From Pedobacter cryoconitis (GTDB lineage: Bacteria > Bacteroidota > Bacteroidia > Sphingobacteriales > Sphingobacteriaceae): a stretch of DNA of 64,000 nucleotides. The stretch lies in assembly GCF_014200595.1 (NCBI RefSeq), contig NZ_JACHCG010000007.1:62001-126000 (forward strand). The letters are read 5' to 3'. Below the pieces are notes generated by a model. The model made no database searches, had not been told where the DNA came from, and saw only the letters and a program-made list of their open reading frames with translations. The position numbers were made by a program, and so were the translations under genes. This document shows positions 1 to 64,000 of this stretch, piece after piece (positions within the stretch are counted from its first letter, which is position 1; each line of letters opens with the position of its first letter).

Positions 1-1123
1 CAAAATTATTCATTTGCTTGCTGAGCTTGAAGTTGAAAAAATCTGCTTTATCTGGATAAGCCTGGTACAATTCAATAAGCCACTTAAGGTTTAACACCTT
101 ATCTTTCCTAAGGTTTGAAATATTATAATTTCTCAGGTCTAAACCATAACATTCCTGATTTTGATGCAAAGGGGTTTCTGCCATTCCTTTGATACTTTTA
201 GGTGTGAAAGAAAAGCTATATTTTCCTTTCAGTGCGGGAGCGCCCAAAACAGTAAATGGAAACTGAGTTCCGCGCCCCTGACTTAAATAAGTTCCTTCAA
301 ACAGGCACAGTGTGGGGTAAAGTAAAATAGATTGCTGTGTATTTAGATTTGGAGATGGCTTAACAGGCAAGTCATAAGGCATATCGTGGGTATAGTCCGC
401 TACCTTAATAATCGTGATCTTGCATTCCACTTTATTTTTCAGCCAGCCTTCTCCATTTAGCATTTGTGCATATTCTCCAACGGTCAGCCCGTGGACAATT
501 GGAATTGGTTTCAGCCCAATGCCCGATACCAGTCTGGAATCCAGAATTGGGCCGTCTATATAAAATCCGTTAGGATTTGGTCTGTCCAGAATGATCAGTT
601 CTTTTTTGTTTTCTGCGCAAGCCTGCATCACATATTGCAGGGTATTGATATAAGTGTAGAAACGTACGCCTACATCCTGAATGTCAAAAACCATGATGTC
701 AACATCAGCTAAATCTGCCGGGGTAGGAATTTCGTGTTTACCATATAAGGAAACTGCTTTGATTCCTGTTTTCTGATCGATTGCATCGTCTACTTTGATT
801 CCCGCGCTGGCATCCCCTCTGAAACCATGCTCAGGACCGAAGATTTTGACAATATTTACACCGCGTTTTAAAAGGCTGTCTACAGACGTGGTTTCATTAA
901 TCACAGAAGTTGGATTGACAACCATTCCAACCCGTTTTCCTTGAAGCAGTGGCAGATATTTCTCTGTTTGAGCCGCTCCGGTCAGAATTTTATAGTTCGT
1001 AATTTTCTGTACTGCTGGTTTCAGGCCGGAACTATCGCTATCATTAATTTTAGAGTTAGCACAGGCTTGCAGGCTAAACATAGCCAGGCAAACCGGGAGT
1101 ATTATTGAGGAAGATAGTTTCAT
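1..1123 (-). CDS. NamZ-type exo-beta-N-acetylmuramidase (DUF1343), lipoprotein, 3' end cut off
   Basis: The reading frame opens with ATG at 1123 and is still open at base 1, so the C-terminus lies outside the window; about 374 residues are visible. The N-terminus is a lipoprotein signal: a hydrophobic stretch ends in a lipobox LQAC with Cys near residue 21. Family landmarks are GPEHGFRGDASAG, VFDIQDVGVRFYTY and LDRPNPNG, which are characteristic of DUF1343. Members of this family (NamZ) release N-acetylmuramic acid from the non-reducing end of peptidoglycan fragments. A role in wall recycling in the periplasm or at the outer membrane is inferred from the family. It diverges from the LolE-type permease gene. 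Confidence 0.88.
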   Translation of the reverse strand, partial: MKLSSSIILPVCLAMFSLQACANSKINDSDSSGLKPAVQKITNYKILTGAAQTEKYLPLLQGKRVGMVVNPTSVINETTSVDSLLKRGVNIVKIFGPEHGFRGDASAGIKVDDAIDQKTGIKAVSLYGKHEIPTPADLADVDIMVFDIQDVGVRFYTYINTLQYVMQACAENKKELIILDRPNPNGFYIDGPILDSRLVSGIGLKPIPIVHGLTVGEYAQMLNGEGWLKNKVECKITIIKVADYTHDMPYDLPVKPSPNLNTQQSILLYPTLCLFEGTYLSQGRGTQFPFTVLGAPALKGKYSFSFTPKSIKGMAETPLHQNQECYGLDLRNYNISNLRKDKVLNLKWLIELYQAYPDKADFFNFKLSKQMNNF

Positions 1124-1228
1124 AAGACCTTTTTTTACTTATTATGGTTGAATTCAAAATCAAATAACCATTTTTGCTATTGTCTGTTTTTATTTAACCA
1201 GGCTCTAAGTTACAGTTTATTAAAAATT

Positions 1229-2449
1229 TTGAATACAGAATATTTCATAGCCAGGCGAATTGCCATTAAATCAGAACGCACATTTTCTAAACTGATCGTC
1301 CGTATTGCTATTGCGGGGGTGATGCTGAGTCTTGCGGTCATGATGTTGTCGGTGGCCATTATCAAAGGTTTTAAAACAGAGATACAGGAAAAAGTAAGAG
1401 GATTTGTTGGCGATGTCAGGATTTTTAAACTCGATTTAAATAATTCCTTTGAACTCACACCTTTTGTTCCTACAGCCAAAACTTTAGCTGACCTGAAAGA
1501 AAATAAGGATATCGCTTATTTTCAGTCCTATGCTACAAAACCAGCTATCATTTCTGCAAATGATGAAGTAGAGGGGATTAACTTTAAAGGAGTAGAACGT
1601 AATTTTAACTGGGATTATATCAAGAAACATTTAGTTAGTGGCAGGATCATGGACTTTTCTGACAGTACAAAAGCGACTAAAGAAATTCTGATTTCTTCTT
1701 TCACAGCCAACCGGCTGAAGCTTAAAACCGGAGATAGTTTTGTCATGTACTTTGTACAGAATCCTCCCCGCAAACGTCCGTTTAAGATTGTAGGGATTTA
1801 CGATATCGGGGTAGAGGAAATTGATAAAAGTTTTGTACTTGGAGATATTAACATCATCAGGCGCTTAAATAACTGGCAGCCCAATGAAATTGGAGCGATT
1901 GAAATCAAACTCAAAAACTTCTCCCGTTTGCAGGCAGCCTCCGACAAGATTTATTCGTCCATGGAGATTAACCTTAAATCAGAATCTGTTAAGGAATATT
2001 TTCCGAATATCTTCACGTGGTTATCCCTTCTGGACGTGAATACCAGGGTATTGCTTGTTTTAATGATGATTGTGGGGGTAATTAATATGATTACCGCTTT
2101 GCTGATTATGATCCTGGAAAGAACTAATATGATTGGAATGTTAAAAGCTTTTGGGATGACGGACTTCAGTGTAATGAAGGTGTTTTTATACAATGCCCTT
2201 TATCTGGTTGGAATAGGTTTGTTATTAGGGAATATCCTGGGGCTGGGTTTAGGGTTTCTACAACAGTATACGCATATATTCAGGCTGAATCAAGGGTCTT
2301 ATTACTTATCATATGTGCCTATTGAGTTTCATTTTATTGATGTGCTGATTCTTAATCTGGCCACCATTGTAATTTGTTTTATAGTATTGATCCTGCCATC
2401 TTTACTGGTAAGCAGAATCTCTCCGCTAAAAGCGATACGTTTTAAATAA
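1229..2449 (+). CDS. ABC transporter permease, LolC/LolE (FtsX/MacB) type
   Basis: This is an inner-membrane permease of the lipoprotein-release type: a first membrane segment near the N-terminus, a roughly 220-residue periplasmic domain, then three membrane segments at the C-terminus in the FtsX layout. The motif LERTNMIGMLKAFGMTD after the second helix is typical of LolC/E. I place the start at TTG 1229 (LNTEYFIARRIA), because homologous proteins usually begin just before a xxEYFIAxR motif. An in-frame ATG at 1148 would add 27 atypical residues and cannot be excluded. No ATPase partner lies next to it, as is common in Bacteroidota. It probably helps extract lipoproteins from the inner membrane. 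Confidence 0.85.
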   Translation: MNTEYFIARRIAIKSERTFSKLIVRIAIAGVMLSLAVMMLSVAIIKGFKTEIQEKVRGFVGDVRIFKLDLNNSFELTPFVPTAKTLADLKENKDIAYFQSYATKPAIISANDEVEGINFKGVERNFNWDYIKKHLVSGRIMDFSDSTKATKEILISSFTANRLKLKTGDSFVMYFVQNPPRKRPFKIVGIYDIGVEEIDKSFVLGDINIIRRLNNWQPNEIGAIEIKLKNFSRLQAASDKIYSSMEINLKSESVKEYFPNIFTWLSLLDVNTRVLLVLMMIVGVINMITALLIMILERTNMIGMLKAFGMTDFSVMKVFLYNALYLVGIGLLLGNILGLGLGFLQQYTHIFRLNQGSYYLSYVPIEFHFIDVLILNLATIVICFIVLILPSLLVSRISPLKAIRFK

Positions 2450-2457
2450 CGTTTATA

Positions 2458-2510
2458 TTGAACATAAAAAAGGTTGCAATCTATGAAGATGCAACCTTTT
2501 TTATGTTCAA
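2458..2510. terminator. Bidirectional hairpin terminator
   Basis: A perfect 21-bp inverted repeat (2458-2478 with 2490-2510) has an 11-base loop and A/T runs inside the stem. It sits between two convergent genes, so it can end transcription from both sides. Confidence 0.85.
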
Positions 2511-2521
2511 TATTTAGTTTT

Positions 2522-4930
2522 TTATTTTGCGTTTTTCACATATTTATCTAACCATGAATTCATCTCCCACAGGCAGTGTAAGATGTTTTCTTTACCACGG
2601 TAACCATGGGCTTCATAAGGTAAGAAGACCAACCTTGTTGTTCCACCATGACCTTTGATCGCATTAAACAAACGCTCACTGTTAATCGGGAAAGTACCTG
2701 TATTATCGTCAGAATCTCCATGAATCAATAAAAGCGGGGTTTTAATCTTGTCCGCATAACTGAAAGGGCTCATTTCATAATAGAGTTGTGGAACTTCCCA
2801 ATAAGTACGGTCTTCATTCTGGAATCCAAAAGGAGTCAGTGTTCTGTTATAAGCGCCACTGCGTGCAATACCAGCTTTAAACAGGTTAGTATGTGCCAGT
2901 AAATTTGCAGTCATGAATGCACCATAACTATGTCCGCCTACTGCCATTCTGTTTCTATCTCCAACGCCAAGATCGGCAAGTTTATTGATTGCAGCTTCTG
3001 CATTTAGTTTTAACTGGTCAACGAAAGTATCATTTGGTTTTTTCCCTTCCTTCGCTACAATTGGCATTTCTGCATTGTCAAGCACTGCATATCCTTGTGT
3101 AACCCAGTAAATCGGGGAACCCCAGCTTAACATGGTAAACCGATCTTTAGAACCTCTGATTTGCGCTGCATCAGCCGCAGAGTTAAACTCACGTGGATAA
3201 GCCCAGATCAATGTAGGCAATGGGCCATCTTTAGCTTTGTCATAACCTTTTGGTAAATATAAATTACCTGTAAGATCTATTCCATCAGCACGTTTGTAAG
3301 TGATTTTTTCTTTAGTAGTTCCTTCCAGACCTGGGTATGGATTAGTGAAATCAGTTACTGGTCTGTCGGCCATTCTTAGTACCAGGTTTTTAATATAATA
3401 GTTTGGTACATCTTTTTGTGACTCTTTTCTGGTTAGCAACACTAACTTGTTAGCATCCAATACATCTACAACATATTCGTAAAAACCTTCTGCACTACGC
3501 CAGATAATCTCGTTCTTTTTAGAAGCCAGATCAAATTTCGCCAGGAAAGGTAAATCACCTTTTGGAGAAGAGCCTGTAATATTGTTCATTAATAACTTTG
3601 TTCCGTTATCTACAGTCTGTACAACCTGACGGCCAAAAGCATTTTTTTCTGTAACCGGGCTACCTGGGTTATTGTAATTATCAGTCTCATTTAATTCATA
3701 CAAAGTCTCTATTGTTCCTTTAGTTGGATTATAGCGACTTAATTTGATGGTTTGTTTACCACGAAGTTCTTCTTTAACCAGGGCAAGAGTTTCATTCCCC
3801 CAGATGGTTTCACGGTAACGGGTAACTGTTTTAAAAAGCTCTTTAGCTTCACCAGAGAATGGTGCGCTTAAAGCATAGATTGCATCATGAAATGGTACTT
3901 GTTTTTTGATCAGTCCGCTGTCCAGTGGTTGTGCCCATGTAATCGTTGCTGCCTGATCAGCTCTCCACTCATAACCGCGGGGAACATTCTGTGTATTGTC
4001 ATTTCCGGATGGTGTACTTTCTTTAGAAGGTAATTCGGCCAGAACTTTAATCGATTTACCAGACAGATCCGTAATTTTAACAGTCCTGGGAAAACCATAA
4101 GCAGGAACCAGGTAAGAGAAAGGTTTACTGACTGTTTCCTGCAAAAGATATTTTTTGTCTGGAGAAACATTGACGTCAGCATACATTGCCGGCTGCCCGA
4201 TTAAGGTTTGTGTACCGTTTTTATATTGAACTAATTGTGAGGTGGCAAAGAACTCGAATAATTGCTCATCAAATGGGGTTTTAATTAAATCCTGGTAGGT
4301 TGGGTTTGGCGCAGCTTTACCAATATTCTGTTGTATAGAAGGTCCCTTAGGCATTAATGGTTTAACCGGGATTGCACTGGCTGGTTTTGTAGCTATTCTG
4401 TATAAAATGGTCTGGTCATCTACCCAGGTAATTCCACCACCCAAAGTTACATTTAAAGGTTGTTGGTTAATTTTAACCGCTTTTAAGGTTGCGATATCTA
4501 TAATATATAAATCAACACCTTTTTGAGTGGTCTGTGTAAAAGAGATTTTATTTTGTGAAGGATTCCATGCGGTATTAGCTGCGGCCAGTAAAGCAGGAAG
4601 GCCAGTAATTTTAGCGATTTTTCCTGTTTTAATATTTTTCAGTGTAAAGTCGTTAATAAATGTCTGTCTGCTTGGAGAGAAATTATTAGGGTTGATGCGT
4701 AATCCTGCGATGCGGAATTCAGGCATTGCTAATTCTTCCACAGAAGGATAAGAGTTTCTCGTGCTGAGCAGCATCCATTCTGCTTTGCTATCAAGGCTCA
4801 CTGTAGGTGTAGGGCTGGCTAATAAAAGATCGGCAATTGCTTTAGGTGGCAGTTGGTAGTTGACCGCATCTTGTGCAAATACGCTTGTGGCAGCAGTAAA
4901 TAAAAATAAGGTCAGTAATGTTTTCTTCAT
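2522..4930 (-). CDS. S9 family prolyl-oligopeptidase-like peptidase (S9D, glutamyl endopeptidase type), exported
   Basis: This 802-residue protein has a clear signal peptide (MKKTLLTLFLFTAATSVFAQ), a long beta-propeller-like N-terminal part and a C-terminal alpha/beta-hydrolase domain from about residue 560. The nucleophile motif GGHSYGAFMTANLLAH (Ser near 668) has the form seen in S9D glutamyl endopeptidases. The acid lies in GDSDDNTGTF (near 740) and the His in EAHGYRGKEN (near 775). It should cleave peptides in the periplasm or outside the cell, supplying amino acids. The exact specificity is inferred from the subfamily. It is transcribed alone and ends at the shared terminator at 2458-2510. 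Confidence 0.9.
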   Translation of the reverse strand: MKKTLLTLFLFTAATSVFAQDAVNYQLPPKAIADLLLASPTPTVSLDSKAEWMLLSTRNSYPSVEELAMPEFRIAGLRINPNNFSPSRQTFINDFTLKNIKTGKIAKITGLPALLAAANTAWNPSQNKISFTQTTQKGVDLYIIDIATLKAVKINQQPLNVTLGGGITWVDDQTILYRIATKPASAIPVKPLMPKGPSIQQNIGKAAPNPTYQDLIKTPFDEQLFEFFATSQLVQYKNGTQTLIGQPAMYADVNVSPDKKYLLQETVSKPFSYLVPAYGFPRTVKITDLSGKSIKVLAELPSKESTPSGNDNTQNVPRGYEWRADQAATITWAQPLDSGLIKKQVPFHDAIYALSAPFSGEAKELFKTVTRYRETIWGNETLALVKEELRGKQTIKLSRYNPTKGTIETLYELNETDNYNNPGSPVTEKNAFGRQVVQTVDNGTKLLMNNITGSSPKGDLPFLAKFDLASKKNEIIWRSAEGFYEYVVDVLDANKLVLLTRKESQKDVPNYYIKNLVLRMADRPVTDFTNPYPGLEGTTKEKITYKRADGIDLTGNLYLPKGYDKAKDGPLPTLIWAYPREFNSAADAAQIRGSKDRFTMLSWGSPIYWVTQGYAVLDNAEMPIVAKEGKKPNDTFVDQLKLNAEAAINKLADLGVGDRNRMAVGGHSYGAFMTANLLAHTNLFKAGIARSGAYNRTLTPFGFQNEDRTYWEVPQLYYEMSPFSYADKIKTPLLLIHGDSDDNTGTFPINSERLFNAIKGHGGTTRLVFLPYEAHGYRGKENILHCLWEMNSWLDKYVKNAK

Positions 4931-5077
4931 ATTGATGGGAATTTGTTAATCTGGTAAAACTACAAAATCCAGTTGCCTGATCGGCTTTAATCGTATCAAA
5001 ATATTGATACAATAGGATTTTAAATCCGATATTTTACGGTTTCGCACAGATTATACCGGATATTGTGCTTATTTCCG

Positions 5078-5085
5078 TAAATTTG
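5078..5085 (+). promoter_or_regulatory. Bacteroidota -7 element (TAAATTTG)
   Basis: This exact match to TAnnTTTG lies 28 bases before the GTG start of the DEAD-box-like gene. I see no good TTTG -33 box at the usual spacing, so the promoter is tentative. Confidence 0.45.
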
Positions 5086-5113
5086 GCGAAATATCAATTT
5101 TAACTGAAATACT

Positions 5114-6418
5114 GTGTCGTTAGATAAATTAAAACTAAGTAAGCCCCTGATTACAGCAATGACTGATGCAGGGTACTTAACCCCCAAAGAAATCCAGGCG
5201 AAAACTATGTCTAGAATTCTGGGTGGACAGGATATACTTGCTGTAGGTCCGGAGGGATCAGGTAAAACAACAGCCTATATCCTGGGCGTTTTAATGCGTT
5301 TGAAGTATACGAAAGATGATGCGCCAAAAGTGTTAATCCTGGTGGCTGACAAGGATCGTGCAATTGCTGTAATTGATCAGTTTATTTCATTAAGTAAGAA
5401 CAGAGATCTGAATATTGTTGGTCTTTATGGTACTGGTGGGGTAGAAGCTGAAGTTAATGAATTGGTTTTGGGTATCGATATTGTTGTCGCTACACCAACC
5501 AGAGCAAGAGCCATCTATTTGAAACTGGGTTTGAACCTAAGTAAACTTCAGACTTTTATTGTGGATGATGCTGCATTAATTGTACAACAGGGAATGCAAT
5601 TGCCTGTTTGTGAATTGGCCAGAAGTGCTGGTAAATGTCAGCATTTAGTTTTCACAGAGGTTATTCATGAAAAATTAACTAAAATGACAGATCAGTTCCT
5701 GAATTTCCCTACGGTAATTGAAGTAGAGGATTTTGGGGATGCAAAAACTGAAACTGTTACACAGGTTCTTTACCAGGTTCCGAATTATAAGACTAAAGTA
5801 AATCTGCTGCGTCATTTATTACGTGATGATGAAGTATTCAATAAAGTGGTAGTTTTTGTAAATTCAAGGCTTACTGCACAAAAAGTAGCTATCAGTATCG
5901 CAAGCCCTAAAGAAATGGAGTTTTCTATGTTCAGACCGTTACATTTTGATGAAAATGGTTTTGATGATTTTGAAGATTTCAAACAGAGTGAAGAAGCTAG
6001 AGTATTGGTGGTAGCCAATCAGGGTGAAGGCCCGTTGAATCTGGATGGTATTCCTTTTATCTTCCATTTTGATGTACCTGAAGAAAAGGAAACTTTCCTG
6101 AGCCGTATTATTAAAAACAACGAGAATCCTGAAGAAGTAGTCGCGATTACTTTTGCTACTGATATGGAGCTTGTTCAAGTGAAAAAGATTGAGCAATCAA
6201 TTGGCCGGAAACTTGAATTGATGGAGCTGCCGGAAGAGCTATTTGTAGAGAAAACATTAAGAACAAAAGGTTTTGATAAAAACCGGGTGGTCAAAGTTAA
6301 AGCTGAAGAACCTGCTGGTGGCGGAGCTTACCATGAGAAAAAAGAAAGCAATTCAAAAAATTATAATTATGGTATTGGCCAGAAGGCCAAGATGACTATG
6401 AAGAAAAAACATTCTTAG
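5114..6418 (+). CDS. Degenerate DEAD-box RNA helicase-like protein
   Basis: The 434-residue protein follows the two-RecA-domain layout of DEAD-box helicases: a Q-motif-like region near 23-30 (TPKEIQ), a P-loop GPEGSGKT at 45-52, and TPTRAR at 127-132 in place of TPGR. Several catalytic motifs are not canonical. Motif II is VDDAA at 150-154 rather than DEAD, motif III SAT is absent, and no HRxGRxxR motif VI is visible in domain 2. A basic Lys-rich tail suggests RNA binding. It may bind ATP and RNA without normal unwinding. The start is GTG at 5114, with MSLDKLKLSKPL matching the usual N-terminus. It is monocistronic, with terminators on both sides. Confidence 0.82.
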   Translation: MSLDKLKLSKPLITAMTDAGYLTPKEIQAKTMSRILGGQDILAVGPEGSGKTTAYILGVLMRLKYTKDDAPKVLILVADKDRAIAVIDQFISLSKNRDLNIVGLYGTGGVEAEVNELVLGIDIVVATPTRARAIYLKLGLNLSKLQTFIVDDAALIVQQGMQLPVCELARSAGKCQHLVFTEVIHEKLTKMTDQFLNFPTVIEVEDFGDAKTETVTQVLYQVPNYKTKVNLLRHLLRDDEVFNKVVVFVNSRLTAQKVAISIASPKEMEFSMFRPLHFDENGFDDFEDFKQSEEARVLVVANQGEGPLNLDGIPFIFHFDVPEEKETFLSRIIKNNENPEEVVAITFATDMELVQVKKIEQSIGRKLELMELPEELFVEKTLRTKGFDKNRVVKVKAEEPAGGGAYHEKKESNSKNYNYGIGQKAKMTMKKKHS

Positions 6419-6422
6419 CCTA

Positions 6423-6470
6423 ATAAAAACAAAGGGGCTTGTTTTCACGAACATGCCCCTTTGTTTTTAT
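6423..6470. terminator. Bidirectional hairpin terminator
   Basis: A 16-bp stem (6423-6438 with 6455-6470) is GC-rich at the loop end and has A/T runs at the base. It lies between the convergent DEAD-box-like and Rpn genes. Confidence 0.85.
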
Positions 6471-6488
6471 AATAATTTCAGTGAAGGG

Positions 6489-7394
6489 CTACAAGTCTTC
6501 GATTTCGCTGATTTGTAAATCAGTAATTTCGGCGATCTGCTGAAAAGACAATCCCTTTTCTTTCATTTTAATAACAGTTTTTCGAACATTCTCTTTGATG
6601 CCTTGTTCGATACCTGCTTGGTGACCTTCTTGATGCCCCAATTGGTGCCCCAGCTCTCTGGCTTCGTTAAGGGCGTAATCCAGTACGTTTTGATTATCCC
6701 ATTTCCGCTTTAAATTGTTATCCCACAACATTTTTTCCTCCTTTGTTAGATTGGTGTATTGAGCAATATTAAATAGTTTTTCAAATACCGGTGTGGCGTA
6801 ACCAGCTGGTATTTTATCCATGCTGCCCATATTTTTGAGTGCAAACAGCCATTTATCAAGACCAGTCTCTAATTCATCAGCTGTCTTTACAAACTTATGT
6901 AATTCTATATAAATATAGCCTGGTTTTTCATAAAATACTTTTCCTGTATTTCTGTCACATAGGTTTATTTCGTGAAAATATTGTTCTTTTGAGAAATCAC
7001 TGGCGATGGTATCCTCCAGTAAAGCAATCAAAAACACCTCGGTTAACTTATATCCCCACGAACTTCTCTTGCCTTTAGGGGCCTGGTCGCTAATTAAGCG
7101 GCTGGTATAAAATAGCGCACGCTGTTTAAAATTCTGCTGCTTGCCCCGCTGTATCTCAATAATAAAATGATCATTGTGATCCCCGGTGCAAAGTAAGTCA
7201 AAGATGACCCCACCGTCTTTTTTGAGTTCCCCGGGATGTTCATTCTTATTGTAAATTAAATCTACAATATGCTTTCGGCCATTAAAGACTTCATTCAGAA
7301 AATCTATCAATAAATCTTTATTAGAATCACTTCCAAAGATCTTTTTAAAAGCAAAATCTACCAGTGGATCTATATACTTTGTGGTTTGGAACAT
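6489..7394 (-). CDS. Rpn-family / PD-(D/E)XK nuclease family putative transposase
   Basis: The 301-residue protein opens with MFQTTKYIDPLVDFAFKKIF, the hallmark of the Rpn/PD-(D/E)XK transposase family (TIGR01784 type). Likely catalytic residues are the Asp of VIFDLLCTG and the Glu and Gln of FIIEIQRG, near residues 85-105. Family members such as E. coli RpnA are DNA endonucleases that promote RecA-independent recombination. The tail holds a short imperfect repeat (GHQLGHQEGHQAG, about 250-262) followed by EQGIKENVRKTVIKMKEKG, a helical dimerisation-like end. No inverted repeats or target duplications are visible around it, so it looks like a solitary gene rather than an intact transposon. 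Confidence 0.87.
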   Translation of the reverse strand: MFQTTKYIDPLVDFAFKKIFGSDSNKDLLIDFLNEVFNGRKHIVDLIYNKNEHPGELKKDGGVIFDLLCTGDHNDHFIIEIQRGKQQNFKQRALFYTSRLISDQAPKGKRSSWGYKLTEVFLIALLEDTIASDFSKEQYFHEINLCDRNTGKVFYEKPGYIYIELHKFVKTADELETGLDKWLFALKNMGSMDKIPAGYATPVFEKLFNIAQYTNLTKEEKMLWDNNLKRKWDNQNVLDYALNEARELGHQLGHQEGHQAGIEQGIKENVRKTVIKMKEKGLSFQQIAEITDLQISEIEDL

Positions 7395-7511
7395 ATAAGT
7401 AAGCTTGAAAAATAATTATTATTATTTCTTTTAAGCAAACTTAATTCCCTTTCATGTAATAGTGGTAATTTTTAGTGTAATAGCAGCAACTTTTTCTAAT
7501 TCTTAAATCAA

Positions 7512-8318
7512 TTATAATTTCTTCGCCTCATTCCAGTACACATCCATTTCTGCTAAAGTCATATCCTGCAAAGCCTGGCCATTATCTTTTGCCTTACTTT
7601 CTATATATTGGAAACGCTTGATGAATTTCCTGTTAGTTTTTTCCAAAGCATTCTCAGGATTGATCCCGATAAATCTTGCATAATTGACCAGTGAGAAAAT
7701 AAGATCTCCAAATTCTGATTCTGCTTTTTCAATATCTATTGCCTCATTATCAACGACATTATACTCATTTTTAAACTCTTGAAGCTCCTCTTCTACCTTT
7801 TCCCAAACCTGAGTCTTATTTTCCCAGTCAAAGCCGATCCCTCTTGCTTTTTCCTGAATTCTGCTAGCCTTTACCAAAGCCGGAAGAGAAGCAGGCACAC
7901 CACCCAATACAGATTTGTTGCCTTCCTTTAACTTAATCTGCTCCCAATTACGTTTGACATCATTTTCATCCTGTACCTCCGCATCGCCATAAATATGAGG
8001 ATGGCGATTGACCAGTTTATCACAAACACTGTTCAGCACATCTACGATTGTGAAATCATTAGTTTCTGAGGCGATCTTCGCGTAAAAAACAAGGTGCATC
8101 ATCACATCTCCCAATTCTTTTTTAACCTCAGTTAAATCCCCATCCAGAATCGCATCGGATAACTCATAAGTTTCTTCTATGGTCAGGTGACGTAAGGTCT
8201 CCATCGTTTGCTTTCTGTCCCACGGACATTCCGTTCTTAAGGTATCAAGTACAGTTAACAGCCTTTGGAATGCAGTAGAAGGATCGGCTGCGGTGATAGG
8301 AGGAATGTGGTTTGGCAT
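7512..8318 (-). CDS. mazG: Nucleoside triphosphate pyrophosphohydrolase MazG
   Basis: MazG hydrolyses NTPs and dNTPs to the monophosphate and pyrophosphate, for housecleaning of non-canonical nucleotides. The 268-residue length fits the two-domain form. The N-terminal domain shows LRTECPWDRKQT, then LTIEETYELSDAI and KKELGDVMMHLVFYA, giving the ExxE...ExxD magnesium-binding set. The C-terminal domain repeats it with EELQEFK and ESEFGDLIFSLVNYAR. The protein is cytosolic. A terminator hairpin stands between it and the upstream AI-2E-type gene, so it probably has its own promoter. Confidence 0.95.
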   Translation of the reverse strand: MPNHIPPITAADPSTAFQRLLTVLDTLRTECPWDRKQTMETLRHLTIEETYELSDAILDGDLTEVKKELGDVMMHLVFYAKIASETNDFTIVDVLNSVCDKLVNRHPHIYGDAEVQDENDVKRNWEQIKLKEGNKSVLGGVPASLPALVKASRIQEKARGIGFDWENKTQVWEKVEEELQEFKNEYNVVDNEAIDIEKAESEFGDLIFSLVNYARFIGINPENALEKTNRKFIKRFQYIESKAKDNGQALQDMTLAEMDVYWNEAKKL

Positions 8319-8346
8319 GGGATTTTTATTTAATGTAAAGCGCTAA

Positions 8347-8387
8347 AATAACAAACCCATTCTATTTAAAAGAATGGGTTTGTTATT
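8347..8387 (-). terminator. Hairpin terminator after the AI-2E-type permease gene
   Basis: A perfect 17-bp stem (8347-8363 with 8371-8387) has a 7-base loop. It lies between the stop of the permease gene and the start of mazG on the same strand, so it separates the two transcripts. Confidence 0.8.
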
Positions 8388-8406
8388 AAAAAATATTGTA
8401 ATCCTG

Positions 8407-9519
8407 TTACTCAGGTTCTTCCAGCTTTATTTTCTTGGTTATGCGGTATACCTTTCGTTTTCGTTCTGGTTTTTCCTGCTCACCGAGTAGAATTCCCCAT
8501 GGCTTTAACTCATCCACACGGTCAAATATGATTTTCAATATAGCCAGGTAAGGGATACATAAGAACATTCCTGAGATTCCCCAGAGCATTTCGCCGACAA
8601 CGATCCCTATAAAAGCAAATAAAGCATTGATTTTCACTTTCGAGCCTACCACCAGTGGCATCAGAATATTGCCATCCAGTGCATGTATAGCTACATAAGC
8701 TATAAGAACGAACAAAACTTTGGCCGCACCAGCAGTTGCAAAAGTAATCAGCACACTGATCAGTAAAGAAGAGAAAATTCCAATATACGGTACCAGGTTA
8801 AAAATACCTGTAATCAAACCGAGCAAGACCGCGTACTTTACGCCAAGTAAAGACAAAACTACAATTGTCAATGTCGTCACAATCAGCATCTGAAGAAACA
8901 ATCCTAAAATATAACGCTTAATAATGTACTGAATTTGCTCCACTATTTGTTTAACCTTTTCGGCATGCTCCTCTTTAAAAACACTGATCAGAAAAGTAAA
9001 AAGAATACGGCGGTAGTTTAAAATAAAGAAAGTAAACAATAAAAGAAAAGCAAGGAACAATAACGTTGAAGATAAAGTCATTAAAGTGGCGCCTAAAACA
9101 GTTGCACTGGATGCAAGCGCACTGGTGGCACTATCTTTTAAATAATCAATCTGTTTATGCGCGTTGACATTAAAAGTATGAGAGACCCAAACTTGCAATG
9201 ATTCAAAAGAATGTATGGCTTGTTGCTTTAGTAAAGGCCAGTCCTGCCCTAAATCAGTGAGTTGGCTGGCCAGAAAGAGCATGATGCAGGCAATAACCGC
9301 GATCATGATAATGACAGATACAATAGAAGCTAAACTTCTTTTAAACCTCCATTTTTTCTCCAGGAAATTTGCCAGCGGTAATAACAAGAGTGCTAATAAA
9401 AAGGAGGCAAGCAGCGGAGCCAGAAGACTATGACCTAAAATGGCCAGATACCCCAAACAGATAATTGAAAATAAAACCAAAGCAAGTTTGGCGTAAAAAG
9501 GAGGAGAGATGTTTTTCAT
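8407..9519 (-). CDS. AI-2E family (PerM/UPF0118) transporter
   Basis: This 370-residue integral membrane protein has about seven or eight hydrophobic segments. Two pairs are at the N-terminus and at about 140-180. The conserved C-terminal half carries GLITGIFNLVPYIGIFSSLL and NILMPLVVGSKVKINALFAFIGIVVGE, which mark the AI-2E/PerM family. The family includes autoinducer-2 exporters and sodium/proton antiporters, so the substrate cannot be told from sequence. A short basic cytoplasmic tail (KPERKRKVYRITKKIK) ends the protein. It starts about 90 bp after the aldo/keto reductase stop, with a terminator in between. Confidence 0.88.
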   Translation of the reverse strand: MKNISPPFYAKLALVLFSIICLGYLAILGHSLLAPLLASFLLALLLLPLANFLEKKWRFKRSLASIVSVIIMIAVIACIMLFLASQLTDLGQDWPLLKQQAIHSFESLQVWVSHTFNVNAHKQIDYLKDSATSALASSATVLGATLMTLSSTLLFLAFLLLFTFFILNYRRILFTFLISVFKEEHAEKVKQIVEQIQYIIKRYILGLFLQMLIVTTLTIVVLSLLGVKYAVLLGLITGIFNLVPYIGIFSSLLISVLITFATAGAAKVLFVLIAYVAIHALDGNILMPLVVGSKVKINALFAFIGIVVGEMLWGISGMFLCIPYLAILKIIFDRVDELKPWGILLGEQEKPERKRKVYRITKKIKLEEPE

Positions 9520-9558
9520 GCTTAGGTGAATTTAATAATAAAGTCTGGCTAAAAACAA

Positions 9559-9587
9559 ATGCCCTGCCAAAATAATTAGCAGGGCAT
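9559..9587 (-). terminator. Hairpin terminator after the aldo/keto reductase gene
   Basis: A 9-bp GC-rich stem (9559-9567 with 9579-9587) is followed, in the minus-strand direction, by a T-rich stretch at 9551-9558. Confidence 0.75.
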
Positions 9588-9611
9588 GATAAACAGCTTG
9601 TTATTAAAATC

Positions 9612-10568
9612 TTATTCCCACGCACTGGCAGCATCCAATATAGAGATCACTTCCACATCAAGCCGTAATGCTGCAGCTTTGGTCAGGTTCTTTAATTGCG
9701 CTAAACTAGTTACACTCGCAATAGGTGAAGTTACCGATGGTCTGGCCATCAGCCAGGCTAAAGCAACGCTTGCCAGAGAAGAATTGTATTGCTCTGAAAC
9801 TTCATCCAATGCTTTTAAAATCCTGAAACCTCTCGGGTTCATGAACTCCTTGACCGCACTGCCTCTCTGGCTTTTGCCCAGGTCTGTCTCAGAACGATAC
9901 TTTCCTGTCAGAAAACCACTGGCCAGTGAATAATAATTGATTACACCAACCTGGTTGTCCAGACAAATCTGTTCCAGCTCTTTTTCAAATCCTTCTCTTT
10001 TATATAAATTGTATTCTGGCTGGAAAGTCTGATATTTTGGCAAGCTTAAACGCGCACTAGTCTCCAAAGACTCCTTAAATCTTTCAGTACTAAAATTTGA
10101 TGCCCCGATCCACCGTACTTTTCCTGCTCTGATCAATTGATCATAAGCCTCAAGTGTTTCCTGTACCGGTGTCTCCGGATCATCATAATGTGATTGATAA
10201 AGATCGATATAATCAGTTTTTAATCTAAGCAGAGAAGCATCAACAGCTTCCAGTATATATTTTTTTGAAAGGCATTTTTTTCCGTTTAACTCCATATTAC
10301 TACCTACTTTTGTAGCTAATATGATTTGATTGCGGTTATTTCTTGCCTTCATCCAGTTCCCGATAATAGTTTCAGACTCACCGCCCTTATTTTCTGGCAC
10401 CCATCTGGAATATACATCAGCAGTATCAATAAAGTTGAACCCTGCTTCTATAAATCCATCGAGAACTTCAAAAGATTTTTTCTCGTCTAATGTCCATCCA
10501 AAAACATTTCCCCCAAACGTTACTGGCGAAACCAGTAAATCTGTATTACCCAATTTTCTTTTATCCAT
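9612..10568 (-). CDS. Aldo/keto reductase
   Basis: This 318-residue NADPH-dependent oxidoreductase has the TIM-barrel aldo/keto reductase fold. Visible landmarks are MDKRKLGNTDLLVSPVTFGGNVFGW at the N-terminus, FIDTADVYS with the catalytic Asp and Tyr (near 47-52), the catalytic Lys in ILATKVG (near 86), YIDLYQSHYDD with the His (near 125), and IGASNFS. It resembles the YajO/Tas-like group acting on aldehydes. The physiological substrate is not predictable. No neighbour points to a pathway, and a terminator follows directly. Confidence 0.92.
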   Translation of the reverse strand: MDKRKLGNTDLLVSPVTFGGNVFGWTLDEKKSFEVLDGFIEAGFNFIDTADVYSRWVPENKGGESETIIGNWMKARNNRNQIILATKVGSNMELNGKKCLSKKYILEAVDASLLRLKTDYIDLYQSHYDDPETPVQETLEAYDQLIRAGKVRWIGASNFSTERFKESLETSARLSLPKYQTFQPEYNLYKREGFEKELEQICLDNQVGVINYYSLASGFLTGKYRSETDLGKSQRGSAVKEFMNPRGFRILKALDEVSEQYNSSLASVALAWLMARPSVTSPIASVTSLAQLKNLTKAAALRLDVEVISILDAASAWE

Positions 10569-10666
10569 TGTAAATATTTGTTTTTCTTAGTAAGTTGTCT
10601 TATCCAAGGTAGCCCTTAAAACAAATCTAAATGGCAAAAGTTCAAGTTTAGTCCGTAATTTGTAAA

Positions 10667-11356
10667 TTAAACCACCGCTTGATCAGCAGGTACTTTAGTT
10701 GCACGTAACATTTCACGTTTTCCTGGTGCACCAGGGAGTTTTTCAACCTTCATACCGCAGCTTTTTAAAGCACGTTTTAGTTTTCCGGTAATGGCATAGG
10801 TCACAAATATCCCGTTAGGTTTCAGGAAAGAGCAAACATGGCAGATGATCTCATCAGACCACATTTCCGGTTGATGCTGTACCGAGAAAGCATCAAAATA
10901 TACCAGGTCAAATAGCTTCTCAGCCTTAAAAGCATCCAGCGTAGTATGGGCGATAGTTAGCTCCTGATTCGTATTTAAAGCAGTTGCCGCACATAATGCA
11001 TTGGCATAAACATTCATCAGGCTATTCCATATTGGCGCAGGTACATATTGATTATATTGCGTAGAGATCAATTCTTCCTTACTTAGCGGATAAGCCTCAA
11101 TCCCTGTATAATTCAGGGAAAGCCCATGTTCATCTGCATAAGCAGAAGTAAGCAGAAAATTCAGGCCCGTACCAAAACCAATTTCCAGGATAGCTATAGG
11201 CTGATCAGGAAAAGTTATTTCGGCTTGTTTGAGGCCGGCATCGATAAATACATGCTTACTTTCCTGTAGTGCGCCATGTTTAGAATGGTAGTGTTCCCCT
11301 ATGGTTTCGTTATATAAAGTGTTAGAGCCGTCTGCGGTTTGTGTGATGATATTCAT
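10667..11356 (-). CDS. mnmD: tRNA (5-methylaminomethyl-2-thiouridine)(34) methyltransferase, MnmD
   Basis: The 229-residue protein corresponds to the methyltransferase half of MnmC, without the FAD oxidase domain. Evidence is YNETIGEHYHSKHGALQESKHVFI near the N-terminus, the SAM-binding motif LEIGFGTGLNFLL (near 58-70) and the MnmC-type motif DLVYFDAFSVQHQPEMWS (near 150-167). It should perform the last methylation of mnm5s2U at the wobble base of tRNAs for Lys, Glu and Gln. A stand-alone MnmD is usual where the MnmC oxidase domain is missing. It diverges from the putative outer-membrane protein at 11432. Confidence 0.88.
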   Translation of the reverse strand: MNIITQTADGSNTLYNETIGEHYHSKHGALQESKHVFIDAGLKQAEITFPDQPIAILEIGFGTGLNFLLTSAYADEHGLSLNYTGIEAYPLSKEELISTQYNQYVPAPIWNSLMNVYANALCAATALNTNQELTIAHTTLDAFKAEKLFDLVYFDAFSVQHQPEMWSDEIICHVCSFLKPNGIFVTYAITGKLKRALKSCGMKVEKLPGAPGKREMLRATKVPADQAVV

Positions 11357-11361
11357 TTCTA

Positions 11362-11369
11362 CAAATTTA
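11362..11369 (-). promoter_or_regulatory. Possible -7 element (TAAATTTG) for mnmD
   Basis: This exact TAnnTTTG match on the minus strand lies only five bases before the mnmD ATG. If used, it would give a nearly leaderless transcript. The -33 box is weak, so this may be chance. Confidence 0.3.
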
Positions 11370-11431
11370 CCACATAAATTCTAAACAAGCTTTGTAGATT
11401 AGCGCCAAATTATTAAGATTAAAATACAATT

Positions 11432-12448
11432 ATGAATAAAAAAATCTACCTGATCATTATTGTCTCAATATTTTCAAGTACTATAGCATTCGCACAGGGA
11501 AGCCTTGATATCCATTTTAATGGAATGGGTTTTATGGATAACAGGGAGTATAAAGATTACATTTCCAGATCTAATACTTATTCAGGTACCAGGCTTGCCC
11601 TTGACCTTGGTTTAAACCTGGACAGCAACAACCACTTCATTGTAGGGGTAAACGGATTACATGAATTCGGTTCCAGCCGGTTTATGAAGGTAGACCCGGT
11701 TGCTTATTACAACTATACCAACAAAAACTGGAATTTTAATATTGGTGCATTTTCGAGAGAGGGACTGCTCAGCGACTATCCCCGTGCCTTATTAAATGAT
11801 ACTTTGCGTTATTATCGCCCAAATGTACAGGGGATGTTATTGAAATATCAGAATGAACATTTTACAGAAACGGTATGGATTGATTGGCTGAGTAAACAAT
11901 CACCAACCGACAGAGAGCAGTTCTTAGTGGGATTATCAGGTAAATACCGTCCGGTAACTACGGGGCCTTTTTATATCACTCATTATTTTCAGCTGATGCA
12001 CAATGCGTACACCTCCAATGAACAAGCAGGTGACCATATAGAAGATAATGGCGGTTTACAAGTGAAACTGGGATTGGATTTTAGTCACAAGACCATATTG
12101 GATTCTCTGACTATTGAAGCAGGAGCCCTGATGTCTATTGAAAGAATCAGGAATGTCACAGACCTGAATACACCAAAAGGATTCGTGGCGAGCGCTTACC
12201 TGGGTTACAAACGTTTTGCCTTATATGATGAGTTTTACAAAGGCCAGGGCTCACATATCAATTATGGAGATGGTTTTTATCAGAATAAAACATATAACAG
12301 ACTTGATTTAATGTTTACCCCTCTGATCTTCAAGAATATCAAAGGATCATTCGTCTTTAGCTTACACAATACCCCGGCAAGGATGAGCAGTCAGCAAGCA
12401 TTCCGGTTAACCTTTGATTTAGGCAGAAAAGTCTTAACCAGGTTTTAA
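11432..12448 (+). CDS. Exported protein of unknown function, probably an outer-membrane beta-barrel
   Basis: I do not recognise the family. The 338-residue protein has a signal peptide (MNKKIYLIIIVSIFSSTIAFAQ), followed by alternating hydrophobic and polar residues, many aromatic girdle-like residues and Gly/Asn/Asp-rich turns. The pattern runs to the end (AFRLTFDLGRKVLTRF, last residue Phe). This fits a beta-barrel of about 14-16 strands in the outer membrane, such as a porin. It stands alone, diverges from mnmD and ends at its own terminator. The outer-membrane location is an inference; no substrate is suggested. Confidence 0.75.
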   Translation: MNKKIYLIIIVSIFSSTIAFAQGSLDIHFNGMGFMDNREYKDYISRSNTYSGTRLALDLGLNLDSNNHFIVGVNGLHEFGSSRFMKVDPVAYYNYTNKNWNFNIGAFSREGLLSDYPRALLNDTLRYYRPNVQGMLLKYQNEHFTETVWIDWLSKQSPTDREQFLVGLSGKYRPVTTGPFYITHYFQLMHNAYTSNEQAGDHIEDNGGLQVKLGLDFSHKTILDSLTIEAGALMSIERIRNVTDLNTPKGFVASAYLGYKRFALYDEFYKGQGSHINYGDGFYQNKTYNRLDLMFTPLIFKNIKGSFVFSLHNTPARMSSQQAFRLTFDLGRKVLTRF

Positions 12449-12452
12449 AACA

Positions 12453-12489
12453 AAAAAGGCCACTGGGAAATAATCACAGTGGCCTTTTT
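12453..12489. terminator. Bidirectional hairpin terminator
   Basis: A perfect 13-bp stem (12453-12465 with 12477-12489) with A and T runs at its base lies between two convergent genes. Confidence 0.85.
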
Positions 12490-12502
12490 ATTGATCAGCA
12501 AT

Positions 12503-14542
12503 TTACCAAAGCCGAATTCTGTCTTCTGGTTTTTTGTATAATTTATCACCAGGTTTCACGTCGAACGCTTTGTACCAGGCATCCATATTTACAGGAGCAC
12601 CAATAGTTCTGAATTCCCCTGGAGAATGCGGATCAGTTTTGATTAACTGTGCAGCATTATCCGGTAAAATATTACCTCTCCATACCTGAGCCCACGAAAG
12701 GAAGAAACGCTGATCAGGTGTAAACCCATCAATTTTCTCTTCAGACTGTCCTTGTTTAGTTAATTTAAACGCAGTATAAGCAGCATTTAAGCCTCCTAAA
12801 TCACCAATATTTTCACCCATGGTCAGTTTACCATTCACATGAATAGTATCCAGTACCGCGTATGAATCATATTGTTCGCCCAAAGCTTTTGTTTTAGCTT
12901 CAAATTTTGTACGATCTTCATCTGTCCACCAATTTCGCAGATTACCATCTTTATCATATTGGCTGCCACTATCATCAAAACCATGTGACATCTCATGACC
13001 GATTACTGCACCAATACCACCATAGTTGATCGCATCATCAGCATTAGCTGCAAAGAAAGGGAATTGTAAAATCCCTGCCGGGAATACAATCTCGTTCATT
13101 GTTGGACTATAATAAGCATTTACCGTTGGTGGGGTCATGCCAAAACGTTTACGGTCAACAGGTTTTCCTAATTGTGAAACCATATCATTATATCCCCATG
13201 TACCTACATTTCTAAGGTTCTGGAAATAAGTTTTCCGGTCAATATTTAATCCATCATATGTTTTCCATTGATCAGGATAGCCAATTTTAGGGACAAAAGC
13301 ATTTAGCTTAGCCAGCGCTTTTTCCTTAGTCACATCGCTCATCCATTCTAACCCTTTAATTCTGATCTCAAATGCAGTGCGCAAATTTTTGATCATCTCG
13401 GTCATGCGTGCCTTAGCTTCAGGTTTAAAGTATTTAGCGACATAAAGTTGTCCTAATAACTCACCGATAGATCCGTCAGTTTTAGAAGACATGGTCTGCC
13501 ATCTTGGAGTCTGTACTTTCTGACCTGTTTGTGCCTGATTAAAGGCGAAAGTTGCTTTTACAAAAGGAGAACTTAAATTCGCTGCTGAATTTTTAAGAAT
13601 ATTCCATTCCAGGTAAGTTTTCCAGTCTGAAACAGGTACAGAAGTCAGCATGTCATTCAGGCTCACAAAAAATTTAGGCGCACCTACTAAAACAGTATCC
13701 TGTCCTTTAACCAAAAGTTTTGGTAACGTTGCAGCCCAGTTAATATTTGGTGTCGTTTTGCTAAAATCAGCAATTGTAAATTTATTATAAGTCTTATAAG
13801 GATCACGCATTTCAAGACGTGACATTTGAGCTTCAGCAAGCTTTTTCTCAATAGCCAGTACTGTATTTGCTTTTTGTTTCGCATCCGTTGCAGAACTGCC
13901 TGTCAAGGTAAATAAGGTAGTCATGTAATTCAGATAAGCCTCACGGATTTTTAAGGTTCTGCTGTCATCTTTTAAATAATAATCACGGTCAGGCAAAGTT
14001 GTTCCGCCCTGACCAAGTTGTGCTACATACTTATTTACATTTTTCCTGTCCTGACCTACATAGAAACTATACATCGGAGCTCCGATACCAGAAGTGCGCA
14101 TAGTGATAACTTCATCCAGTATACCTTGTATATCTTTAAGCTTGTTAATTCTGGCAAGGTCAGCTTTAATAGGTGTATAGCCTAATTTTTCAATAGTAAG
14201 GCTATCCATTGCAGCTGCATAAAAATCACCTACACGTCTTTTTACGGATCCAGCTGGTGCAGAACGATCTGCTGCGGCATCTTCAACAATGCCTTTCACT
14301 GCATTAATATTAAAATCTCTTAATTCATTGAAACTTCCCCAGCGTGTTTCCTTGGCAGGGACAGGATTGTTTTTAATCCACGTACCGCTGGCATATTCGT
14401 AAAAATCATCTCCGGGTTTTACCGTAAGATCCATATTTGCAGGATCAATAAACTTTGTAGGAACTTTTTGTGCATAAGAAGAGTAGCTTGCAGCTAATAT
14501 TCCTAAGACCGCAAAATAGTTTTTGAGGTGTTTAGTGTTCAT
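12503..14542 (-). CDS. M13 family metallopeptidase (neprilysin/PepO type), exported
   Basis: This 679-residue zinc peptidase has a signal peptide ending in SYAQ. M13 hallmarks are the N-terminal DDFYEYASGTWIKNNPVPAKETRWGSF, the zinc motif HEMSH at about 516-520 (IGHEMSHGFDDSG), the downstream ENIGDLGG supplying the third zinc ligand, NAYY near 476, and the conserved C-terminal IRLW. It should degrade oligopeptides in the periplasm or outside the cell. It lacks the transmembrane anchor of the mammalian enzymes, as is usual for bacterial forms. It is the second of three exported peptidases in the first 17 kb. Confidence 0.95.
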   Translation of the reverse strand: MNTKHLKNYFAVLGILAASYSSYAQKVPTKFIDPANMDLTVKPGDDFYEYASGTWIKNNPVPAKETRWGSFNELRDFNINAVKGIVEDAAADRSAPAGSVKRRVGDFYAAAMDSLTIEKLGYTPIKADLARINKLKDIQGILDEVITMRTSGIGAPMYSFYVGQDRKNVNKYVAQLGQGGTTLPDRDYYLKDDSRTLKIREAYLNYMTTLFTLTGSSATDAKQKANTVLAIEKKLAEAQMSRLEMRDPYKTYNKFTIADFSKTTPNINWAATLPKLLVKGQDTVLVGAPKFFVSLNDMLTSVPVSDWKTYLEWNILKNSAANLSSPFVKATFAFNQAQTGQKVQTPRWQTMSSKTDGSIGELLGQLYVAKYFKPEAKARMTEMIKNLRTAFEIRIKGLEWMSDVTKEKALAKLNAFVPKIGYPDQWKTYDGLNIDRKTYFQNLRNVGTWGYNDMVSQLGKPVDRKRFGMTPPTVNAYYSPTMNEIVFPAGILQFPFFAANADDAINYGGIGAVIGHEMSHGFDDSGSQYDKDGNLRNWWTDEDRTKFEAKTKALGEQYDSYAVLDTIHVNGKLTMGENIGDLGGLNAAYTAFKLTKQGQSEEKIDGFTPDQRFFLSWAQVWRGNILPDNAAQLIKTDPHSPGEFRTIGAPVNMDAWYKAFDVKPGDKLYKKPEDRIRLW

Positions 14543-14643
14543 CAGTATTGATTAGTAAGTCAGTTAGTCCGCTCAAAATAACAAATGAGATTAATAAAAG
14601 CTTATTCTAATGAAAATATTACTGAGTAGCCGGATATTTGCCG

Positions 14644-14730
14644 CTATTTATTGAACCAATAATACAGTTTGGTCAGGCCGAGTTTCTTAATGATTAATCC
14701 CGGAAGAAGGAATACTTTGATCGTTTTCAT
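14644..14730 (-). CDS. Candidate 28-residue small protein
   Basis: A short frame runs from ATG 14730 to TAG 14644-14646. It starts MKTIKVFLLPGLIIKKLG and ends LYYWFNK. The product would be basic, with a hydrophobic first half and an aromatic end, as in small membrane-associated peptides. It lies on the same strand about 100 bp upstream of the M13 peptidase start. The only support is its composition and position; it could be chance. Confidence 0.3.
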   Translation of the reverse strand: MKTIKVFLLPGLIIKKLGLTKLYYWFNK

Positions 14731-14860
14731 AAAATATAACCAGATGAATTAATTACACTATTAACATAATTTAACATTTATTATTGTGCAGATCTGAAAT
14801 AATAGCTTATTGATACATTTTCCAAATCGGGTAAAATTCATCCCGCTAAGCCATAATTGC

Positions 14861-14868
14861 TATATTTG
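14861..14868 (+). promoter_or_regulatory. -7 element (TATATTTG) for the S9B peptidase gene
   Basis: This exact TAnnTTTG match lies 18 bases before ATG 14887. It favours that start over the in-frame ATG at 14857, which lies upstream of this promoter element. Confidence 0.5.
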
Positions 14869-14886
14869 GCCATCAAATTTAAATCA

Positions 14887-17040
14887 ATGAAGAAACTAGT
14901 TTTATTCGCCGTATTGCTTTCTGCCTCCGTAATTGTAAACGGTCAGCAGAAAAATCTGAGCATGACAGATGCCATGTTCAATTCACGTACGACGCTTGCC
15001 CCTCAAAAATTAAAGAATCTGCAATTCCTCTACGGAAAAGAAGATTATGTATATAGTAAAACTGTAAATGGTGAAACAGCCTGGTTTACAGGAAATGCGG
15101 CAGGTAAAGAAGAAAAGCTATTGCTGAACTTAACGCAACTGAATCAAAAGCTGCGTTCTGCGAAGTTGAATACCTTGAAAACAATGCCTGATATTACTTT
15201 TAATCAGGGAGCAGACTGGATTATTCCTGTGAATGGAGCATCCTTAGCTTATAATCCGGTGAAAAACAGTTTCACCACTTTGATGGACAGTAAACTGGCT
15301 GGTCAGAATAAAGCAGAAAGAAGCGCTGCCGGATATACCGCTTACCTGGATCATTACAATTTATTTGTGAATGATGGTCAAACGGCAAAACAAGTAACCA
15401 CCGATGGAACAAGCGATATCGTTTATGCTTCATCAGTACACCGTGACGAATTTGGCATTTCAAAAGGGACCTTCTGGAGTAATCAGGGTAGACAGCTGGC
15501 TTTTTACCGGATGGATCAAAGTATGGTTTCAGATTATCCAATCATTGACTGGACCACCCGCCCGGCAAAAAACATCAATATTAAATACCCAATGGCTGGA
15601 GATAAAATCCATGAAGTAACTGTAGGTATTTATAATGCAGCGACCCAAGCCGTTGTTTATCTTCAAACAGGAAAGCCGGCAGAACAATATCTGACTAATA
15701 TCGCCTGGAGCCCGGACGACAAATTTGTTTATATCGCTGTTTTAAACCGCGGACAAAATCATATGGAATTCAAACAGTTTGATGCGCAGACTGGTCAATA
15801 TGTAAAAACGCTGTTCGAAGAGCGGGATGAGAAATATGTAGAACCACTTGTTCCCGCGTTATTTCTGAAAAATGATCCTCAGCAGTTTATCTGGCAAAGT
15901 AACCGTGATGGATGGAATCAATTGTATTTATACAATACCAACGGTAAACTACTTAAACAACTCACTAAAGGGAACTGGGAAGTTACTGAAGTCAAAGGCT
16001 TCGATGCAGCCGGTGAAAATTTATTTTATGTATCTACAGCAGAATCTCCGATTACCAGGAACTTATATGTAGTGAACATCAAATCTGGCCAGTCGAAAAG
16101 AATTACCTCAGGTTTTGCAGTGCATAAAACAGAAATCAGTACTTCAGGAAATACGGTACTTGATAATTTCAGTTCTACAAAAAATCCAGGTACTGTTGAA
16201 CTGCTGGACGTTAAAAAAGGAGCTAAAAAACAGCTCTTTCAATCGGCAGATCCATTGAAAGATTATGCTTTGGGTGCGTCTTCTATTTTTACGATCAAAG
16301 GGAAAAAAGGCGATCCTATCTATTGTAATTTATTCAAGCCTGTTGGGTTGGACAGCACAAAAAAACATCCCGTTGTAGTTTATTGGTATGGCGGTTCGCA
16401 TGCACAATTAATTCTTGACCAGTGGAATGGAGGAGGAAGTAATTACTGGTTCCAATACCTTGCAGAGCAGGGATTTGTAGTCATGGTGATTGATACCAGG
16501 GGAAGTGATAACCGTGGAAAAGCGTTTGAACAGGCTATGTTTAGAAAAGTAGGTGATGTACAGATGGAAGATATGATGTCTGCTGTAGATTATCTGAAAG
16601 GATTGTCTTATACCGATGAAAAAAATATGGGCTTGTTTGGCTGGAGCTTTGGTGGATTTAATACAGTAGATTTTATGGTGAACCACCCTGGTGTTTTCAA
16701 AGCAGCAGTAGCTGGCGGGGCCGTAACAAACTGGAATTTCTATGAAGCGATGTATACAGAACGTTATATGGATACACCTAAGGAAAACCCTGAAGGTTAT
16801 GCAGCAACTGATCTGACTAACCAAATTCAAAAACTAAAAGGTAAATTATTGCTTATTCATGGATTACAGGATAACGTTGTGGTGCAGCAGCATACTGTCG
16901 ATCTGGTAAAAAAGGCAGTAGATAGCAATGTACAACTGGATTATATGATTTATCCGGGACACGAGCACAATGTATTGGGTAAAGACAGAACGCATCTTTA
17001 TCAGAAAGTAACAGATTATTTTATGCAAAATCTTAAATAA
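14887..17040 (+). CDS. S9B dipeptidyl-peptidase IV-like peptidase, exported
   Basis: The 717-residue protein has a signal peptide (MKKLVLFAVLLSASVIVNGQ) directly after the chosen ATG. An N-terminal DPPIV-type beta-propeller domain contains ISKGTFWSNQGRQLAFYRMDQSMV, the region supplying substrate-binding acidic residues in this family. The C-terminal hydrolase domain has the nucleophile in GWSFGGF (Ser about 587), Asp in HGLQDNVV (about 662) and His in GHEHNV (about 692). It should remove N-terminal dipeptides in the periplasm. It is followed after only 4 bp by an acetyltransferase gene, so the two are likely cotranscribed. Confidence 0.92.
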   Translation: MKKLVLFAVLLSASVIVNGQQKNLSMTDAMFNSRTTLAPQKLKNLQFLYGKEDYVYSKTVNGETAWFTGNAAGKEEKLLLNLTQLNQKLRSAKLNTLKTMPDITFNQGADWIIPVNGASLAYNPVKNSFTTLMDSKLAGQNKAERSAAGYTAYLDHYNLFVNDGQTAKQVTTDGTSDIVYASSVHRDEFGISKGTFWSNQGRQLAFYRMDQSMVSDYPIIDWTTRPAKNINIKYPMAGDKIHEVTVGIYNAATQAVVYLQTGKPAEQYLTNIAWSPDDKFVYIAVLNRGQNHMEFKQFDAQTGQYVKTLFEERDEKYVEPLVPALFLKNDPQQFIWQSNRDGWNQLYLYNTNGKLLKQLTKGNWEVTEVKGFDAAGENLFYVSTAESPITRNLYVVNIKSGQSKRITSGFAVHKTEISTSGNTVLDNFSSTKNPGTVELLDVKKGAKKQLFQSADPLKDYALGASSIFTIKGKKGDPIYCNLFKPVGLDSTKKHPVVVYWYGGSHAQLILDQWNGGGSNYWFQYLAEQGFVVMVIDTRGSDNRGKAFEQAMFRKVGDVQMEDMMSAVDYLKGLSYTDEKNMGLFGWSFGGFNTVDFMVNHPGVFKAAVAGGAVTNWNFYEAMYTERYMDTPKENPEGYAATDLTNQIQKLKGKLLLIHGLQDNVVVQQHTVDLVKKAVDSNVQLDYMIYPGHEHNVLGKDRTHLYQKVTDYFMQNLK

Positions 17041-17044
17041 GAGC

Positions 17045-17590
17045 ATGGTAGTATTGAAATTTTTTACGGAAAGACTAAAACTAAGATTAGTGGAAATGGC
17101 TGATCTTGAATCGATTCATGTATTGCACCATTTGGCTGAAACAGATCAGTATAATACTTTGGGTATTCCTAAAGATCTGGAAGAGACTAATATCATTGTA
17201 GATGGCTGGATTAATGACCATCAGAAAAAAACGATTAAGAATTACACATTTGCTGTGGAATTTGAGAAAGGTGGTTTTGTTGGGCTGGTATCTCTTAAGC
17301 TGTCCTCTTCTAAATTCAACAGTGCAGAAATATGGTATAAGATTAACGTAGATTTCTGGAATCAGGGTTATGCTACAGAAGCAATCAGGGCAGTGATCAG
17401 GTTTGGATTTGACCGCCTGAAATTACACCGTATTGAAGCTGGCTGCGCAGTAGAAAATTTAGCTTCTATCCGTGTATTGGAAAAAGCAGGGATGACCCAG
17501 GAAGGCAGAAAAAGACAAATTTTACCTTTAGTTACCGGCTGGATGGATAGCTTTGAATACGCCATTCTGGACGAAGAGTGGAAAGCTTAA
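17045..17590 (+). CDS. GNAT family N-acetyltransferase, RimJ/RimL type
   Basis: This 181-residue acetyltransferase has the layout of the RimJ/RimL group (Acetyltransf_3): an N-terminal ERLKLRLVEMADLESIHVLH, then FVGLVSLKL, the acetyl-CoA-binding region around WNQGYATEAIRAVIRFGFDRL, and the typical HRIEAGCAVENLASIRVLEKAGMTQEG. Such proteins acetylate amino groups of proteins or small molecules; the acceptor is unknown. It starts four bases after the S9B peptidase stop, so it is probably in the same transcript, although no functional link is obvious. Confidence 0.88.
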   Translation: MVVLKFFTERLKLRLVEMADLESIHVLHHLAETDQYNTLGIPKDLEETNIIVDGWINDHQKKTIKNYTFAVEFEKGGFVGLVSLKLSSSKFNSAEIWYKINVDFWNQGYATEAIRAVIRFGFDRLKLHRIEAGCAVENLASIRVLEKAGMTQEGRKRQILPLVTGWMDSFEYAILDEEWKA

Positions 17591-17610
17591 ATATTTTCCG
17601 CTAAAAACCT

Positions 17611-17618
17611 TATTTTTG
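17611..17618 (+). promoter_or_regulatory. -7 element (TATTTTTG) for valS
   Basis: This exact TAnnTTTG match lies 23 bases before the valS ATG. The -33 region is weak. Confidence 0.45.
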
Positions 17619-17641
17619 CATTTTAATCAGCAACCCTATAA

Positions 17642-20314
17642 ATGAGCATTTCGACTAAATACGATCCCGCCGAAACCGAAGACAAGTGGTACAGCTACTG
17701 GCTGTCAAAAAAGTTCTTTCATTCTGAACCAGATGAACGTGAACCCTATACAATTGTAATTCCTCCGCCAAACGTCACCGGAGTATTACACATGGGCCAC
17801 ATGCTCAACAATACAATTCAGGATGTCATGATTCGCCGCGCACGTATGCAAGGTAAAAATGCATGCTGGGTTCCTGGAACTGACCATGCTTCTATTGCTA
17901 CTGAAGCTAAGGTAGTTGCCATGCTGAAAGAAAGAGGCATCAGCAAAAAAGATCTGACCAGAGAAGAATTCATGGCCTATGCATGGGAGTGGAAAGAAAA
18001 ATATGGTGGTATTATCCTGGATCAGCTGAAGAAACTGGGCGCAAGCTGCGACTGGGACCGGACGCGTTTCACGATGGAAGAAGATCTTTCAGAGTCTGTA
18101 ATCGATTGTTTTATTGAGCTGTACAAAAAAGGGAAAATATACCGCGGTGTTCGTATGGTCAACTGGGATCCGGCTGGTAAAACTGCCGTTTCTGATGAAG
18201 AGGTAATCCGTAAGGAAGTGAATCAGAAGTTGTATTATATTAAATATTCTATTGCTCCTGCCACAGGTGCAGATACTGAATTTTTAACGATTGCAACTAC
18301 GCGTCCTGAAACAATTATGGCTGATGCAGCAATCTGTATCAATCCGAATGATGAGCGTTATGCGCATTTGAAAGGTAAAAAGGTATTTGTTCCTTTAATC
18401 AATCGCGAGATTCCGGTTATTGAGGATGAGTATGTAACAATGGATTTTGGTACGGGTTGTTTAAAGGTAACTCCTGCGCATGATCTGAATGATTATGAGC
18501 TGGGCGTGAAACATAAACTTCCGGTAATCGATATCTTAAATGATGATGGTACTTTAAATGAGCTTGCTGTTATTCTGGTAGGTGAAGACCGTTTTATTGC
18601 CCGTAAAAAAATTGCTGTATTGCTGGATGAGGCTGGTCATCTGGAGAAAGTAGAAGATTATAAGTCACAGGTAGGGTTCTCTGAACGTACTGACGCTGCC
18701 ATTGAGCCTAAGCTTTCTTTACAATGGTTCTGTAAAATGGACGAAATGGCCAAGCCTGCTTTAGCTGATGTGCTAAATGGTGATGTGAAGCTTATTCCTG
18801 AGAAATTTGTGAATACTTACCGTCATTGGATGGAGAACGTAAGGGATTGGAATATCAGCCGCCAGTTATGGTGGGGACAGCGTATTCCTGCCTGGTTTGA
18901 TGATAAAGGGGATTGGGTTGTTGCCAAAACTAAAGAAGATGCTTTAAATGAATTTTTAAAGCTTAAAGATATTGATGGTAAATTTACTGAGGAAGAAGCG
19001 AATGGATTTAAGCACCAGTTGTCTGCTTTTATCAGACAGGACGATGATGTATTAGATACCTGGTTTTCTTCGTGGTTATGGCCGATGTCGGTATTTAACG
19101 GATTGAAAGATCCTGGAAATAAGGATATTAATTATTACTATCCTACGAATGATCTGGTTACTGCCCCTGAGATTTTATTCTTCTGGGTAGCGCGTATGAT
19201 TATGGCAGGTCACGAGTTTATGGGTAAAAAGCCATTTACAAATGTATACCTGACCGGTATTGTACGTGATAAATTGGGTCGTAAAATGTCTAAGTCATTG
19301 GGTAACTCTCCTGATCCGATTGGTTTGATTGAGAAGTATGGTGCGGACGGTGTAAGAGTAGGAATGCTGTTATGTTCTCCTGCTGGTAACGATTTGATGT
19401 TCGATGAGAGTTACTGTGAGCAAGGAAGGAATTTTGCGAATAAGATCTGGAATGCTTTCCGTTTAGTGAAAGGATGGGAGGTTGATGAGACTTTAGCAAA
19501 TCCTAATGCGCAGGCTATTTTATGGTTTGAGAATCGTTTCAATGAGGCGTTAGCGGAGATTGAAGATAATTATAAGCAGTACCGTTTGTCGGAGGCATTA
19601 ATGACAACTTATAAGTTGGTGTGGGATGATTTCTGTGCATGGTATCTGGAAATGGTAAAACCTGTTTATCAGCATCCGATTGATCCGGTTTCTCTGAAAG
19701 CAACGATCGGTTTCTTTGAAAAGATTTTAAGTTTATTGCATCCGTTTATGCCGTTTATTACGGAAGAGTTGTGGCATGATGAGATCTTTGGTACCAAAGG
19801 GGAGATGGATTGTATTATTGTAGCACCTTATCCTGTTGTGGGGCCTGCTGATTTAGCTTTGTTGAAGGATGTCGAAGTGGTGAAGGGGATTGTTGCTGAG
19901 GTACGTAATATCAGAAATACGAAACAGATTTCTCCGAAAGAGGGTTTGCCTTTGAGTGTGAAGGTTAATTCTTCTTTAGCCTATGATAAATGGTTAACTA
20001 TTATTTCTAAGCTGGCAAATATTACTGAGGTAGATTTTGTGAGTGATAAGGTTGCAGGTGCTGCTGGTTTCATGGTTGGAAATGATGAGTTTTTTGTACA
20101 GCTGAATGAAACGATTGATGTGGATGCGGAACGGTTGAGGTTGAATGGAGAACTTGAGTATTTGCAAGGGTTTTTGAAATCGGTTGATGCAAAGCTGAGC
20201 AATGAAAGGTTTGTACAGAATGCGAAGCCAGAGATTATTCAGAATGAAAGGAATAAGAAGGCTGATGCGGAAGCTAAAGTGAAGATTATTCAAGAGTCTC
20301 TTCTGAGTTTGTAA
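17642..20314 (+). CDS. valS: Valine--tRNA ligase
   Basis: This 890-residue class I aminoacyl-tRNA synthetase charges tRNA-Val. The HIGH-type motif appears as VLHMGHMLN (about 49-57) and the KMSKS loop at about 548. The editing domain lies between them (TTRPETIMADAAI; TPAHDLNDYELG). An anticodon-binding domain and the C-terminal coiled coil typical of ValRS (DAERLRLNGELEYLQGFLKSV onward) follow. The length matches bacterial ValRS. The stop codon forms the first bases of an unusually long palindrome (20312-20398). Confidence 0.98.
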   Translation: MSISTKYDPAETEDKWYSYWLSKKFFHSEPDEREPYTIVIPPPNVTGVLHMGHMLNNTIQDVMIRRARMQGKNACWVPGTDHASIATEAKVVAMLKERGISKKDLTREEFMAYAWEWKEKYGGIILDQLKKLGASCDWDRTRFTMEEDLSESVIDCFIELYKKGKIYRGVRMVNWDPAGKTAVSDEEVIRKEVNQKLYYIKYSIAPATGADTEFLTIATTRPETIMADAAICINPNDERYAHLKGKKVFVPLINREIPVIEDEYVTMDFGTGCLKVTPAHDLNDYELGVKHKLPVIDILNDDGTLNELAVILVGEDRFIARKKIAVLLDEAGHLEKVEDYKSQVGFSERTDAAIEPKLSLQWFCKMDEMAKPALADVLNGDVKLIPEKFVNTYRHWMENVRDWNISRQLWWGQRIPAWFDDKGDWVVAKTKEDALNEFLKLKDIDGKFTEEEANGFKHQLSAFIRQDDDVLDTWFSSWLWPMSVFNGLKDPGNKDINYYYPTNDLVTAPEILFFWVARMIMAGHEFMGKKPFTNVYLTGIVRDKLGRKMSKSLGNSPDPIGLIEKYGADGVRVGMLLCSPAGNDLMFDESYCEQGRNFANKIWNAFRLVKGWEVDETLANPNAQAILWFENRFNEALAEIEDNYKQYRLSEALMTTYKLVWDDFCAWYLEMVKPVYQHPIDPVSLKATIGFFEKILSLLHPFMPFITEELWHDEIFGTKGEMDCIIVAPYPVVGPADLALLKDVEVVKGIVAEVRNIRNTKQISPKEGLPLSVKVNSSLAYDKWLTIISKLANITEVDFVSDKVAGAAGFMVGNDEFFVQLNETIDVDAERLRLNGELEYLQGFLKSVDAKLSNERFVQNAKPEIIQNERNKKADAEAKVKIIQESLLSL

Positions 20315-20398
20315 AATAAAAAAGGGAGGGGCGTTTTCCTTGCTTACGGTGCGAAGAGCATCCGGGGCAAGGAAAACGCCCCTCCCTTTTTTATTTTA
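20312..20398. terminator. Very long perfect hairpin overlapping the valS stop codon
   Basis: A perfect 32-bp inverted repeat (20312-20343 with 20367-20398) encloses a 23-base loop. The valS stop TAA is its first three bases. The stem has a GC-rich core (GGGAGGGGCG) between A/T runs, so it can work as a strong terminator on either strand. It is much longer than the other terminators in the window (9-21 bp) and could instead be a mobile palindromic unit. Confidence 0.85.
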
Positions 20399-20811
20399 CT
20401 TCCTGCAATTTGAAATGGAACAATTTGTTTGATGTTTAGATTTAAATATATCTGGATGTATTGATGTCTTTGTTGTTAAACTCTTTTGTGCTTGAGTTGG
20501 TGATGTATAAAGGTGTATATGTTTTTAGACATATAGATATCTTTATGTTGTTGATATCAGGCTTAGGGAAATTATTCCTTTTTTATTATGGTGAAGCCTG
20601 TTTTTATCTAATGTATAGATATCTGTATATATATGTGTCTATGTTTCTTTGATCGTAGATGTCTTTGGTTTTGGATACTTTTGAGTCTATATTTCTGTAT
20701 ATCTATATTTTTAGATGTACAGATTCTTACATATATAGATATCTATAAGTCTTGATTTAAGGTTGTTGCTATTGGGAAACAAGTATATGTATTGCAGTAT
20801 GAAAAGAATAA
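20399..20811. other. About 410 bp of AT-rich non-coding DNA
   Basis: This stretch between the valS hairpin and the HsdR_N gene is strongly AT-rich and rich in TATA, GATATC and TTTT words. The only frame of note on the plus strand (20461-20652) is a low-complexity stretch of Leu, Tyr and Phe that does not look like a protein. It holds a repeated palindromic 11-mer described separately. Confidence 0.6.
20532..20744. repeat. Three copies of TATAGATATCT in AT-rich DNA
   Basis: Identical 11-mers occur at 20532-20542, 20614-20624 and 20734-20744. Each contains the 8-bp palindrome AGATATCT. Partial variants (ATATCTATAT, TAGATGTAC) lie between them. Spacing is 82 and 120 bp. Confidence 0.7.
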
Positions 20812-21273
20812 TTACAGCAAAGAATATTCAGGGAGTTCTTCAATAAATAAAAATTGAGAAGCGGCATGATCGATTTGTGCATAGCAATGCTTCAGGCCAT
20901 TAGTCACTACAAGCCATTTGGCTTTGTGTACTGAGTTATATCTGGCAGCCTGATCAAATACACCCTGAGAGATTTTAATGGAGGGAGCTTTGCACTCTAT
21001 CACCATGATTCTTTCTCCACTGGTGTTAAAAATAACAATATCGGTTCTTTTTTGAAGTTGATTCAGGTTTAGTCCGCCTTCAATTTGTATCAAAGACCTT
21101 GGGAATTTTTTATCATTTATCAAATAATGGATAAAATGCTGCCTTACCCATTCTTCAGGGGTTAAAACGAGATGTTTCTTCCGCACTTCATCAAAAATAA
21201 AGTACTGCTCTTCTTTCTGGGTTATCCGGAAAGGATGCTGCGGTAAGTTCAATGCTGTAGGTGTAAATGCCAT
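20812..21273 (-). CDS. HsdR N-terminal (HSDR_N_2) type nuclease-domain protein
   Basis: The 153-residue protein is a stand-alone version of the domain found at the N-terminus of type I restriction R subunits. It shows a PD-(D/E)XK core: RTDIVIF (Asp near 93) and MVIECKAPSI (Glu-Cys-Lys near 110-112), followed by a Gln in the next helix (GVFDQAARYN). N-terminal features are KKHLVLTPEEWVRQHFIHYLI and FPRSLIQIEGGL. No HsdM, HsdS or helicase domain is near, so it is not part of a classical restriction system here. It diverges from holA. Its role is unknown; solitary copies next to holA may be a family trait. Confidence 0.82.
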   Translation of the reverse strand: MAFTPTALNLPQHPFRITQKEEQYFIFDEVRKKHLVLTPEEWVRQHFIHYLINDKKFPRSLIQIEGGLNLNQLQKRTDIVIFNTSGERIMVIECKAPSIKISQGVFDQAARYNSVHKAKWLVVTNGLKHCYAQIDHAASQFLFIEELPEYSLL

Positions 21274-21289
21274 TTGTGCAAAAATAACC

Positions 21290-21320
21290 TTTAAAAATTA
21301 GTAATTAGCCGTTACATTTG
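21290..21320 (+). promoter_or_regulatory. Promoter for holA (TTTA-N19-TACATTTG)
   Basis: The -7 box TACATTTG (21313-21320) is an exact TAnnTTTG match. A three-of-four -33 box lies at 21290-21293 with 19 bp between. The start codon follows 7 bases later, implying a very short leader. Confidence 0.5.
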
Positions 21321-21327
21321 GATAATT

Positions 21328-22353
21328 ATGACTGCTGCTGATATTATCAAAGACCTCAAAGCTAAAAAATTCAAGCCTGTTTATCTTTTGCATGGTGAAG
21401 AACCCTATTATATCGACCAGATTATTCACTATATGGAAGATCACATATTGAATGATATGGAGAAAGGTTTCAACCAGACTGTATTGTACGGTAAAGATAC
21501 AGATATGGCCACGATTTTAAATGCAGCAAAACGTTATCCGATGATGTCGGACTATCAGCTGATCGTGGTGAAAGAGGCGCAGGATCTGAAGTGGTCTAAA
21601 GAGACAGAAGGAAGCAGCAAAGAGGCTGAGTTTATTCAGAATTATTTTGAGAAGCCGCTGGACAGTACCATTCTTGTGCTGGGGTATAAATACGCGAATT
21701 TTGATAAACGTAAAAAGATATTCAAATCAATTACTAAAAGCGGAGTTGTCTTTCAGTCTGATCCAGTAAGGGATTACAAACTGGCACAGTGGATTGAGGA
21801 ACTCGTGAAGGGGATGGGGGCAAAGATCGCCCCGCAGGCATCAGCCCTGATGGCGGAGTATCTGGGTGCTGATTTATCTAAAATATCAAATGAGCTGGAG
21901 AAGTTATTGTTGAATATCAGTAAAGAGACTATTATTGATACTGATCTCGTGCAGCGTAACATTGGTATTAGTAAAGAGTATAATGTTTTTGAATTGCAGA
22001 AGGCACTGGCTTCACGTAATGTGCTGAAATGTAATCAGATTATTAATTACTTCGCTGATAATCCGAAAGCCAATCCAATGGTGATGGTCATGGCAAATCT
22101 AAATAGCTACTTCTCGAAAATCCTGAAATATCATTATTTGCAGAACAAAGGTGACGCAGCCAAAGAACTTGGTGTAAATCCTTATTTTGTAAAGGACTAT
22201 GAAACTGCGGCCAGAAATTATAACCTCAATAAAACATTTGATATTATCAGTTTGCTCAGAGAGTATGATTTGAAGAGTAAAGGAGTGGACAGTACAGGTA
22301 ATATTACAGACGGAGAATTATTGAAAGAATTATTGTTTAAGATGATCCATTAG
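21328..22353 (+). CDS. holA: DNA polymerase III subunit delta
   Basis: The 341-residue protein begins with the typical delta-subunit sequence IIKDLKAKKFKPVYLLHGEEPYYIDQII. It continues with a degenerate AAA+ domain lacking a Walker A motif, then ALMAEYLGADLSKISNELEKLLL, and a C-terminal helical domain with NVFELQKALASRNV and NPMVMVMANLNSYFSKIL. Delta opens the beta sliding clamp within the clamp-loader complex. The length is standard. It diverges from the HsdR_N gene with 54 bp between. Confidence 0.93.
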   Translation: MTAADIIKDLKAKKFKPVYLLHGEEPYYIDQIIHYMEDHILNDMEKGFNQTVLYGKDTDMATILNAAKRYPMMSDYQLIVVKEAQDLKWSKETEGSSKEAEFIQNYFEKPLDSTILVLGYKYANFDKRKKIFKSITKSGVVFQSDPVRDYKLAQWIEELVKGMGAKIAPQASALMAEYLGADLSKISNELEKLLLNISKETIIDTDLVQRNIGISKEYNVFELQKALASRNVLKCNQIINYFADNPKANPMVMVMANLNSYFSKILKYHYLQNKGDAAKELGVNPYFVKDYETAARNYNLNKTFDIISLLREYDLKSKGVDSTGNITDGELLKELLFKMIH

Positions 22354-22436
22354 CCTTACAAAGATTAGACAGACTGCTTTTAATTTTGTCTTATTTATTT
22401 AACCACATATTCTTTCTCTTTTATTAGTTTTGACTA

Positions 22437-22841
22437 ATGAATTATTTCTTAGTCAAATCAGAACCTTTTAAATATAGCTGGGAACAGTTTAATAAAGACG
22501 GAAGAACCTTTTGGGACGGTGTACGTAACTATCAGGCACGCAATAATCTCAAATTGATGAAAGAGGGAGATCTTGTTCTTTTTTATCATAGCAATGAGGG
22601 CAAACATGTAGTCGGAGTTGCCAAAGTAGTCAGAGAGTTTTATCAGGACCCAACTACTGATGATGCGAACTGGGTGGTTGTAGATCTTGTGCCTGTAGAA
22701 ACTTTGAAAAATCCGGTCACTTTAGAGCAGGTCAAAGCTGAAGAGAGCCTGAAGGACATTTCCTTAGTCAGACAAGGCCGTTTGTCAGTGATGGAGTTAA
22801 AAGCTACTGAATTCGATAAGATCCTGGAAATGGGCAGCTAG
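22437..22841 (+). CDS. EVE domain-containing protein
   Basis: The 134-residue protein is a complete stand-alone EVE domain (PUA-like fold). Landmarks are NYFLVKSEPFKYSWEQF at the start, TFWDGVRNYQARNNLK (near 22-38), KEGDLVLFYHSNEGKHVVGVAKV and the final RLSVMELKATEFDKIL. EVE domains bind modified bases in DNA or RNA; the ligand here is unknown. The gene follows holA in the same direction after 83 bp. Its last four bases (CTAG) overlap the stop of the convergent antiporter gene. Confidence 0.93.
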   Translation: MNYFLVKSEPFKYSWEQFNKDGRTFWDGVRNYQARNNLKLMKEGDLVLFYHSNEGKHVVGVAKVVREFYQDPTTDDANWVVVDLVPVETLKNPVTLEQVKAEESLKDISLVRQGRLSVMELKATEFDKILEMGS

Positions 22842-24028
22842 GCAGGGACTTCTGCTTTCACCATTTTTTTACTGGCCAAAAGGCCTATGCTCATCACTAA
22901 ACTTGACCCTAATACCACAAGGAACAAGAAGGAAGTACCGATCTCCGGCAGTCGTAATGACGGAGGTAGGTTATAATATAATAAAATACTGATCAGTCCG
23001 CGGGGAGCAATGACGCTCTCCGTTCCACTGTTCTCTTTTCTGAATAACTTTAAATAAATGATCCTGATCAGGTAAATAGTCATCAGAATGAAGACGCCGT
23101 TCATCAGGGTAATCCCATTGTTCAGCTCATAGATATTCATGGTGAAACCAAAGATTACAAAGAAAAAGGTGCGGATAATAAAAGCCGTTTCAGCTGATAA
23201 TTGATGCAGCTGTTCCAGATCCTTTGATAAATTCTTATAGATAAACATACTTCTGAAATAGAAATGTTCAATTGCATCTGCATTGTTTAAGAACAATCCA
23301 AAGGAAAGTACCAGTACCAACGAGGATAAATGATAAGACTGGCCTACGGCATACACAAGGATCAGGATGGAAATAATCAGGAAGAACTTGATATGATGGG
23401 AGATTTTCCCCATCAAATACAGCAGTAAGATGCAGGAGATGATGGACAGGATAATAATCAATAGCGTGCTCAGGCCTAATCCTGTGAAAGAAGAAATAGA
23501 GATATGTGGATTGGTTACTGCAAAATTGAACAATATAATTCCCAGGATATCTGAAAACGAGGACTCGTAGATAATAAATTCCTTGCTTTTACCGGTCAGC
23601 GCAGCGGCAGAAGGAATGGCAATTGCAGAACTGATGACGCTAAAAGGAATCGCATTGGTAAAACAGCGGTAGAAATCCTGCCCGGTAATCTGGTAAATAA
23701 TAAACGTGATTGCAGAAACCGTTGCAGCCAGAATAAAAAAAGCGGAGAGAAAAGCTCCTCTGATCAGCTTATTCTTTTCCCGCTCATATTTTAATTCCAG
23801 TGCTCCTTCAAAAACAATTAAGATCAGGCCTACTGTACCCAGCGTAGGTAGTACTTTTAAAAAATCAAAAGTCTGAATGTGCAGCTGATCCACCAGAACA
23901 TGCAAACCGATTCCCAGTAGCAAAAGCAGTAAAACCGAAGGTAGCTTTGTTTTGCTCGCTACCAGATCAAAGAGATAAGAAAATATGACCAGTCCGCTCA
24001 GAATAATCAATGTAGTGTACGTGGTCAT
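22838..24028 (-). CDS. Cation:proton antiporter (CPA family), integral membrane
   Basis: This 396-residue membrane protein has about eleven or twelve hydrophobic segments, with the CPA signature VLPTLGTVGLILIVFEGALELKYE and a later YESSFSDILGIILFNFAV, whose Asp is in the position used for ion exchange. It also carries FVIFGFTMNIYEL near the end. Proteins of this type exchange sodium or potassium for protons across the inner membrane. There is no C-terminal TrkA-type regulatory domain. It follows the thioesterase gene after 24 bp on the same strand, so the two are likely cotranscribed. Confidence 0.87.
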   Translation of the reverse strand: MTTYTTLIILSGLVIFSYLFDLVASKTKLPSVLLLLLLGIGLHVLVDQLHIQTFDFLKVLPTLGTVGLILIVFEGALELKYEREKNKLIRGAFLSAFFILAATVSAITFIIYQITGQDFYRCFTNAIPFSVISSAIAIPSAAALTGKSKEFIIYESSFSDILGIILFNFAVTNPHISISSFTGLGLSTLLIIILSIISCILLLYLMGKISHHIKFFLIISILILVYAVGQSYHLSSLVLVLSFGLFLNNADAIEHFYFRSMFIYKNLSKDLEQLHQLSAETAFIIRTFFFVIFGFTMNIYELNNGITLMNGVFILMTIYLIRIIYLKLFRKENSGTESVIAPRGLISILLYYNLPPSLRLPEIGTSFLFLVVLGSSLVMSIGLLASKKMVKAEVPA

Positions 24029-24052
24029 ATTATTCGTTTAAATGGCTTCCTG

Positions 24053-24574
24053 CTATTCGTTGAAGAATAAAGCCTTTAGTTCAATAGCGTCATTCGCTTT
24101 CATTTTGCCGGCTAAGATCAAACGTAATTGTCTTCTTCTTAATGCACCTGCATATAATTCAATCTCATCTTCTGTTTCAGGTAACAGTTCAGGAACAGGA
24201 ATTGTTCTGCCACTCTGATCAACTGCTACAAAAGTATAGTAAGCTTCATTGGATTTAACACGGGTTCCTGAAGGAATGTTTTCGGCCCACACATCCATAC
24301 GCACTTCTACAGAAGTATGAAAAGCACGGGTTACTTTCGCTTCAATCGTAATTACATCACCTAATTTAATAGGCTGTTTGAACGATACATTATCTACTGA
24401 AGCAGTAACGACAATCCGGTTACAGTGTTTTTGTGCTGAAATCGCAGCAGCGATATCCATCCAGTGCAGTAACCTGCCACCCATTAAATTGTTTAGCGTA
24501 TTGGTGTCATTGGGTAGAACCAATTCGTTCATAATTGTGAACGAATTTTTAGGATTTTTTACTATTGTGCTCAT
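24053..24574 (-). CDS. Acyl-CoA thioesterase, hotdog fold
   Basis: The 173-residue protein is a YciA/BFIT-type hotdog thioesterase, with the signature NTLNNLMGGRLLHWMDIAAAISAQKHC (near 25-50), where the Asp is catalytic, then VDNVSFKQPIKLGDVITIEAKVTR and TSVEVRMDVWAE. It hydrolyses acyl-CoA esters in the cytosol. A paralogue of similar size lies at 37649-38203, so the genome keeps at least two. It is probably in one transcript with the antiporter. Confidence 0.92.
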   Translation of the reverse strand: MSTIVKNPKNSFTIMNELVLPNDTNTLNNLMGGRLLHWMDIAAAISAQKHCNRIVVTASVDNVSFKQPIKLGDVITIEAKVTRAFHTSVEVRMDVWAENIPSGTRVKSNEAYYTFVAVDQSGRTIPVPELLPETEDEIELYAGALRRRQLRLILAGKMKANDAIELKALFFNE

Positions 24575-24581
24575 ATTACTG

Positions 24582-24589
24582 CAAAAGTA
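24582..24589 (-). promoter_or_regulatory. Possible -7 element (TACTTTTG) for the thioesterase gene
   Basis: This exact TAnnTTTG match on the minus strand lies 7 bases before the ATG, implying a short leader. Confidence 0.4.
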
Positions 24590-24650
24590 AACAAAATGTG
24601 AGACTTCATGTTATGCTATTGTTTCCACCTAATTAATAAGCAGTTTATAT

Positions 24651-26141
24651 ATGAGTAACCAAACGCTGATCCAGTATTTTCACTGGTACTATGACGAAGA
24701 ACAAAAATTATGGCAAAAAGCTACAGAACAAGCTCCTGCGTTAAAAGAAATCGGGATTACCGGCGTTTGGTTCCCGCCATCCTATAAATCTACAGAAGGT
24801 GCAGATTCTGTGGGTTATGATTGTTACGACCTTTTCGACTTAGGAGAATTTGATCAGAAAAACAGCGTGCCGACTAAGTATGGAACGAAAGATGAATATC
24901 TGCAAGCCATTAATGCTTTACATGAACAGCAGCTTATGGTACTCGCAGATGTAGTCTTTAACCATAAAGCAGGGGCCGATGAGCTGGAAAAAATACCTGT
25001 ACGCAGAGTTGCTGAAGATAACAGAGAAGAATATACTTCAGATGTTTTTGAAATTGAGGCCTGGACAAAGTTCACTTTCCCCGGTAGAAAAGGGAAATAT
25101 TCTGAGTTTATCTGGGATAAAAGCTGTTTCAGCGGAATCGACTGGGCTGAGAATTTACAGGAAACTTCTATATTCTCTATACAAAATGAGTATGGAGAAG
25201 GTTGGGAAGACGTACCTTCTGATGAATTGGGTAACTATGATTACCTGATGTTTAATGATATTGAATTCAGGAATAAGGCTGTTCGTGAAGAGTTGAAGCG
25301 TTGGGGAGAATGGTATTATGAAACCACAGGGGTAGATGGGTTCCGTTTAGATGCTGTTAAACACATAGCGACAGATTATCTGAAGGAGTGGCTTGATCAC
25401 ATGAATGCAAAGTTTGATAAGCAATTCTTTATTATAGCTGAAAACTGGGTAGTGGACGATGTGATGAAATTGAGGAGTTATATTGACCTGACTGAAGGTA
25501 GAATGCAATTGTTTGATTCGATGTTACATCTTAACTTCCATACCGCAGCTGATGCCGGCGATACTTATGATCTGAGTAAAATATTTGAAAATACGCTGGT
25601 AGAATCTCATCCGCAACTGTCGATTACATTTGTCGATAACCACGATTCACAACCACTACAGGATCTGGAGACCTATGTTGATTTCTGGTTTCGTCCATTG
25701 GCTTATGCCTTAATCCTTTTAAGAGAACAGGGGATACCTTGCGTATTTTATACGGATTTATACGGCGCTAAATATACAGATCATGATGATGAAGGGAACG
25801 AGGCAGAAGTTGAACTGGTTGCACTGGAAAGCCTTCCTTTAATGACTAAGCTGCGCAGGGATCTGGCTTATGGTTTTCAACGTGATTACCTGGATCATCC
25901 TAACTGTATCGGATGGACAAGAGAGGGAATACCAGAACTTGAAAATTCGGGTATTGCAGTAGTATTAAGCAATGGAGAACAAGGGACTAAGAAAATGGAA
26001 ATGGGGATGGGACATGCCGGCAAAACATTCATCGATGTATTGGGCTATAGAAAAGAAGAAATAACGATTGATGAAAACGGCTGGGCTGAATTCTTTTGTG
26101 AAGCCGGAAGTGTTTCTGTCTGGATTACAAAAGGTATTTAA
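24651..26141 (+). CDS. Cytoplasmic alpha-amylase (GH13)
   Basis: The 496-residue glycoside hydrolase starts NQTLIQYFHWYYDEEQKLW and resembles the GH13_5 cytoplasmic or liquefying amylases. Catalytic residues are the nucleophile Asp in GFRLDAVKH (about 234), the acid Glu in IIAENW (about 264) and the Asp in FVDNHDSQ (about 332). Region I is seen as VLADVVFNHKAGAD. There is no signal peptide, so it should act on internal alpha-1,4-glucans such as glycogen or imported maltodextrin. It stands alone, not in a SusCD-type locus. Confidence 0.95.
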   Translation: MSNQTLIQYFHWYYDEEQKLWQKATEQAPALKEIGITGVWFPPSYKSTEGADSVGYDCYDLFDLGEFDQKNSVPTKYGTKDEYLQAINALHEQQLMVLADVVFNHKAGADELEKIPVRRVAEDNREEYTSDVFEIEAWTKFTFPGRKGKYSEFIWDKSCFSGIDWAENLQETSIFSIQNEYGEGWEDVPSDELGNYDYLMFNDIEFRNKAVREELKRWGEWYYETTGVDGFRLDAVKHIATDYLKEWLDHMNAKFDKQFFIIAENWVVDDVMKLRSYIDLTEGRMQLFDSMLHLNFHTAADAGDTYDLSKIFENTLVESHPQLSITFVDNHDSQPLQDLETYVDFWFRPLAYALILLREQGIPCVFYTDLYGAKYTDHDDEGNEAEVELVALESLPLMTKLRRDLAYGFQRDYLDHPNCIGWTREGIPELENSGIAVVLSNGEQGTKKMEMGMGHAGKTFIDVLGYRKEEITIDENGWAEFFCEAGSVSVWITKGI

Positions 26142-26150
26142 AAACGTATA

Positions 26151-27419
26151 TTATTTTTTCTGCAGATTATTAAACAGGCTGTATCCGATGAGTTCGTCCC
26201 ATCTGCTGCCTGGTCTGCGGAAATATACGAAAGCCTGGTAAGTGTTTTCTGTTTCAAAGAAAGAGCCCTCCAAAACGGTACAGTCTACATTTCCTGTGGT
26301 ATTATCTTTCCAGACATACTGATAATCATATAAACCCTGTTTTAAATACATACTGCCATAATATTTCTTTTTAGCAGCTACATAACTCAGTTTATTCCCT
26401 TCAGTAAGCGTGAAATTATTAAACCTGCCAACTACATAAATATCGCCATCTTTACCAGGGGCAGCCGTATTTAAGCTGAATTGAATGTGTCCGTAATCGC
26501 TATCAGTATCATTGTCTATGTTATCCTGATTGCGAATAAAAAACGCGCCGTTCTCATCAATTTGCTGAGTGTATTTGGGCGCTGTGCCATTCACATCTGT
26601 AAATAAAACTACGTTATTGGTACTATCTGTAAACAGATCCTGTACATGTTCCCCTTTGTAACGCACGCTGCGGAAATCAAATTTCCTGAATTCATTACTG
26701 CCCATGAAATTATTTCCGTCCAGATCATTATAAATCAGTGAACCTGGTTTAACATAAGTAGGTTTGGTATTCAATTTTGCAGTTAGCGGATTGCCATTCT
26801 GCATCAGCACCAATTTAATATCCTGATAAGGGTTCTGAATTGGATTGGTGTGAAGAATGTTAATGTTTATTTTCTGGTGGCTGAATCTTAAAGCAACATC
26901 ATTACTGGGAACAACCTCAGACTGAATATTAACCTGCGGGTCAGTGATATAAAAGCGCTGTGACAGTACGGGCCTGTTCACGTCACCATTTTCATAAACT
27001 TTTAACAGATAATTACCTGAAATCTTAGGCTTAATCTGATCATTAGGGAAAGTAAGAGAATAATGGGTGAATTTTTGAAGTGTTTTAGAAGAATAAGCAT
27101 AGTCAATAATGCGGTCTTCATTCATACCGTCCAGGTAATCCAGTACAGATAAATTAGAAGACTTCCAATCATACGTACAATGTTCTACCGTGTACCAGTA
27201 GTTTTTACTTCCGCCTCTCAGGTCATCAAAAGAAAAACTCAGTTTTTCTGAAGTTCCTAAAGCCAGGACCGGGATAGATTGCTCTTTTTGTGTATTGTAA
27301 AGCTGTACAGTTTTGATTTGCGGAGAATAAACTTGGTTATCGTACGTAAATTTCTGCTGTGCCTGCAAAGTTTGCAGGCTAAACAAACATAAAAAGAGCA
27401 ATATTCCGGTTCTGATCAT
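26151..27419 (-). CDS. DUF5103 protein, type IX secretion system plug-type
   Basis: The 422-residue exported protein has a signal peptide ending in LQAQ. It begins KFTYDNQVYSPQIKTVQLYN and contains WYTVEHCTYDWKSSNLSVLDYLDGMNEDRIIDYAYSS, the conserved part of DUF5103. A C-terminal domain has YVVGRFNNFTLTEGNKLSY and ends in Gly/Tyr-rich strands. In Bacteroidota the first domain of this family is described as the plug of the type IX translocon (SprA). That role is taken from the family. The gene starts 7 bp after the ABC-F stop, so the two are in one operon. Confidence 0.85.
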   Translation of the reverse strand: MIRTGILLFLCLFSLQTLQAQQKFTYDNQVYSPQIKTVQLYNTQKEQSIPVLALGTSEKLSFSFDDLRGGSKNYWYTVEHCTYDWKSSNLSVLDYLDGMNEDRIIDYAYSSKTLQKFTHYSLTFPNDQIKPKISGNYLLKVYENGDVNRPVLSQRFYITDPQVNIQSEVVPSNDVALRFSHQKININILHTNPIQNPYQDIKLVLMQNGNPLTAKLNTKPTYVKPGSLIYNDLDGNNFMGSNEFRKFDFRSVRYKGEHVQDLFTDSTNNVVLFTDVNGTAPKYTQQIDENGAFFIRNQDNIDNDTDSDYGHIQFSLNTAAPGKDGDIYVVGRFNNFTLTEGNKLSYVAAKKKYYGSMYLKQGLYDYQYVWKDNTTGNVDCTVLEGSFFETENTYQAFVYFRRPGSRWDELIGYSLFNNLQKK

Positions 27420-27426
27420 TTTTTTA

Positions 27427-29337
27427 TTATTCTAATTCCATGATTTCTGCTGCAAGATTTTCCCACTTACTCTGGGCAGTATCTAACAACTGTTTTGCAC
27501 TCTGATATTTTTTATTGGCTTCAGCAAGTTTTGCCTGATCTGAGTAAACTGCTTCATCAGCAAGTTCATTTTCAATCGTCTTTACATTCTTTTCTAACTC
27601 AACAGTTTCCAGTTCGACTTTCTGTAACTGATCATTTAGTTTTTTCAATTGCTGCTGACTGCTTACTGTAACTGGTTTCGGTTCCGCTTTAGCTTTCACT
27701 TCCTTTTCCTGTTTTACAGGGATGCTTTTGGCAACTGGAATTTCTCTTTTACTGTTCCAAACTTCATACTCTGCATAAGTTCCAGGGTATTGTTTGATTT
27801 GCTCTTCTTCAATAAACCAGATTTTGTTGGCTACATTATCTAAGAAGTACCTATCATGGGATACCGCAATGAATGTTCCTTCGAACTGTTTCAAGGCCTG
27901 GATCAGGATATTTACCGATTGTATGTCCAGGTGATTCGTTGGCTCATCCAGAATCAGGAAGTTAGAATCTGTCGTTAATGATTTCGCTAAAGCAACCCTT
28001 GATTTCTCACCTCCGGAAAGGACTTTAATTTTCTTAAACACATCATCTCCTGTAAAAAGGAAACAACCCAGAATAGAACGGAGTTCAGTATCTGTATGTT
28101 TAGGAGCGAAAGCCTGTAACTCTTCCAGAATCGTGTTACCCAGGTGTAAAGACTCCAGCTGATGCTGCGCAAAGAAAGTAGTCGTTACATTATGTCCTGT
28201 TTCACAAGATCCTTCGAAAGCTTCCACGCCAGCAACCATTCTCAATAAGGTAGACTTACCCTTACCGTTGGCACCAATTAAAGCAATTTTATCTCCTTTT
28301 TCAATGACAGCTTCTGCATTTTCCAGAATGTCAATGTTAGGGTATCTCTTTGTTGCATTCTCAATGCGGATTACGTGACGGCCAGAAGGCTTGGTAAACT
28401 TAAAGCTGAAGTTTACAGTTGGGTTATCATCATCCACGTCATCTACACGTTCCATTTTATCCAGCGCTTTCATGCGGGACTGTGCCATTTTAGCTTTACT
28501 CGCTTTAGCTCTGAAACGTTCAATCAGTTTTTCTTCCTGCTTGATTTTAGCCTGCTGATTCTTGAACTCTCCTTTTTGGATTTCTCCACGTAAAGACTTC
28601 TCTTCCAGATAGTAGGTATAGTTACCAGCATAGGTCGTTAATTTTCCTTTGCGGGATTCCACTGTACGGTTTACAATTTTATCCAGGAAGTACCTATCGT
28701 GAGATACAATTACAATCGCGCCTTCAAATCCAGCCAAGTAAGTCTCTAACCATTTAATGGAAGGTAAATCCATGTGGTTGGTCGGCTCATCCAGTAACAG
28801 GATATCGGGAGTCTGTAACAGAATCTTCGCAAGCATTACACGCATTCTCCATCCTCCGGAGAAAGTGTTCAGCGGACGGTGCTGATCGGTTGTGCTGAAT
28901 CCTAAACCTGCAAGGATCTCATTTGCTTTATATTCAATATTATAACCATCCAATGCTTCAAACTCCTGTTGCTTATCGCTCAGTTTGTTTAATACCTCTT
29001 CAGAATAATCTGTTTCTATCTTTTTTAAGAGTTCTTCAATTTCATCATGTATCTGGTTCTGGCGCTCAAAAGCCTCCATGGCCACATGTAAAATGGTATG
29101 GTGAGATTCATATGAAAGCAAATCCTGGTTCAAATAGCCTATTTTTAAATCTTTAGACATTGAAATTGACCCGGATGAGGGTGCGTATTCTCCTACTATT
29201 ATTTTTAAAAGTGTAGATTTTCCAGTTCCATTGGCACCAATAAGGCCAATTCTTTCTCCCGGTTTGATGTGCCAGTTCGCCTCGTCGTATAAAGCCCGGG
29301 AACCTATAAGGAATGTTAAGTCGTTTATCGAAATCAT
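27427..29337 (-). CDS. ABC-F family ATPase (ribosome-associated type)
   Basis: The 636-residue protein has two ABC ATPase domains in tandem and no membrane segments. The first has Walker A GANGTGKST near residue 35, signature FSGGWRMR and Walker B ILLLDEPTNHMD. The second has GANGKGKST near 345, LSGGEKSR and FLILDEPTNHLD. A charged linker (KEEKLIERFRAKASKAKMAQSRMKAL) and a C-terminal coiled coil complete the Uup/YdiF-like layout. ABC-F proteins act on the ribosome E site. I chose ATG 29337 (MISINDLTFLIGSRAL); an upstream ATG at 29382 adds 15 unlikely residues. It is the first gene of an operon with DUF5103. Confidence 0.93.
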   Translation of the reverse strand: MISINDLTFLIGSRALYDEANWHIKPGERIGLIGANGTGKSTLLKIIVGEYAPSSGSISMSKDLKIGYLNQDLLSYESHHTILHVAMEAFERQNQIHDEIEELLKKIETDYSEEVLNKLSDKQQEFEALDGYNIEYKANEILAGLGFSTTDQHRPLNTFSGGWRMRVMLAKILLQTPDILLLDEPTNHMDLPSIKWLETYLAGFEGAIVIVSHDRYFLDKIVNRTVESRKGKLTTYAGNYTYYLEEKSLRGEIQKGEFKNQQAKIKQEEKLIERFRAKASKAKMAQSRMKALDKMERVDDVDDDNPTVNFSFKFTKPSGRHVIRIENATKRYPNIDILENAEAVIEKGDKIALIGANGKGKSTLLRMVAGVEAFEGSCETGHNVTTTFFAQHQLESLHLGNTILEELQAFAPKHTDTELRSILGCFLFTGDDVFKKIKVLSGGEKSRVALAKSLTTDSNFLILDEPTNHLDIQSVNILIQALKQFEGTFIAVSHDRYFLDNVANKIWFIEEEQIKQYPGTYAEYEVWNSKREIPVAKSIPVKQEKEVKAKAEPKPVTVSSQQQLKKLNDQLQKVELETVELEKNVKTIENELADEAVYSDQAKLAEANKKYQSAKQLLDTAQSKWENLAAEIMELE

Positions 29338-29494
29338 GTTGGGTGCAAAAATACAATTTTTAGGCGCATATTGTTTGAACACAGTGCATATAGCAGAGGA
29401 TTTCTACGTTTTTATTACAAGTTCATGCAAATTTTGTCCCAAAAGATGAATACAGCAATTGTAATCCTATGAAATCGTTCCTATCTTCGCACTC

Positions 29495-30523
29495 ATGTAT
29501 CGTTTAATCAAGCCTTTATTTTTCAAATTTGACCCGGAGAAAGTTCATTACTTCGTAGTCCAGCGACTAAAATGGTTCCATGAACACTTCCCTTTAGGTA
29601 AAACTATCATCAGAAGTAGTTTTGATATTCATATCAAAGGACTGGAACGTGAAGTTTTTGGTATCAAATTCAGAAATCCAGTAGGCCTTGCCGCAGGGTT
29701 TGATAAAAACGGAGAATATATCGAAGCGTTAAGTGACCTTGGGTTCGGATTTATCGAAGTAGGGACGGTAACGCCTTTGCCTCAGCCGGGAAATGATCAG
29801 CCGCGAATGTTCCGGCTAACTGAAGATGAAGCGATCATCAACAGAATGGGGTTCAACAATAAAGGGGTAGATACCCTGGCAGAACGTTTACGGGTATTGA
29901 AGCTGAAAGATAAAAGTATCGTGATTGGCGGGAATATCGGTAAAAATAAAAATACACCGAATGAAGATGCTGTTTCTGATTATGTGAAATGTTTTGACCG
30001 TTTATTCGATGTGGTAGATTATTTTGTAGTCAATGTCAGTTCTCCAAATACGCCGGGCTTAAGAGCTTTGCAGGAAAAAGAGCCGTTAACCTTACTGCTT
30101 AAAACTTTACAGGAGCGTAACCATAAGGATGGGATATCCAGGCCTATTTTATTAAAAATTGCACCTGATCTGACTAATGAGCAATTGGATGATATTGTAG
30201 AAATCGTGATGGAAGCTGGTATTGCGGGCGTAATTGCGACGAATACTACTATTGACAGGTCAGGTTTAACCACAGCGGCAGAAATAGCGAATGAAGCAGG
30301 TGGTTTAAGTGGTAAACCCTTAACCGTACGTTCAACAGAGGTGATCAGGTATTTATCTCAGAAATCAAATAAGGCATTCCCGATTATAGGTGTAGGAGGG
30401 ATTCATTCTCCGCAGGATGCTAAAGATAAAATTGAAGCGGGTGCTTCACTGGTACAATTGTATACCGGTTTCATTTACGAAGGTCCGGGTATTGTGAAAA
30501 GAATCTGTAAAGCATTGGTTTAA
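29495..30523 (+). CDS. pyrD: Dihydroorotate dehydrogenase, quinone-dependent (class 2)
   Basis: The 342-residue enzyme oxidises dihydroorotate to orotate in pyrimidine synthesis, passing electrons to membrane quinones. The N-terminal extension [26 protein letters not shown], the membrane-associating helix, marks class 2. FMN and substrate motifs are [68 protein letters not shown] and [11 protein letters not shown]. The length is standard. It is monocistronic and ends at a bidirectional terminator. Confidence 0.97.
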
Positions 30524-30568
30524 CAACCAATGCTTTTAAAAGAATAAAGCCTGCTTGAAAAATGACAG

Positions 30569-30611
30569 GCATAAAAAAACCTTTCTGATTTCAGAAAGGT
30601 TTTTTTTATGC
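30569..30611. terminator. Bidirectional hairpin terminator
   Basis: A stem of about 20 bp with one bulged base (30569-30588 with 30591-30611) contains A and T runs. It lies between pyrD and the convergent small basic protein gene. Confidence 0.85.
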
Positions 30612-30626
30612 TTTTAACTTTAGAAC

Positions 30627-30809
30627 TTATGCTCTTAAAGCCGCAGAAAGCTGATCTAATAAAAGATTGTTTTTAGCTAACTGATCTTTTTTAGGTTGTT
30701 GTGAACGACTACCTAATTCAATGTTTGTAGCTAGTTTCAAAGTTTTAACCTCTAAACGTGAAGTTGTTTTATTCTTTCTGTCTTTTCTTTTTAGTCTTGT
30801 AACTGCCAT
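30627..30809 (-). CDS. Small basic conserved-looking protein, function unknown
   Basis: The 60-residue product begins MAVTRLKRKDRKNKTTSRLE and is very rich in Lys and Arg. The second half is helical (QLAKNNLLLDQLSAALRA). Size and charge resemble ribosome-associated or nucleic-acid-binding small proteins, but I cannot assign a family. It lies 39 bp downstream of tRNA-Cys on the same strand and before a strong terminator, so it may be cotranscribed with the tRNA. Confidence 0.7.
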   Translation of the reverse strand: MAVTRLKRKDRKNKTTSRLEVKTLKLATNIELGSRSQQPKKDQLAKNNLLLDQLSAALRA

Positions 30810-30847
30810 GGTCTTAACCTTTAGTTTTTTTATTTAATATAAATCTG

Positions 30848-30918
30848 AGGTCGAGAGCGGATTCGAACCGCTGTACGAGGTTTTGCAGACCTCTGCCTAG
30901 CCACTCGGCCACTCGACC
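30848..30918 (-). tRNA. tRNA-Cys (GCA)
   Basis: A complete 71-base cloverleaf: acceptor stem GGTCGAG/CTCGACC, D arm with GGC, anticodon stem GAGGT/ACCTC with loop CTGCAAA (anticodon GCA), T arm with TTCGAAT, and discriminator T as expected for tRNA-Cys. CCA is not encoded. Confidence 0.97.
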
Positions 30919-30936
30919 TGTTTTGAATTCAGGTTG

Positions 30937-30967
30937 CAAAAATAGCAATTAATACTTAACCTGCAAT
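30937..30967 (-). promoter_or_regulatory. Promoter for tRNA-Cys (ATTG-N19-TATTTTTG)
   Basis: On the minus strand the -7 box at 30937-30944 matches TAnnTTTG exactly. A three-of-four -33 box lies at 30964-30967 with 19 bp between. The mature tRNA starts 18 bases downstream of the -7 box. Confidence 0.55.
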
Positions 30968-31717
30968 TTATTTCTGCAAATTTCTACTAATATCTGCACA
31001 AAAGATTGCTGCCGACACCGCAACGTTCAATGAATCAGCCTCTCCAACTCTTGGAATCGTTACCGGATTATTAATTAAAATTTTCACTTCATCACTCACG
31101 CCCTGTCCTTCATTGCCTAAAATGACAAGGCCTTCAGTTCCCCATTTTGTTTCATAAAGACTATTTCCATTCAACATTGCACCAAAAACCGGAAGTTTAA
31201 TATCTTTCAACCAGACCGGCAGCTCCTGGTAACTCACATTTACCCTGCACAAAGAACCCATGGTTGCCTGTACAGTTTTCGGATTATAAACTTCAACCGT
31301 GTTCAAAGAACAAATTACGTTTTTAAATCCAAACCAGTCAGCGGTTCTGATAATTGTCCCAAGGTTCCCCGGATCCTGTATGCCATCCAGGACAAGAGAA
31401 AAATTATTTTGCAAGGTACTTTTATCAAAAGCAGCAGTTTCAGGGATATGAACCAGTGCCAGAATGCCTTGTGGGGCCTGCAAAGTACTAATCTTCTCTA
31501 ATTCGGCGTTGTTTACTTCAAATAACTTTATATTTGAAGGTAATTTAGGTAGTAAAGACTGGTATTGGGCCAGAAAATAGATACTATGAATCTGGTAAGC
31601 TGAAGGAATGAATTCTACTATTGATTTTATTCCTTCAATAATAAATAGCCCATGCGCTTTGCGGTACTTTTTTTGATGTAACGATTTTATAAAACTTATC
31701 TGAGACTTTGAAAGCAT
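30968..31717 (-). CDS. TrmH/SpoU family RNA 2'-O-methyltransferase
   Basis: The 249-residue SPOUT methyltransferase has an N-terminal substrate-binding domain (SQISFIKSLHQKKYRKAHGLFIIEG) and the three SpoU motifs: LDGIQDPGNLGTIIRTADWFG (near 106-126), LVILGNEGQGVSDEV (near 190) and VTIPRVGEADSLNVAVSAAI (near 213-232). It methylates a ribose in rRNA or tRNA using SAM; the target (RlmB-like or other) cannot be decided. I chose ATG 31717 (MLSKSQISFIKSL), since an upstream in-frame ATG at 31753 adds 12 atypical residues. Its start region overlaps the start of the divergent tamL gene. Confidence 0.9.
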   Translation of the reverse strand: MLSKSQISFIKSLHQKKYRKAHGLFIIEGIKSIVEFIPSAYQIHSIYFLAQYQSLLPKLPSNIKLFEVNNAELEKISTLQAPQGILALVHIPETAAFDKSTLQNNFSLVLDGIQDPGNLGTIIRTADWFGFKNVICSLNTVEVYNPKTVQATMGSLCRVNVSYQELPVWLKDIKLPVFGAMLNGNSLYETKWGTEGLVILGNEGQGVSDEVKILINNPVTIPRVGEADSLNVAVSAAIFCADISRNLQK

Positions 31718-34083
31718 ATCCAATTTGTAAAAAGAAATTCCAGTTTCCCGCAATATTACTATTTATTATTCTTTTTGCTGCTGCCTGTTCCTCTACAAAA
31801 TTTATTGAGAGCAATCAATCCATAGTAAAAGTAGTTGAAATAGATAGTATTCCTTCCAGGTATAAAGAAGAGGCAATGAATTATATTCAGAAAGATATTC
31901 GTCCTGCATCCCGCCTGGGGATCAATGTTGGGCTGTACAATATTTTTTACACCTTATTCAAAACAAAGGCCGTAGGTAAAAAAGCACCTGTGCTGGATAG
32001 TACACTGGTAGAAATTTCCAGAGGTCAGGTAGAAAAGTATCTGATGAGTAAGGGTTATTTTATGGCGAAAGTCAGATCAGAGATTAAAGTGAAAAACCAG
32101 CGGGCACAAGTCGATTTTATCGCCACTCCAGGACCGGCCTTTTTTATAGGAAAAGTAACGACCACTATTCCTGATCCGGCTGTCAGAAAGCTGTATAAAG
32201 AGGATAAATCGTTTAATAGTCACTTGCACGAAGGCGTTCAATATGACGATGACTCGCTTTCAGTTGAGCGGGAGCAGATTTATACGATGATGAAAGAGCA
32301 TGGTTATTATGACTTCTCCAGGCCTTATGTAAGGTTTGAGGTTGATTCTACCCTAAATAAGAGTCGGGCAAATGTAGCGCTGTTTATCGATACTCCTGCC
32401 AATAAGGGAAGTCATACACAATATATGATCGGAGAAACCAATATATTGGTTGCACCTTCGACCGAAGGCTTTACAGATTCAATCACCTTAAATCCACGGA
32501 TTTTCAGAGGCATACGATATACTGATTTGTCGAAACGTTTCAGGAGAAACCCAATTGTCAGGTATGATTTTCTAAAACAAGGAGATGTTTATGATGTCAA
32601 TAAAGAGACTTTAACCTATGACCGTTTATATGAACTGAACGTTTTTAAAAACGTGAAGATCGAATATGTAAAATCCAAAGACAGTGCAAATATTCTGAAT
32701 CCGCTGATTCAGTTAACTCCACAAAAGCGGATGAGTAACCGGGTAGAGGGGGAGGTTCCTTTTAATGCCGGTACAGTAGGATTTACCCTGAGTAATACTT
32801 ATACGAATAATAATATTTTCAGAGGGGCAGAGCGGTTTGAATTTCAGGTAAAAGGTGGCCTTCAGTCCAGGATCGGGCAGGGCGGTTCCTTATTCAGTGA
32901 TATTTACCAGCGTGATTTCTCTGTGAGTGCTAACCTGGCAGTACCGAGGCTGATGGTTCCATTTAGTATTCCGATGATGGGGAAAAATGGAATGCCAACA
33001 ACCACGTTTTCTACCAGTTATATTTACTCGCTGCAAAAAGATTTCTTTGTACGCCGTGCATTACTGAATTCCATTACCTATGAATGGGTGGAGACGAAGT
33101 CGAAACTGCATTCCTTTACACCGCTTAATTTTGAATATAGATTTGGAGGGTTATTAATTGATACGAACACTGTAGATGGAAAAACTACTTTTCTGAATAA
33201 TATTTATAATATCAACCTGCTGACCAGAAAAGATCTGACCATCGGGATGAAATATGCCTATTCCCTGAATGCCAATAAACTGCTGCTTAATAAAAGCTTT
33301 ATTTATTTCCGGGGAAATATAGATATCGCCGGTAATATGCTGGATGGGATTTCCAAAATTATTGATACCAAACATGATCCTTCCACAGGAGATTATGCGA
33401 AAATTCTGGGTTTACCTTTTAATCAGTATGTGCGTCCTGAAGTTGATATACGCTGGTATAAAAGTTTAGGATTGGACAGGCAGTTTATCGCGCGTATTAA
33501 TGGAGGTGTTGGAGTTGCTTATGGTAACTCGGTAGCCGTTCCTTTTGAAAAGTTATTCTTTGCGGGTGGTGCCAGTGGGGTGAGAGCGTGGCAAGCCCGA
33601 ACATTAGGCCCCGGTAATTATAACCGCGGAATCAGCTTGCCTACAGAACAACAACGGAAAATCTCTTATGGTATAGATCAATTGGGGCAGATGCACATTG
33701 AGGCCAACCTGGAATACCGTTATAAATTAATTGATAACTTTTTTGGTGCGAAACTTAAAGGTGCTGTATTCCTTGATGCTGGTAACGTATGGAATATATC
33801 TCCCGGCAACCCAAATCCTGAGACCTACTTTAATTTTAAAAACCTGGGCAATCAGATTGGTGTAGGTACCGGCGTAGGGTTCAGATATGATTTACAGTAT
33901 TTTGTATTCAGGTTTGATGTCGGTTTGAAGTTGAGAGATCCTCAGTTTGAACCAAAAAATCAGTGGGTAATTGAGAAGTTATTTAGCGGAAGGAAAGAAT
34001 TTCAGGATGCTTATAAACTGGCTAACAGTCCGGATACTTACCGGTTTTTCCAATACAATTTTGGTATAGGGTTACCATTCTAA
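31708..34083 (+). CDS. tamL: TamL: lipoprotein form of TamA, Omp85/BamA family
   Basis: The 791-residue outer-membrane protein has a lipoprotein signal: basic n-region, hydrophobic stretch and lipobox FAAAC with Cys near residue 27. POTRA-like repeats follow (about 40-430), then an Omp85 beta-barrel ending YNFGIGLPF. The barrel carries FFAGGASGVRAWQARTLGPG, the conserved Omp85 loop 6 motif in its VRGW-like form. A lipidated TamA is called TamL in Bacteroidota; it partners TamB in outer-membrane assembly. The only start codon upstream of the signal peptide is TTG 31708, because a stop lies just before it, so the gene overlaps the divergent methyltransferase start. Confidence 0.88.
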   Translation: MKAYPICKKKFQFPAILLFIILFAAACSSTKFIESNQSIVKVVEIDSIPSRYKEEAMNYIQKDIRPASRLGINVGLYNIFYTLFKTKAVGKKAPVLDSTLVEISRGQVEKYLMSKGYFMAKVRSEIKVKNQRAQVDFIATPGPAFFIGKVTTTIPDPAVRKLYKEDKSFNSHLHEGVQYDDDSLSVEREQIYTMMKEHGYYDFSRPYVRFEVDSTLNKSRANVALFIDTPANKGSHTQYMIGETNILVAPSTEGFTDSITLNPRIFRGIRYTDLSKRFRRNPIVRYDFLKQGDVYDVNKETLTYDRLYELNVFKNVKIEYVKSKDSANILNPLIQLTPQKRMSNRVEGEVPFNAGTVGFTLSNTYTNNNIFRGAERFEFQVKGGLQSRIGQGGSLFSDIYQRDFSVSANLAVPRLMVPFSIPMMGKNGMPTTTFSTSYIYSLQKDFFVRRALLNSITYEWVETKSKLHSFTPLNFEYRFGGLLIDTNTVDGKTTFLNNIYNINLLTRKDLTIGMKYAYSLNANKLLLNKSFIYFRGNIDIAGNMLDGISKIIDTKHDPSTGDYAKILGLPFNQYVRPEVDIRWYKSLGLDRQFIARINGGVGVAYGNSVAVPFEKLFFAGGASGVRAWQARTLGPGNYNRGISLPTEQQRKISYGIDQLGQMHIEANLEYRYKLIDNFFGAKLKGAVFLDAGNVWNISPGNPNPETYFNFKNLGNQIGVGTGVGFRYDLQYFVFRFDVGLKLRDPQFEPKNQWVIEKLFSGRKEFQDAYKLANSPDTYRFFQYNFGIGLPF

Positions 34084-34091
34084 ACAACATA

Positions 34092-34128
34092 AAAAAAGGG
34101 GTGTATCCAAAAGATATACCCCTTTTTT
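34092..34128. terminator. Bidirectional hairpin terminator
   Basis: A 15-bp stem with one G-T pair (34092-34106 with 34114-34128) and A/T runs at its base lies between convergent tamL and the small membrane protein gene. Confidence 0.8.
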
Positions 34129-34142
34129 ATATCCATATAATA

Positions 34143-34673
34143 TTAAAAAGCCCTTTTTAAAGTATCAAATGTGGTTTCAAAGAAGGTCGAAAGATTCAGC
34201 CCGTTACTATGGTTAAAGTAGATAAAGATCAATAAAATAATCACTGCATAAATAATCAATTTCCTGAAGGCAAAAGCAATGAAAACCAGTAGTACAGGGA
34301 AAAGAATCATCCAGATGCTATTGATCGTAAACGGGTTCAGGCTTCCGTCTTTTTTATAGATGTAAAGCAATTTGCTGTGTGTGCCTTTATCATTCTGATG
34401 TTTTACATAAACGAAAGATGATTTGTCAATTTGTAAAGGTAAAATAGCTACACCATCATTAAACTTTAAGGTTTGTGTGAAACCGCTAACCGTAAAGGTA
34501 TACAGGCCATTGATCTTTTCCAGCGGACGATCAAGCGAGTCGGCAGCAATAATAGCCAGTTTGCTGTTTTTGAGTAAGCTTTCTTTAACGATGAAATTGT
34601 CGATGTCTGACTTTTGGGCATAGCCGGCGCTGGAAATCAGCAGGAATAATAAACAGTAATATATTGTTTTCAT
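34143..34673 (-). CDS. Membrane protein of unknown function with signal peptide
   Basis: I do not recognise the family. The product of 176 residues has a signal peptide (MKTIYYCLLFLLISSAGYAQ), a soluble domain of about 95 residues with beta character (INGLYTFTVSGFTQTLKFNDG, SSFVYVKHQND), and two hydrophobic segments near the C-terminus (about 120-165). It ends with a short tail, NLSTFFETTFDTLKRAF. I chose ATG 34673 because it directly precedes the signal peptide; an upstream start at 34724 would bury it. It follows the patatin-barrel gene after 43 bp on the same strand, so the two are likely cotranscribed. Confidence 0.7.
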   Translation of the reverse strand: MKTIYYCLLFLLISSAGYAQKSDIDNFIVKESLLKNSKLAIIAADSLDRPLEKINGLYTFTVSGFTQTLKFNDGVAILPLQIDKSSFVYVKHQNDKGTHSKLLYIYKKDGSLNPFTINSIWMILFPVLLVFIAFAFRKLIIYAVIILLIFIYFNHSNGLNLSTFFETTFDTLKRAF

Positions 34674-34716
34674 TGGTCTTGATATGGGTTTATCCAGGAG
34701 CAGGCACCTTATGGTT

Positions 34717-37035
34717 TTACTCAATGGAGCGTTTGTTGTAAATGAGATACCCCAAATGTAGTAAAACGCCGTTTCTTTTTATCGGATCATCATATAAATT
34801 ATAACTCAGGCTGACCGGGCCCACTGGTGTATGGTAAACAAGGCCTGCGGTTCCCGCATAATGAATATGATTAAATGTAGGGCTGTTTTTTACATCCTGA
34901 AACCCATTCTGGGTAATTTCCTGGTAAGGTAAAAATAGAAAAGCTTCTACTCTGAGATCCAGATTTTTACGGAGCTTGTAGATGTTTTTCAAGCCTCCTG
35001 CCACATAAGTACTTGCTCTGAATTTCTCCAGGAATAAAGACCTGCTGTCCTGTAACGGATAAAATGCTGGTGCGACCAGCAGCGTGGAATAGTAATTTGA
35101 AAACAACGGCTGATTGGATATTACACCTTCTACCAGGTAGCCAAGAGTGTATTTGCCTTTGTGAAAGAAATAATTTTCATCGCTCAGTTTGGCATTAAAC
35201 CAGGCTCTGTGTTTTTCATTTTCTTCTATATCTGTTGAAACCCCGCTATTCCTGGAGATATTGCCGGGCGTATAAGTTTCCACACCATTGAAATAATTAA
35301 CACTGAGCAGGAAATTCCTGCCCCGGGTAGCATACTGTTTCCGGTTAAAAGTATTCTGTTCAAAAGCTACCGTAGTTCTGGATCCGTTGAAAACAGTTTT
35401 ATCTAAGATGTCACCAATATTAAAGGAATTGGTAGGACTATAATGGTCATTGTTGTTGATGAATGAAGTGCTGAGCGTGATCCTGGTATTGCGGTTCAAT
35501 GGGATCCCTGCTTTAAGTTCAATCTTTCTGTCCGACTGCTCAATATAAGTGGGGTGCGGATTTTCAATAAAAATCTGGCTCGTATTATAGAAGTTAAAGT
35601 GATTATAAGTCATTTCGCCGCTTAAAAAGAAAGGTAATTTTGAAGGATAATCAATACGGCCATTGAGTTGAACAGACTCGTAAAAACGACCCGAATAAAA
35701 GTTCGTACCGAAAGTATAAGCCTTGCGGTCGAGATAGTTATACTGCAAACCAAGGAACACGTTACTAATTGGCCGGCTGGAAATATTACCACCAAAATCA
35801 AGTTTAAAGCTCCTTTTGGGTTTGGCTACGATGCCGAAAATATAACTATCAGATTCCGGGTTGTAAGTTATCTTTGGGTAAATAGTTTCGAAAGTTTCAT
35901 CTGCTACCAGTTTATAATAACCCTGTTTGATATCTGCCAGGTTAAAGGTTGGTTTATCGCTTTTAAACAGACGTTCGATATAGCGTTTCTGCTGACTGTT
36001 CACACCCGTCACCTTCACATCGCTAAATACCAGCTGCGGCTTTTTATTGTTGAAAATGCTTCTTTTAAGCGCGAGTTCTTCGGAGCTGACCCTGCGTTGT
36101 ACCGATTTCAGGATTCTGGGCATATCAGCCATCGTTGCATCATATCCTTGCTTAATCAGTTCGGCAACAGGGCTGAAGTTACTGGAACTAAAATCCTGCA
36201 GATCGGGTTGGATGTAGATTCCATTTTTACCAACTAAAGTAGAATCTGATTTAGATAAAAACATGAATAGCATCAGCCTGTTGATCAGGCGTTCATCCCC
36301 GGTTTTTGGATACTCCTTAAAATTTTTGGAAGACACATTTGCGCCGATAATATAATCGGGTTTGAACTCTTTTTGCATTACATCGGCAGGGAAATTATTA
36401 TATAACCCACCGTCAAATACATATTTATTGTCCAGTTTAATTGGTCTGTAGATCATCGGGACAGTCATCGTAGCCCTTACAGCCTCGGCCAGACTGCCAC
36501 TTTTTACCGTGATACTGGTTTGTGAAAATATATCAGATACCATGCAGCGGTAAGGCACAAAGAGATTGTTGAAATTATCTTTGGCTATGGCCGATGCTTG
36601 TGATAACAATTCAATTAAAGCGAAGTTTAAAGGGATGTCATTCACCAGGTTAGACCGGAAGTTTACCCGTAAAGCTGTGTCGATAGAAAGTTTAGCCGTA
36701 ATCAAAGAAGCATTGATACTGCTTTTCTGAAAGAAGAAACTATAGTCACTTTTAAACCTGCCGCTTACCCAATCCTGAAAATCAGTAGTGAGTGCTATTT
36801 TTTCAATTTGTTCCGGAGAATAGCCCGATGCATAAAGCGCGCCTACAATTCCACCCATTGAAGTTCCGGTGATATAGTCAATCGGAATATGATTTTCTTC
36901 GAGTGCCTTCAATGTTCCGATATGCGCCAAACCTTTAGCCCCGCCTCCACTGAGAACTAGTCCAACCTTTTGCGCATTGGCCTGAAATGTGCAAAAACAG
37001 AGTAAACCGAGAAAGATTTTCTTTAAGCAGATCAC
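34717..37035 (-). CDS. Patatin-like phospholipase fused to a POTRA/outer-membrane barrel
   Basis: The 772-residue protein has a signal peptide (cleavage near QANAQ), then a patatin domain (about 25-310) with the oxyanion motif LSGGGAKGLAHIG, nucleophile GTSMGG (Ser about 59) and catalytic Asp in DGGLYNNFP (about 208). A POTRA-like segment follows (QLVFSDVKVTGVNSQQKRYIERLF), and then a BamA-type barrel to the end (GVLLHLGYLIYNKRSIE). The layout resembles type Vd (PlpD-like) autotransporters. A phospholipase A activity at or beyond the outer membrane is inferred. It lies close to tamL, another Omp85-related gene. Confidence 0.92.
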   Translation of the reverse strand: MICLKKIFLGLLCFCTFQANAQKVGLVLSGGGAKGLAHIGTLKALEENHIPIDYITGTSMGGIVGALYASGYSPEQIEKIALTTDFQDWVSGRFKSDYSFFFQKSSINASLITAKLSIDTALRVNFRSNLVNDIPLNFALIELLSQASAIAKDNFNNLFVPYRCMVSDIFSQTSITVKSGSLAEAVRATMTVPMIYRPIKLDNKYVFDGGLYNNFPADVMQKEFKPDYIIGANVSSKNFKEYPKTGDERLINRLMLFMFLSKSDSTLVGKNGIYIQPDLQDFSSSNFSPVAELIKQGYDATMADMPRILKSVQRRVSSEELALKRSIFNNKKPQLVFSDVKVTGVNSQQKRYIERLFKSDKPTFNLADIKQGYYKLVADETFETIYPKITYNPESDSYIFGIVAKPKRSFKLDFGGNISSRPISNVFLGLQYNYLDRKAYTFGTNFYSGRFYESVQLNGRIDYPSKLPFFLSGEMTYNHFNFYNTSQIFIENPHPTYIEQSDRKIELKAGIPLNRNTRITLSTSFINNNDHYSPTNSFNIGDILDKTVFNGSRTTVAFEQNTFNRKQYATRGRNFLLSVNYFNGVETYTPGNISRNSGVSTDIEENEKHRAWFNAKLSDENYFFHKGKYTLGYLVEGVISNQPLFSNYYSTLLVAPAFYPLQDSRSLFLEKFRASTYVAGGLKNIYKLRKNLDLRVEAFLFLPYQEITQNGFQDVKNSPTFNHIHYAGTAGLVYHTPVGPVSLSYNLYDDPIKRNGVLLHLGYLIYNKRSIE

Positions 37036-37067
37036 TTTCCTAAATTACAGGTTTTCTTTTAGAAGCG

Positions 37068-37556
37068 CTAGTTTAACACGTAAATATTATAAGTAAGCAG
37101 CGTTGCAAAACTTACCCATAAAAAGTAAGGGATGTAAAGTAAGCCTGCGGTTTTGTCAATCTTATAGAAAACTATGCCATTCACCAGGATGGCTGCAAGC
37201 AAGAAGATCATCTCAATCAGCGCGGCACCGATCAGCTGATGGTAAAAGAATAAATATGACCAGCATAAATTCAGAATCAGCTGGATAAAGTAAAATGCGA
37301 TCGTTCTTGGCAGATGTGTAATCTGTGCTCTTTTATTCCAGACCAGGTAAGCAGAAACTCCGGTCAGGATAAATAATAAAGACCATACTGGAGGAAATAG
37401 CCAGTCAGGCGGGTTAAAAGATGGCTTTTCCAGAAAAGGGTACCAGGATTTGATTGTCTTTTGCGTAATGTATCCCCCGATGGCACCAAAGGTTAACGGA
37501 ATGAGCATATTGATCAGGAACGGAACAAATTTAAAGCGGCTTTCGGTGCTTGTCAT
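37068..37556 (-). CDS. TspO/MBR family protein
   Basis: With ATG 37556 as start the product has 162 residues, the usual TspO size, and five hydrophobic segments. Conserved features are FGAIGGYITQK, WYPFLEKPSFNPPDWLFPPVWSLLFILTGVSAYLVW (near 35-70) and LNLCWSYLFFYHQLIGAALIEMIFL. TspO proteins bind tetrapyrroles and cholesterol-like ligands and help with stress responses; the role here is not clear. A longer frame from 37673 would add 39 residues that do not fit the family. It diverges from the second thioesterase gene. Confidence 0.93.
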   Translation of the reverse strand: MTSTESRFKFVPFLINMLIPLTFGAIGGYITQKTIKSWYPFLEKPSFNPPDWLFPPVWSLLFILTGVSAYLVWNKRAQITHLPRTIAFYFIQLILNLCWSYLFFYHQLIGAALIEMIFLLAAILVNGIVFYKIDKTAGLLYIPYFLWVSFATLLTYNIYVLN

Positions 37557-37648
37557 GTACAAGTATTTATTTTCCTTCCGATCAATAATCATGCCCGCCA
37601 GATTTGTCTGTTTTACAAAAAAGGCTAAATTGCAATCAAAAAAACAGC

Positions 37649-38203
37649 ATGTCAGAATATAAGCCCGTTGCAAGTTCCCAGGTTACTTTAACAGAGCTGA
37701 TGATTCCTTCTTACTCGAATTTCGGAGGTAAAATACACGGAGGTATTATCCTTGGCTTAATGGACAAAGTAGCCTACGTTTGTGCTGCAAAACACGCCGA
37801 TGGATACTGTATTACAGCCTCTATTGATGTGGTTGATTTCCTTGCCCCGGTAGAAGTAGGGGAGATTGTTTCTTTGATGGCTTCGGTCAACTATGTAGGA
37901 AGCAGTTCTATGATTATCGGCATCCGGGTCATTTCAGAAAATCTTAAAACCCATGTAATCAAGCATACCAATACCAGCTATTTTACGATGGTAGCTATAG
38001 GGGAGGATAATAAGCCTAAACAAGTTCCTGCATTGCTTTTGAAAAACAGAGAAGATATCAGGCGTTTCTTTCAGGCGATGAACAGGAAAGAGCTGAAGAA
38101 CACTTATAAGAAAGACGAAGCTAGGTTAAAGCAAACCGCCTATGAACACCATAGCTTTATGGACGCGCTAAGCAGAGAACGTTGTAAAGTTGAACTGGAA
38201 TAA
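37649..38203 (+). CDS. Acyl-CoA thioesterase, hotdog fold (second copy)
   Basis: The 184-residue protein shows the BFIT-type hotdog signature LTELMIPSYSNFGGKIHGGIILGLMDKVAYVCAAKHA, where the Asp is catalytic, and VDVVDFLAPVEVGEIVSLMASVNYVGSSSMIIGIRV. The C-terminal tail is helical and charged. I chose ATG 37649 (MSEYKPVASSQ) because the longer frame from 37604 overlaps the divergent tspO leader and adds unlikely residues. Its stop codon lies inside a hairpin shared with the convergent DeoR-type gene. Confidence 0.9.
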   Translation: MSEYKPVASSQVTLTELMIPSYSNFGGKIHGGIILGLMDKVAYVCAAKHADGYCITASIDVVDFLAPVEVGEIVSLMASVNYVGSSSMIIGIRVISENLKTHVIKHTNTSYFTMVAIGEDNKPKQVPALLLKNREDIRRFFQAMNRKELKNTYKKDEARLKQTAYEHHSFMDALSRERCKVELE

Positions 38204-38224
38204 AATTCCCCTGAATTTTATTCC
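38197..38224. terminator. Bidirectional hairpin containing both convergent stop codons
   Basis: A perfect 12-bp stem (38197-38208 with 38213-38224) has a CCCT loop. The stop of the thioesterase gene (38201-38203) lies in the left arm and the stop of the DeoR-type gene (38218-38220) in the right arm. Confidence 0.75.
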
Positions 38225-38988
38225 CTGACAATGGTCACGCTGATCCCTTTGTTCTCCATTAATTTAACCAGTGCCGGTGATATACCGTCATCGGTAATGA
38301 CATGTTGAATCTGATCCAGAGAACAGATCTTTCCTAAGCCTCTTTTTCCCATTTTAGAGCTGTCTGCCAGTACAACTGTAATCTGTGCAGCATTGATCAT
38401 CTTTTGATTCAGTCGTGCTTCCATCAGGCTGGTTGTAGTCAGCCCGGTTTCAATATCAATTCCATCTACCCCTAAAAATAAGATGCTGCAAGACACGTCT
38501 TCTAAAATCTGTTCCGCATAAGGCCCCATTACGGAAGATGAATTTTGTCTTAACTGACCGCCAAGCTGTAAAACCTCGACATGTAAATGGTGTGATAGTT
38601 CAAGGGCAACATTTAACGCTGAAGTTACTACAGTCAGATGTTTCTCTGGATGTATAGCTCTCGCTAAGGCTAACATGGAAGTTCCTGAGGCAATAATGAT
38701 AGAATCATTGTGACCAATCATATCGGCAGCTGCTTTAGCGATCTGTCTTTTTTTATCTGCATGGATCTGCTCTTTTTCCGCAACTGGTTTATCATTGGTG
38801 TAGGGGTTCGTTTTGGAACCTCCGCCATGGGTACGGAAAAGTAATTTCTTATCTTCCAGAAGCTTCAGGTCCTTACGGATAGTAACATCAGAAACTCTCA
38901 TTTGTGTGCTTAGTTCCTGTACATTGACAAAACCTGTTTCCTGAAGTTTCTTTAAAATTAGCTGATGTCTTTCGGTGATACTCTTCAT
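38218..38988 (-). CDS. glpR: DeoR/GlpR-family transcriptional regulator, probable glycerol repressor
   Basis: The 256-residue protein has an N-terminal DeoR helix-turn-helix (ERHQLILKKLQETGFVNVQELSTQMRVSDVTIRKDLKLLEDKKLLFRTHGG) and a C-terminal sugar-phosphate sensor domain with IIASGTSMLALAR, VVTSALNVALEL, LGGQLRQNSSSVMG and LFLGVDGID. It lies divergent to glpD-glpK-glpF, with candidate operators between. That context suggests a repressor released by glycerol-3-phosphate. The symbol rests on context; DeoR proteins as a group sense various phosphorylated sugars. Confidence 0.85.
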   Translation of the reverse strand: MKSITERHQLILKKLQETGFVNVQELSTQMRVSDVTIRKDLKLLEDKKLLFRTHGGGSKTNPYTNDKPVAEKEQIHADKKRQIAKAAADMIGHNDSIIIASGTSMLALARAIHPEKHLTVVTSALNVALELSHHLHVEVLQLGGQLRQNSSSVMGPYAEQILEDVSCSILFLGVDGIDIETGLTTTSLMEARLNQKMINAAQITVVLADSSKMGKRGLGKICSLDQIQHVITDDGISPALVKLMENKGISVTIVRE

Positions 38989-39079
38989 TCCGGTTTAGTT
39001 GTTTGGAGGTTGCGTTAACCAAAAATAAGAAAAAACCGGAAGTTTTTTCAGTTTAAGACCTTATATATTTCACCTGATG

Positions 39080-39099
39080 TTTCGTTTTGTTTCGGTTTC
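39080..39099 (+). promoter_or_regulatory. Candidate DeoR-type operator, upstream site
   Basis: TTTCG occurs twice exactly one helical turn apart (39080-39084 and 39090-39094), followed by TTTC at 39096-39099. DeoR-family regulators often bind such TTTC/GAAA direct repeats. A similar 12-mer occurs inverted at 39234-39245. Confidence 0.5.
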
Positions 39100-39191
39100 A
39101 GGTTATTGTTTTCTTCTCTTTGTAGATAAACATTCTTTATATGGTGTTTTTGAGAGTTTATGAAATAAATAAAGGTTCTTATTGATTTTTA

Positions 39192-39223
39192 TTTGTTTTG
39201 AAATGTTTTATTTTATAAATTTG
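39192..39223 (+). promoter_or_regulatory. Promoter of the glp operon (TTTG-N20-TAAATTTG)
   Basis: Both boxes match the Bacteroidota consensus exactly: -33 TTTG at 39192-39195 and -7 TAAATTTG at 39216-39223, with 20 bp between. Transcription should start near 39230, about 43 bases before glpD. Confidence 0.7.
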
Positions 39224-39233
39224 ATATAGAAAG

Positions 39234-39245
39234 CGAAACAAATCG
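39234..39245 (-). promoter_or_regulatory. Candidate DeoR-type operator, downstream site
   Basis: CGAAACAAATCG is, read on the minus strand, nearly identical to the 12-mer inside the upstream site (11 of 12 bases). It covers the expected start of transcription, a position suited to repression. Confidence 0.5.
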
Positions 39246-39256
39246 TTAGCTCATAT

Positions 39257-39263
39257 AAGGAGG
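39257..39263 (+). promoter_or_regulatory. Strong Shine-Dalgarno sequence before glpD
   Basis: AAGGAGG lies 9 bases before the glpD ATG. This is unusual here, since nearly all other genes in the window lack a recognisable ribosome binding site of this kind. Confidence 0.65.
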
Positions 39264-39272
39264 CCGTTACAC

Positions 39273-40859
39273 ATGAACACAAATAGAAAAGAACTCATAG
39301 GAAATATTGTTGATCCGGAAAAGGTTTGGGATGTAATTGTAGTTGGTGGTGGAGCAACAGGCTTAGGTGCTGCGCTTGATGCAGCCAGCCGGGGTTATCA
39401 GACCTTATTATTAGAACAAGCTGATTTTGCGAAAGGAACATCCAGCCGGAGTACCAAATTAGTCCATGGAGGCGTGCGCTATCTGGCGCAGGGCGATATC
39501 GGACTGGTTAGGGAAGCCTTATATGAACGTGGTTTACTTTTAAAAAACGCAGCCCATTTAGTGAAAAACGAATCATTCATTATTCCAAATTATGAATGGT
39601 GGGGCGGTGCTTTTTATACTATAGGATTAACATTATATGATTTGCTGGCTGGCAAACTGGGCTTCGGCCGTGCCAGACATATCTCTAAAAAAGAAGTCAT
39701 CAGCAAACTTTCTACTATACAGCCTGAACATTTATACGGAGGAGTAGTTTACCACGACGGACAGTTTGATGATTCCCGTCTGGCGGTTAACCTTGCGCAG
39801 ACTAGTCTGGAACAAGGGGCTACGATTTTAAATTATATCCGCGTCACGAGTTTAATTAAAGACGCGCAGGATAAAGTTGCCGGTGTTGTGGCCACAGATA
39901 TAGAATCTGGCGTTACTTATCAGCTGAAAGGTAAAACGGTCATTAATGCGACCGGTGTATTTGTAGATGATCTTTTACAAATGGATAAACCGGGTAAAAA
40001 ACCACTGGTCAGATCAAGTCAGGGTGTCCATTTGGTGATTGAGCGTTCATTTATGCCAGGTGAAGATGCGATCATGATTCCTAAAACGGATGATGGCAGG
40101 GTTTTATTTGTTGTGCCATGGCATGATAAACTGGTTGTGGGCACTACAGATACCCCATTAGATCAGCATAGCCTGGAGCCGGTAGCGTTAGAGGAAGAAA
40201 TTGAATTCATTATGCGTACAGCAGCAAAATACCTGGTTAAAGCACCAACCCGTAAGGATGTGCTGAGTGTATTTGCAGGTTTGCGCCCTTTGGCAGCGCC
40301 AGAAGACGGATCTTCTAAAACAAAAGAAATTTCGAGAAGTCATAAACTGATCGTAACTACATCCGGGCTGATTACAATTACTGGTGGCAAGTGGACAACT
40401 TACCGCAGAATGGGTGAGGACACGATTAATAAAGCGATAGAAGTTGGTAAATTACCAGTCCGTCCTACCAAAACAAAAGAACTTTCTATTCATGGCAGCA
40501 AAGCAGATGTAAACCGCAATGATCACCTTTACATTTACGGAAGTGATGAAGCGGCCGTGTTAGCCTTGGGAGATGAAAATCCAGCCTGGAAAGAAAAGCT
40601 GCATGTACGTTTACCTTATCTTAAAGCCGAAGTTGTCTGGGGTGTCAGGCATGAAATGGCACGTACTGTGGAGGATATTTTAGCCAGAAGAGTAAGAGCA
40701 TTATTCCTGGATGCACGTGCTGCGATTGATATGGCGCCAGCTGTAGCCAAGCTGGTAGCGACAGAACTTCAGTATGATGAAACCTGGGAAAAAGAGCAGG
40801 TTAAAACTTTCAGAAAACTAGCTCAATCTTATTTATTAGAACCTTACACGCCTGAATAG
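39273..40859 (+). CDS. glpD: Glycerol-3-phosphate dehydrogenase (FAD-dependent, aerobic type)
   Basis: The 528-residue flavoenzyme oxidises glycerol-3-phosphate to dihydroxyacetone phosphate, passing electrons to the quinone pool at the inner membrane. The FAD-binding GGGATGLGAALDAASRGYQTLLLEQADFAKGTSSRSTKLVHGGVRYL is near 26-71. ATGVFVDDL, FAGLRPL and TTSGLITITGGKWTTYRRMGED mark the DAO-type core, and a GlpD C-terminal domain follows. It is the first gene of glpD-glpK-glpF-porin, with a consensus promoter and operator-like sites upstream. Confidence 0.96.
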   Translation: MNTNRKELIGNIVDPEKVWDVIVVGGGATGLGAALDAASRGYQTLLLEQADFAKGTSSRSTKLVHGGVRYLAQGDIGLVREALYERGLLLKNAAHLVKNESFIIPNYEWWGGAFYTIGLTLYDLLAGKLGFGRARHISKKEVISKLSTIQPEHLYGGVVYHDGQFDDSRLAVNLAQTSLEQGATILNYIRVTSLIKDAQDKVAGVVATDIESGVTYQLKGKTVINATGVFVDDLLQMDKPGKKPLVRSSQGVHLVIERSFMPGEDAIMIPKTDDGRVLFVVPWHDKLVVGTTDTPLDQHSLEPVALEEEIEFIMRTAAKYLVKAPTRKDVLSVFAGLRPLAAPEDGSSKTKEISRSHKLIVTTSGLITITGGKWTTYRRMGEDTINKAIEVGKLPVRPTKTKELSIHGSKADVNRNDHLYIYGSDEAAVLALGDENPAWKEKLHVRLPYLKAEVVWGVRHEMARTVEDILARRVRALFLDARAAIDMAPAVAKLVATELQYDETWEKEQVKTFRKLAQSYLLEPYTPE

Positions 40860-40902
40860 AAAATACTCAGCGTCAATTAAACCAATATAAATCAATAAAG
40901 TT

Positions 40903-42417
40903 ATGGAAGATTACATTTTGGCTCTGGATCAGGGCACAACGAGCTCTCGTGCAATTATTTTTGATCATAAAGGACAGATTAAATCAACGGCACAGAAGGA
41001 ATTTACCCAGATTTTTCCACAATCAGGATGGGTAGAACATGACCCGAATGAAATTTGGTCTACGCAGGCCAGTGTAGCGGCAGAGGCAACGGTGAAAATA
41101 GGGATCAACGGTTCTAATATCAAGGCAATTGGTATTACGAATCAACGTGAAACGACCATTGTATGGGATCGTGAAACTGGTGAACCTGTTTACAATGCGA
41201 TTGTCTGGCAAGACAGGCGTACCGCAGAATTCTGTGATCAGCTTAAAAAAGATGGTAAGACTGATATGGTCCGTGCCAAAACGGGATTGGTAATTGACTC
41301 TTACTTTTCAGGTACAAAAATAAAATGGATTCTTGATAATGTAGAAGGCGCGCGTGACAGAGCAAATAAAGGAGAGCTGGCATTTGGAACAGTAGATAGC
41401 TGGCTGGTCTGGAAATTTACAAGGGGCCATGTACATGTGACCGATATTACCAATGCAAGCCGTACCATGTTGTTTAACATCAGAACGGAGGAGTGGGATG
41501 ATGAATTACTGGAAATGCTGGATATCCCAAAAAGTATGCTCCCTGAAGTTAAACAATCCAGTGAAATCTACGGAGAAACGACCACCACTATTTTCGCTTC
41601 AAAAATACCGATCGCCGGAATTGCGGGAGATCAGCATGCTGCGCTTTTCGGACAGATGTGTATTGAAAAAGCCATGGTTAAAAACACTTATGGAACCGGC
41701 TGTTTTATGCTGATGAACATTGGTGATGAATTCATGGAATCAAAAAATAACTTATTGACTACAGTTGCCTGGAAAATTAACGGTAAAATACAATATGCCT
41801 TTGAAGGAAGCATCTTCATTGGAGGAGCAGTTGTACAATGGCTCCGTGATGGCTTAGGTGTGATTAAAAAATCTGCTGATGTAGAAAAACTGGCTGCAAG
41901 TGTTAAAGACACGCAGGGAGTTTATTTTGTCCCTGCATTTGCTGGTTTAGGTGCGCCTTACTGGAAACCTGATGCAAGAGGTACTATTGTAGGACTGAGC
42001 AGAGGCAGTACATCTGCACATATTGCGCTTGCTGCACTGGAATCTATAGCCTACCAGACCAGGGATGTTTTAAAAGCAATGGAGGCTGATGCTGGAATGG
42101 AAATTAAAGAATTAAGAGTCGATGGCGGGGCAACTGCAAACGATCTGCTGATGCAATTTCAATCTGACTTGCTGAATTGTAAAGTGATCCGTCCGAATGT
42201 AGTGGAAACTACAGCTTTAGGAGCTGCTTATTTAGCGGGATTAGCAGTTGGTTTCTGGGATAGCGTAGAAGAGATTCAACAGTTATGGAAGTCTGAAAAA
42301 GAGTTTGTTCCTACAGGAGATCAGACGGTGATTAAAAAGGGGATTAAGAATTGGAAGAGAGCTATTCATGCTGCACAAAGCTGGAATGAAGAGTTACCTG
42401 ATGCAGATTCAAACTAA
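40903..42417 (+). CDS. glpK: Glycerol kinase
   Basis: The 504-residue FGGY-family kinase makes glycerol-3-phosphate from glycerol and ATP. Landmarks are [20 protein letters not shown] (near 6-25), [65 protein letters not shown], and [28 protein letters not shown], the FGGY signature region. It starts 43 bp after glpD in the same operon. It should act in the cytosol on glycerol admitted by GlpF. Confidence 0.98.
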
Positions 42418-42441
42418 TTATTCACCTTTAATTTTACCAGA

Positions 42442-43170
42442 ATGACTCCATTCATAGCAGAACTTATAGGTACAATGTTACTTATACTTTTAGGCGATGG
42501 CGTAGTAGCCAATGTCGTATTAAATGATACTAAAGGAAATAATAGCGGGTGGATGGTTATTACCACTGCCTGGGGACTGGCAGTTTTTGTAGGGGTAACA
42601 GTTGCCGGCCCTTATAGTGGTGCGCATTTAAATCCTGCGGTCACTATCGGTCTTGCAATAGCCGGAAAATTTGCCTGGGCAAGTGTGCTCCCTTATATAG
42701 CTGCACAGTTAATAGGAGCGGGGATGGGTGCATTCCTGGTTTGGGTGATGTATAAAGACCATTTTAACAAAGACAATGATCCGGCAGCTATGCTGGCCTG
42801 TTTTTGTACCGGCCCTGCTATCCGTAATTACACTTCAAATATAACCAGTGAAATTATCGGTGCATTTGTATTGGTATTTACAGTTTTCTATATCACCGGA
42901 GCTGAAATTACACCCACTAAAATACCTGTTGGTTTAGGCTCTGTCGGAGCTGTTCCTGTTGCTTTTCTGGTTTGGGTGATTGGCCTTTCATTAGGAGGGA
43001 CTACCGGATATGCGATTAACCCGGCACGTGATCTGGCGCCCAGAATTATTCATGCTTTAGTACCTATCAAAGGGAAGGGCACCAGTGACTGGACTTATGC
43101 CTGGATTCCTATTCTCGGTCCGGTTGTGGGGGCAGCGATAGCAGCTTTTCTTTATTTACAGCTTCACTAA
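42442..43170 (+). CDS. glpF: Glycerol uptake facilitator (MIP/aquaglyceroporin family)
   Basis: The 242-residue membrane protein has six hydrophobic helices and both pore half-helices with NPA boxes: GAHLNPAVTIG (near 66) and GYAINPARDLAPR (near 191). The Asp after the second NPAR is typical of glycerol-conducting members rather than water-specific aquaporins. It should let glycerol diffuse across the inner membrane, with trapping by the adjacent glycerol kinase. It lies 24 bp after glpK. Confidence 0.95.
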   Translation: MTPFIAELIGTMLLILLGDGVVANVVLNDTKGNNSGWMVITTAWGLAVFVGVTVAGPYSGAHLNPAVTIGLAIAGKFAWASVLPYIAAQLIGAGMGAFLVWVMYKDHFNKDNDPAAMLACFCTGPAIRNYTSNITSEIIGAFVLVFTVFYITGAEITPTKIPVGLGSVGAVPVAFLVWVIGLSLGGTTGYAINPARDLAPRIIHALVPIKGKGTSDWTYAWIPILGPVVGAAIAAFLYLQLH

Positions 43171-43210
43171 TCAGCAGTTAAACAAAACAGAACTTCTTAA
43201 ATAGATTTTT

Positions 43211-43987
43211 ATGAAAATGATTTATAAAGGTAGCCTTGGGGCTATACTAGGGCTATGCCTTTGCCTTTCTGCGGTGGCTCAGGACTTGACAACGCCTAAA
43301 ACTGATACTGTCGCAGTGAAAAAATATAAACCCTTTAATGTGAATCTGCAAGTGCGTAATTTATACTTGTGGCGCGGATTTAAGGTTTCAAACAGTCCGA
43401 TCACTGATGTAGATATGCATTATACCACTAAGGATGGAAGCTTTTCTGCTGGTTTTTGGGGCGGGGCCGGTTTTAACGGGGAATACAAGGAATTCGATTA
43501 TTATGTGAGTTATGTTAAAAAGGGTTTTAACTTTTCGGTTTGGGATATTAACAACGTAACGGATTTCCCTAATGCTAACCTGTTCGACTATAAAAGAGCT
43601 ACTACTTCCCACTTTATTGACGTAACTGCCGGATATCAATTCGGAGACGCCTTTCCGATCAGTATTAACTGGAGTACAATTGTACAAGGCAGAGATACGC
43701 ATGTAACGAGTAATGGAAGTCTGGCTAATAATTATTCCAATTATGTGGTGCTTGATTACAGAGTCTGGAAAGAGGAAGGAACGAATGTCCATCTTTTCGC
43801 AGGTGGCGGATTTGCGTTTGGCAGAGATGAAAATTTTTATGGTTCTAAACCCAATGTTGTCAATGCTGGTGTCACCTTAAATAAAGACCTGGTAGTTTTC
43901 AGTCACCATATGCCAATTGCAGCAACTGCAATGTTTAGCCCTGAGCATAATTACGGGGCGATCCAGTTAATCGTCAACGCGTTCTAA
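43211..43987 (+). CDS. Putative outer-membrane porin in the glycerol operon
   Basis: The 258-residue product has a signal peptide (cleaved near SAVAQ), then amphipathic beta-strands: NVNLQVRNLYLWRGFKVSNSPITDVD near the start, and a last strand NYGAIQLIVNAF ending in Phe. This suggests a small barrel of about 10-12 strands in the outer membrane, TorF- or nucleoside-channel-like in look, although no family is certain. It follows glpF after 40 bp and precedes the terminator, so it belongs to the glp operon. By position it may help glycerol or glycerol phosphates cross the outer membrane. Confidence 0.75.
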   Translation: MKMIYKGSLGAILGLCLCLSAVAQDLTTPKTDTVAVKKYKPFNVNLQVRNLYLWRGFKVSNSPITDVDMHYTTKDGSFSAGFWGGAGFNGEYKEFDYYVSYVKKGFNFSVWDINNVTDFPNANLFDYKRATTSHFIDVTAGYQFGDAFPISINWSTIVQGRDTHVTSNGSLANNYSNYVVLDYRVWKEEGTNVHLFAGGGFAFGRDENFYGSKPNVVNAGVTLNKDLVVFSHHMPIAATAMFSPEHNYGAIQLIVNAF

Positions 43988-44014
43988 CAAAAAATCTTTT
44001 TTTCCTGTAAACAC

Positions 44015-44043
44015 AAAAAACCAGCCGGAAGGCTGGTTTTTTT
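44015..44043 (+). terminator. Hairpin terminator of the glp operon
   Basis: A 12-bp stem (44015-44026 with 44032-44043; core CCAGCC/GGCTGG) with a short loop and a T run, 27 bases after the porin stop. Confidence 0.9.
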
Positions 44044-44272
44044 GTAGTGTAAAATATATACATTACTGTTGTGTGTGTTCCATAGGTAGATGATTCACAA
44101 TTCAATATTAAGCTTATCAATTGACTTATCATTTCATTATTACACCAACACCCGTTTCCCCTACGTGAATGTGCTAAATAATTGATATTTATGTTGATAA
44201 ATCGATAATTTTAAGCGCAAAGTGGTAACATTCGTGGGTTTTGTTACATGAAATATTTGGAAGATTCAGATT

Positions 44273-44641
44273 TTATCGTGGTATGGTCACTGACATCCTC
44301 CCATCTTTAGTACCTCCAAAAAAGCTATTGGAACGTTTATCCAGTTTCTGACCTTTAAATTTGATGATGATTTCGCAATCACAGAACATGGTGTATATGA
44401 TATCAATTTTGTCTCCCGGAAGAACATCTTCAGTTTCGTAATCTCCCGTTCTTCTCTCGCGGACGCTTAATATATTTTTTGCTGTTCTGTTATTAAAAAC
44501 GTCAATGACATAAGGGTCTCTGGAATTATAAGGATCATTGTTGCTCACTTCTACTTTTAATCTATTGGAATTCAAGTCTTCTTTTTTGCATCCGGTCAGA
44601 AAGAATAGCAGGATGGCTGAAATTGTAATCAGGTATTTCAT
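44273..44641 (-). CDS. Small lipoprotein of unknown function, possibly surface-exposed
   Basis: The 122-residue product has a lipoprotein signal (MKYLITISAILLFFLTGC, Cys 18). The residues after the Cys, KKEDLN, fit the Bacteroidota surface-export pattern of Lys followed by two acidic residues. The mature part is basic and beta-rich (YVIDVFNNRTAKNILSVRERRTGDYETEDVLPGDKIDIIYTMF), with a Cys pair CDC near 88-90. I do not recognise a family. It stands alone between the glp operon and the DUF3253 gene. Confidence 0.7.
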   Translation of the reverse strand: MKYLITISAILLFFLTGCKKEDLNSNRLKVEVSNNDPYNSRDPYVIDVFNNRTAKNILSVRERRTGDYETEDVLPGDKIDIIYTMFCDCEIIIKFKGQKLDKRSNSFFGGTKDGRMSVTIPR

Positions 44642-44662
44642 TGCGTGTATAAATTGTAATTA

Positions 44663-44755
44663 ATGTGTTTTGATTACAATAAAGACGATAAATGTGTGAA
44701 TACCCCTATATCTATTGGTAAAGCTTTTAAGGCAGCACGTGAAGCAGGTCTTTAA
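44663..44755 (+). CDS. Candidate 30-residue small ORF
   Basis: A short frame runs from ATG 44663 to TAA 44755, starting MCFDYNKDDKC and ending GKAFKAAREAGL. The alanine-rich basic end reads like real protein sequence. The frame could be a small gene or the remnant of a larger one. It overlaps the promoter of the DUF3253 gene. Support is composition only. Confidence 0.25.
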   Translation: MCFDYNKDDKCVNTPISIGKAFKAAREAGL

Positions 44756-44784
44756 AATACCTTCTTGTAAAATATCTATCTTTG
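44751..44784 (+). promoter_or_regulatory. Promoter of the DUF3253 gene (TTTA-N22-TATCTTTG)
   Basis: An exact -7 match at 44777-44784 and a three-of-four -33 box at 44751-44754. It lies on top of a TTG codon at 44782 and so supports ATG 44794 as the start. Confidence 0.5.
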
Positions 44785-44793
44785 TTAAGACAT

Positions 44794-45039
44794 ATGCAAC
44801 GGCAAACAGATATATTACACACCATTTTGTCCATCGCTATACAGCGGGGGCCTGAAAAAAGTACATGCCCATCTGAAATTGCTCGCATGCTATTTCCTGA
44901 AGACTGGCGAAAACATATGAAAAACGTAGTCGACGCGGCTATTGATTTGCATAATCAAGGTAAAGTTGTGATTACACAAAAGGGGATACCAATTGATGTG
45001 AATCAGATTAGGGGCCCTATCCGCATTAAAATTATTTGA
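44794..45039 (+). CDS. DUF3253 domain protein
   Basis: The 81-residue protein is a whole DUF3253 domain: a helical start (ILHTILSIAIQRGPEKSTCPSEIARMLFPEDWRKHMKNVVDAAIDLHNQG), then KVVITQKGIPIDVNQIRGPIRIKI. The form is a small winged-helix-like fold often found next to redox or DNA-repair genes; its role is unknown. The start is ATG 44794; a TTG 12 bases upstream lies within the -7 element and is unlikely. It precedes the Crp/Fnr gene by 116 bp. Confidence 0.82.
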   Translation: MQRQTDILHTILSIAIQRGPEKSTCPSEIARMLFPEDWRKHMKNVVDAAIDLHNQGKVVITQKGIPIDVNQIRGPIRIKII

Positions 45040-45155
45040 ACTTCATGTTTTGCAATGAAGTAAACTTAAACAAACAGTCTTAATTGGTGATTTACGATGT
45101 TTTTTTCTTTTATCAGGCAGCTTGAGTAAATTGCGGATAATTATATAATTGAACT

Positions 45156-45743
45156 ATGTCCAATTTTGAAGTGTTTTTCGATTACATTCAGGAAATATCA
45201 GGCAAACTGCTTTCAGAGAATGATAAACATTTGTTGATGGTACATTTCAAGCCAAAAAAACTTCGAAAACGGCAATACTTTTTACAGGAAGGAGACGTAT
45301 GCAAATATATAGGGTTTGTTATCAAAGGATCTGCCAGGACCTTTACAGTAGATGAAAAAGGGCATGAACATATACTGAAATTATCTGTGGAAAATTGGTG
45401 GCTGGCCGATTTTGAAAGCTTTTACCTGTTAACGCCAAGTCGCTTTAATATTGAAGCGCTGGAAGATTTGGAGGTTCTGCAATCAACCAACACCCAAATT
45501 GAAGAGTTTCTTAAGCATATACCTGCCTTTTCAGCGATGGCGAACGTAATCAATCAAAATTACACCATTGCAAACCAGAAAAGAATGCAAGCTGCTATGA
45601 GTTATACGGCTGAAGAGCGTTACGAGGATTTGATTAGCAATTATCCGCATTTTCTAAAACGGTTCCCGCAAAATATGATCGCTTCTTATCTGGGTTTATC
45701 CCGGGAAACCTTGAGCCGGATAAGGAAAAACTCTTTTAAATAG
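45156..45743 (+). CDS. Crp/Fnr family transcriptional regulator
   Basis: The 195-residue protein has an N-terminal cyclic-nucleotide-binding-like domain (about 20-125: KLRKRQYFLQEGDVCKYIGFVIKGSARTFTVDEKGHEHILKLSVENWW) and a C-terminal helix-turn-helix (about 165-195: FPQNMIASYLGLSRETLSRIRKN). No FNR-type Cys cluster is present, so it is not an iron-sulfur sensor. The effector is unknown. About 108 bp after its stop is a perfect GTGAT-N4-ATCAC palindrome in front of the SDR gene, a likely target for this family. Confidence 0.9.
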   Translation: MSNFEVFFDYIQEISGKLLSENDKHLLMVHFKPKKLRKRQYFLQEGDVCKYIGFVIKGSARTFTVDEKGHEHILKLSVENWWLADFESFYLLTPSRFNIEALEDLEVLQSTNTQIEEFLKHIPAFSAMANVINQNYTIANQKRMQAAMSYTAEERYEDLISNYPHFLKRFPQNMIASYLGLSRETLSRIRKNSFK

Positions 45744-45851
45744 ATATTTATCTTTCAACTCAAATATGCAGTTGTAATCTTTCTGACTTTCTGCTGCCTG
45801 GTTTTTTCAGGTGTCTTAAGTTTCTTTTATACAATTAGTTATCCGATGAAC

Positions 45852-45865
45852 GTGATTCAGATCAC
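45852..45865. promoter_or_regulatory. CRP-like palindromic operator (GTGAT-N4-ATCAC)
   Basis: GTGATTCAGATCAC has perfect 5-bp half sites matching the core of the E. coli CRP consensus (TGTGA-N6-TCACA). It sits between the Crp/Fnr gene and the SDR gene, 128 bp before the SDR ATG. Binding is inferred. Confidence 0.55.
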
Positions 45866-45993
45866 AACCATGGATTATCATAAATCACAGGCATTTAGTG
45901 ATTCATGTCAATTAACAATTCGTTAAGGGGCTGCATCTTTGGATATACTTCAGAGCGGAAAATATGCCTGAAGAATATTAACAATTAGAAATC

Positions 45994-46752
45994 ATGAGTA
46001 TATTAGAAAACAAAGTAGCGGTAGTTACAGGTGCAGCAAAAGGAATAGGTGCGTCTATTGCAAAACACTTTGCAGCAGCAGGCGCAAAAGTAGTTGTGAA
46101 TTATGCCTCAAGTAAAGAAAGTGCAGACAGGGTGGTTAAGGAGATAACTGATAAAGGAGGCCTGGCCATTGCCGTACAAGCCGATGTCTCGGACCAAGCC
46201 GATGTGATCAGGCTATTTGAAGAAACCAATACGGCTTTCGGCCCGTTGGATATTTTGGTAAATAACGCGGTCCATCAGGGATACTTACCTGTTGAACAGA
46301 TATCGGTGGCAGCTTTTCATCAGCATTTCAACGTCAATGTTCTGGGGCCTATATTGACTATCCAGGCATCGTTAAAAGCATTTGGCGATAAGGGCGGCAA
46401 TGTCATCAATATCAGCTCGGGTGCAAGCAAATACCCTCTTCCGGGCGCCTCGTTGTACTCTGCCACTAAAGCGGCATTAGACGCTATTACGATTGCATTA
46501 TCGAAAGAACTGGGTGCAAAGAACGTTCGTATCAATTCTATTTTGCCGGGTGCGACGGATACAGAAGGTGCGGCTAGCGCAGGTGTAACCTCTGGCAGTG
46601 ATTACGAAAAGATGTTTATTGCCAAAACACCGCTTGGCCGCAGAGGTCAGCCCGAAGATATTGCGAAAGCTGTAGTATTTCTTGCTTCCGATGACGCAGC
46701 CTGGATTACAGGTGAACAAATTAGCGTTTCGGGTGGAATGTATGGTTTTTAA
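45994..46752 (+). CDS. SDR family oxidoreductase, 3-oxoacyl-ACP-reductase-like
   Basis: The 252-residue short-chain dehydrogenase has the cofactor motif TGAAKGIGAS (12-21), NNA (near 90), the catalytic Ser in INISSGAS (near 141), YSATK (Tyr about 155, Lys about 159), and GRRGQPEDIAKAVVFLASDDAAWITGEQISVSGGMYGF at the end. Such enzymes reduce ketones with NADPH. It is probably an accessory oxidoreductase rather than the core FabG, since no fatty-acid genes are near. It lies downstream of a Crp/Fnr gene and a CRP-like site, so its expression may depend on that regulator. Confidence 0.92.
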   Translation: MSILENKVAVVTGAAKGIGASIAKHFAAAGAKVVVNYASSKESADRVVKEITDKGGLAIAVQADVSDQADVIRLFEETNTAFGPLDILVNNAVHQGYLPVEQISVAAFHQHFNVNVLGPILTIQASLKAFGDKGGNVINISSGASKYPLPGASLYSATKAALDAITIALSKELGAKNVRINSILPGATDTEGAASAGVTSGSDYEKMFIAKTPLGRRGQPEDIAKAVVFLASDDAAWITGEQISVSGGMYGF

Positions 46753-46797
46753 AATCTATAAAAAGAATAAAATTGCTTGTTAAAGCCTGTCCTTTGA

Positions 46798-46890
46798 TGG
46801 ATTGACGAGAATGAAAGCTACCCAAAGCAGTGGCGATTTACTGTAATTGGTACTGAGAATAAAGCGAAAATTTTAAACAACACACCATAA
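46798..46890 (+). pseudogene. C-terminal gene remnant, about 30 codons
   Basis: Immediately after an in-frame TGA, a frame reads WIDENESYPKQWRFTVIGT and ends KAKILNNTP at TAA 46888-46890. It has no start codon. The sequence looks protein-like and a terminator follows within six bases, as expected at the end of a once-complete gene. The rest of that gene is missing between here and the SDR stop at 46752. The family is not recognised. Confidence 0.4.
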
Positions 46891-46895
46891 TTGAG

Positions 46896-46926
46896 GCCCC
46901 ACTACTAAATAGTAAGGGGCTTTTTT
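46896..46926 (+). terminator. Hairpin terminator
   Basis: GCCCC/GGGGC and TACT/AGTA form a stem (46896-46906 with 46911-46920) with a small internal loop, followed by a run of T. Confidence 0.7.
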
Positions 46927-46984
46927 ATTTTGGAAATGCTTAAAATAAAAAAGGGATACAATTTTAAAACTGTATCCCTTTTTG

Positions 46985-47056
46985 TGTCCCTGAAGGGATT
47001 CGAACCCCCATCGTTGGTACCGGAAACCAAAATTCTATCCATTGAACTACAAGGAC
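46985..47056 (-). tRNA. tRNA-Arg (CCG)
   Basis: A complete 72-base cloverleaf on the minus strand: acceptor stem GTCCTTG/CAGGGAC, D arm GTTC/GAAT, anticodon stem TTGGT/ACCAA with loop TTCCGGT (anticodon CCG), T loop TTCGAAT and discriminator A. CCA is not encoded. Confidence 0.95.
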
Positions 47057-47063
47057 ATTTCGG

Positions 47064-47071
47064 CAAATATA
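47064..47071 (-). promoter_or_regulatory. -7 element (TATATTTG) for tRNA-Arg
   Basis: An exact TAnnTTTG match on the minus strand, 8 bases upstream of the mature tRNA 5' end. The -33 box is weak. Confidence 0.45.
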
Positions 47072-47189
47072 TCAATTTGATTCATTTATTCTGAATTCTC
47101 CTGAAAAATAGATGCTCAAATTGTTTAAATCGCACGAAATAAATTGTTACCGATATCAAAAACAACATTTGAAATATCAGTTTCTACAT

Positions 47190-47218
47190 TTTCTGCCCCG
47201 CTCCCAAAATTAACTTTA
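47190..47218 (+). promoter_or_regulatory. Possible promoter of the plus-strand cluster operon (TTTC-N17-TAACTTTA)
   Basis: Both boxes deviate from consensus by one base, with 17 bp between them. They lie 38 bases before the TTG start at 47256. Confidence 0.35.
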
Positions 47219-47255
47219 CATCAATAGCTTATTATTCATCTTAATAATTCAGAAA

Positions 47256-48146
47256 TTGAAAGTAAAAAATGTACTTGCTTATTTCAAGCAAAGGTTCCCC
47301 CCGGTAAATATGGTATTGTTTGCTATTCTATTTATAAACGTATACTCCATAGCCTCCTATTTTTCTTCCCAGCCCATAAACTTCAGCGTTAAAATTGGTC
47401 TGGGTATCATTGCTTTTATCTCTTTCTTTTTCAGGCTGCGGGTATTCGATGAGGTTAAAGACTATAAAATTGATCAGATCAACCATCCGGACAGAGTATT
47501 GCAATCTGGCCGCGTCACCTTAAACCAGTTATTTCTGCTCTCTGCCATACTCACGGTCTCAGAACTGGTCTGGAGTTACTGGAATGGGCCATTAACCTTA
47601 ATCTGCTGGCTGGTAGCTGTAGGTTATAGTCTATTGATGCGCTATGAGTTTTTCATCGGCTCATTTTTAAGCAAGCGGCTATTGTTATATGCCTGTACCC
47701 ATATGGTGATTATGCCATTTGTGATGGTCTGGATATGGTCTGCATTTAACTCTGATCTGCATCATACGGCATTGTATTTATTAGCGGGTATCAGTTTACT
47801 CTGCGGATTTAGTTTTGAACTTGCCCGTAAAATCCATGCTCCGGCAGCGGAAAGAGAAACCGTAGACTCTTATTCCAAATCTCTGGGCTATGTGACTTCG
47901 ATCGTTTGCGTCTTGTTGGTTTTACTGATCGGTGTAATCGTACAATGCCGGATATTATACACTATCCAATCAAATTTATGGACGTACATCACCATTTGCC
48001 TGTTATACCTGGCGATAGGCTTCCTCTTTATTAAAGTTGTTAAACGGCCGGACGAAAAAAAACTTCGCCTTGCCGAACTGCTGGTCTCTTTATTTATGGT
48101 GATCAGCTATATCTCTGTAATCATTGAAATACATCTCAAATCATGA
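47256..48146 (+). CDS. UbiA-like membrane prenyltransferase
   Basis: The 296-residue membrane protein has about eight hydrophobic helices. A first acidic motif DEVKDYKID (Asp 65, 69, 73) precedes HPDRVLQSGRVT, corresponding to the UbiA motif that binds the magnesium-prenyl diphosphate. The second site is less clear (ELARKIHAPAAERETVDSYSKSLG near 200-225). UbiA enzymes transfer an isoprenoid or related diphosphate-activated group to an acceptor in the membrane. The substrate is unknown. Start is TTG 47256. Its stop overlaps the start of the next gene (ATGA), so it is the first gene of a tight three-gene operon. Confidence 0.75.
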   Translation: MKVKNVLAYFKQRFPPVNMVLFAILFINVYSIASYFSSQPINFSVKIGLGIIAFISFFFRLRVFDEVKDYKIDQINHPDRVLQSGRVTLNQLFLLSAILTVSELVWSYWNGPLTLICWLVAVGYSLLMRYEFFIGSFLSKRLLLYACTHMVIMPFVMVWIWSAFNSDLHHTALYLLAGISLLCGFSFELARKIHAPAAERETVDSYSKSLGYVTSIVCVLLVLLIGVIVQCRILYTIQSNLWTYITICLLYLAIGFLFIKVVKRPDEKKLRLAELLVSLFMVISYISVIIEIHLKS

Positions 48147-50695
48147 TAATCTACCCTGTTAAAAATGTGCCCGGATATACGATCGGAGGTAAAGCAAAAG
48201 GACTGCTTAAATTATTGGAAGCTCAGGTTACTGTACCCGATTTTTTAGTACTCCCTGCGGAGAACTTTGATCCTATCGTTAAAGCAAAGGATGCAACTAC
48301 AGTATCCATATTAGATCAGCTGCTGCGTTTTACACTCAGCAAACCGGAAGAAGAAAAATTACGTCAGATTTTATCCGGATGGGACTTCCCCAACCGGAGT
48401 ATAATTGTCCGTTCTTCAATTGCCGATGAAGATGGAACACATGATGCATTTGCTGGTATCATGAGCTCTTATATGAATCTGAGAAATTATGAGGATGTCA
48501 TTGAAGCCGTAGGAAAATGTGCTGCCAGTGCGTATTCGGCTGAAGCCGTAGCCTACAGACAGTACAAACAATTATCAGCTGTGGCAAGACCAGCGGTAAT
48601 CTTGCAACAGCAGATCGATGCGGACGCCAGTGGGGTTGTTTTTTCAACCTATCCGCAATATCCACAGGAAATGGCTGTTCATGCAGTCTGGGGGCTGGGA
48701 GAGGGCCTGGTTAACGGAGAACTCGACCCTGATGAATTTTATCTTTCCAAAAAAGACGGAACAGTCGTTCATCAAAAGATAGCACTAAAAGATAAACTTT
48801 ATCAGATGCACGATGAAAAAGGTATTCAGCTGCTGGATGTGGAAGAGGATAAACAACAAATACACAGCCTGACCGAAGAACACCTGCGTGAAATATTTAC
48901 GATTTCAACCCGTCTGGAGAAAAGAAACGGTCATCCGCAGGATATAGAATACGTGATCTCCAGGAATAAACTTTACTTCGTTCAATCCCGTCATATTACC
49001 CAGGAAATCCCGGATGTAATTGTCTATGACAATTCAAATATCCAGGAAAGTTATTGTGGGGTAACTACGCCTTTAACTTTCAGCTTCGCTCAGCATGCCT
49101 ACGCAACGGTTTATTTCCAGACTATTATTCTGTTAGCTATTCCTGAGCAGGTCATCACGACTTACACACCTGTTGTCAACAATTTACTCGGACTGGTTCA
49201 GGGCCGAATTTATTATAATATCAATAACTGGTACCGTTGTTTGCAGCTATTTCCTTCTTTTAAACAGAATAAAGAAGATATGGAGCGCATGATGGGGCTG
49301 GAAGAGCCTGTTGACTTTATTACCGATACGGAAAAATCCTTCACTGAAAAACTCAGCATGATCTTTCCAACCTTTTTTAATCTATTAAGGTTGTTCTCTG
49401 CTTTTAGAAAACTAGAGAAAAGTGTAGCTGAATTTCATAGCCACATCACCAAACACTACGAGCGGTTTTACAAATTGCCAGGTGCATTTGCTAATCCTGT
49501 ACAGTTGCTGGAAGAAAAAAATCTGCTGGATAAAGAGCTGATGGGCAACTGGACTACCCCGATTATCAATGATCTGTATGTGATGATGATGAACGGGAAA
49601 GTAAGACGTAAACTACTCAAAGCAGGTATTTTGGATACTGATGAATTTCTAAGCAGGTATTTAGCAGGTAACCAGGAAATCGAAAGTGCCCAACCTGCGA
49701 TATTGATGCAAAAACTTTCTTTAAAAGCGATGGAGCAGGAGGCACTGAAAGCGCTGATTATTCTTTTGCCTGATGATGTGCACATGCAAATTAAAGCGCA
49801 GTTTCCAGCATTTTACAAAGAGGTGGAAGGTTTTATCCATGTCTATGGTGACCGTACTGTAGGAGAGTTAAAACTGGAAACGATTACAATGCGTTTGTCG
49901 CCTAAAATCTTTTATAGTTACCTGCGCAATTATCTGACCACGTCTAACTCTTTTCAAACCTCAGCTTTGTCTCATTTACATGAATCGGCAGTAAAAGATC
50001 TGGAAGAGAAACTTAAAGAGCATTCTGTATTCTTTAAAAAGACAGTCTACAAAAGTCTGGGTAAACTGCAAAAGTCAATTCAATACCGGGAAGCCTTGCG
50101 TTTAGAAAGAACAAGACTTTTCGGGATGTACCGTACTTTATACCTGGCTGCGGGTGAATTATTGAAGGAGAAAAAAGTATTGACGGAGGCACGTGATATC
50201 TTTTATCTGACTCAGAATGAAATAGAAATATTATTACTGGATAAACCAGGATTTGAAATCGCTGGTGTGATAACGGAGCGGATAGCCACATTTGAACAAT
50301 ATAAAAAGGAAGAAGTGGCCGCTCAGGTTACGATCCCGCCTTTACGCAGTACTAAACCAGAGCCCGTAGATGAAGATCCTTCTGTTTTGCGGGGTACAGG
50401 CTGCGTTCCCGGTCAGATTACTGCGGAGATCATTGTAATAGACGGGCCGGATAGCGATTTGGATGTGAGTGGTAAAATTGTTTGTGCTTTACGTACAGAT
50501 CCTGGCTGGGTGGCACTTTTCCCGACTTGCAAAGGCGTACTGATTGAAAAGGGATCTGCTTTATCCCACTCCGTTATTTTGCTGAGAGAATTTGGAATCC
50601 CGGCGATTATCAATATTCCGGGGCTGACCAAAAAGTTAAGCAGCGGGCAACAAATCAGTATGGATGGTTCAACCGGAGAGATTAAATTATTATAA
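48143..50695 (+). CDS. PEP/pyruvate-binding dikinase, rifampin-phosphotransferase-like
   Basis: The 850-residue protein has an ATP-grasp (PPDK_N) domain at about 1-290 (GGKAKGLLKLL, IIVRSSIADEDGTHDAFAGIMSSYMNL, HAVWGLGEGLVNGELDPDEFYL, QDIEYVISRNKLYFVQSRHI). A long helical middle domain opens with SYCGVTTPLTFSF. The C-terminal swivelling phosphohistidine domain has GSALSHSVILLREFGIPAI (His about 809). A PEP-binding TIM barrel is absent, so it resembles rifampin phosphotransferase rather than PEP synthase. It probably phosphorylates a small molecule with the beta-phosphate of ATP. It overlaps the UbiA-like gene by 4 bp. Confidence 0.85.
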   Translation: MIIYPVKNVPGYTIGGKAKGLLKLLEAQVTVPDFLVLPAENFDPIVKAKDATTVSILDQLLRFTLSKPEEEKLRQILSGWDFPNRSIIVRSSIADEDGTHDAFAGIMSSYMNLRNYEDVIEAVGKCAASAYSAEAVAYRQYKQLSAVARPAVILQQQIDADASGVVFSTYPQYPQEMAVHAVWGLGEGLVNGELDPDEFYLSKKDGTVVHQKIALKDKLYQMHDEKGIQLLDVEEDKQQIHSLTEEHLREIFTISTRLEKRNGHPQDIEYVISRNKLYFVQSRHITQEIPDVIVYDNSNIQESYCGVTTPLTFSFAQHAYATVYFQTIILLAIPEQVITTYTPVVNNLLGLVQGRIYYNINNWYRCLQLFPSFKQNKEDMERMMGLEEPVDFITDTEKSFTEKLSMIFPTFFNLLRLFSAFRKLEKSVAEFHSHITKHYERFYKLPGAFANPVQLLEEKNLLDKELMGNWTTPIINDLYVMMMNGKVRRKLLKAGILDTDEFLSRYLAGNQEIESAQPAILMQKLSLKAMEQEALKALIILLPDDVHMQIKAQFPAFYKEVEGFIHVYGDRTVGELKLETITMRLSPKIFYSYLRNYLTTSNSFQTSALSHLHESAVKDLEEKLKEHSVFFKKTVYKSLGKLQKSIQYREALRLERTRLFGMYRTLYLAAGELLKEKKVLTEARDIFYLTQNEIEILLLDKPGFEIAGVITERIATFEQYKKEEVAAQVTIPPLRSTKPEPVDEDPSVLRGTGCVPGQITAEIIVIDGPDSDLDVSGKIVCALRTDPGWVALFPTCKGVLIEKGSALSHSVILLREFGIPAIINIPGLTKKLSSGQQISMDGSTGEIKLL

Positions 50696-50696
50696 A

Positions 50697-51767
50697 ATGG
50701 GCTTAGTCGAACGTATTGTCTATAAAGGCTCCATCCCTGATAGTTTTTTCACTGTACCGGGGAAGATTTATGAAGAATTAACCATTAAATTAACAGAAGA
50801 CAGGGCAATGATTGCTGCCCTGTTCAAATTAGAGGCAGAAAAAAACGAGATCATCATCTATACAGACCATCAGCATATCCGGCTGGTGGGTATATTCCCC
50901 CACAACGAGGACGCTGCTTATTTTGGATTCTGGGAATCTGCTGATGATCTGGCACTCAATATCGAAGCATTCGGACTACTGGAAAGCGATACCAGTGTAA
51001 GGAAGCTGGCTAGTATGACCGGGCCAATCAACTTTAATACTTATAACCGGTACCGCATCCGGGCGGGCAGTTTACCAAGCTGGAACAGATTTGATAGTGA
51101 ACCAGTTAATCCAGTTTATTATTCCTCTCTTCTGGCTCAGGTGAATTTTAAAGAAAAGCTGACCTTCGAAAGCCGGTACATTACCCAAAACACACTTCCG
51201 GTACTTTATGCTGATTACGCAGCCTTAATGGATGAGCAAAGCAAAATTCCTTTTGAAGTGATTGCTTTAAACGAGCAGAGCTGGATGCAATATGAAAAGG
51301 AATTGTTTGAGCTGATTGAAATCGTTTTTAATCAAAATCCTTTTTATAAAGCGATCTCTTTTGAACAGTTCCGCTTGCTGTACGGCACTAAATTCCTGCG
51401 TAAAATCTGCCCTCACAGCTCGGTTATCTTAATAGATCCGCAGAGCGGAAGGCTGGCTGCCATGAGCATTTGTTATCCGGATTATCAGTCCTTGCCTGCA
51501 ACCGCAGATGGCTATGACTTTAACAGGGATTATCCACTGCTGAAAAAGAGAAGATTATTAGGAAAGACAGTTGGGGTGCACCCTGATTTCAGAAGACAGG
51601 GATTAATGAATTATATCTGTACACATTACATCAGGGCGGCGAACCAATATTATGAAGACACTATTTTCTGTTTGATGCGCTCAGACAATTATTCAGTACA
51701 TTTTACTGACCATACACCGTATGAATCAGTAAAATATATCCTGTATGAGAAAGAATTGGTTAGTTAA
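50697..51767 (+). CDS. GNAT-like acetyltransferase domain protein, function unknown
   Basis: The 356-residue product starts at ATG 50697, one base after the previous stop; an in-frame start at 50664 would overlap the dikinase gene. The N-terminal 200 residues resemble no family I know. The C-terminal third looks like a GNAT fold: GRLAAMSICYPDY, then KTVGVHPDFRRQGLMNYICTHYIRAA as the acetyl-CoA loop, and a final DNYSVHFTDHTPYESVKYILYEKEL. It may acylate the pathway product or its precursor. It is the last gene of the plus operon and overlaps the convergent kinase gene by 8 bp. Confidence 0.65.
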   Translation: MGLVERIVYKGSIPDSFFTVPGKIYEELTIKLTEDRAMIAALFKLEAEKNEIIIYTDHQHIRLVGIFPHNEDAAYFGFWESADDLALNIEAFGLLESDTSVRKLASMTGPINFNTYNRYRIRAGSLPSWNRFDSEPVNPVYYSSLLAQVNFKEKLTFESRYITQNTLPVLYADYAALMDEQSKIPFEVIALNEQSWMQYEKELFELIEIVFNQNPFYKAISFEQFRLLYGTKFLRKICPHSSVILIDPQSGRLAAMSICYPDYQSLPATADGYDFNRDYPLLKKRRLLGKTVGVHPDFRRQGLMNYICTHYIRAANQYYEDTIFCLMRSDNYSVHFTDHTPYESVKYILYEKELVS

Positions 51768-52920
51768 GGCTGTGTCCTGAAATCGCGTCAAAAAAGCTAT
51801 TCACTACGCGGGGGAGAAATGGATAAGGGCTCACACTGTGGCCCATCATATACAAACCCACGCGGTGGATACCAAAATCTAAAGTTGCCATATACAGCTC
51901 CTGATGAAAAGAGGGAGCTGAATTATATTTTCCTGTTAGCCTGGCCAGTTCTTCCCGGTAATATTCAGTATACGCATAACGCTGATCATACCTGTCCTGA
52001 TCCAGAATAAAGCATAAGAATTCTGCCAGATCATACTGAGGGATGTGGAAGGTCGCAAGTTCCCAGTCATATAAACAAAATTCGATCTCACCGTTTTGAG
52101 TTTTAAAGCAACTGTTTCTTGGATTAAAGTCGTTATGGACCAGGGTTTTCGGTAGCTTTTCCAGTTGTTGCCAGTAATTTGGGATTTCCTGTATAGCGTT
52201 GCGCATGGTTTTTACCCTTAAAGGATCATAAAGCTCCGGGAACTTATCAGCAGCATTGTTTAATAAAGCATTCCATAAAGGAAGCAAGTCTGTCATTTGC
52301 TGTAAAGAAGGGGCATCTTTCCATATTTCAAGGTCTACATTTTCCACTTTATTCAACATCTTGCTATGCCAGGCTGCCATCTGCTTTAACGCAGATTTGA
52401 TATGCTGATCGCTCCATTTTTCAGGCGCCATGACTGTGTTCAGCAAATCCACATCATCCAGATATTCCATTAAGATGATGTAAATGTTCTCCTGTTCATT
52501 GGTATACAGGCCGTAAATGACCGGCGTGAATAATGGATGCAGCTTTTTATAAATCTCCTGCTCTTTTAAATGGGTATAATAAAAGCCTGTTAAATGCTTA
52601 AACTGTTCGTAAACACTATTGAGCTCGCCTCCGCATAATTGCGAAAGCATATTCAGCATATTCACAATTTCCTGACCATGAGGTTTGATTTTCATGACCA
52701 TTCTCTTGCTTTGCGGCAATCCATTGAGCGTGTAATTGACTTCCAGGCCAAAATGACCAATGGTGCTTTCTGTTTGCGTAGCGGTAAGGGCTACCAATAT
52801 ACTGGCTGAATTATCTACGTCCAGCAAGGTAATGTCCTGCACAGCGATAGTCTGGTCAGGAAACTGGTCTTGCATGATTTGCTGAACAAAGGTGGTGTTA
52901 AGATAATCGGTGGTTTTCAT
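51760..52920 (-). CDS. APH-family small-molecule kinase
   Basis: The 386-residue protein has the aminoglycoside-phosphotransferase/choline-kinase fold. Features are ILMEYLDDVDLLN in the hinge region (near 150), the catalytic loop LVHNDFNPRNSCF (Asp near 260) and the metal-binding YDWELATFHIPQYDLAEFLCFIL (Asp near 280). Members phosphorylate hydroxyl groups of small molecules such as choline, homoserine or antibiotics. Within this cluster it likely acts on a pathway intermediate, but that is inference. It is last in a four-gene operon, 5 bp after the BtaA-like gene. Confidence 0.82.
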   Translation of the reverse strand: MKTTDYLNTTFVQQIMQDQFPDQTIAVQDITLLDVDNSASILVALTATQTESTIGHFGLEVNYTLNGLPQSKRMVMKIKPHGQEIVNMLNMLSQLCGGELNSVYEQFKHLTGFYYTHLKEQEIYKKLHPLFTPVIYGLYTNEQENIYIILMEYLDDVDLLNTVMAPEKWSDQHIKSALKQMAAWHSKMLNKVENVDLEIWKDAPSLQQMTDLLPLWNALLNNAADKFPELYDPLRVKTMRNAIQEIPNYWQQLEKLPKTLVHNDFNPRNSCFKTQNGEIEFCLYDWELATFHIPQYDLAEFLCFILDQDRYDQRYAYTEYYREELARLTGKYNSAPSFHQELYMATLDFGIHRVGLYMMGHSVSPYPFLPRVVNSFFDAISGHSLN

Positions 52921-52925
52921 GGTCT

Positions 52926-54035
52926 TTAGGTTAGATGTAATGACATAACCGGAACAAACTGTATTTGTACTTTATTCTTGAAGTAAAAACAGCTTTCCTG
53001 TGATAGATTTTGACTTTCCAGTTTGATCCGGTTTGCTGATGGAAAGAAATTCTCTCCCTGGATATTAAGTAAGTTCCAGAAGATCAGCTGTAAATCGCGC
53101 TCCGGATGTTTAGCCAGAGACAAACAGACTTCCTGGAATTCTTCATGACTGATGTATTCAAAAATATTAGACAGACTGGCTTTTGTGATCTTCAAACCGG
53201 GTGCTGATAAAAGATATGCTATTGCTTCTCCCTGGATAACCTGCAACCTGTCCATGTTTTCTCTCAGCTTGCTATAATTTTCTCTTCTATAACATGGAGG
53301 CAGCACCTGATCTGGAAGATCTTGCAGACCAAAAAAGATAAAACGGAAATAGAAGTTATCTTTTAATAAGCTTGAACTTGCCTGCAAAAGAAGGCGTTGA
53401 TAAAAGACTATTCCACCCGATTCATCCACATGTTTTAATAATTTAGGATCTCTGCCATTGCTCAGGTTTTCATCGCTGTAATAAGTGATAAATGTTTGCT
53501 TGAAACTGCTTTTATCCAATTTTTCAACGAAGAATTTGTATTGTTCCTCAATTGTATCAAACGTAATTAGTTGATGAATCAGCTCTTGCTGCTCCTGGCT
53601 GAGCGACTGATGAAATCCCATCATGAATTTCTCCAGTTTTCCTGAAAGCAGCAGTCCTCCGGGATTTTCTTCCAGAAAAGCTGCCCAGAAAGCCTGATCT
53701 GCTGTGGGTAAAGTAGGTAAAATCCGTTGTTTCGCTTCTTTTACAGCTGTTTCTCCTGCTAACCCCAGTAAATCATGGTAAAGCTCATAATCGAAGTTCA
53801 GGATGATGTGCTGTTTGAGCAGCAGCAGCTTGTTTTGAACAGGATTTAAATCGGCAGCAGTAACACTTGCCGGATCCTTCAGCAGCATATTTAAAGCATT
53901 ACAACCTGCCGAAGTAATGACCAGTAAATGATCATTTGTACTGATCTTAAGCGATCTGTAAAGTGTTTGACTATCTTCCCACACCAGCGAATAACGGATG
54001 CGGTCAAGGTCCAGGTTATAAAACTCTGAGTTCAT
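52926..54035 (-). CDS. DUF3419 / BtaA-like SAM:3-amino-3-carboxypropyl transferase
   Basis: The 369-residue protein carries DUF3419 landmarks: RIRYSLVWEDSQTLYRSL at the N-terminus, LVITSAGCNALNMLLKDPASVTAADLNPVQNKLLLLKQHII (near 38-80, SAM-binding Rossmann core), and a C-terminal NIFEYISHEEFQEV. BtaA moves the 3-amino-3-carboxypropyl group of SAM to diacylglycerol, the first step of betaine-lipid synthesis. No BtaB-type N-methyltransferase lies nearby, so the product is unlikely to be the usual trimethylated lipid. It overlaps the upstream ligase gene by 20 bp. Confidence 0.83.
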   Translation of the reverse strand: MNSEFYNLDLDRIRYSLVWEDSQTLYRSLKISTNDHLLVITSAGCNALNMLLKDPASVTAADLNPVQNKLLLLKQHIILNFDYELYHDLLGLAGETAVKEAKQRILPTLPTADQAFWAAFLEENPGGLLLSGKLEKFMMGFHQSLSQEQQELIHQLITFDTIEEQYKFFVEKLDKSSFKQTFITYYSDENLSNGRDPKLLKHVDESGGIVFYQRLLLQASSSLLKDNFYFRFIFFGLQDLPDQVLPPCYRRENYSKLRENMDRLQVIQGEAIAYLLSAPGLKITKASLSNIFEYISHEEFQEVCLSLAKHPERDLQLIFWNLLNIQGENFFPSANRIKLESQNLSQESCFYFKNKVQIQFVPVMSLHLT

Positions 54036-55449
54036 TTATTTTGTGGTATAAAATTTTAGAATGATGTCTGTTATCAACCTGAATTTCGGTCTGAAACTGT
54101 ACACTGTTAATTAACCCGGCAGGGAAGTTTTTGGCTAAAATCCGTTCTGCTTCTTCCTGCGTTATAGTACCCTGAATAAAAATATCAAAGCCATCCTCAG
54201 CAGCTATTGCAGCTACCTGGACAATCTGGTGATGCAGGGTAAGTAAATGTTCGATCTGGTAATGTTGTATACCCTGATGTGCTTTTTCATTTCCTATTCT
54301 GGCGGTGAGATAAAGTTCTTTATCGGCCGACAGATAACCGATATCACCTGTTCTGAGCCAGCCGTCCTGATGCGAAGTGGCTACATGCGCACCTTTGACC
54401 TCTATTTCGCCCGAATTAAATGATCCGGCAGCAGTATGTACCGTTGCAGCTTCATTAATCCTGAGTTCCAATGTTTCTACCGGCTTTCCTACACCATAGC
54501 CGTTAATTGGGTTTTTAGCTGTTCCGTTTATTTTTCTTACCGCGATAGGCTCTGCTTCGGAGGAACCATAAATAATATGAAATTCTGCTTCAGGAAAATA
54601 AAGACGGAGTTCGGGCAGAAGATTCTCAGGTACGGGAGAGCCTCCGGCACCAATTTGCATCACCTTTGGGAAAGATTGCGGATGTGCTTTCAAATAAGCA
54701 AGGATAGTCTTAAAATAAAACACATTGCCCATTAATGTCCCAATATGCTGAGCCGACAGTTGCCGGATGATGTTTTCAGCTTTTAACTGGCTCATTTGAA
54801 ATCCCGGAATAGCAGGCACTACCGTAGTAATTCCTGCTGCAATATTATGCAGGATCACATTAGGAAATATGGGGAAATCACGCAGGTTTACTTGTGGTGG
54901 AAATACTTTTTTGAGAATCTGGTGTTGCGCAGCAATTACGCGGTGACTTCTGAGCACACTCTTTGGTTCTCCGGTTGTACCTGAACTAAAAGTAACCAGT
55001 GCAGGCTGATCCGGGTTTACTAAAACAGCTTCCCAATCAGTTTCTCTGTTGCTTTTCTGTTTTAGAAAAAGGCATTGAATACCCGCTGCTGCTAATTCAG
55101 TTCCCAATTGCTGGTGCATTTGCTCTTCCGCAATGATCACATTTATTTTTTGTGATTTCAATAGTTTAAACAGCGCAGGCAGATCTGATCTGGCAGGAGG
55201 CAGCACCGGGATTGCGCCAATACTTTGTATAGCCAGCAATGCGCTGATAGAAACAGGACTTACAGCGATAGCCAGTAAAACAGAATCACCGGGCAGCACA
55301 TGCTGCTGTAGTAAATACCGGTAATTGGAGATATTTTGCAATAGCTCCTGATTGGTAATTGGCGGCTCCTGTGGATTAGCAGGGATAATTAGCTCCCGGT
55401 TTCCTGGTCTGGTGAGCGCGGTATGGATAACGTTGTAGAAATTGATCAC
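54016..55449 (-). CDS. AMP-dependent acyl/aryl ligase (ANL superfamily)
   Basis: The 477-residue protein has ANL motifs: the P-loop VTFSSGTTGEPKSVLRSHR (near 155), IYGSSEAEPIAV (A5, near 295), WLRTGDIGYLSADKELYLTARIGN (A7-A8, near 365) and a C-terminal lobe ending DNRHHSKILYHKINEL with the A10 Lys. It activates a carboxylic acid as the acyl-adenylate, then passes it to CoA or another thiol. No carrier-protein gene is visible in the cluster. It overlaps the genes on both sides (4 and 20 bp), so translation is probably coupled. Confidence 0.85.
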   Translation of the reverse strand: MINFYNVIHTALTRPGNRELIIPANPQEPPITNQELLQNISNYRYLLQQHVLPGDSVLLAIAVSPVSISALLAIQSIGAIPVLPPARSDLPALFKLLKSQKINVIIAEEQMHQQLGTELAAAGIQCLFLKQKSNRETDWEAVLVNPDQPALVTFSSGTTGEPKSVLRSHRVIAAQHQILKKVFPPQVNLRDFPIFPNVILHNIAAGITTVVPAIPGFQMSQLKAENIIRQLSAQHIGTLMGNVFYFKTILAYLKAHPQSFPKVMQIGAGGSPVPENLLPELRLYFPEAEFHIIYGSSEAEPIAVRKINGTAKNPINGYGVGKPVETLELRINEAATVHTAAGSFNSGEIEVKGAHVATSHQDGWLRTGDIGYLSADKELYLTARIGNEKAHQGIQHYQIEHLLTLHHQIVQVAAIAAEDGFDIFIQGTITQEEAERILAKNFPAGLINSVQFQTEIQVDNRHHSKILYHKINELRVL

Positions 55450-56630
55450 AGGGCAGAGGTACTTAGTGAAAGTTCAGGGTTTTCGAAATTGTGCTGTAAA
55501 GCATAATCATACAGTTCTTCGAAAGTGTTTTGAATATCCGGTTCAGGAATATGCAGAATGAGCTTTCGCAGCGGAGCAGCATCAAAGTTATAAGAGGTCG
55601 TATTCAGATAACGTGAAAGCCATTTTCCGGCTCTTTTATAATACCATTCTTCCAGCAGGTTCATGTTTTCGGGAGTTGAATCCACGAGTTCACATTCAAG
55701 GCCCAGTCTGTGGATAGAATGTTTGATCAGATAGGCATTGCTCAGTGGTGCTGAATTTACAATACTGAGCTGTTTAACATCATCCCGGCGGAATACCGCT
55801 AAAATCGTTTTGGCAACATAATCAACCGGAACAATATTCAAAGTGCTTTTATGGTCACCCATGATCCGGATTTTTTTAATATCATGCTCTTTGTGGCGTT
55901 GTATGCCCTTATTGATAATTCTGCCTACTTCGTAAAATACATTGAACAGGGGCAGGTAGTATAAAGGTGCATCTAACAATCTGCCGCAAATCACCGAAGG
56001 ACGCAGAATCTGCCAGGTGATCTGATTGTCTTCACAATGTTTAATAACCTGGTACTCGGCCATTGCCTTGTAAAACTCATAATGATTCCGGTAAGCGGAC
56101 AGGCTGCTGAAAGGTAATAGCTCTCCGCCTGACCCAAAGCGACGGTAATTACTATCAATTAATCCAGTTTGTATACCACATGAAAATGCAGAACTGATAA
56201 AGATGAATTTGTGCGGTATATGTTTCAGCTGTTCCATTAACTCCAGCGTAGTTAAGTAGTTGAAATCATGGACGTCTTGTAAAGCTGAGTCGGCCGTATT
56301 TAAGTTGGTGATCGCTGCAATATGGATCACATGAAGATAGTCACCCAATTTTGACTTCAATAGCGGACTTTTCTTCAGGTCTCTTAAATCAGAATCAATA
56401 ACCTCAATAAATGATAGCAACTCTTCTACAGGATAAACATCCAGATAGGCTGGTTTAAACGGATTTGATAATAAAGAACTGATCCGCTCACTGGCACTTT
56501 CTTTGGCACCAGACCTGACAACGAGAAATAACCTGCCATTTCTTGTCCCGCTGGCATATTCGGCTAATAATTCATACAGTACATGACGGCCAAGTATGCC
56601 GGTAACGCCAGTAATCAGTAAATTTTCCAT
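55446..56630 (-). CDS. Thioester-reductase-like SDR protein (NAD_binding_4 type)
   Basis: The 394-residue extended SDR protein has the cofactor motif LLITGVTGILGRHVLYELL (4-22), the region VIHIAAITNLNTADSAL, the Ser-rich FISSAFSCGI (near 145) and the catalytic Tyr and Lys in HYEFYKAMAEY (near 188). It resembles thioester-reductase or fatty-acyl-CoA-reductase domains that turn acyl thioesters into aldehydes or alcohols. Next to the AMP ligase this suggests activation followed by reduction of an acid. It is first in the minus operon, with a good promoter about 60 bp upstream. Confidence 0.82.
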   Translation of the reverse strand: MENLLITGVTGILGRHVLYELLAEYASGTRNGRLFLVVRSGAKESASERISSLLSNPFKPAYLDVYPVEELLSFIEVIDSDLRDLKKSPLLKSKLGDYLHVIHIAAITNLNTADSALQDVHDFNYLTTLELMEQLKHIPHKFIFISSAFSCGIQTGLIDSNYRRFGSGGELLPFSSLSAYRNHYEFYKAMAEYQVIKHCEDNQITWQILRPSVICGRLLDAPLYYLPLFNVFYEVGRIINKGIQRHKEHDIKKIRIMGDHKSTLNIVPVDYVAKTILAVFRRDDVKQLSIVNSAPLSNAYLIKHSIHRLGLECELVDSTPENMNLLEEWYYKRAGKWLSRYLNTTSYNFDAAPLRKLILHIPEPDIQNTFEELYDYALQHNFENPELSLSTSAL

Positions 56631-57043
56631 AGATGATATTTGATAGATAGGTTGTAATTGTTCAATCGCTATTCAGTTAACTAGCTGCTATCCAAATTTA
56701 TTTATCTAATACTGCTGGTAAATAGATGATTTGATATTTACTATGTACTTTTTGATTTTATTATGGGTGTAACACTTTCTTTAAAGAGATATTTTGTGTG
56801 ATTTATATTCTTTTTCAGTTGAAATATGTAATCACATGCGGGTATGAGATTTATAGTGAAATTAGTTCTGTGATGATGAATTAAAGGAGTTAGAACATCT
56901 AATTCGATTTTACAGAAAAAATCTATTTTTTAGTAAAGATAACAGCGCATCCATTTTTGTTTAATTTAATATTTTTAATAAAACTTTCTAATCATAACCT
57001 AGTCCGTGGCCTTCATCAGGTACGTGCTGAATATCAAAGCCGC
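56631..57043. promoter_or_regulatory. 413-bp divergent regulatory region between the cluster and the AraC gene
   Basis: This AT-rich spacer holds the promoter of the minus operon at its left end. I find no terminator and no credible small gene. The plus-strand frame entering the AraC gene is open from 56957 but reads unlike the family before ATG 57044. AraC-type operators may lie here, but no clear repeat is seen. Confidence 0.5.
56693..56722 (-). promoter_or_regulatory. Promoter of the minus-strand cluster operon (TTTA-N18-TAAATTTG)
   Basis: On the minus strand the -7 box at 56693-56700 is an exact match and the -33 box at 56719-56722 matches three of four bases, with 18 bp between. The leader would be about 55 bases. 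Confidence 0.55.
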
Positions 57044-57925
57044 ATGAAAAACGAATATTACAAATATTTGTGTGTGAGTGAGGAGGATGCTAACTGGGGC
57101 CTGTATGTTTTATACGTTGGCTATACCAGTGTCGCTGCCCATGCTCAATATCCACAGGAATATTATCCATCGCACCATTATTTTACCTGGAAATCAGGTC
57201 GTATACTCGATGAGTATCAAATTTTGTACATTACCCGTGGTGAGGGTTATTTTGAATCGGACAGCCATAAGCAAAAGGTAACCGCCGGCACAATAATAAT
57301 TCTGTTCCCTGGCGAGAAACACCGGTATATACCTGATCCGGATATTGGATGGGATGAATACTGGATTGGGATCAGGGGCAGTATTATTGATAACCATGTA
57401 CATCACAAGTTTTTTAACCGGGAGAACCCCTGTATCAATATAGGGGTCAATGAAAAGGTGGTCGATCTTTTTAATCTGATCATCGATAAAACCAGGGGTA
57501 AAAATAAAGAAGACCAGCCCATGATGTCGGGTGTTGCTTTACATCTGCTGGGAATACTTTATTATATGGTCAAACAGAAAAGTCAGGAAAGTGAACAGAA
57601 AGATTTGATTATTAACCAGGCGAGGGACTTGTTCAGTTCTAATATCTCCAAAGATTTTTCTCCTAAAATGGCTGCGGACCAATTGAAAATTGGGTACTCT
57701 TTATTCCGCAAACTCTTTAAGAATTATACCGGTTTATCACCTGGACAGTATTTTATCCAGGTAAAAATAGAAAAAGCTAAAAACCTGCTGGAAGATCAAA
57801 GTTTATCTATCAAAGAAATTGCCTATGACCTGAAATTCGACTCTTGTTTTTACTTCTCCAAATTATTCAAGCAGAAAACCGGCATGAGCCCAACCATCTA
57901 TAGAAAGAAGGCAGATACCTGCTAA
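57044..57925 (+). CDS. AraC family transcriptional regulator
   Basis: The 293-residue protein has an N-terminal cupin-type effector domain (YQILYITRGEGYFESDSHKQKVTAGTIIILFPGEKHRYIPDPDIGWDEYWIGIRG) and a C-terminal double helix-turn-helix (FSPKMAADQLKIGYSLFRKLFKNYTGLSPGQYFIQVKIEKAKNLLEDQSLSIKEIAYDLKFDSCFYFSKLFKQKTGMSP), the AraC signature. Its effector is unknown. I chose ATG 57044 (MKNEYYKYLCVSEEDANW). It is divergent to the ligase/reductase operon across a 413-bp spacer and may control it, though a remote sugar locus is equally possible. Its stop overlaps the Ku gene by 4 bp. Confidence 0.9.
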   Translation: MKNEYYKYLCVSEEDANWGLYVLYVGYTSVAAHAQYPQEYYPSHHYFTWKSGRILDEYQILYITRGEGYFESDSHKQKVTAGTIIILFPGEKHRYIPDPDIGWDEYWIGIRGSIIDNHVHHKFFNRENPCINIGVNEKVVDLFNLIIDKTRGKNKEDQPMMSGVALHLLGILYYMVKQKSQESEQKDLIINQARDLFSSNISKDFSPKMAADQLKIGYSLFRKLFKNYTGLSPGQYFIQVKIEKAKNLLEDQSLSIKEIAYDLKFDSCFYFSKLFKQKTGMSPTIYRKKADTC

Positions 57926-58692
57926 GCTCCTTTTCTGCCTTCCAGGCTTTGCATTAGCTGGCTGTACAGATCATCATTCGTATCTTCCCGGGGTTTCAAT
58001 TTTTTTACAGTAGCTCTTTTGCCCCTGGCTTTCGCCTTGATAATTTTCAAAAGTTCTTTACTGTATTCATCTTTGAAACCCCTGATGTCGAATGCTGAAC
58101 TATACTGTTTAATCAGTGCCATGCCCACTTCCAGCTCCTTTTTAGTGATAGTATCGGTTTCGGGGATCTTAAGTTCTTCGCCAGACCTGATTTCTTCAGC
58201 GAACCTGATTTTTGTGACTACCAGAATATCATTTAAAGGATGGATGATACATAAATTCTCCGTATTCCTCAATACAAACCGGGCCACGCCGGCTTTTTTA
58301 GATTTCACTAAAGCTTTCAATAATAAAGCATAAGCTTTTTTACCCTGTTTCTCTGGCTGGGCATAATAAGAAGTCTCATAATAGATAGGATTGATTTCCT
58401 GTAAATCCACAAAATTCTCCAGTGAGATCATCTTGCTTTTATCCGGAGCCGCATCTTCAAAATCCTGTTCATCGAGTACTACATAATTATCATTCAGCAG
58501 ATAACCTTTTACAATTTTATCAAAAGGGACTTCTTTTCTTGTTTTTTCATTGATGCGCTGAAACTTGATCCTGGAATGATCTTTACTGTCCAGCATATCT
58601 AAATCAAGATGACTCTGCTGTACAGCAGAGAAAAGTTTAACCGGGATATTTACCAATCCAAATCCAATAGCTCCATTCCAAAGTGATCTCAT
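57922..58692 (-). CDS. ku: Ku protein (non-homologous end joining)
   Basis: The 256-residue protein is a typical bacterial Ku: MRSLWNGAIGFGLVNIPVKLFSAVQ at the start, then INEKTRKEVPFDKIVKGYLLNDNYVVLDEQDFE and a core ending near residue 225, with a short charged tail (KARGKRATVKKLKPRED). Ku forms a homodimeric ring on DNA ends and recruits LigD. It lies divergent to ligD with about 120 bp between the start codons, forming a complete two-gene NHEJ module. Confidence 0.96.
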   Translation of the reverse strand: MRSLWNGAIGFGLVNIPVKLFSAVQQSHLDLDMLDSKDHSRIKFQRINEKTRKEVPFDKIVKGYLLNDNYVVLDEQDFEDAAPDKSKMISLENFVDLQEINPIYYETSYYAQPEKQGKKAYALLLKALVKSKKAGVARFVLRNTENLCIIHPLNDILVVTKIRFAEEIRSGEELKIPETDTITKKELEVGMALIKQYSSAFDIRGFKDEYSKELLKIIKAKARGKRATVKKLKPREDTNDDLYSQLMQSLEGRKGA

Positions 58693-58812
58693 CCTAAATG
58701 CTTTAATTGTTAATCTAACAACGCGCCATTTCTTTTGTTTTCTGTTCCTGAAAACTTTGAAACTTTCTTATTGTTATCATCCGGAATCAGGTCATCATTT
58801 AAAATTTTAGCG

Positions 58813-61416
58813 ATGAGTTTAACAGCCTATAAAAAGAAACGGTCTTTCAAGCAGACACCCGAACCCAAAGGTGGTAAAGGAAGTGGAAAAGAATTGCGCT
58901 TTGTCATTCAGAAACATGATGCTTCACATCTTCATTATGATTTCAGATTGGAAATGGGCGGAGTATTGAAAAGCTGGGCTGTTCCCAAAGGGCCTTCCAC
59001 TGATCCTGAAGTTAAACGGCTTGCGATGATGGTTGAAGATCATCCTTACGATTACAAAGATTTTGAAGGTAGTATTCCTAAAGGAGAGTACGGTGGGGGG
59101 ACAGTTATTGTTTGGGATGAGGGGACTTATGAGCCTGAAGAGCCGGTAAATGGCACTATAGAAGACCAGGATAGAAACCTCAGACATCAGCTGCATAGCG
59201 GTAAAATCAGTTTTATTTTGCATGGCAAAAAGCTGAAAGGATCTTTTGCACTGGTCAAAACTCATGGAATGGGTGAAAATAGCTGGCTTTTGATCAAGCA
59301 TAAAGATAAATATGCCAAAAGCGAAAATATCTTGCTGAAAGATAAATCGGTGATTTCCAGAAAGACGATTGAACAAATGGAAAAGAAACCAGTTCAGGTT
59401 TATGGAAAAAAGACGATTAAACCTAAAAAGCCTGAAACGGTTGAACCCAAGAAGATTAGAACTGTAAAAACTCCTTTTTACGATCAGGTAAAACCTATGC
59501 TGGCGACGTTGGTAAATAAGCCATTCGATGAAGAAGGATGGTTATATGAAGTTAAATGGGATGGTTACCGGGCGGTTGCCTTTATGAATAAAGGGACTGT
59601 AGCATTCCAGTCCCGGAACAATAAATCTTTTCAGGAGAAGTTTTATCCGATTTACCAGGCATTGGAAGAATGGAATATTAATGCAATTGTAGATGGTGAG
59701 GTTGTTGTCGTAGATCAAAAAGGAACAGCTAGTTTCGGAGCTTTACAGAATTGGCATAGTAACCAGGGCGGGGAGTTGTTGTACTATGTTTTTGATATTT
59801 TGTGGTATGATGGGTATGACCTTACAGTTTTACCTCTAACACAAAGAAAGGCGATACTGACTCAGCTGATCCCGGAAAACTCCCCGGTAAGGCTCAGTAA
59901 AGATTTTGAAACTTCAGGAATAGAATTTCTGGCAGCTGCAAAAAAAGCAGGGCTGGAAGGGATCGTTGCTAAAAGAAAAGACAGTTTGTACGTGGTTGGT
60001 GAACGCACCAGTGATTGGCTCAAAATTAAAGCTGCCAGACGTCAGGAAGTCGTGATTGGCGGGTATACAAAGAATGCGGATACCAGCAAACCATTCAGTT
60101 CCTTGCTGGTTGGTGTGTTTGATGACGGGAAATTTATTTATACCGGAAAGATTGGGACGGGATTTAGTGTGGAGATGCAGCAGCAATTGTTAACCCGGTT
60201 TGAACCTTTGCTGATTGCTAAACCAGCTTTTACAGACAAGCCCGATTTTAATAAAGCTAACCCGTTCAGAGCTGGTTCGGCAAAGGCGAAGGCATTCTGG
60301 TTAAAACCGGAGCTGATCTGTGAAGTCAATTTTACAGAAATGACCGCAGATGGTTTGATGCGGCACCCATCTTTTGCAGGCATGCGGGAAGATAAAAACG
60401 CTGAAGAAGTTGTTCTTGAAAAAGAAGCAGATACGCCGGCTGTTTTGACTGAAACTGATAAAGGTTTGACTAAGCTCAAAGGAATGAAAGAATTACTGAA
60501 TCCAAAAGAAGAAACTCAGGTGAAAAAAGTAAACGGGCATGCACTGGAATTTACTAACCTGAATAAGTTATACTGGCCTGTTGAAAAAATAACGAAACGT
60601 GAGCTGATCAATTATTATGAGCAGATGGCGTCATTTATATTACCTTATATGAAAGACCGGCCTTTGTCTTTAAACCGTTATCCAAACGGAATTACAGCAC
60701 AGAGTTTCTATCAGAAAGATGTGACCGGAAAAGTTCCTGACTGGATCAAAACTTATCTTTATCATGCCGAAGGAGATGATTCAGATAAGCATTTCATGGT
60801 AGGGGATGATAAAGCAACCTTATTGTACACGGCCGGGCTTGGGTGTATTGAAGTTCATCCCTGGAGCAGTACTATTAAAAAACCTAATTATCCCACCTGG
60901 TGTATTATTGATCTTGATCCGGGTAAAAATTCTTTTCAGCAGGTAATCGAAGCGGCGCAGGTCACTAAAACTATTCTGGATGATATGGGTGTCCCTTGTT
61001 ATTGTAAAACCAGCGGTTCTACAGGTTTACATATCTATATTCCCTTAGGAAACAAATATACTTATGAACAGAGCAAGGAGTTTGCGCGGATTATTGTAAC
61101 GCTGGTTAATCGCGAAATACCGTCATATACAAGTCTGGAACGTGCGGTTTCTAAACGGAGAGGAAAAATGTACCTGGATTTTTTACAGAACCGCCCTCAG
61201 GCTACCATAGCCGCTCCGTATTCGCTGCGTCCAAAGCCTGGCGCTACGGTTTCTATGCCATTACACTGGGAAGAAGTGAAAAAGGGATTGGAAATGAAAG
61301 ATTTTACAATTTACAATGCGCTGTCAAGGGTTAAAGAAACCGGTGATATTTTTAAACCCGTACTAGGTAAAGGGATCGATCTTAAGAAAGTTATAACAGG
61401 AATGCAATTGAAATAA
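58813..61416 (+). CDS. ligD: DNA ligase D (phosphoesterase-ligase-polymerase)
   Basis: The 867-residue multidomain enzyme has the order PE, ligase, polymerase. PE domain: HDASHLHYDFRLEMGGVLKSWAVPKG (near 35-60). ATP-dependent ligase: YEVKWDGYRA with the nucleotide-accepting Lys about 248, then DGEVVV, GLEGIVAKRK and WLKIKAARRQEVVIGGY. Polymerase/primase domain: from about 570, LEFTNLNKLYWPVEKITKRELINYY, and DLDPG as the metal site. I chose ATG 58813 (MSLTAYKKKRSF), because 26 residues from the upstream ATG at 58735 fit no LigD. It repairs double-strand breaks with Ku. Confidence 0.96.
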   Translation: MSLTAYKKKRSFKQTPEPKGGKGSGKELRFVIQKHDASHLHYDFRLEMGGVLKSWAVPKGPSTDPEVKRLAMMVEDHPYDYKDFEGSIPKGEYGGGTVIVWDEGTYEPEEPVNGTIEDQDRNLRHQLHSGKISFILHGKKLKGSFALVKTHGMGENSWLLIKHKDKYAKSENILLKDKSVISRKTIEQMEKKPVQVYGKKTIKPKKPETVEPKKIRTVKTPFYDQVKPMLATLVNKPFDEEGWLYEVKWDGYRAVAFMNKGTVAFQSRNNKSFQEKFYPIYQALEEWNINAIVDGEVVVVDQKGTASFGALQNWHSNQGGELLYYVFDILWYDGYDLTVLPLTQRKAILTQLIPENSPVRLSKDFETSGIEFLAAAKKAGLEGIVAKRKDSLYVVGERTSDWLKIKAARRQEVVIGGYTKNADTSKPFSSLLVGVFDDGKFIYTGKIGTGFSVEMQQQLLTRFEPLLIAKPAFTDKPDFNKANPFRAGSAKAKAFWLKPELICEVNFTEMTADGLMRHPSFAGMREDKNAEEVVLEKEADTPAVLTETDKGLTKLKGMKELLNPKEETQVKKVNGHALEFTNLNKLYWPVEKITKRELINYYEQMASFILPYMKDRPLSLNRYPNGITAQSFYQKDVTGKVPDWIKTYLYHAEGDDSDKHFMVGDDKATLLYTAGLGCIEVHPWSSTIKKPNYPTWCIIDLDPGKNSFQQVIEAAQVTKTILDDMGVPCYCKTSGSTGLHIYIPLGNKYTYEQSKEFARIIVTLVNREIPSYTSLERAVSKRRGKMYLDFLQNRPQATIAAPYSLRPKPGATVSMPLHWEEVKKGLEMKDFTIYNALSRVKETGDIFKPVLGKGIDLKKVITGMQLK

Positions 61417-61444
61417 CCAGGATATTCTTATGGAATATCCTGGT
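61416..61444. terminator. Bidirectional hairpin terminator
   Basis: A perfect 12-bp stem (61416-61427 with 61433-61444) with a 5-base loop and a following T run lies between ligD and the convergent orphan gene. Confidence 0.8.
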
Positions 61445-61451
61445 ATTGTTT

Positions 61452-62027
61452 TTAAGATTGTTTACCCAGATTTCCTGTGATAGATAGAATCTCAAAAGTA
61501 TAAGTAAGCTGTGTTTTATTTTTCTCGTAACATTGCAAAGCATCCCATAAGCTTTTAAACTTTATTGGCTTCAGATTATTCTTCACATCCCTGCAAAAAG
61601 CAATTACACCATGGTCTTTCCATTCGTTATTACTTGTCGAAAGTTCTACAAACGGATAAGATTCCCCTTTTGATAATAATGATATTTTGAAGCTATCCAG
61701 AATATCTTTAAGCAGCCTGAAAGAAGACTCGCTGTCTCTGTATAAATCAGGGTACAAACCATCTTTATGGATCTCATCAATGTTTTGTTCAAGGGCCATG
61801 ACCTGTTTTAAAAAAGCTACCCTGATGTCGTCAGCAGATTCATCAGGAGCAGACAATTCATCTTGCAGTTCCTTTACTGTTTGCAGTGATTGCGCCATTG
61901 ATTTTCTGGAGTCCTCCGTATTTTTTTTAAGAAAAACCTTGTGGGCGGATTGAAAGCTTTCGATTGCTTCGAGGCTTTTGATCAATACTGAAGGAGCGTT
62001 ATAATAATTTTTAATTGAAGGTTTCAT
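61452..62027 (-). CDS. Protein of unknown function, largely helical
   Basis: I do not recognise the family. The 191-residue product has no signal peptide or membrane segment. The first 125 residues look like long charged helices (SLEAIESFQSAHKVFLKKN, SLQTVKELQDELSAP, LKQVMALEQNIDEIHKDG), possibly a helical bundle. The C-terminal part is mixed (YPFVELSTSNNEWKDHGVIAFCRDVKNN). It lies between ligD and the lantibiotic dehydratase gene and shares the dehydratase strand, 163 bp downstream of it, so a link to that cluster is possible but unproven. Confidence 0.7.
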   Translation of the reverse strand: MKPSIKNYYNAPSVLIKSLEAIESFQSAHKVFLKKNTEDSRKSMAQSLQTVKELQDELSAPDESADDIRVAFLKQVMALEQNIDEIHKDGLYPDLYRDSESSFRLLKDILDSFKISLLSKGESYPFVELSTSNNEWKDHGVIAFCRDVKNNLKPIKFKSLWDALQCYEKNKTQLTYTFEILSITGNLGKQS

Positions 62028-62190
62028 AGATTATCTATTAATAGAGCTTCATTTGAATTTTTATAGAGAAAATACTCATGTTACCACTTACGTAAAAATA
62101 GTAATTTTGTTCAATGCATAGCTTGTTTTTTAAATTATTTTTTAACAGAACTTATTGTTTTTGAGTCGTCTAACGTAAAAGATGCGGAAA

Positions 62191-64000
62191 CTAAATAGGT
62201 TGAGGCAAATTTTGATTCTGTAACCTCCCAATTTTCATCTTGATCCGTTTAGTCAGGAAATTATAAATGATCATTTCATGCATGCGCTGGTCATTGTGAA
62301 AAATTCTGTTGGCATGCATATGGAACAGGTCTGAAAGCATATTATTTTTCTCAGTTTCCGGGCAGGCATTTAGACTATTCAAAAATGCATGCACTGTTTG
62401 CTCAGCTTTTTTCTGCTGTAATTTAGTCGGTACTATAGTCAGCGCGTCAATGTTAAAATCTTTATAACTCTGATTAATCTTTTTGGTCGAATCAGACTGG
62501 ACATTAAATTCAGCAGCAAAACTGGTGTGCATCCTTTCTGCAAATTGTAATTGTTGCTCCATTGTATACAGGGCTCTGTACATTACATTTTCGATCAAGC
62601 TAATAGATAAGATATAGAGATCATTAATCTCAACCGGTCTGGCAATAATCGTTACTACATAATCACTATCTGCTGCGAAACATTTTTCTGCCAGATCCAT
62701 CCTTTCCAGTCCATATCTTTCAGTTTCCTGCCGGTAAGTTTTAAGTTGCAAATCTGCAACGACTCCCGAGGTGATGTAAGGTGCAACAATTTGGGAGAGA
62801 CTTGAAATCAGCTCATATCCGTCTTTAATTTCCTTTAATTGAAATCTTAAACGGATATGATCGGCGGGATCATTGTATCGGATAAAGAACCATTTTTTTA
62901 TTTTCTTTCTCCAGGGACGAATAAAATACCTGTTAATTTCAAGAAGAATGGCATTGGATTTAGAAGGATGACAGTAGATTTCGAAATAAAGCCACTCCTC
63001 TCCCGGTAAATATAAATTAGAAAAATACTGCATGTTGTTCCAGGTGCCTCTGAACGGATAAGGCAGGTAAAGCTGTTCTGTATGTTCCAGGTTGATAATG
63101 AATTCCGGTAAATAAGGTGCATTATTTTCATCAGTTACCTGGGGCAGGGCAGAGATAAAAGCCTCTTCAATATATAAGTCTGTTTTATTCTTACAGAAAA
63201 GCGCAAATGAGTGCATGTCTTCTTGTATTTCGGGGTTAAAAACCAAGGTTTGATCTCCGTCTCCACCTTTAAAAGGCTTTTGTAAATTGATTGTGTTCAG
63301 CCAATCGTACAATTTATTTAACAACTGGTTGCTATTAACTTCCTGACAGATGGATTTGGGAACCAGCCATTTTTCCGGACATAGAATCACATTTTTATAC
63401 TGTACTCTTGGATAATGTAACAACCCTGGGAAAATGTTAGAGAGGTTGATACCTAAACTGGAATGCAGACCCTGATGTTGTAAGTCCGAAAGGAACCGGT
63501 AAACTGCGAGATCCGAACGCGCATAATTATAGGCTGAAGCTAGTTTTGGAATAAGCCTTTTACCATACTTTTCAGAATGAAGTATCAATTCTTCACCTCG
63601 CACGCTAACCATAATATCATTGAGGGCTAAAATATGTTTACTTTCGGGCCAGCTTAAAATGGGTAATTCATAATTGTAAATTGCTTTTCTCCGGTTAATA
63701 TTGTCTGCATGTTTTTCAATCTGATAGCCAATATCAAAGAATAAGATATCGGGATTAGCTTCCTGTTCAATCTGAACAAACCGGTGACCTATTGCCGTAA
63801 CTTCTTCACTTGCTAAAGAAAACCTTCCTAAAAGCGAATTTGCTGTACTTCCGCCAATATTTTCTATGATGATGTTATCTTCTGTGCATTGCAGCAATAC
63901 GCTGATCGTATTGGCGACGGGGTGCTGTGAATTTGTTCCCTGCTCCTTAAAATCATACAACTGGATAGTTTGATGTTGTATCATTTGGTTCAGAATGAAC
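62191..64000 (-). CDS. Lantibiotic dehydratase, N-terminus outside the window
   Basis: About 602 residues are visible. The frame is open to the right edge with no stop upstream, so the first visible Met (63984) is probably internal. The visible part covers the later half of the Lant_dehydr_N domain (GINLSNIFPGLLHYPRVQYKNVILCPEKWLV; GDGDQTLVFNPE) and the SpaB_C elimination domain (WLYFEIYCHPSKSNAILLEINRYFIRPW; KWFFIRYNDPADHIRLRFQL; YGLERMDLAEKCFAADSDYV). Such LanB enzymes glutamylate and eliminate Ser and Thr in precursor peptides to form dehydro residues. Full-length members are about 1000 residues. The other cluster genes should lie to the right. Confidence 0.88.
   Translation of the reverse strand, partial: FILNQMIQHQTIQLYDFKEQGTNSQHPVANTISVLLQCTEDNIIIENIGGSTANSLLGRFSLASEEVTAIGHRFVQIEQEANPDILFFDIGYQIEKHADNINRRKAIYNYELPILSWPESKHILALNDIMVSVRGEELILHSEKYGKRLIPKLASAYNYARSDLAVYRFLSDLQHQGLHSSLGINLSNIFPGLLHYPRVQYKNVILCPEKWLVPKSICQEVNSNQLLNKLYDWLNTINLQKPFKGGDGDQTLVFNPEIQEDMHSFALFCKNKTDLYIEEAFISALPQVTDENNAPYLPEFIINLEHTEQLYLPYPFRGTWNNMQYFSNLYLPGEEWLYFEIYCHPSKSNAILLEINRYFIRPWRKKIKKWFFIRYNDPADHIRLRFQLKEIKDGYELISSLSQIVAPYITSGVVADLQLKTYRQETERYGLERMDLAEKCFAADSDYVVTIIARPVEINDLYILSISLIENVMYRALYTMEQQLQFAERMHTSFAAEFNVQSDSTKKINQSYKDFNIDALTIVPTKLQQKKAEQTVHAFLNSLNACPETEKNNMLSDLFHMHANRIFHNDQRMHEMIIYNFLTKRIKMKIGRLQNQNLPQPI

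Follow-up and report, generated by a model that had tools for sequence, protein, structure and literature searches.

A conserved six-gene cluster with a non-BtaA DUF3419 protein in Pedobacter cryoconitis, possibly involved in aminolipid synthesis

Organization of the locus

Which genes of this locus belong together, and what could they make? Positions 47256-56630 of the window, the stretch of 64,000 nucleotides from Pedobacter cryoconitis that was analysed, contain seven open reading frames, all intact, in two operons that converge 3'-3' (Table 1). The initial annotation described two tight operons of seven genes meeting tail to tail with an 8-bp overlap, and the coordinates and junctions agree with this. 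Besides that 3'-3' overlap between g3 and g4, overlaps of 4 bp, 20 bp and 4 bp were found at the g1/g2, g5/g6 and g6/g7 junctions, and g4 and g5 are separated by a gap of 5 bp. At g2/g3 the first ATG (50664) gives a 32-bp overlap and the in-frame ATG at 50697 a 1-bp gap. The latter start agrees with the start of the homologues' consensus and fits the gap of 1 bp described earlier. A scan for sigma-70-type promoters found 27, against 28.5 expected. The idea that the region is an island inserted at a tRNA-Arg gene was rejected, the longest shared repeat being 12 bases or fewer.

Table 1. Open reading frames of the locus, with their predicted products and domain matches.
Gene	Coordinates	Strand	Predicted product	Domain match
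g1	47256..48146	+	UbiA-superfamily membrane transferase, 296 aa, TTG start	Pfam UbiA E 6.9e-15
g2	48143..50695	+	ATP-dependent dikinase/phosphotransferase, 850 aa	PPDK_N 14-287 E 1e-53; PEP-utilizers 777-845 E 1.3e-18
g3	50664..51767	+	GNAT-like acyltransferase, 367 aa (or 356 aa from ATG 50697)	Acetyltransf_1 E 0.0027, sub-cut-off
g4	51760..52920	-	APH/EcKL-type kinase, 386 aa	APH E 3.4e-14; EcKL 7.1e-9
g5	52926..54035	-	DUF3419, predicted SAM:3-amino-3-carboxypropyl transferase, non-BtaA type, 369 aa	PF11899 E 3.7e-44
g6	54016..55449	-	acyl-adenylating enzyme, 477 aa, GTG start, PRK09274-like	AMP-binding E 5.2e-27
g7	55446..56630	-	thioester/fatty-acyl reductase, 394 aa	NAD_binding_4 E 7.6e-26

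Conservation and distribution

The initial annotation treated the seven genes as one system and named rare co-occurrence in other genomes as the counter-evidence. We therefore examined 38 GTDB loci chosen by a similar DUF3419 gene (g5 37-58% identical). All six genes g1-g6 were present in 33 of them, within 7.4-10.4 kb, and because the genes stay together to this extent their grouping is not due to chance. The result that would have counted against one system, rare co-occurrence, was thus not obtained. In 27 of these 33 loci the convergent layout was the same as in the window. Conversely, a g7-like gene was found in none of 53 loci. The conserved unit thus consists of the six genes g1-g6, which form one biosynthetic system, and the seventh gene is not part of it. 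Among 24 genomes a single, distant g7 homologue was found, in Arsenicibacter, and a link to the cluster was rejected there, since no cluster gene lies within the surrounding 17 kb. The protein database holds three close relatives of g7 (77-93%). Despite its 4-bp overlap with g6, g7 is a local addition outside the conserved core.

In a search independent of the choice by g5, a cluster-type UbiA gene was found in 10 of 395 Bacteroidota genomes (E 1e-12), and in all ten a cluster-type DUF3419 gene lay beside it. Any match to g5 was found in 8 of the 201 genomes of the family. More distant forms of the cluster occur in other Bacteroidota, on an alphaproteobacterial plasmid and in cyanobacterial and archaeal MAGs. 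These forms lack the APH kinase and contain other candidate kinases instead, and in some of them genes for HMG-CoA-reductase-like proteins, thioester reductases or phosphatidylserine decarboxylases are present in addition. Among the hosts are several named strains in culture, which makes the question of the product directly testable. We found no published description of the cluster in the literature searched, nor any described pathway with this set of activities, as the initial annotation had supposed.

The DUF3419 protein is distinct from BtaA

BtaA is a member of the DUF3419 family, and its lipid chemistry is the one that we know of for this family. It makes DAG-homoserine, according to the available portion of PMC3972451. 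If g5 were an ordinary BtaA, the locus would serve betaine-lipid (DGTS) or plain diacylglyceryl-homoserine synthesis with the other genes as helpers, which we consider improbable. Consistent with such a role, g5 is a DUF3419 protein that has eight residues in common with BtaB-linked proteins (Y15, W19, E20, S42, G44, N46, D62 and Q67). These residues probably lie on the SAM side. The tie to aminocarboxypropyl transfer made in the initial annotation is supported. However, the neighbourhoods differ. A BtaB-like gene, which is a methyltransferase by Pfam and is labelled BtaB-like from its position, adjoins the DUF3419 gene in 11 loci (L061-L065, L067, L114 and L116-L119) and is also present in L069, whereas none was found beside a type A, B or C DUF3419 gene in the 85 sequence pieces compared. 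The sole match in these three types is weak (52 bits) and lies eight genes away in L106. The cluster DUF3419 gene instead has five partner genes, and to our knowledge BtaA needs no dikinase or UbiA.

A phylogenetic analysis of 53 DUF3419 rows, of which 9 were BtaB-linked, 16 were type A (thinned from the type-A loci) and 9 fell in no group, placed the type-A and BtaB-linked rows in separate clades (100/100 each). The C-terminal motif also differs, g5 having LSNIFEY where BtaB-linked proteins have LLDxxDW. Neighbourhood, tree and motif all reject the identification of g5 as BtaA, and by these sequence comparisons g5 is a distinct relative of it. Its nearest solved fold was a marginal match (E 0.024) to 2yx1, which we take to be of the Trm5 type.

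The membrane transferase and the archaeal ether-lipid route

The first Asp motif of the UbiA family, RxxDExKDxxxD, is kept in g1 (R62, D65, E66, K68, D69 and D73; 39 sequences aligned). The second Asp-rich motif of canonical UbiA prenyltransferases is absent, and ExxRK (E188, R191 and K192) is found in its place. The membrane prenyl transfer annotated earlier therefore agrees with the first motif only and is doubtful as worded, and the product of g1 is not readable from its sequence. The nearest solved relatives are digeranylgeranylglyceryl phosphate (DGGGP) synthase, the best match at 41.8 bits, and chlorophyll synthase, which share the family and the first motif with g1 and differ from it in the second.

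This kinship raises the idea of an archaeal-type ether lipid in bacteria, with the UbiA protein as a DGGGP synthase acting on geranylgeranylglyceryl phosphate (GGGP). Some clusters contain CdsA-like, CDP-alcohol transferase and phosphatidylserine (PS) decarboxylase genes, which mirror the archaeal phospholipid route. However, in the window's genome we found no GGGP synthase (PF01884), and of the ten cluster genomes only four (G263, G353, G215 and G335) gave a strong match, although 138 of the 395 genomes passed the family cut-off. Genome content thus rejects GGGP as an archaeal-type acceptor, and with the second Asp motif of g1 lost as well, we regard this route as very improbable. An accessory cluster with a UbiA-like gene (EboC), which we take to be the ebo gene cluster, resembles the locus in this respect, but g1 scored 24 bits with the EboC model, whose cut-off is 250.

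The remaining enzymes and the natural-product alternative

The dikinase, the kinase and the ligase (g2, g4 and g6) keep their catalytic residues. The domains of g2 are ordered as in dikinases of the rifampin phosphotransferase (RPH)/PigC type, with an N-terminal ATP-grasp, a middle domain and a C-terminal His swivel domain, and the catalytic His809 is kept in 46 of 46 sequences. Unlike PEP synthase and PPDK, g2 has no pyruvate-binding PEP-utilizers_C domain by Pfam. Its best NCBIfam match was 'phosphoenolpyruvate synthase' PRK06241.2-4 (644.7 bits, cut-off 1063). Against the PigC and RedH models it scored 244 bits (cut-off 1300) and 228 bits (cut-off 1350), and it falls well short of the thresholds of the RPH and PigC models. 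The HND and DWE motifs of g4 are kept, H262, N263, D264 and D285 being invariant among the 32 sequences, and the C-terminal Lys465 of g6 is present in 42 of 42. Against PRK09274, g6 scored 161 bits (cut-off 478). No AMP-ligase match was found by BLAST in L060 and L108-L111, so that acid activation is not universal. The GNAT match of g3 was weak (18.4 bits against a family cut-off of 20.7; 17.6 for the L106 homologue), and a profile search found no PDB relative. Homologues of g3 occur in most related clusters.

Small molecules other than lipids are frequent substrates of APH-type kinases, and natural-product pathways are known to include APH kinases, adenylating enzymes and dikinases of the RPH/PigC type. 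The locus could be a classical accessory cluster whose small natural product is either secreted or associated with the cell, and in which a SAM-derived aminocarboxypropyl group is placed on a small molecule that is prenylated or acylated. The sporadic spread of the g5 and UbiA matches and the sub-cut-off matches of g2 to PigC and RedH are in keeping with this, and aminocarboxypropyl natural products exist, as stated in the accessible part of PMC10491745. Conversely, no carrier protein, PKS or NRPS was found among the cluster proteins scanned, and the genes that join or replace cluster members in relatives are of lipid type, namely DAGK, PS decarboxylase, CTP_transf_1, CDP-OH_P_transf and MMPL. 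We consider a natural product rather unlikely.

Variant clusters

The families of the kinase-type and reductase-type genes vary between cluster forms. Of the 39 type-A loci, 36 have the APH kinase, which was found in none of the 15 type-B loci, whereas a candidate CTP-kinase-like membrane protein was found in all 15 type-B and none of the 39 type-A loci. By eye this protein has an RKxVH...G pattern, which we take to be like that of a CTP-dependent lipid-alcohol kinase; one of nine scanned gave a sub-threshold PF01148 match (L057, E 7.8e-4). Kinship to CTP transferases gained no support from hhalign, which was negative against a CTP transferase, and the kinase assignment is accordingly tentative. 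DAGK_cat was found in L058, L108 and L110, and CTP_transf_1 and CDP-OH_P_transf in L014 and L016. Among the reductases, HMG-CoA reductase (HMGR) was present in 15 of 15 type-B loci, NAD_binding_4 in L108, L109 and the window, and L111 has a relative of acyl-ACP reductase. No HMGR or g7-like gene was found in the other 38 type-A loci, and a reductase of these two kinds is therefore not a fixed step in type A. An MMPL-family transporter lies alongside 22 of the 39 type-A loci and is missing from the genome of the window, where the best match reached 31.9 bits.

A role of the type-B HMGR in isoprenoid supply was rejected on genome content and on alterations at the substrate site. Of the 12 HMGR genomes, 10 have Dxr of the MEP pathway. 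The other two, G353 and G263, were the only ones with a strong mevalonate-PP decarboxylase match (about 160 bits, cut-off 171), all others reaching 25 bits at most. HMG-CoA synthase (PF08540) was found in 0 of 17, but this test also missed the mevalonate genomes G353 and G263 and was set aside. All 15 aligned copies have Glu for the Ser of the SGN motif and another residue for the substrate-site Lys, in contrast to class I HMGR, with which they share the Glu, Lys, Asp and His. We take these four to be catalytic and the changed residues to correspond in position and role to human S684 and K735. The L014 copy scored 350 bits against a TIGR00533 cut-off of 442. Leucine breakdown is a further possible source of HMG-CoA, and the changed residues therefore outweigh the missing pathway genes. 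Such homologues, in hosts without sign of the mevalonate pathway, are candidates for a new reductase activity.

A proposed aminolipid pathway

With moderate confidence, we propose that the cluster encodes one conserved, sporadically distributed and mobile pathway to an aminolipid or lipid-like metabolite, whose polar part would be the 3-amino-3-carboxypropyl (homoserine) group of SAM. The earlier choice between a modified lipid and a homoserine-derived metabolite tilts to the lipid because the genes joining or replacing members in relatives are of lipid type. We infer both the product and the order of steps, and give the order thought most likely. First, g6 would convert a long-chain or 3-hydroxy acid to acyl-AMP/CoA, and a reductase, where present (g7 here, the HMGR homologue or others elsewhere), would take the thioester to an aldehyde or alcohol. 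The lipid alcohol would be phosphorylated by g4, and g2 would add a second phosphoryl group or transfer it via phospho-histidine. The activated lipid would then alkylate a membrane acceptor through g1, kin to the archaeal ether-lipid synthase. Finally, g5 would attach the aminocarboxypropyl group, g3 may acylate the amine or a hydroxyl, and the MMPL transporter, where one is present, could export the product.

A broader and more tentative proposal is that these clusters encode a transferable route to a lipid class not yet described in bacteria, and that this route is shared by Bacteroidota, Alphaproteobacteria and, going by MAGs, also Cyanobacteria and possibly archaea. In this scheme, an acid would be reduced to an alcohol and phosphorylated twice, the second time by the dikinase. 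UbiA-type joining would follow, in a bacterial version of the logic of archaeal ether lipids, and then a SAM-derived homoserine cap, decarboxylated to aminopropyl in some lineages; the type-B HMGR homologues would have left mevalonate synthesis to reduce a different CoA thioester. If true, this would be a second branch of DUF3419 lipid chemistry beside BtaA, and would bring an aminocarboxypropyl transferase together with a dikinase and a UbiA protein in a single pathway, a combination for which we found no description. 'Unidentified aminolipids' have been reported for Hymenobacter and Pontibacter, and the pathway could account for some of them.

The decarboxylation would be carried out by the PS decarboxylase found in the clusters of two other genomes (L108 and L109), turning the homoserine head group into 3-aminopropyl. 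A similar step is described for Escherichia coli in the section of PMC12221286 available, where phosphatidylhomoserine is decarboxylated to phosphatidylpropanolamine, a homoserine head group thus becoming aminopropanol. That head group comes from free homoserine via PssA, whereas the proposed source in the cluster is SAM. In both L108 and L109 the decarboxylase is the second copy of its genome. The window's genome has two PS decarboxylases as well, neither of them at the locus, so a second copy is not special to the clusters.

Seven genes of the window

The initial annotation had described seven tightly packed biosynthetic genes in the 6.35-Mb genome of Pedobacter cryoconitis (G000). All seven reading frames proved open where it had placed them, and the close junctions between them are present in the sequence. 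The families it proposed were borne out for every gene: a UbiA-family protein (g1), a dikinase (g2), a GNAT-like protein (g3), an APH kinase (g4), a DUF3419 protein (g5), an AMP-ligase (g6) and an NAD_binding_4 reductase (g7), although the match of g3 to GNAT is weak. The G+C content of the cluster is 41.6%, versus 39.0% in the remainder of the window. The tRNA-Arg gene is roughly 200 bp before the cluster, and repeats shared between it and the cluster's right side do not exceed 12 bases. On the other side, the AraC-family gene, divergent from g7, could regulate the operon on the minus strand. Judged by sequence, the Ku-like and LigD-like genes appear to form a bacterial pair for end joining that has nothing to do with the cluster.

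Coordinates of the cluster and of features beside it or at other loci
Feature	Record	Position	Strand
tRNA-Arg (anticodon ccg)	window	46984-47056	minus
Cluster, g1-g7	window	47256-56630	g1-g3 plus, g4-g7 minus
AraC-family regulator gene	window	56957-57925	
Ku-like gene adjoining LigD-like ATP-dependent DNA ligase gene	window	57922-61416	
PEMT N-terminal to DUF3419 in one protein, adjoining diaminopimelate-decarboxylase-like, DAGK and GNAT-like genes	L110	4328-11870	
Consecutive GNAT, acyl-ACP-reductase-like and DUF3419 genes	L111	6187-10161	
DUF3419 beside KAS III, OleD-like reductase and MBL-fold protein, with F390-synthetase-related ligase and unnamed 368-aa protein	L122 (Rhizobium plasmid)	817-7155	
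Second cluster-type HMGR with CDP-alcohol phosphatidyltransferase-like neighbour	L125	5174-7756	

The best solved relatives of g1 are DGGGP synthase (41.8 bits), then chlorophyll synthase; its first Asp motif is retained and the second is gone. An archaeal acceptor for g1 is unlikely, because GGGP synthase was not found in G000 and was strong in only four of ten cluster genomes. The domain order of g2 is that of rifampin phosphotransferase, and His809 is invariant. A literature search that covered few subscription journals, and included papers on DUF3419, found no description of the cluster; PMC12419801 does not concern it.

Conservation of the cluster

Matches to g5 of any strength occurred in 8 of 201 genomes of the family, G000 included. 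By DUF3419 relatives of g5, the closest named organisms are Pedobacter. Two family genomes besides G000 had close matches (45% and 43% identity), and both share the window's arrangement, with g3 facing g4-g6. A GTDB scan with g5, taking one genome per species, yielded 53 loci, a count in which L040 and L050 are apparently identical contigs to L011 and L012. Similarity to g5 was high (37-58%) in 38 of these, and 33 of the 38 had the complete g1-g6 set in a span of 7.4-10.4 kb, 27 in convergent and 6 in single-strand layout. The five incomplete loci comprised two without g4 (L018, L045), two interrupted by contig ends (L041, L050) and one with g4 and g5 alone (L038). Named hosts include Pedobacter, Hymenobacter, Pontibacter, Arsenicibacter, Fibrella, Fibrivirga and Gramella; MAG hosts include Saprospiraceae, Nonlabens and Flavobacteriales. 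The expected co-occurrence of these families in other genomes was thus found for g1-g6, but the proposed seven-gene unit did not extend to g7, which had no match in any of the 53 loci. Across 24 whole genomes, g7 had a single homologue (34% identity), unlinked to the cluster.

Since these loci had been chosen through g5, a separate search was made by UbiA alone. At an E-value of 1e-12 it picked out 10 of 395 Bacteroidota genomes as carriers of the cluster-type UbiA, and these ten represent six family groups. Each of them also has a DUF3419 match scoring 384 bits or more, and in all ten neighbourhoods (the window and regions L101-L109) DUF3419, UbiA, dikinase and g3 occur together. DUF3419 matches of any strength occurred in 46 genomes, of which G000 and 19 further regions had their neighbourhoods covered; the other 26 scored below 172 bits, the range of proteins linked to the methyltransferase BtaB. 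It is close to certain that g1-g6 form one system.

Forms of the cluster

The window-like form, type A, comprised 39 loci. APH was present in 36, counted by reading frames, and tblastn detected it in one more (L035); an MMPL transporter was found in 22, and neither HMG-CoA reductase (HMGR) nor the type-B membrane protein in any. In type B the genes all run in one direction as an operon, whose usual order is HMGR-UbiA-dikinase-DUF3419-membrane protein-GNAT-ligase. GNAT and ligase come first in L101, L102, L104 and L105, and other genes intervene in L017. All 15 type-B loci have HMGR and the membrane protein, and none has APH. One is plasmid-borne, in the alphaproteobacterium Roseinatronobacter sp. 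S2, with its HMGR truncated by the record end.

L108, L109, L058, L060, L110 and L111 resemble the cluster more loosely. L108 and L109 have an NAD_binding_4 reductase, DAGK or membrane protein, and PS decarboxylase. L058 (archaeal MAG) has DAGK, and in L060 (cyanobacterial MAG) DAGK lies about 3 kb from UbiA; MAG contigs may be misbinned. L110 combines DUF3419 with PEMT, a LysA-like decarboxylase, DAGK and a GNAT-like protein, has no UbiA or dikinase match, and is possibly a third homoserine-lipid locus. L111 holds GNAT and an acyl-ACP-reductase relative (163.6 bits against a cut-off of 449.7); neither UbiA nor a dikinase was matched within the 19 kb covered. L122 is another unexplained DUF3419 locus.

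Distinction of g5 from BtaA

BtaA, the DUF3419 enzyme of betaine-lipid synthesis (chemistry in PMC3972451), was a rival identity for g5; the tree, a motif difference and a BtaB-free neighbourhood rule it out. In a 53-row tree, with type A thinned to 16, some long branches and nine rows in no group, nine BtaB-linked and 16 type-A proteins fell on separate sides (branch support 100/100), and type B and the further cluster-type form C grouped together without L058 (99/94). Y15, W19, E20, S42, G44, N46, D62 and Q67 are common to 16 type-A, 18 type-B/C and 12 BtaB-side rows and may bind SAM. Cluster proteins have LSNIFEY where the BtaB side has LLDxxDW, a site that could touch the acceptor; L058 is intermediate (LSNALDW). 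Among all loci with called reading frames, a gene resembling BtaB sits next to DUF3419 in 11 (L061-L065, L067, L114, L116-L119) and is also present in L069, whereas none adjoins a type A, B or C DUF3419 gene, where the sole match scores 52 bits and is eight genes away in L106.

Product of the cluster

Kinase and reductase families differ between otherwise similar clusters, which suggests that the chemistry includes lipid-alcohol phosphorylation and thioester reduction. Among type-A loci, the window alone has a reductase of the kinds searched. In L108 and L109 the PS decarboxylase is an additional copy: their genomes, G335 and G549, both encode another elsewhere. G000 has two, both outside the cluster, and the remaining five genomes searched each have a single copy. 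A decarboxylase that used a lipid-bound alpha-amino acid as substrate would fit a homoserine head group, and phosphatidylhomoserine decarboxylation is reported in E. coli (PMC12221286). We lean slightly towards a lipid carrying a homoserine-type group as the product. Aminocarboxypropyl natural products are known (PMC10491745), and we regard a non-lipid metabolite as rather unlikely.

HMGR was present in 12 of the 17 genomes searched. In ten of these, Dxr is present and mevalonate-PP decarboxylase has no convincing match; the other two (G353, G263) have that decarboxylase and a second, different HMGR, and lack Dxr. Aligned to solved HMGRs, the cluster enzymes retain the catalytic residues. All 15 aligned copies of the cluster type carry Glu in place of the SGN-motif Ser. 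At the substrate site they have Ser, Ala, Thr, Val or Met instead of Lys, with a Lys one position earlier in L106; in HMGR both replaced residues have a role in binding HMG. G196 has a second cluster-type HMGR (L125), beside CDP-alcohol-transferase- and CTP-transferase-like genes and away from its DUF3419 cluster.
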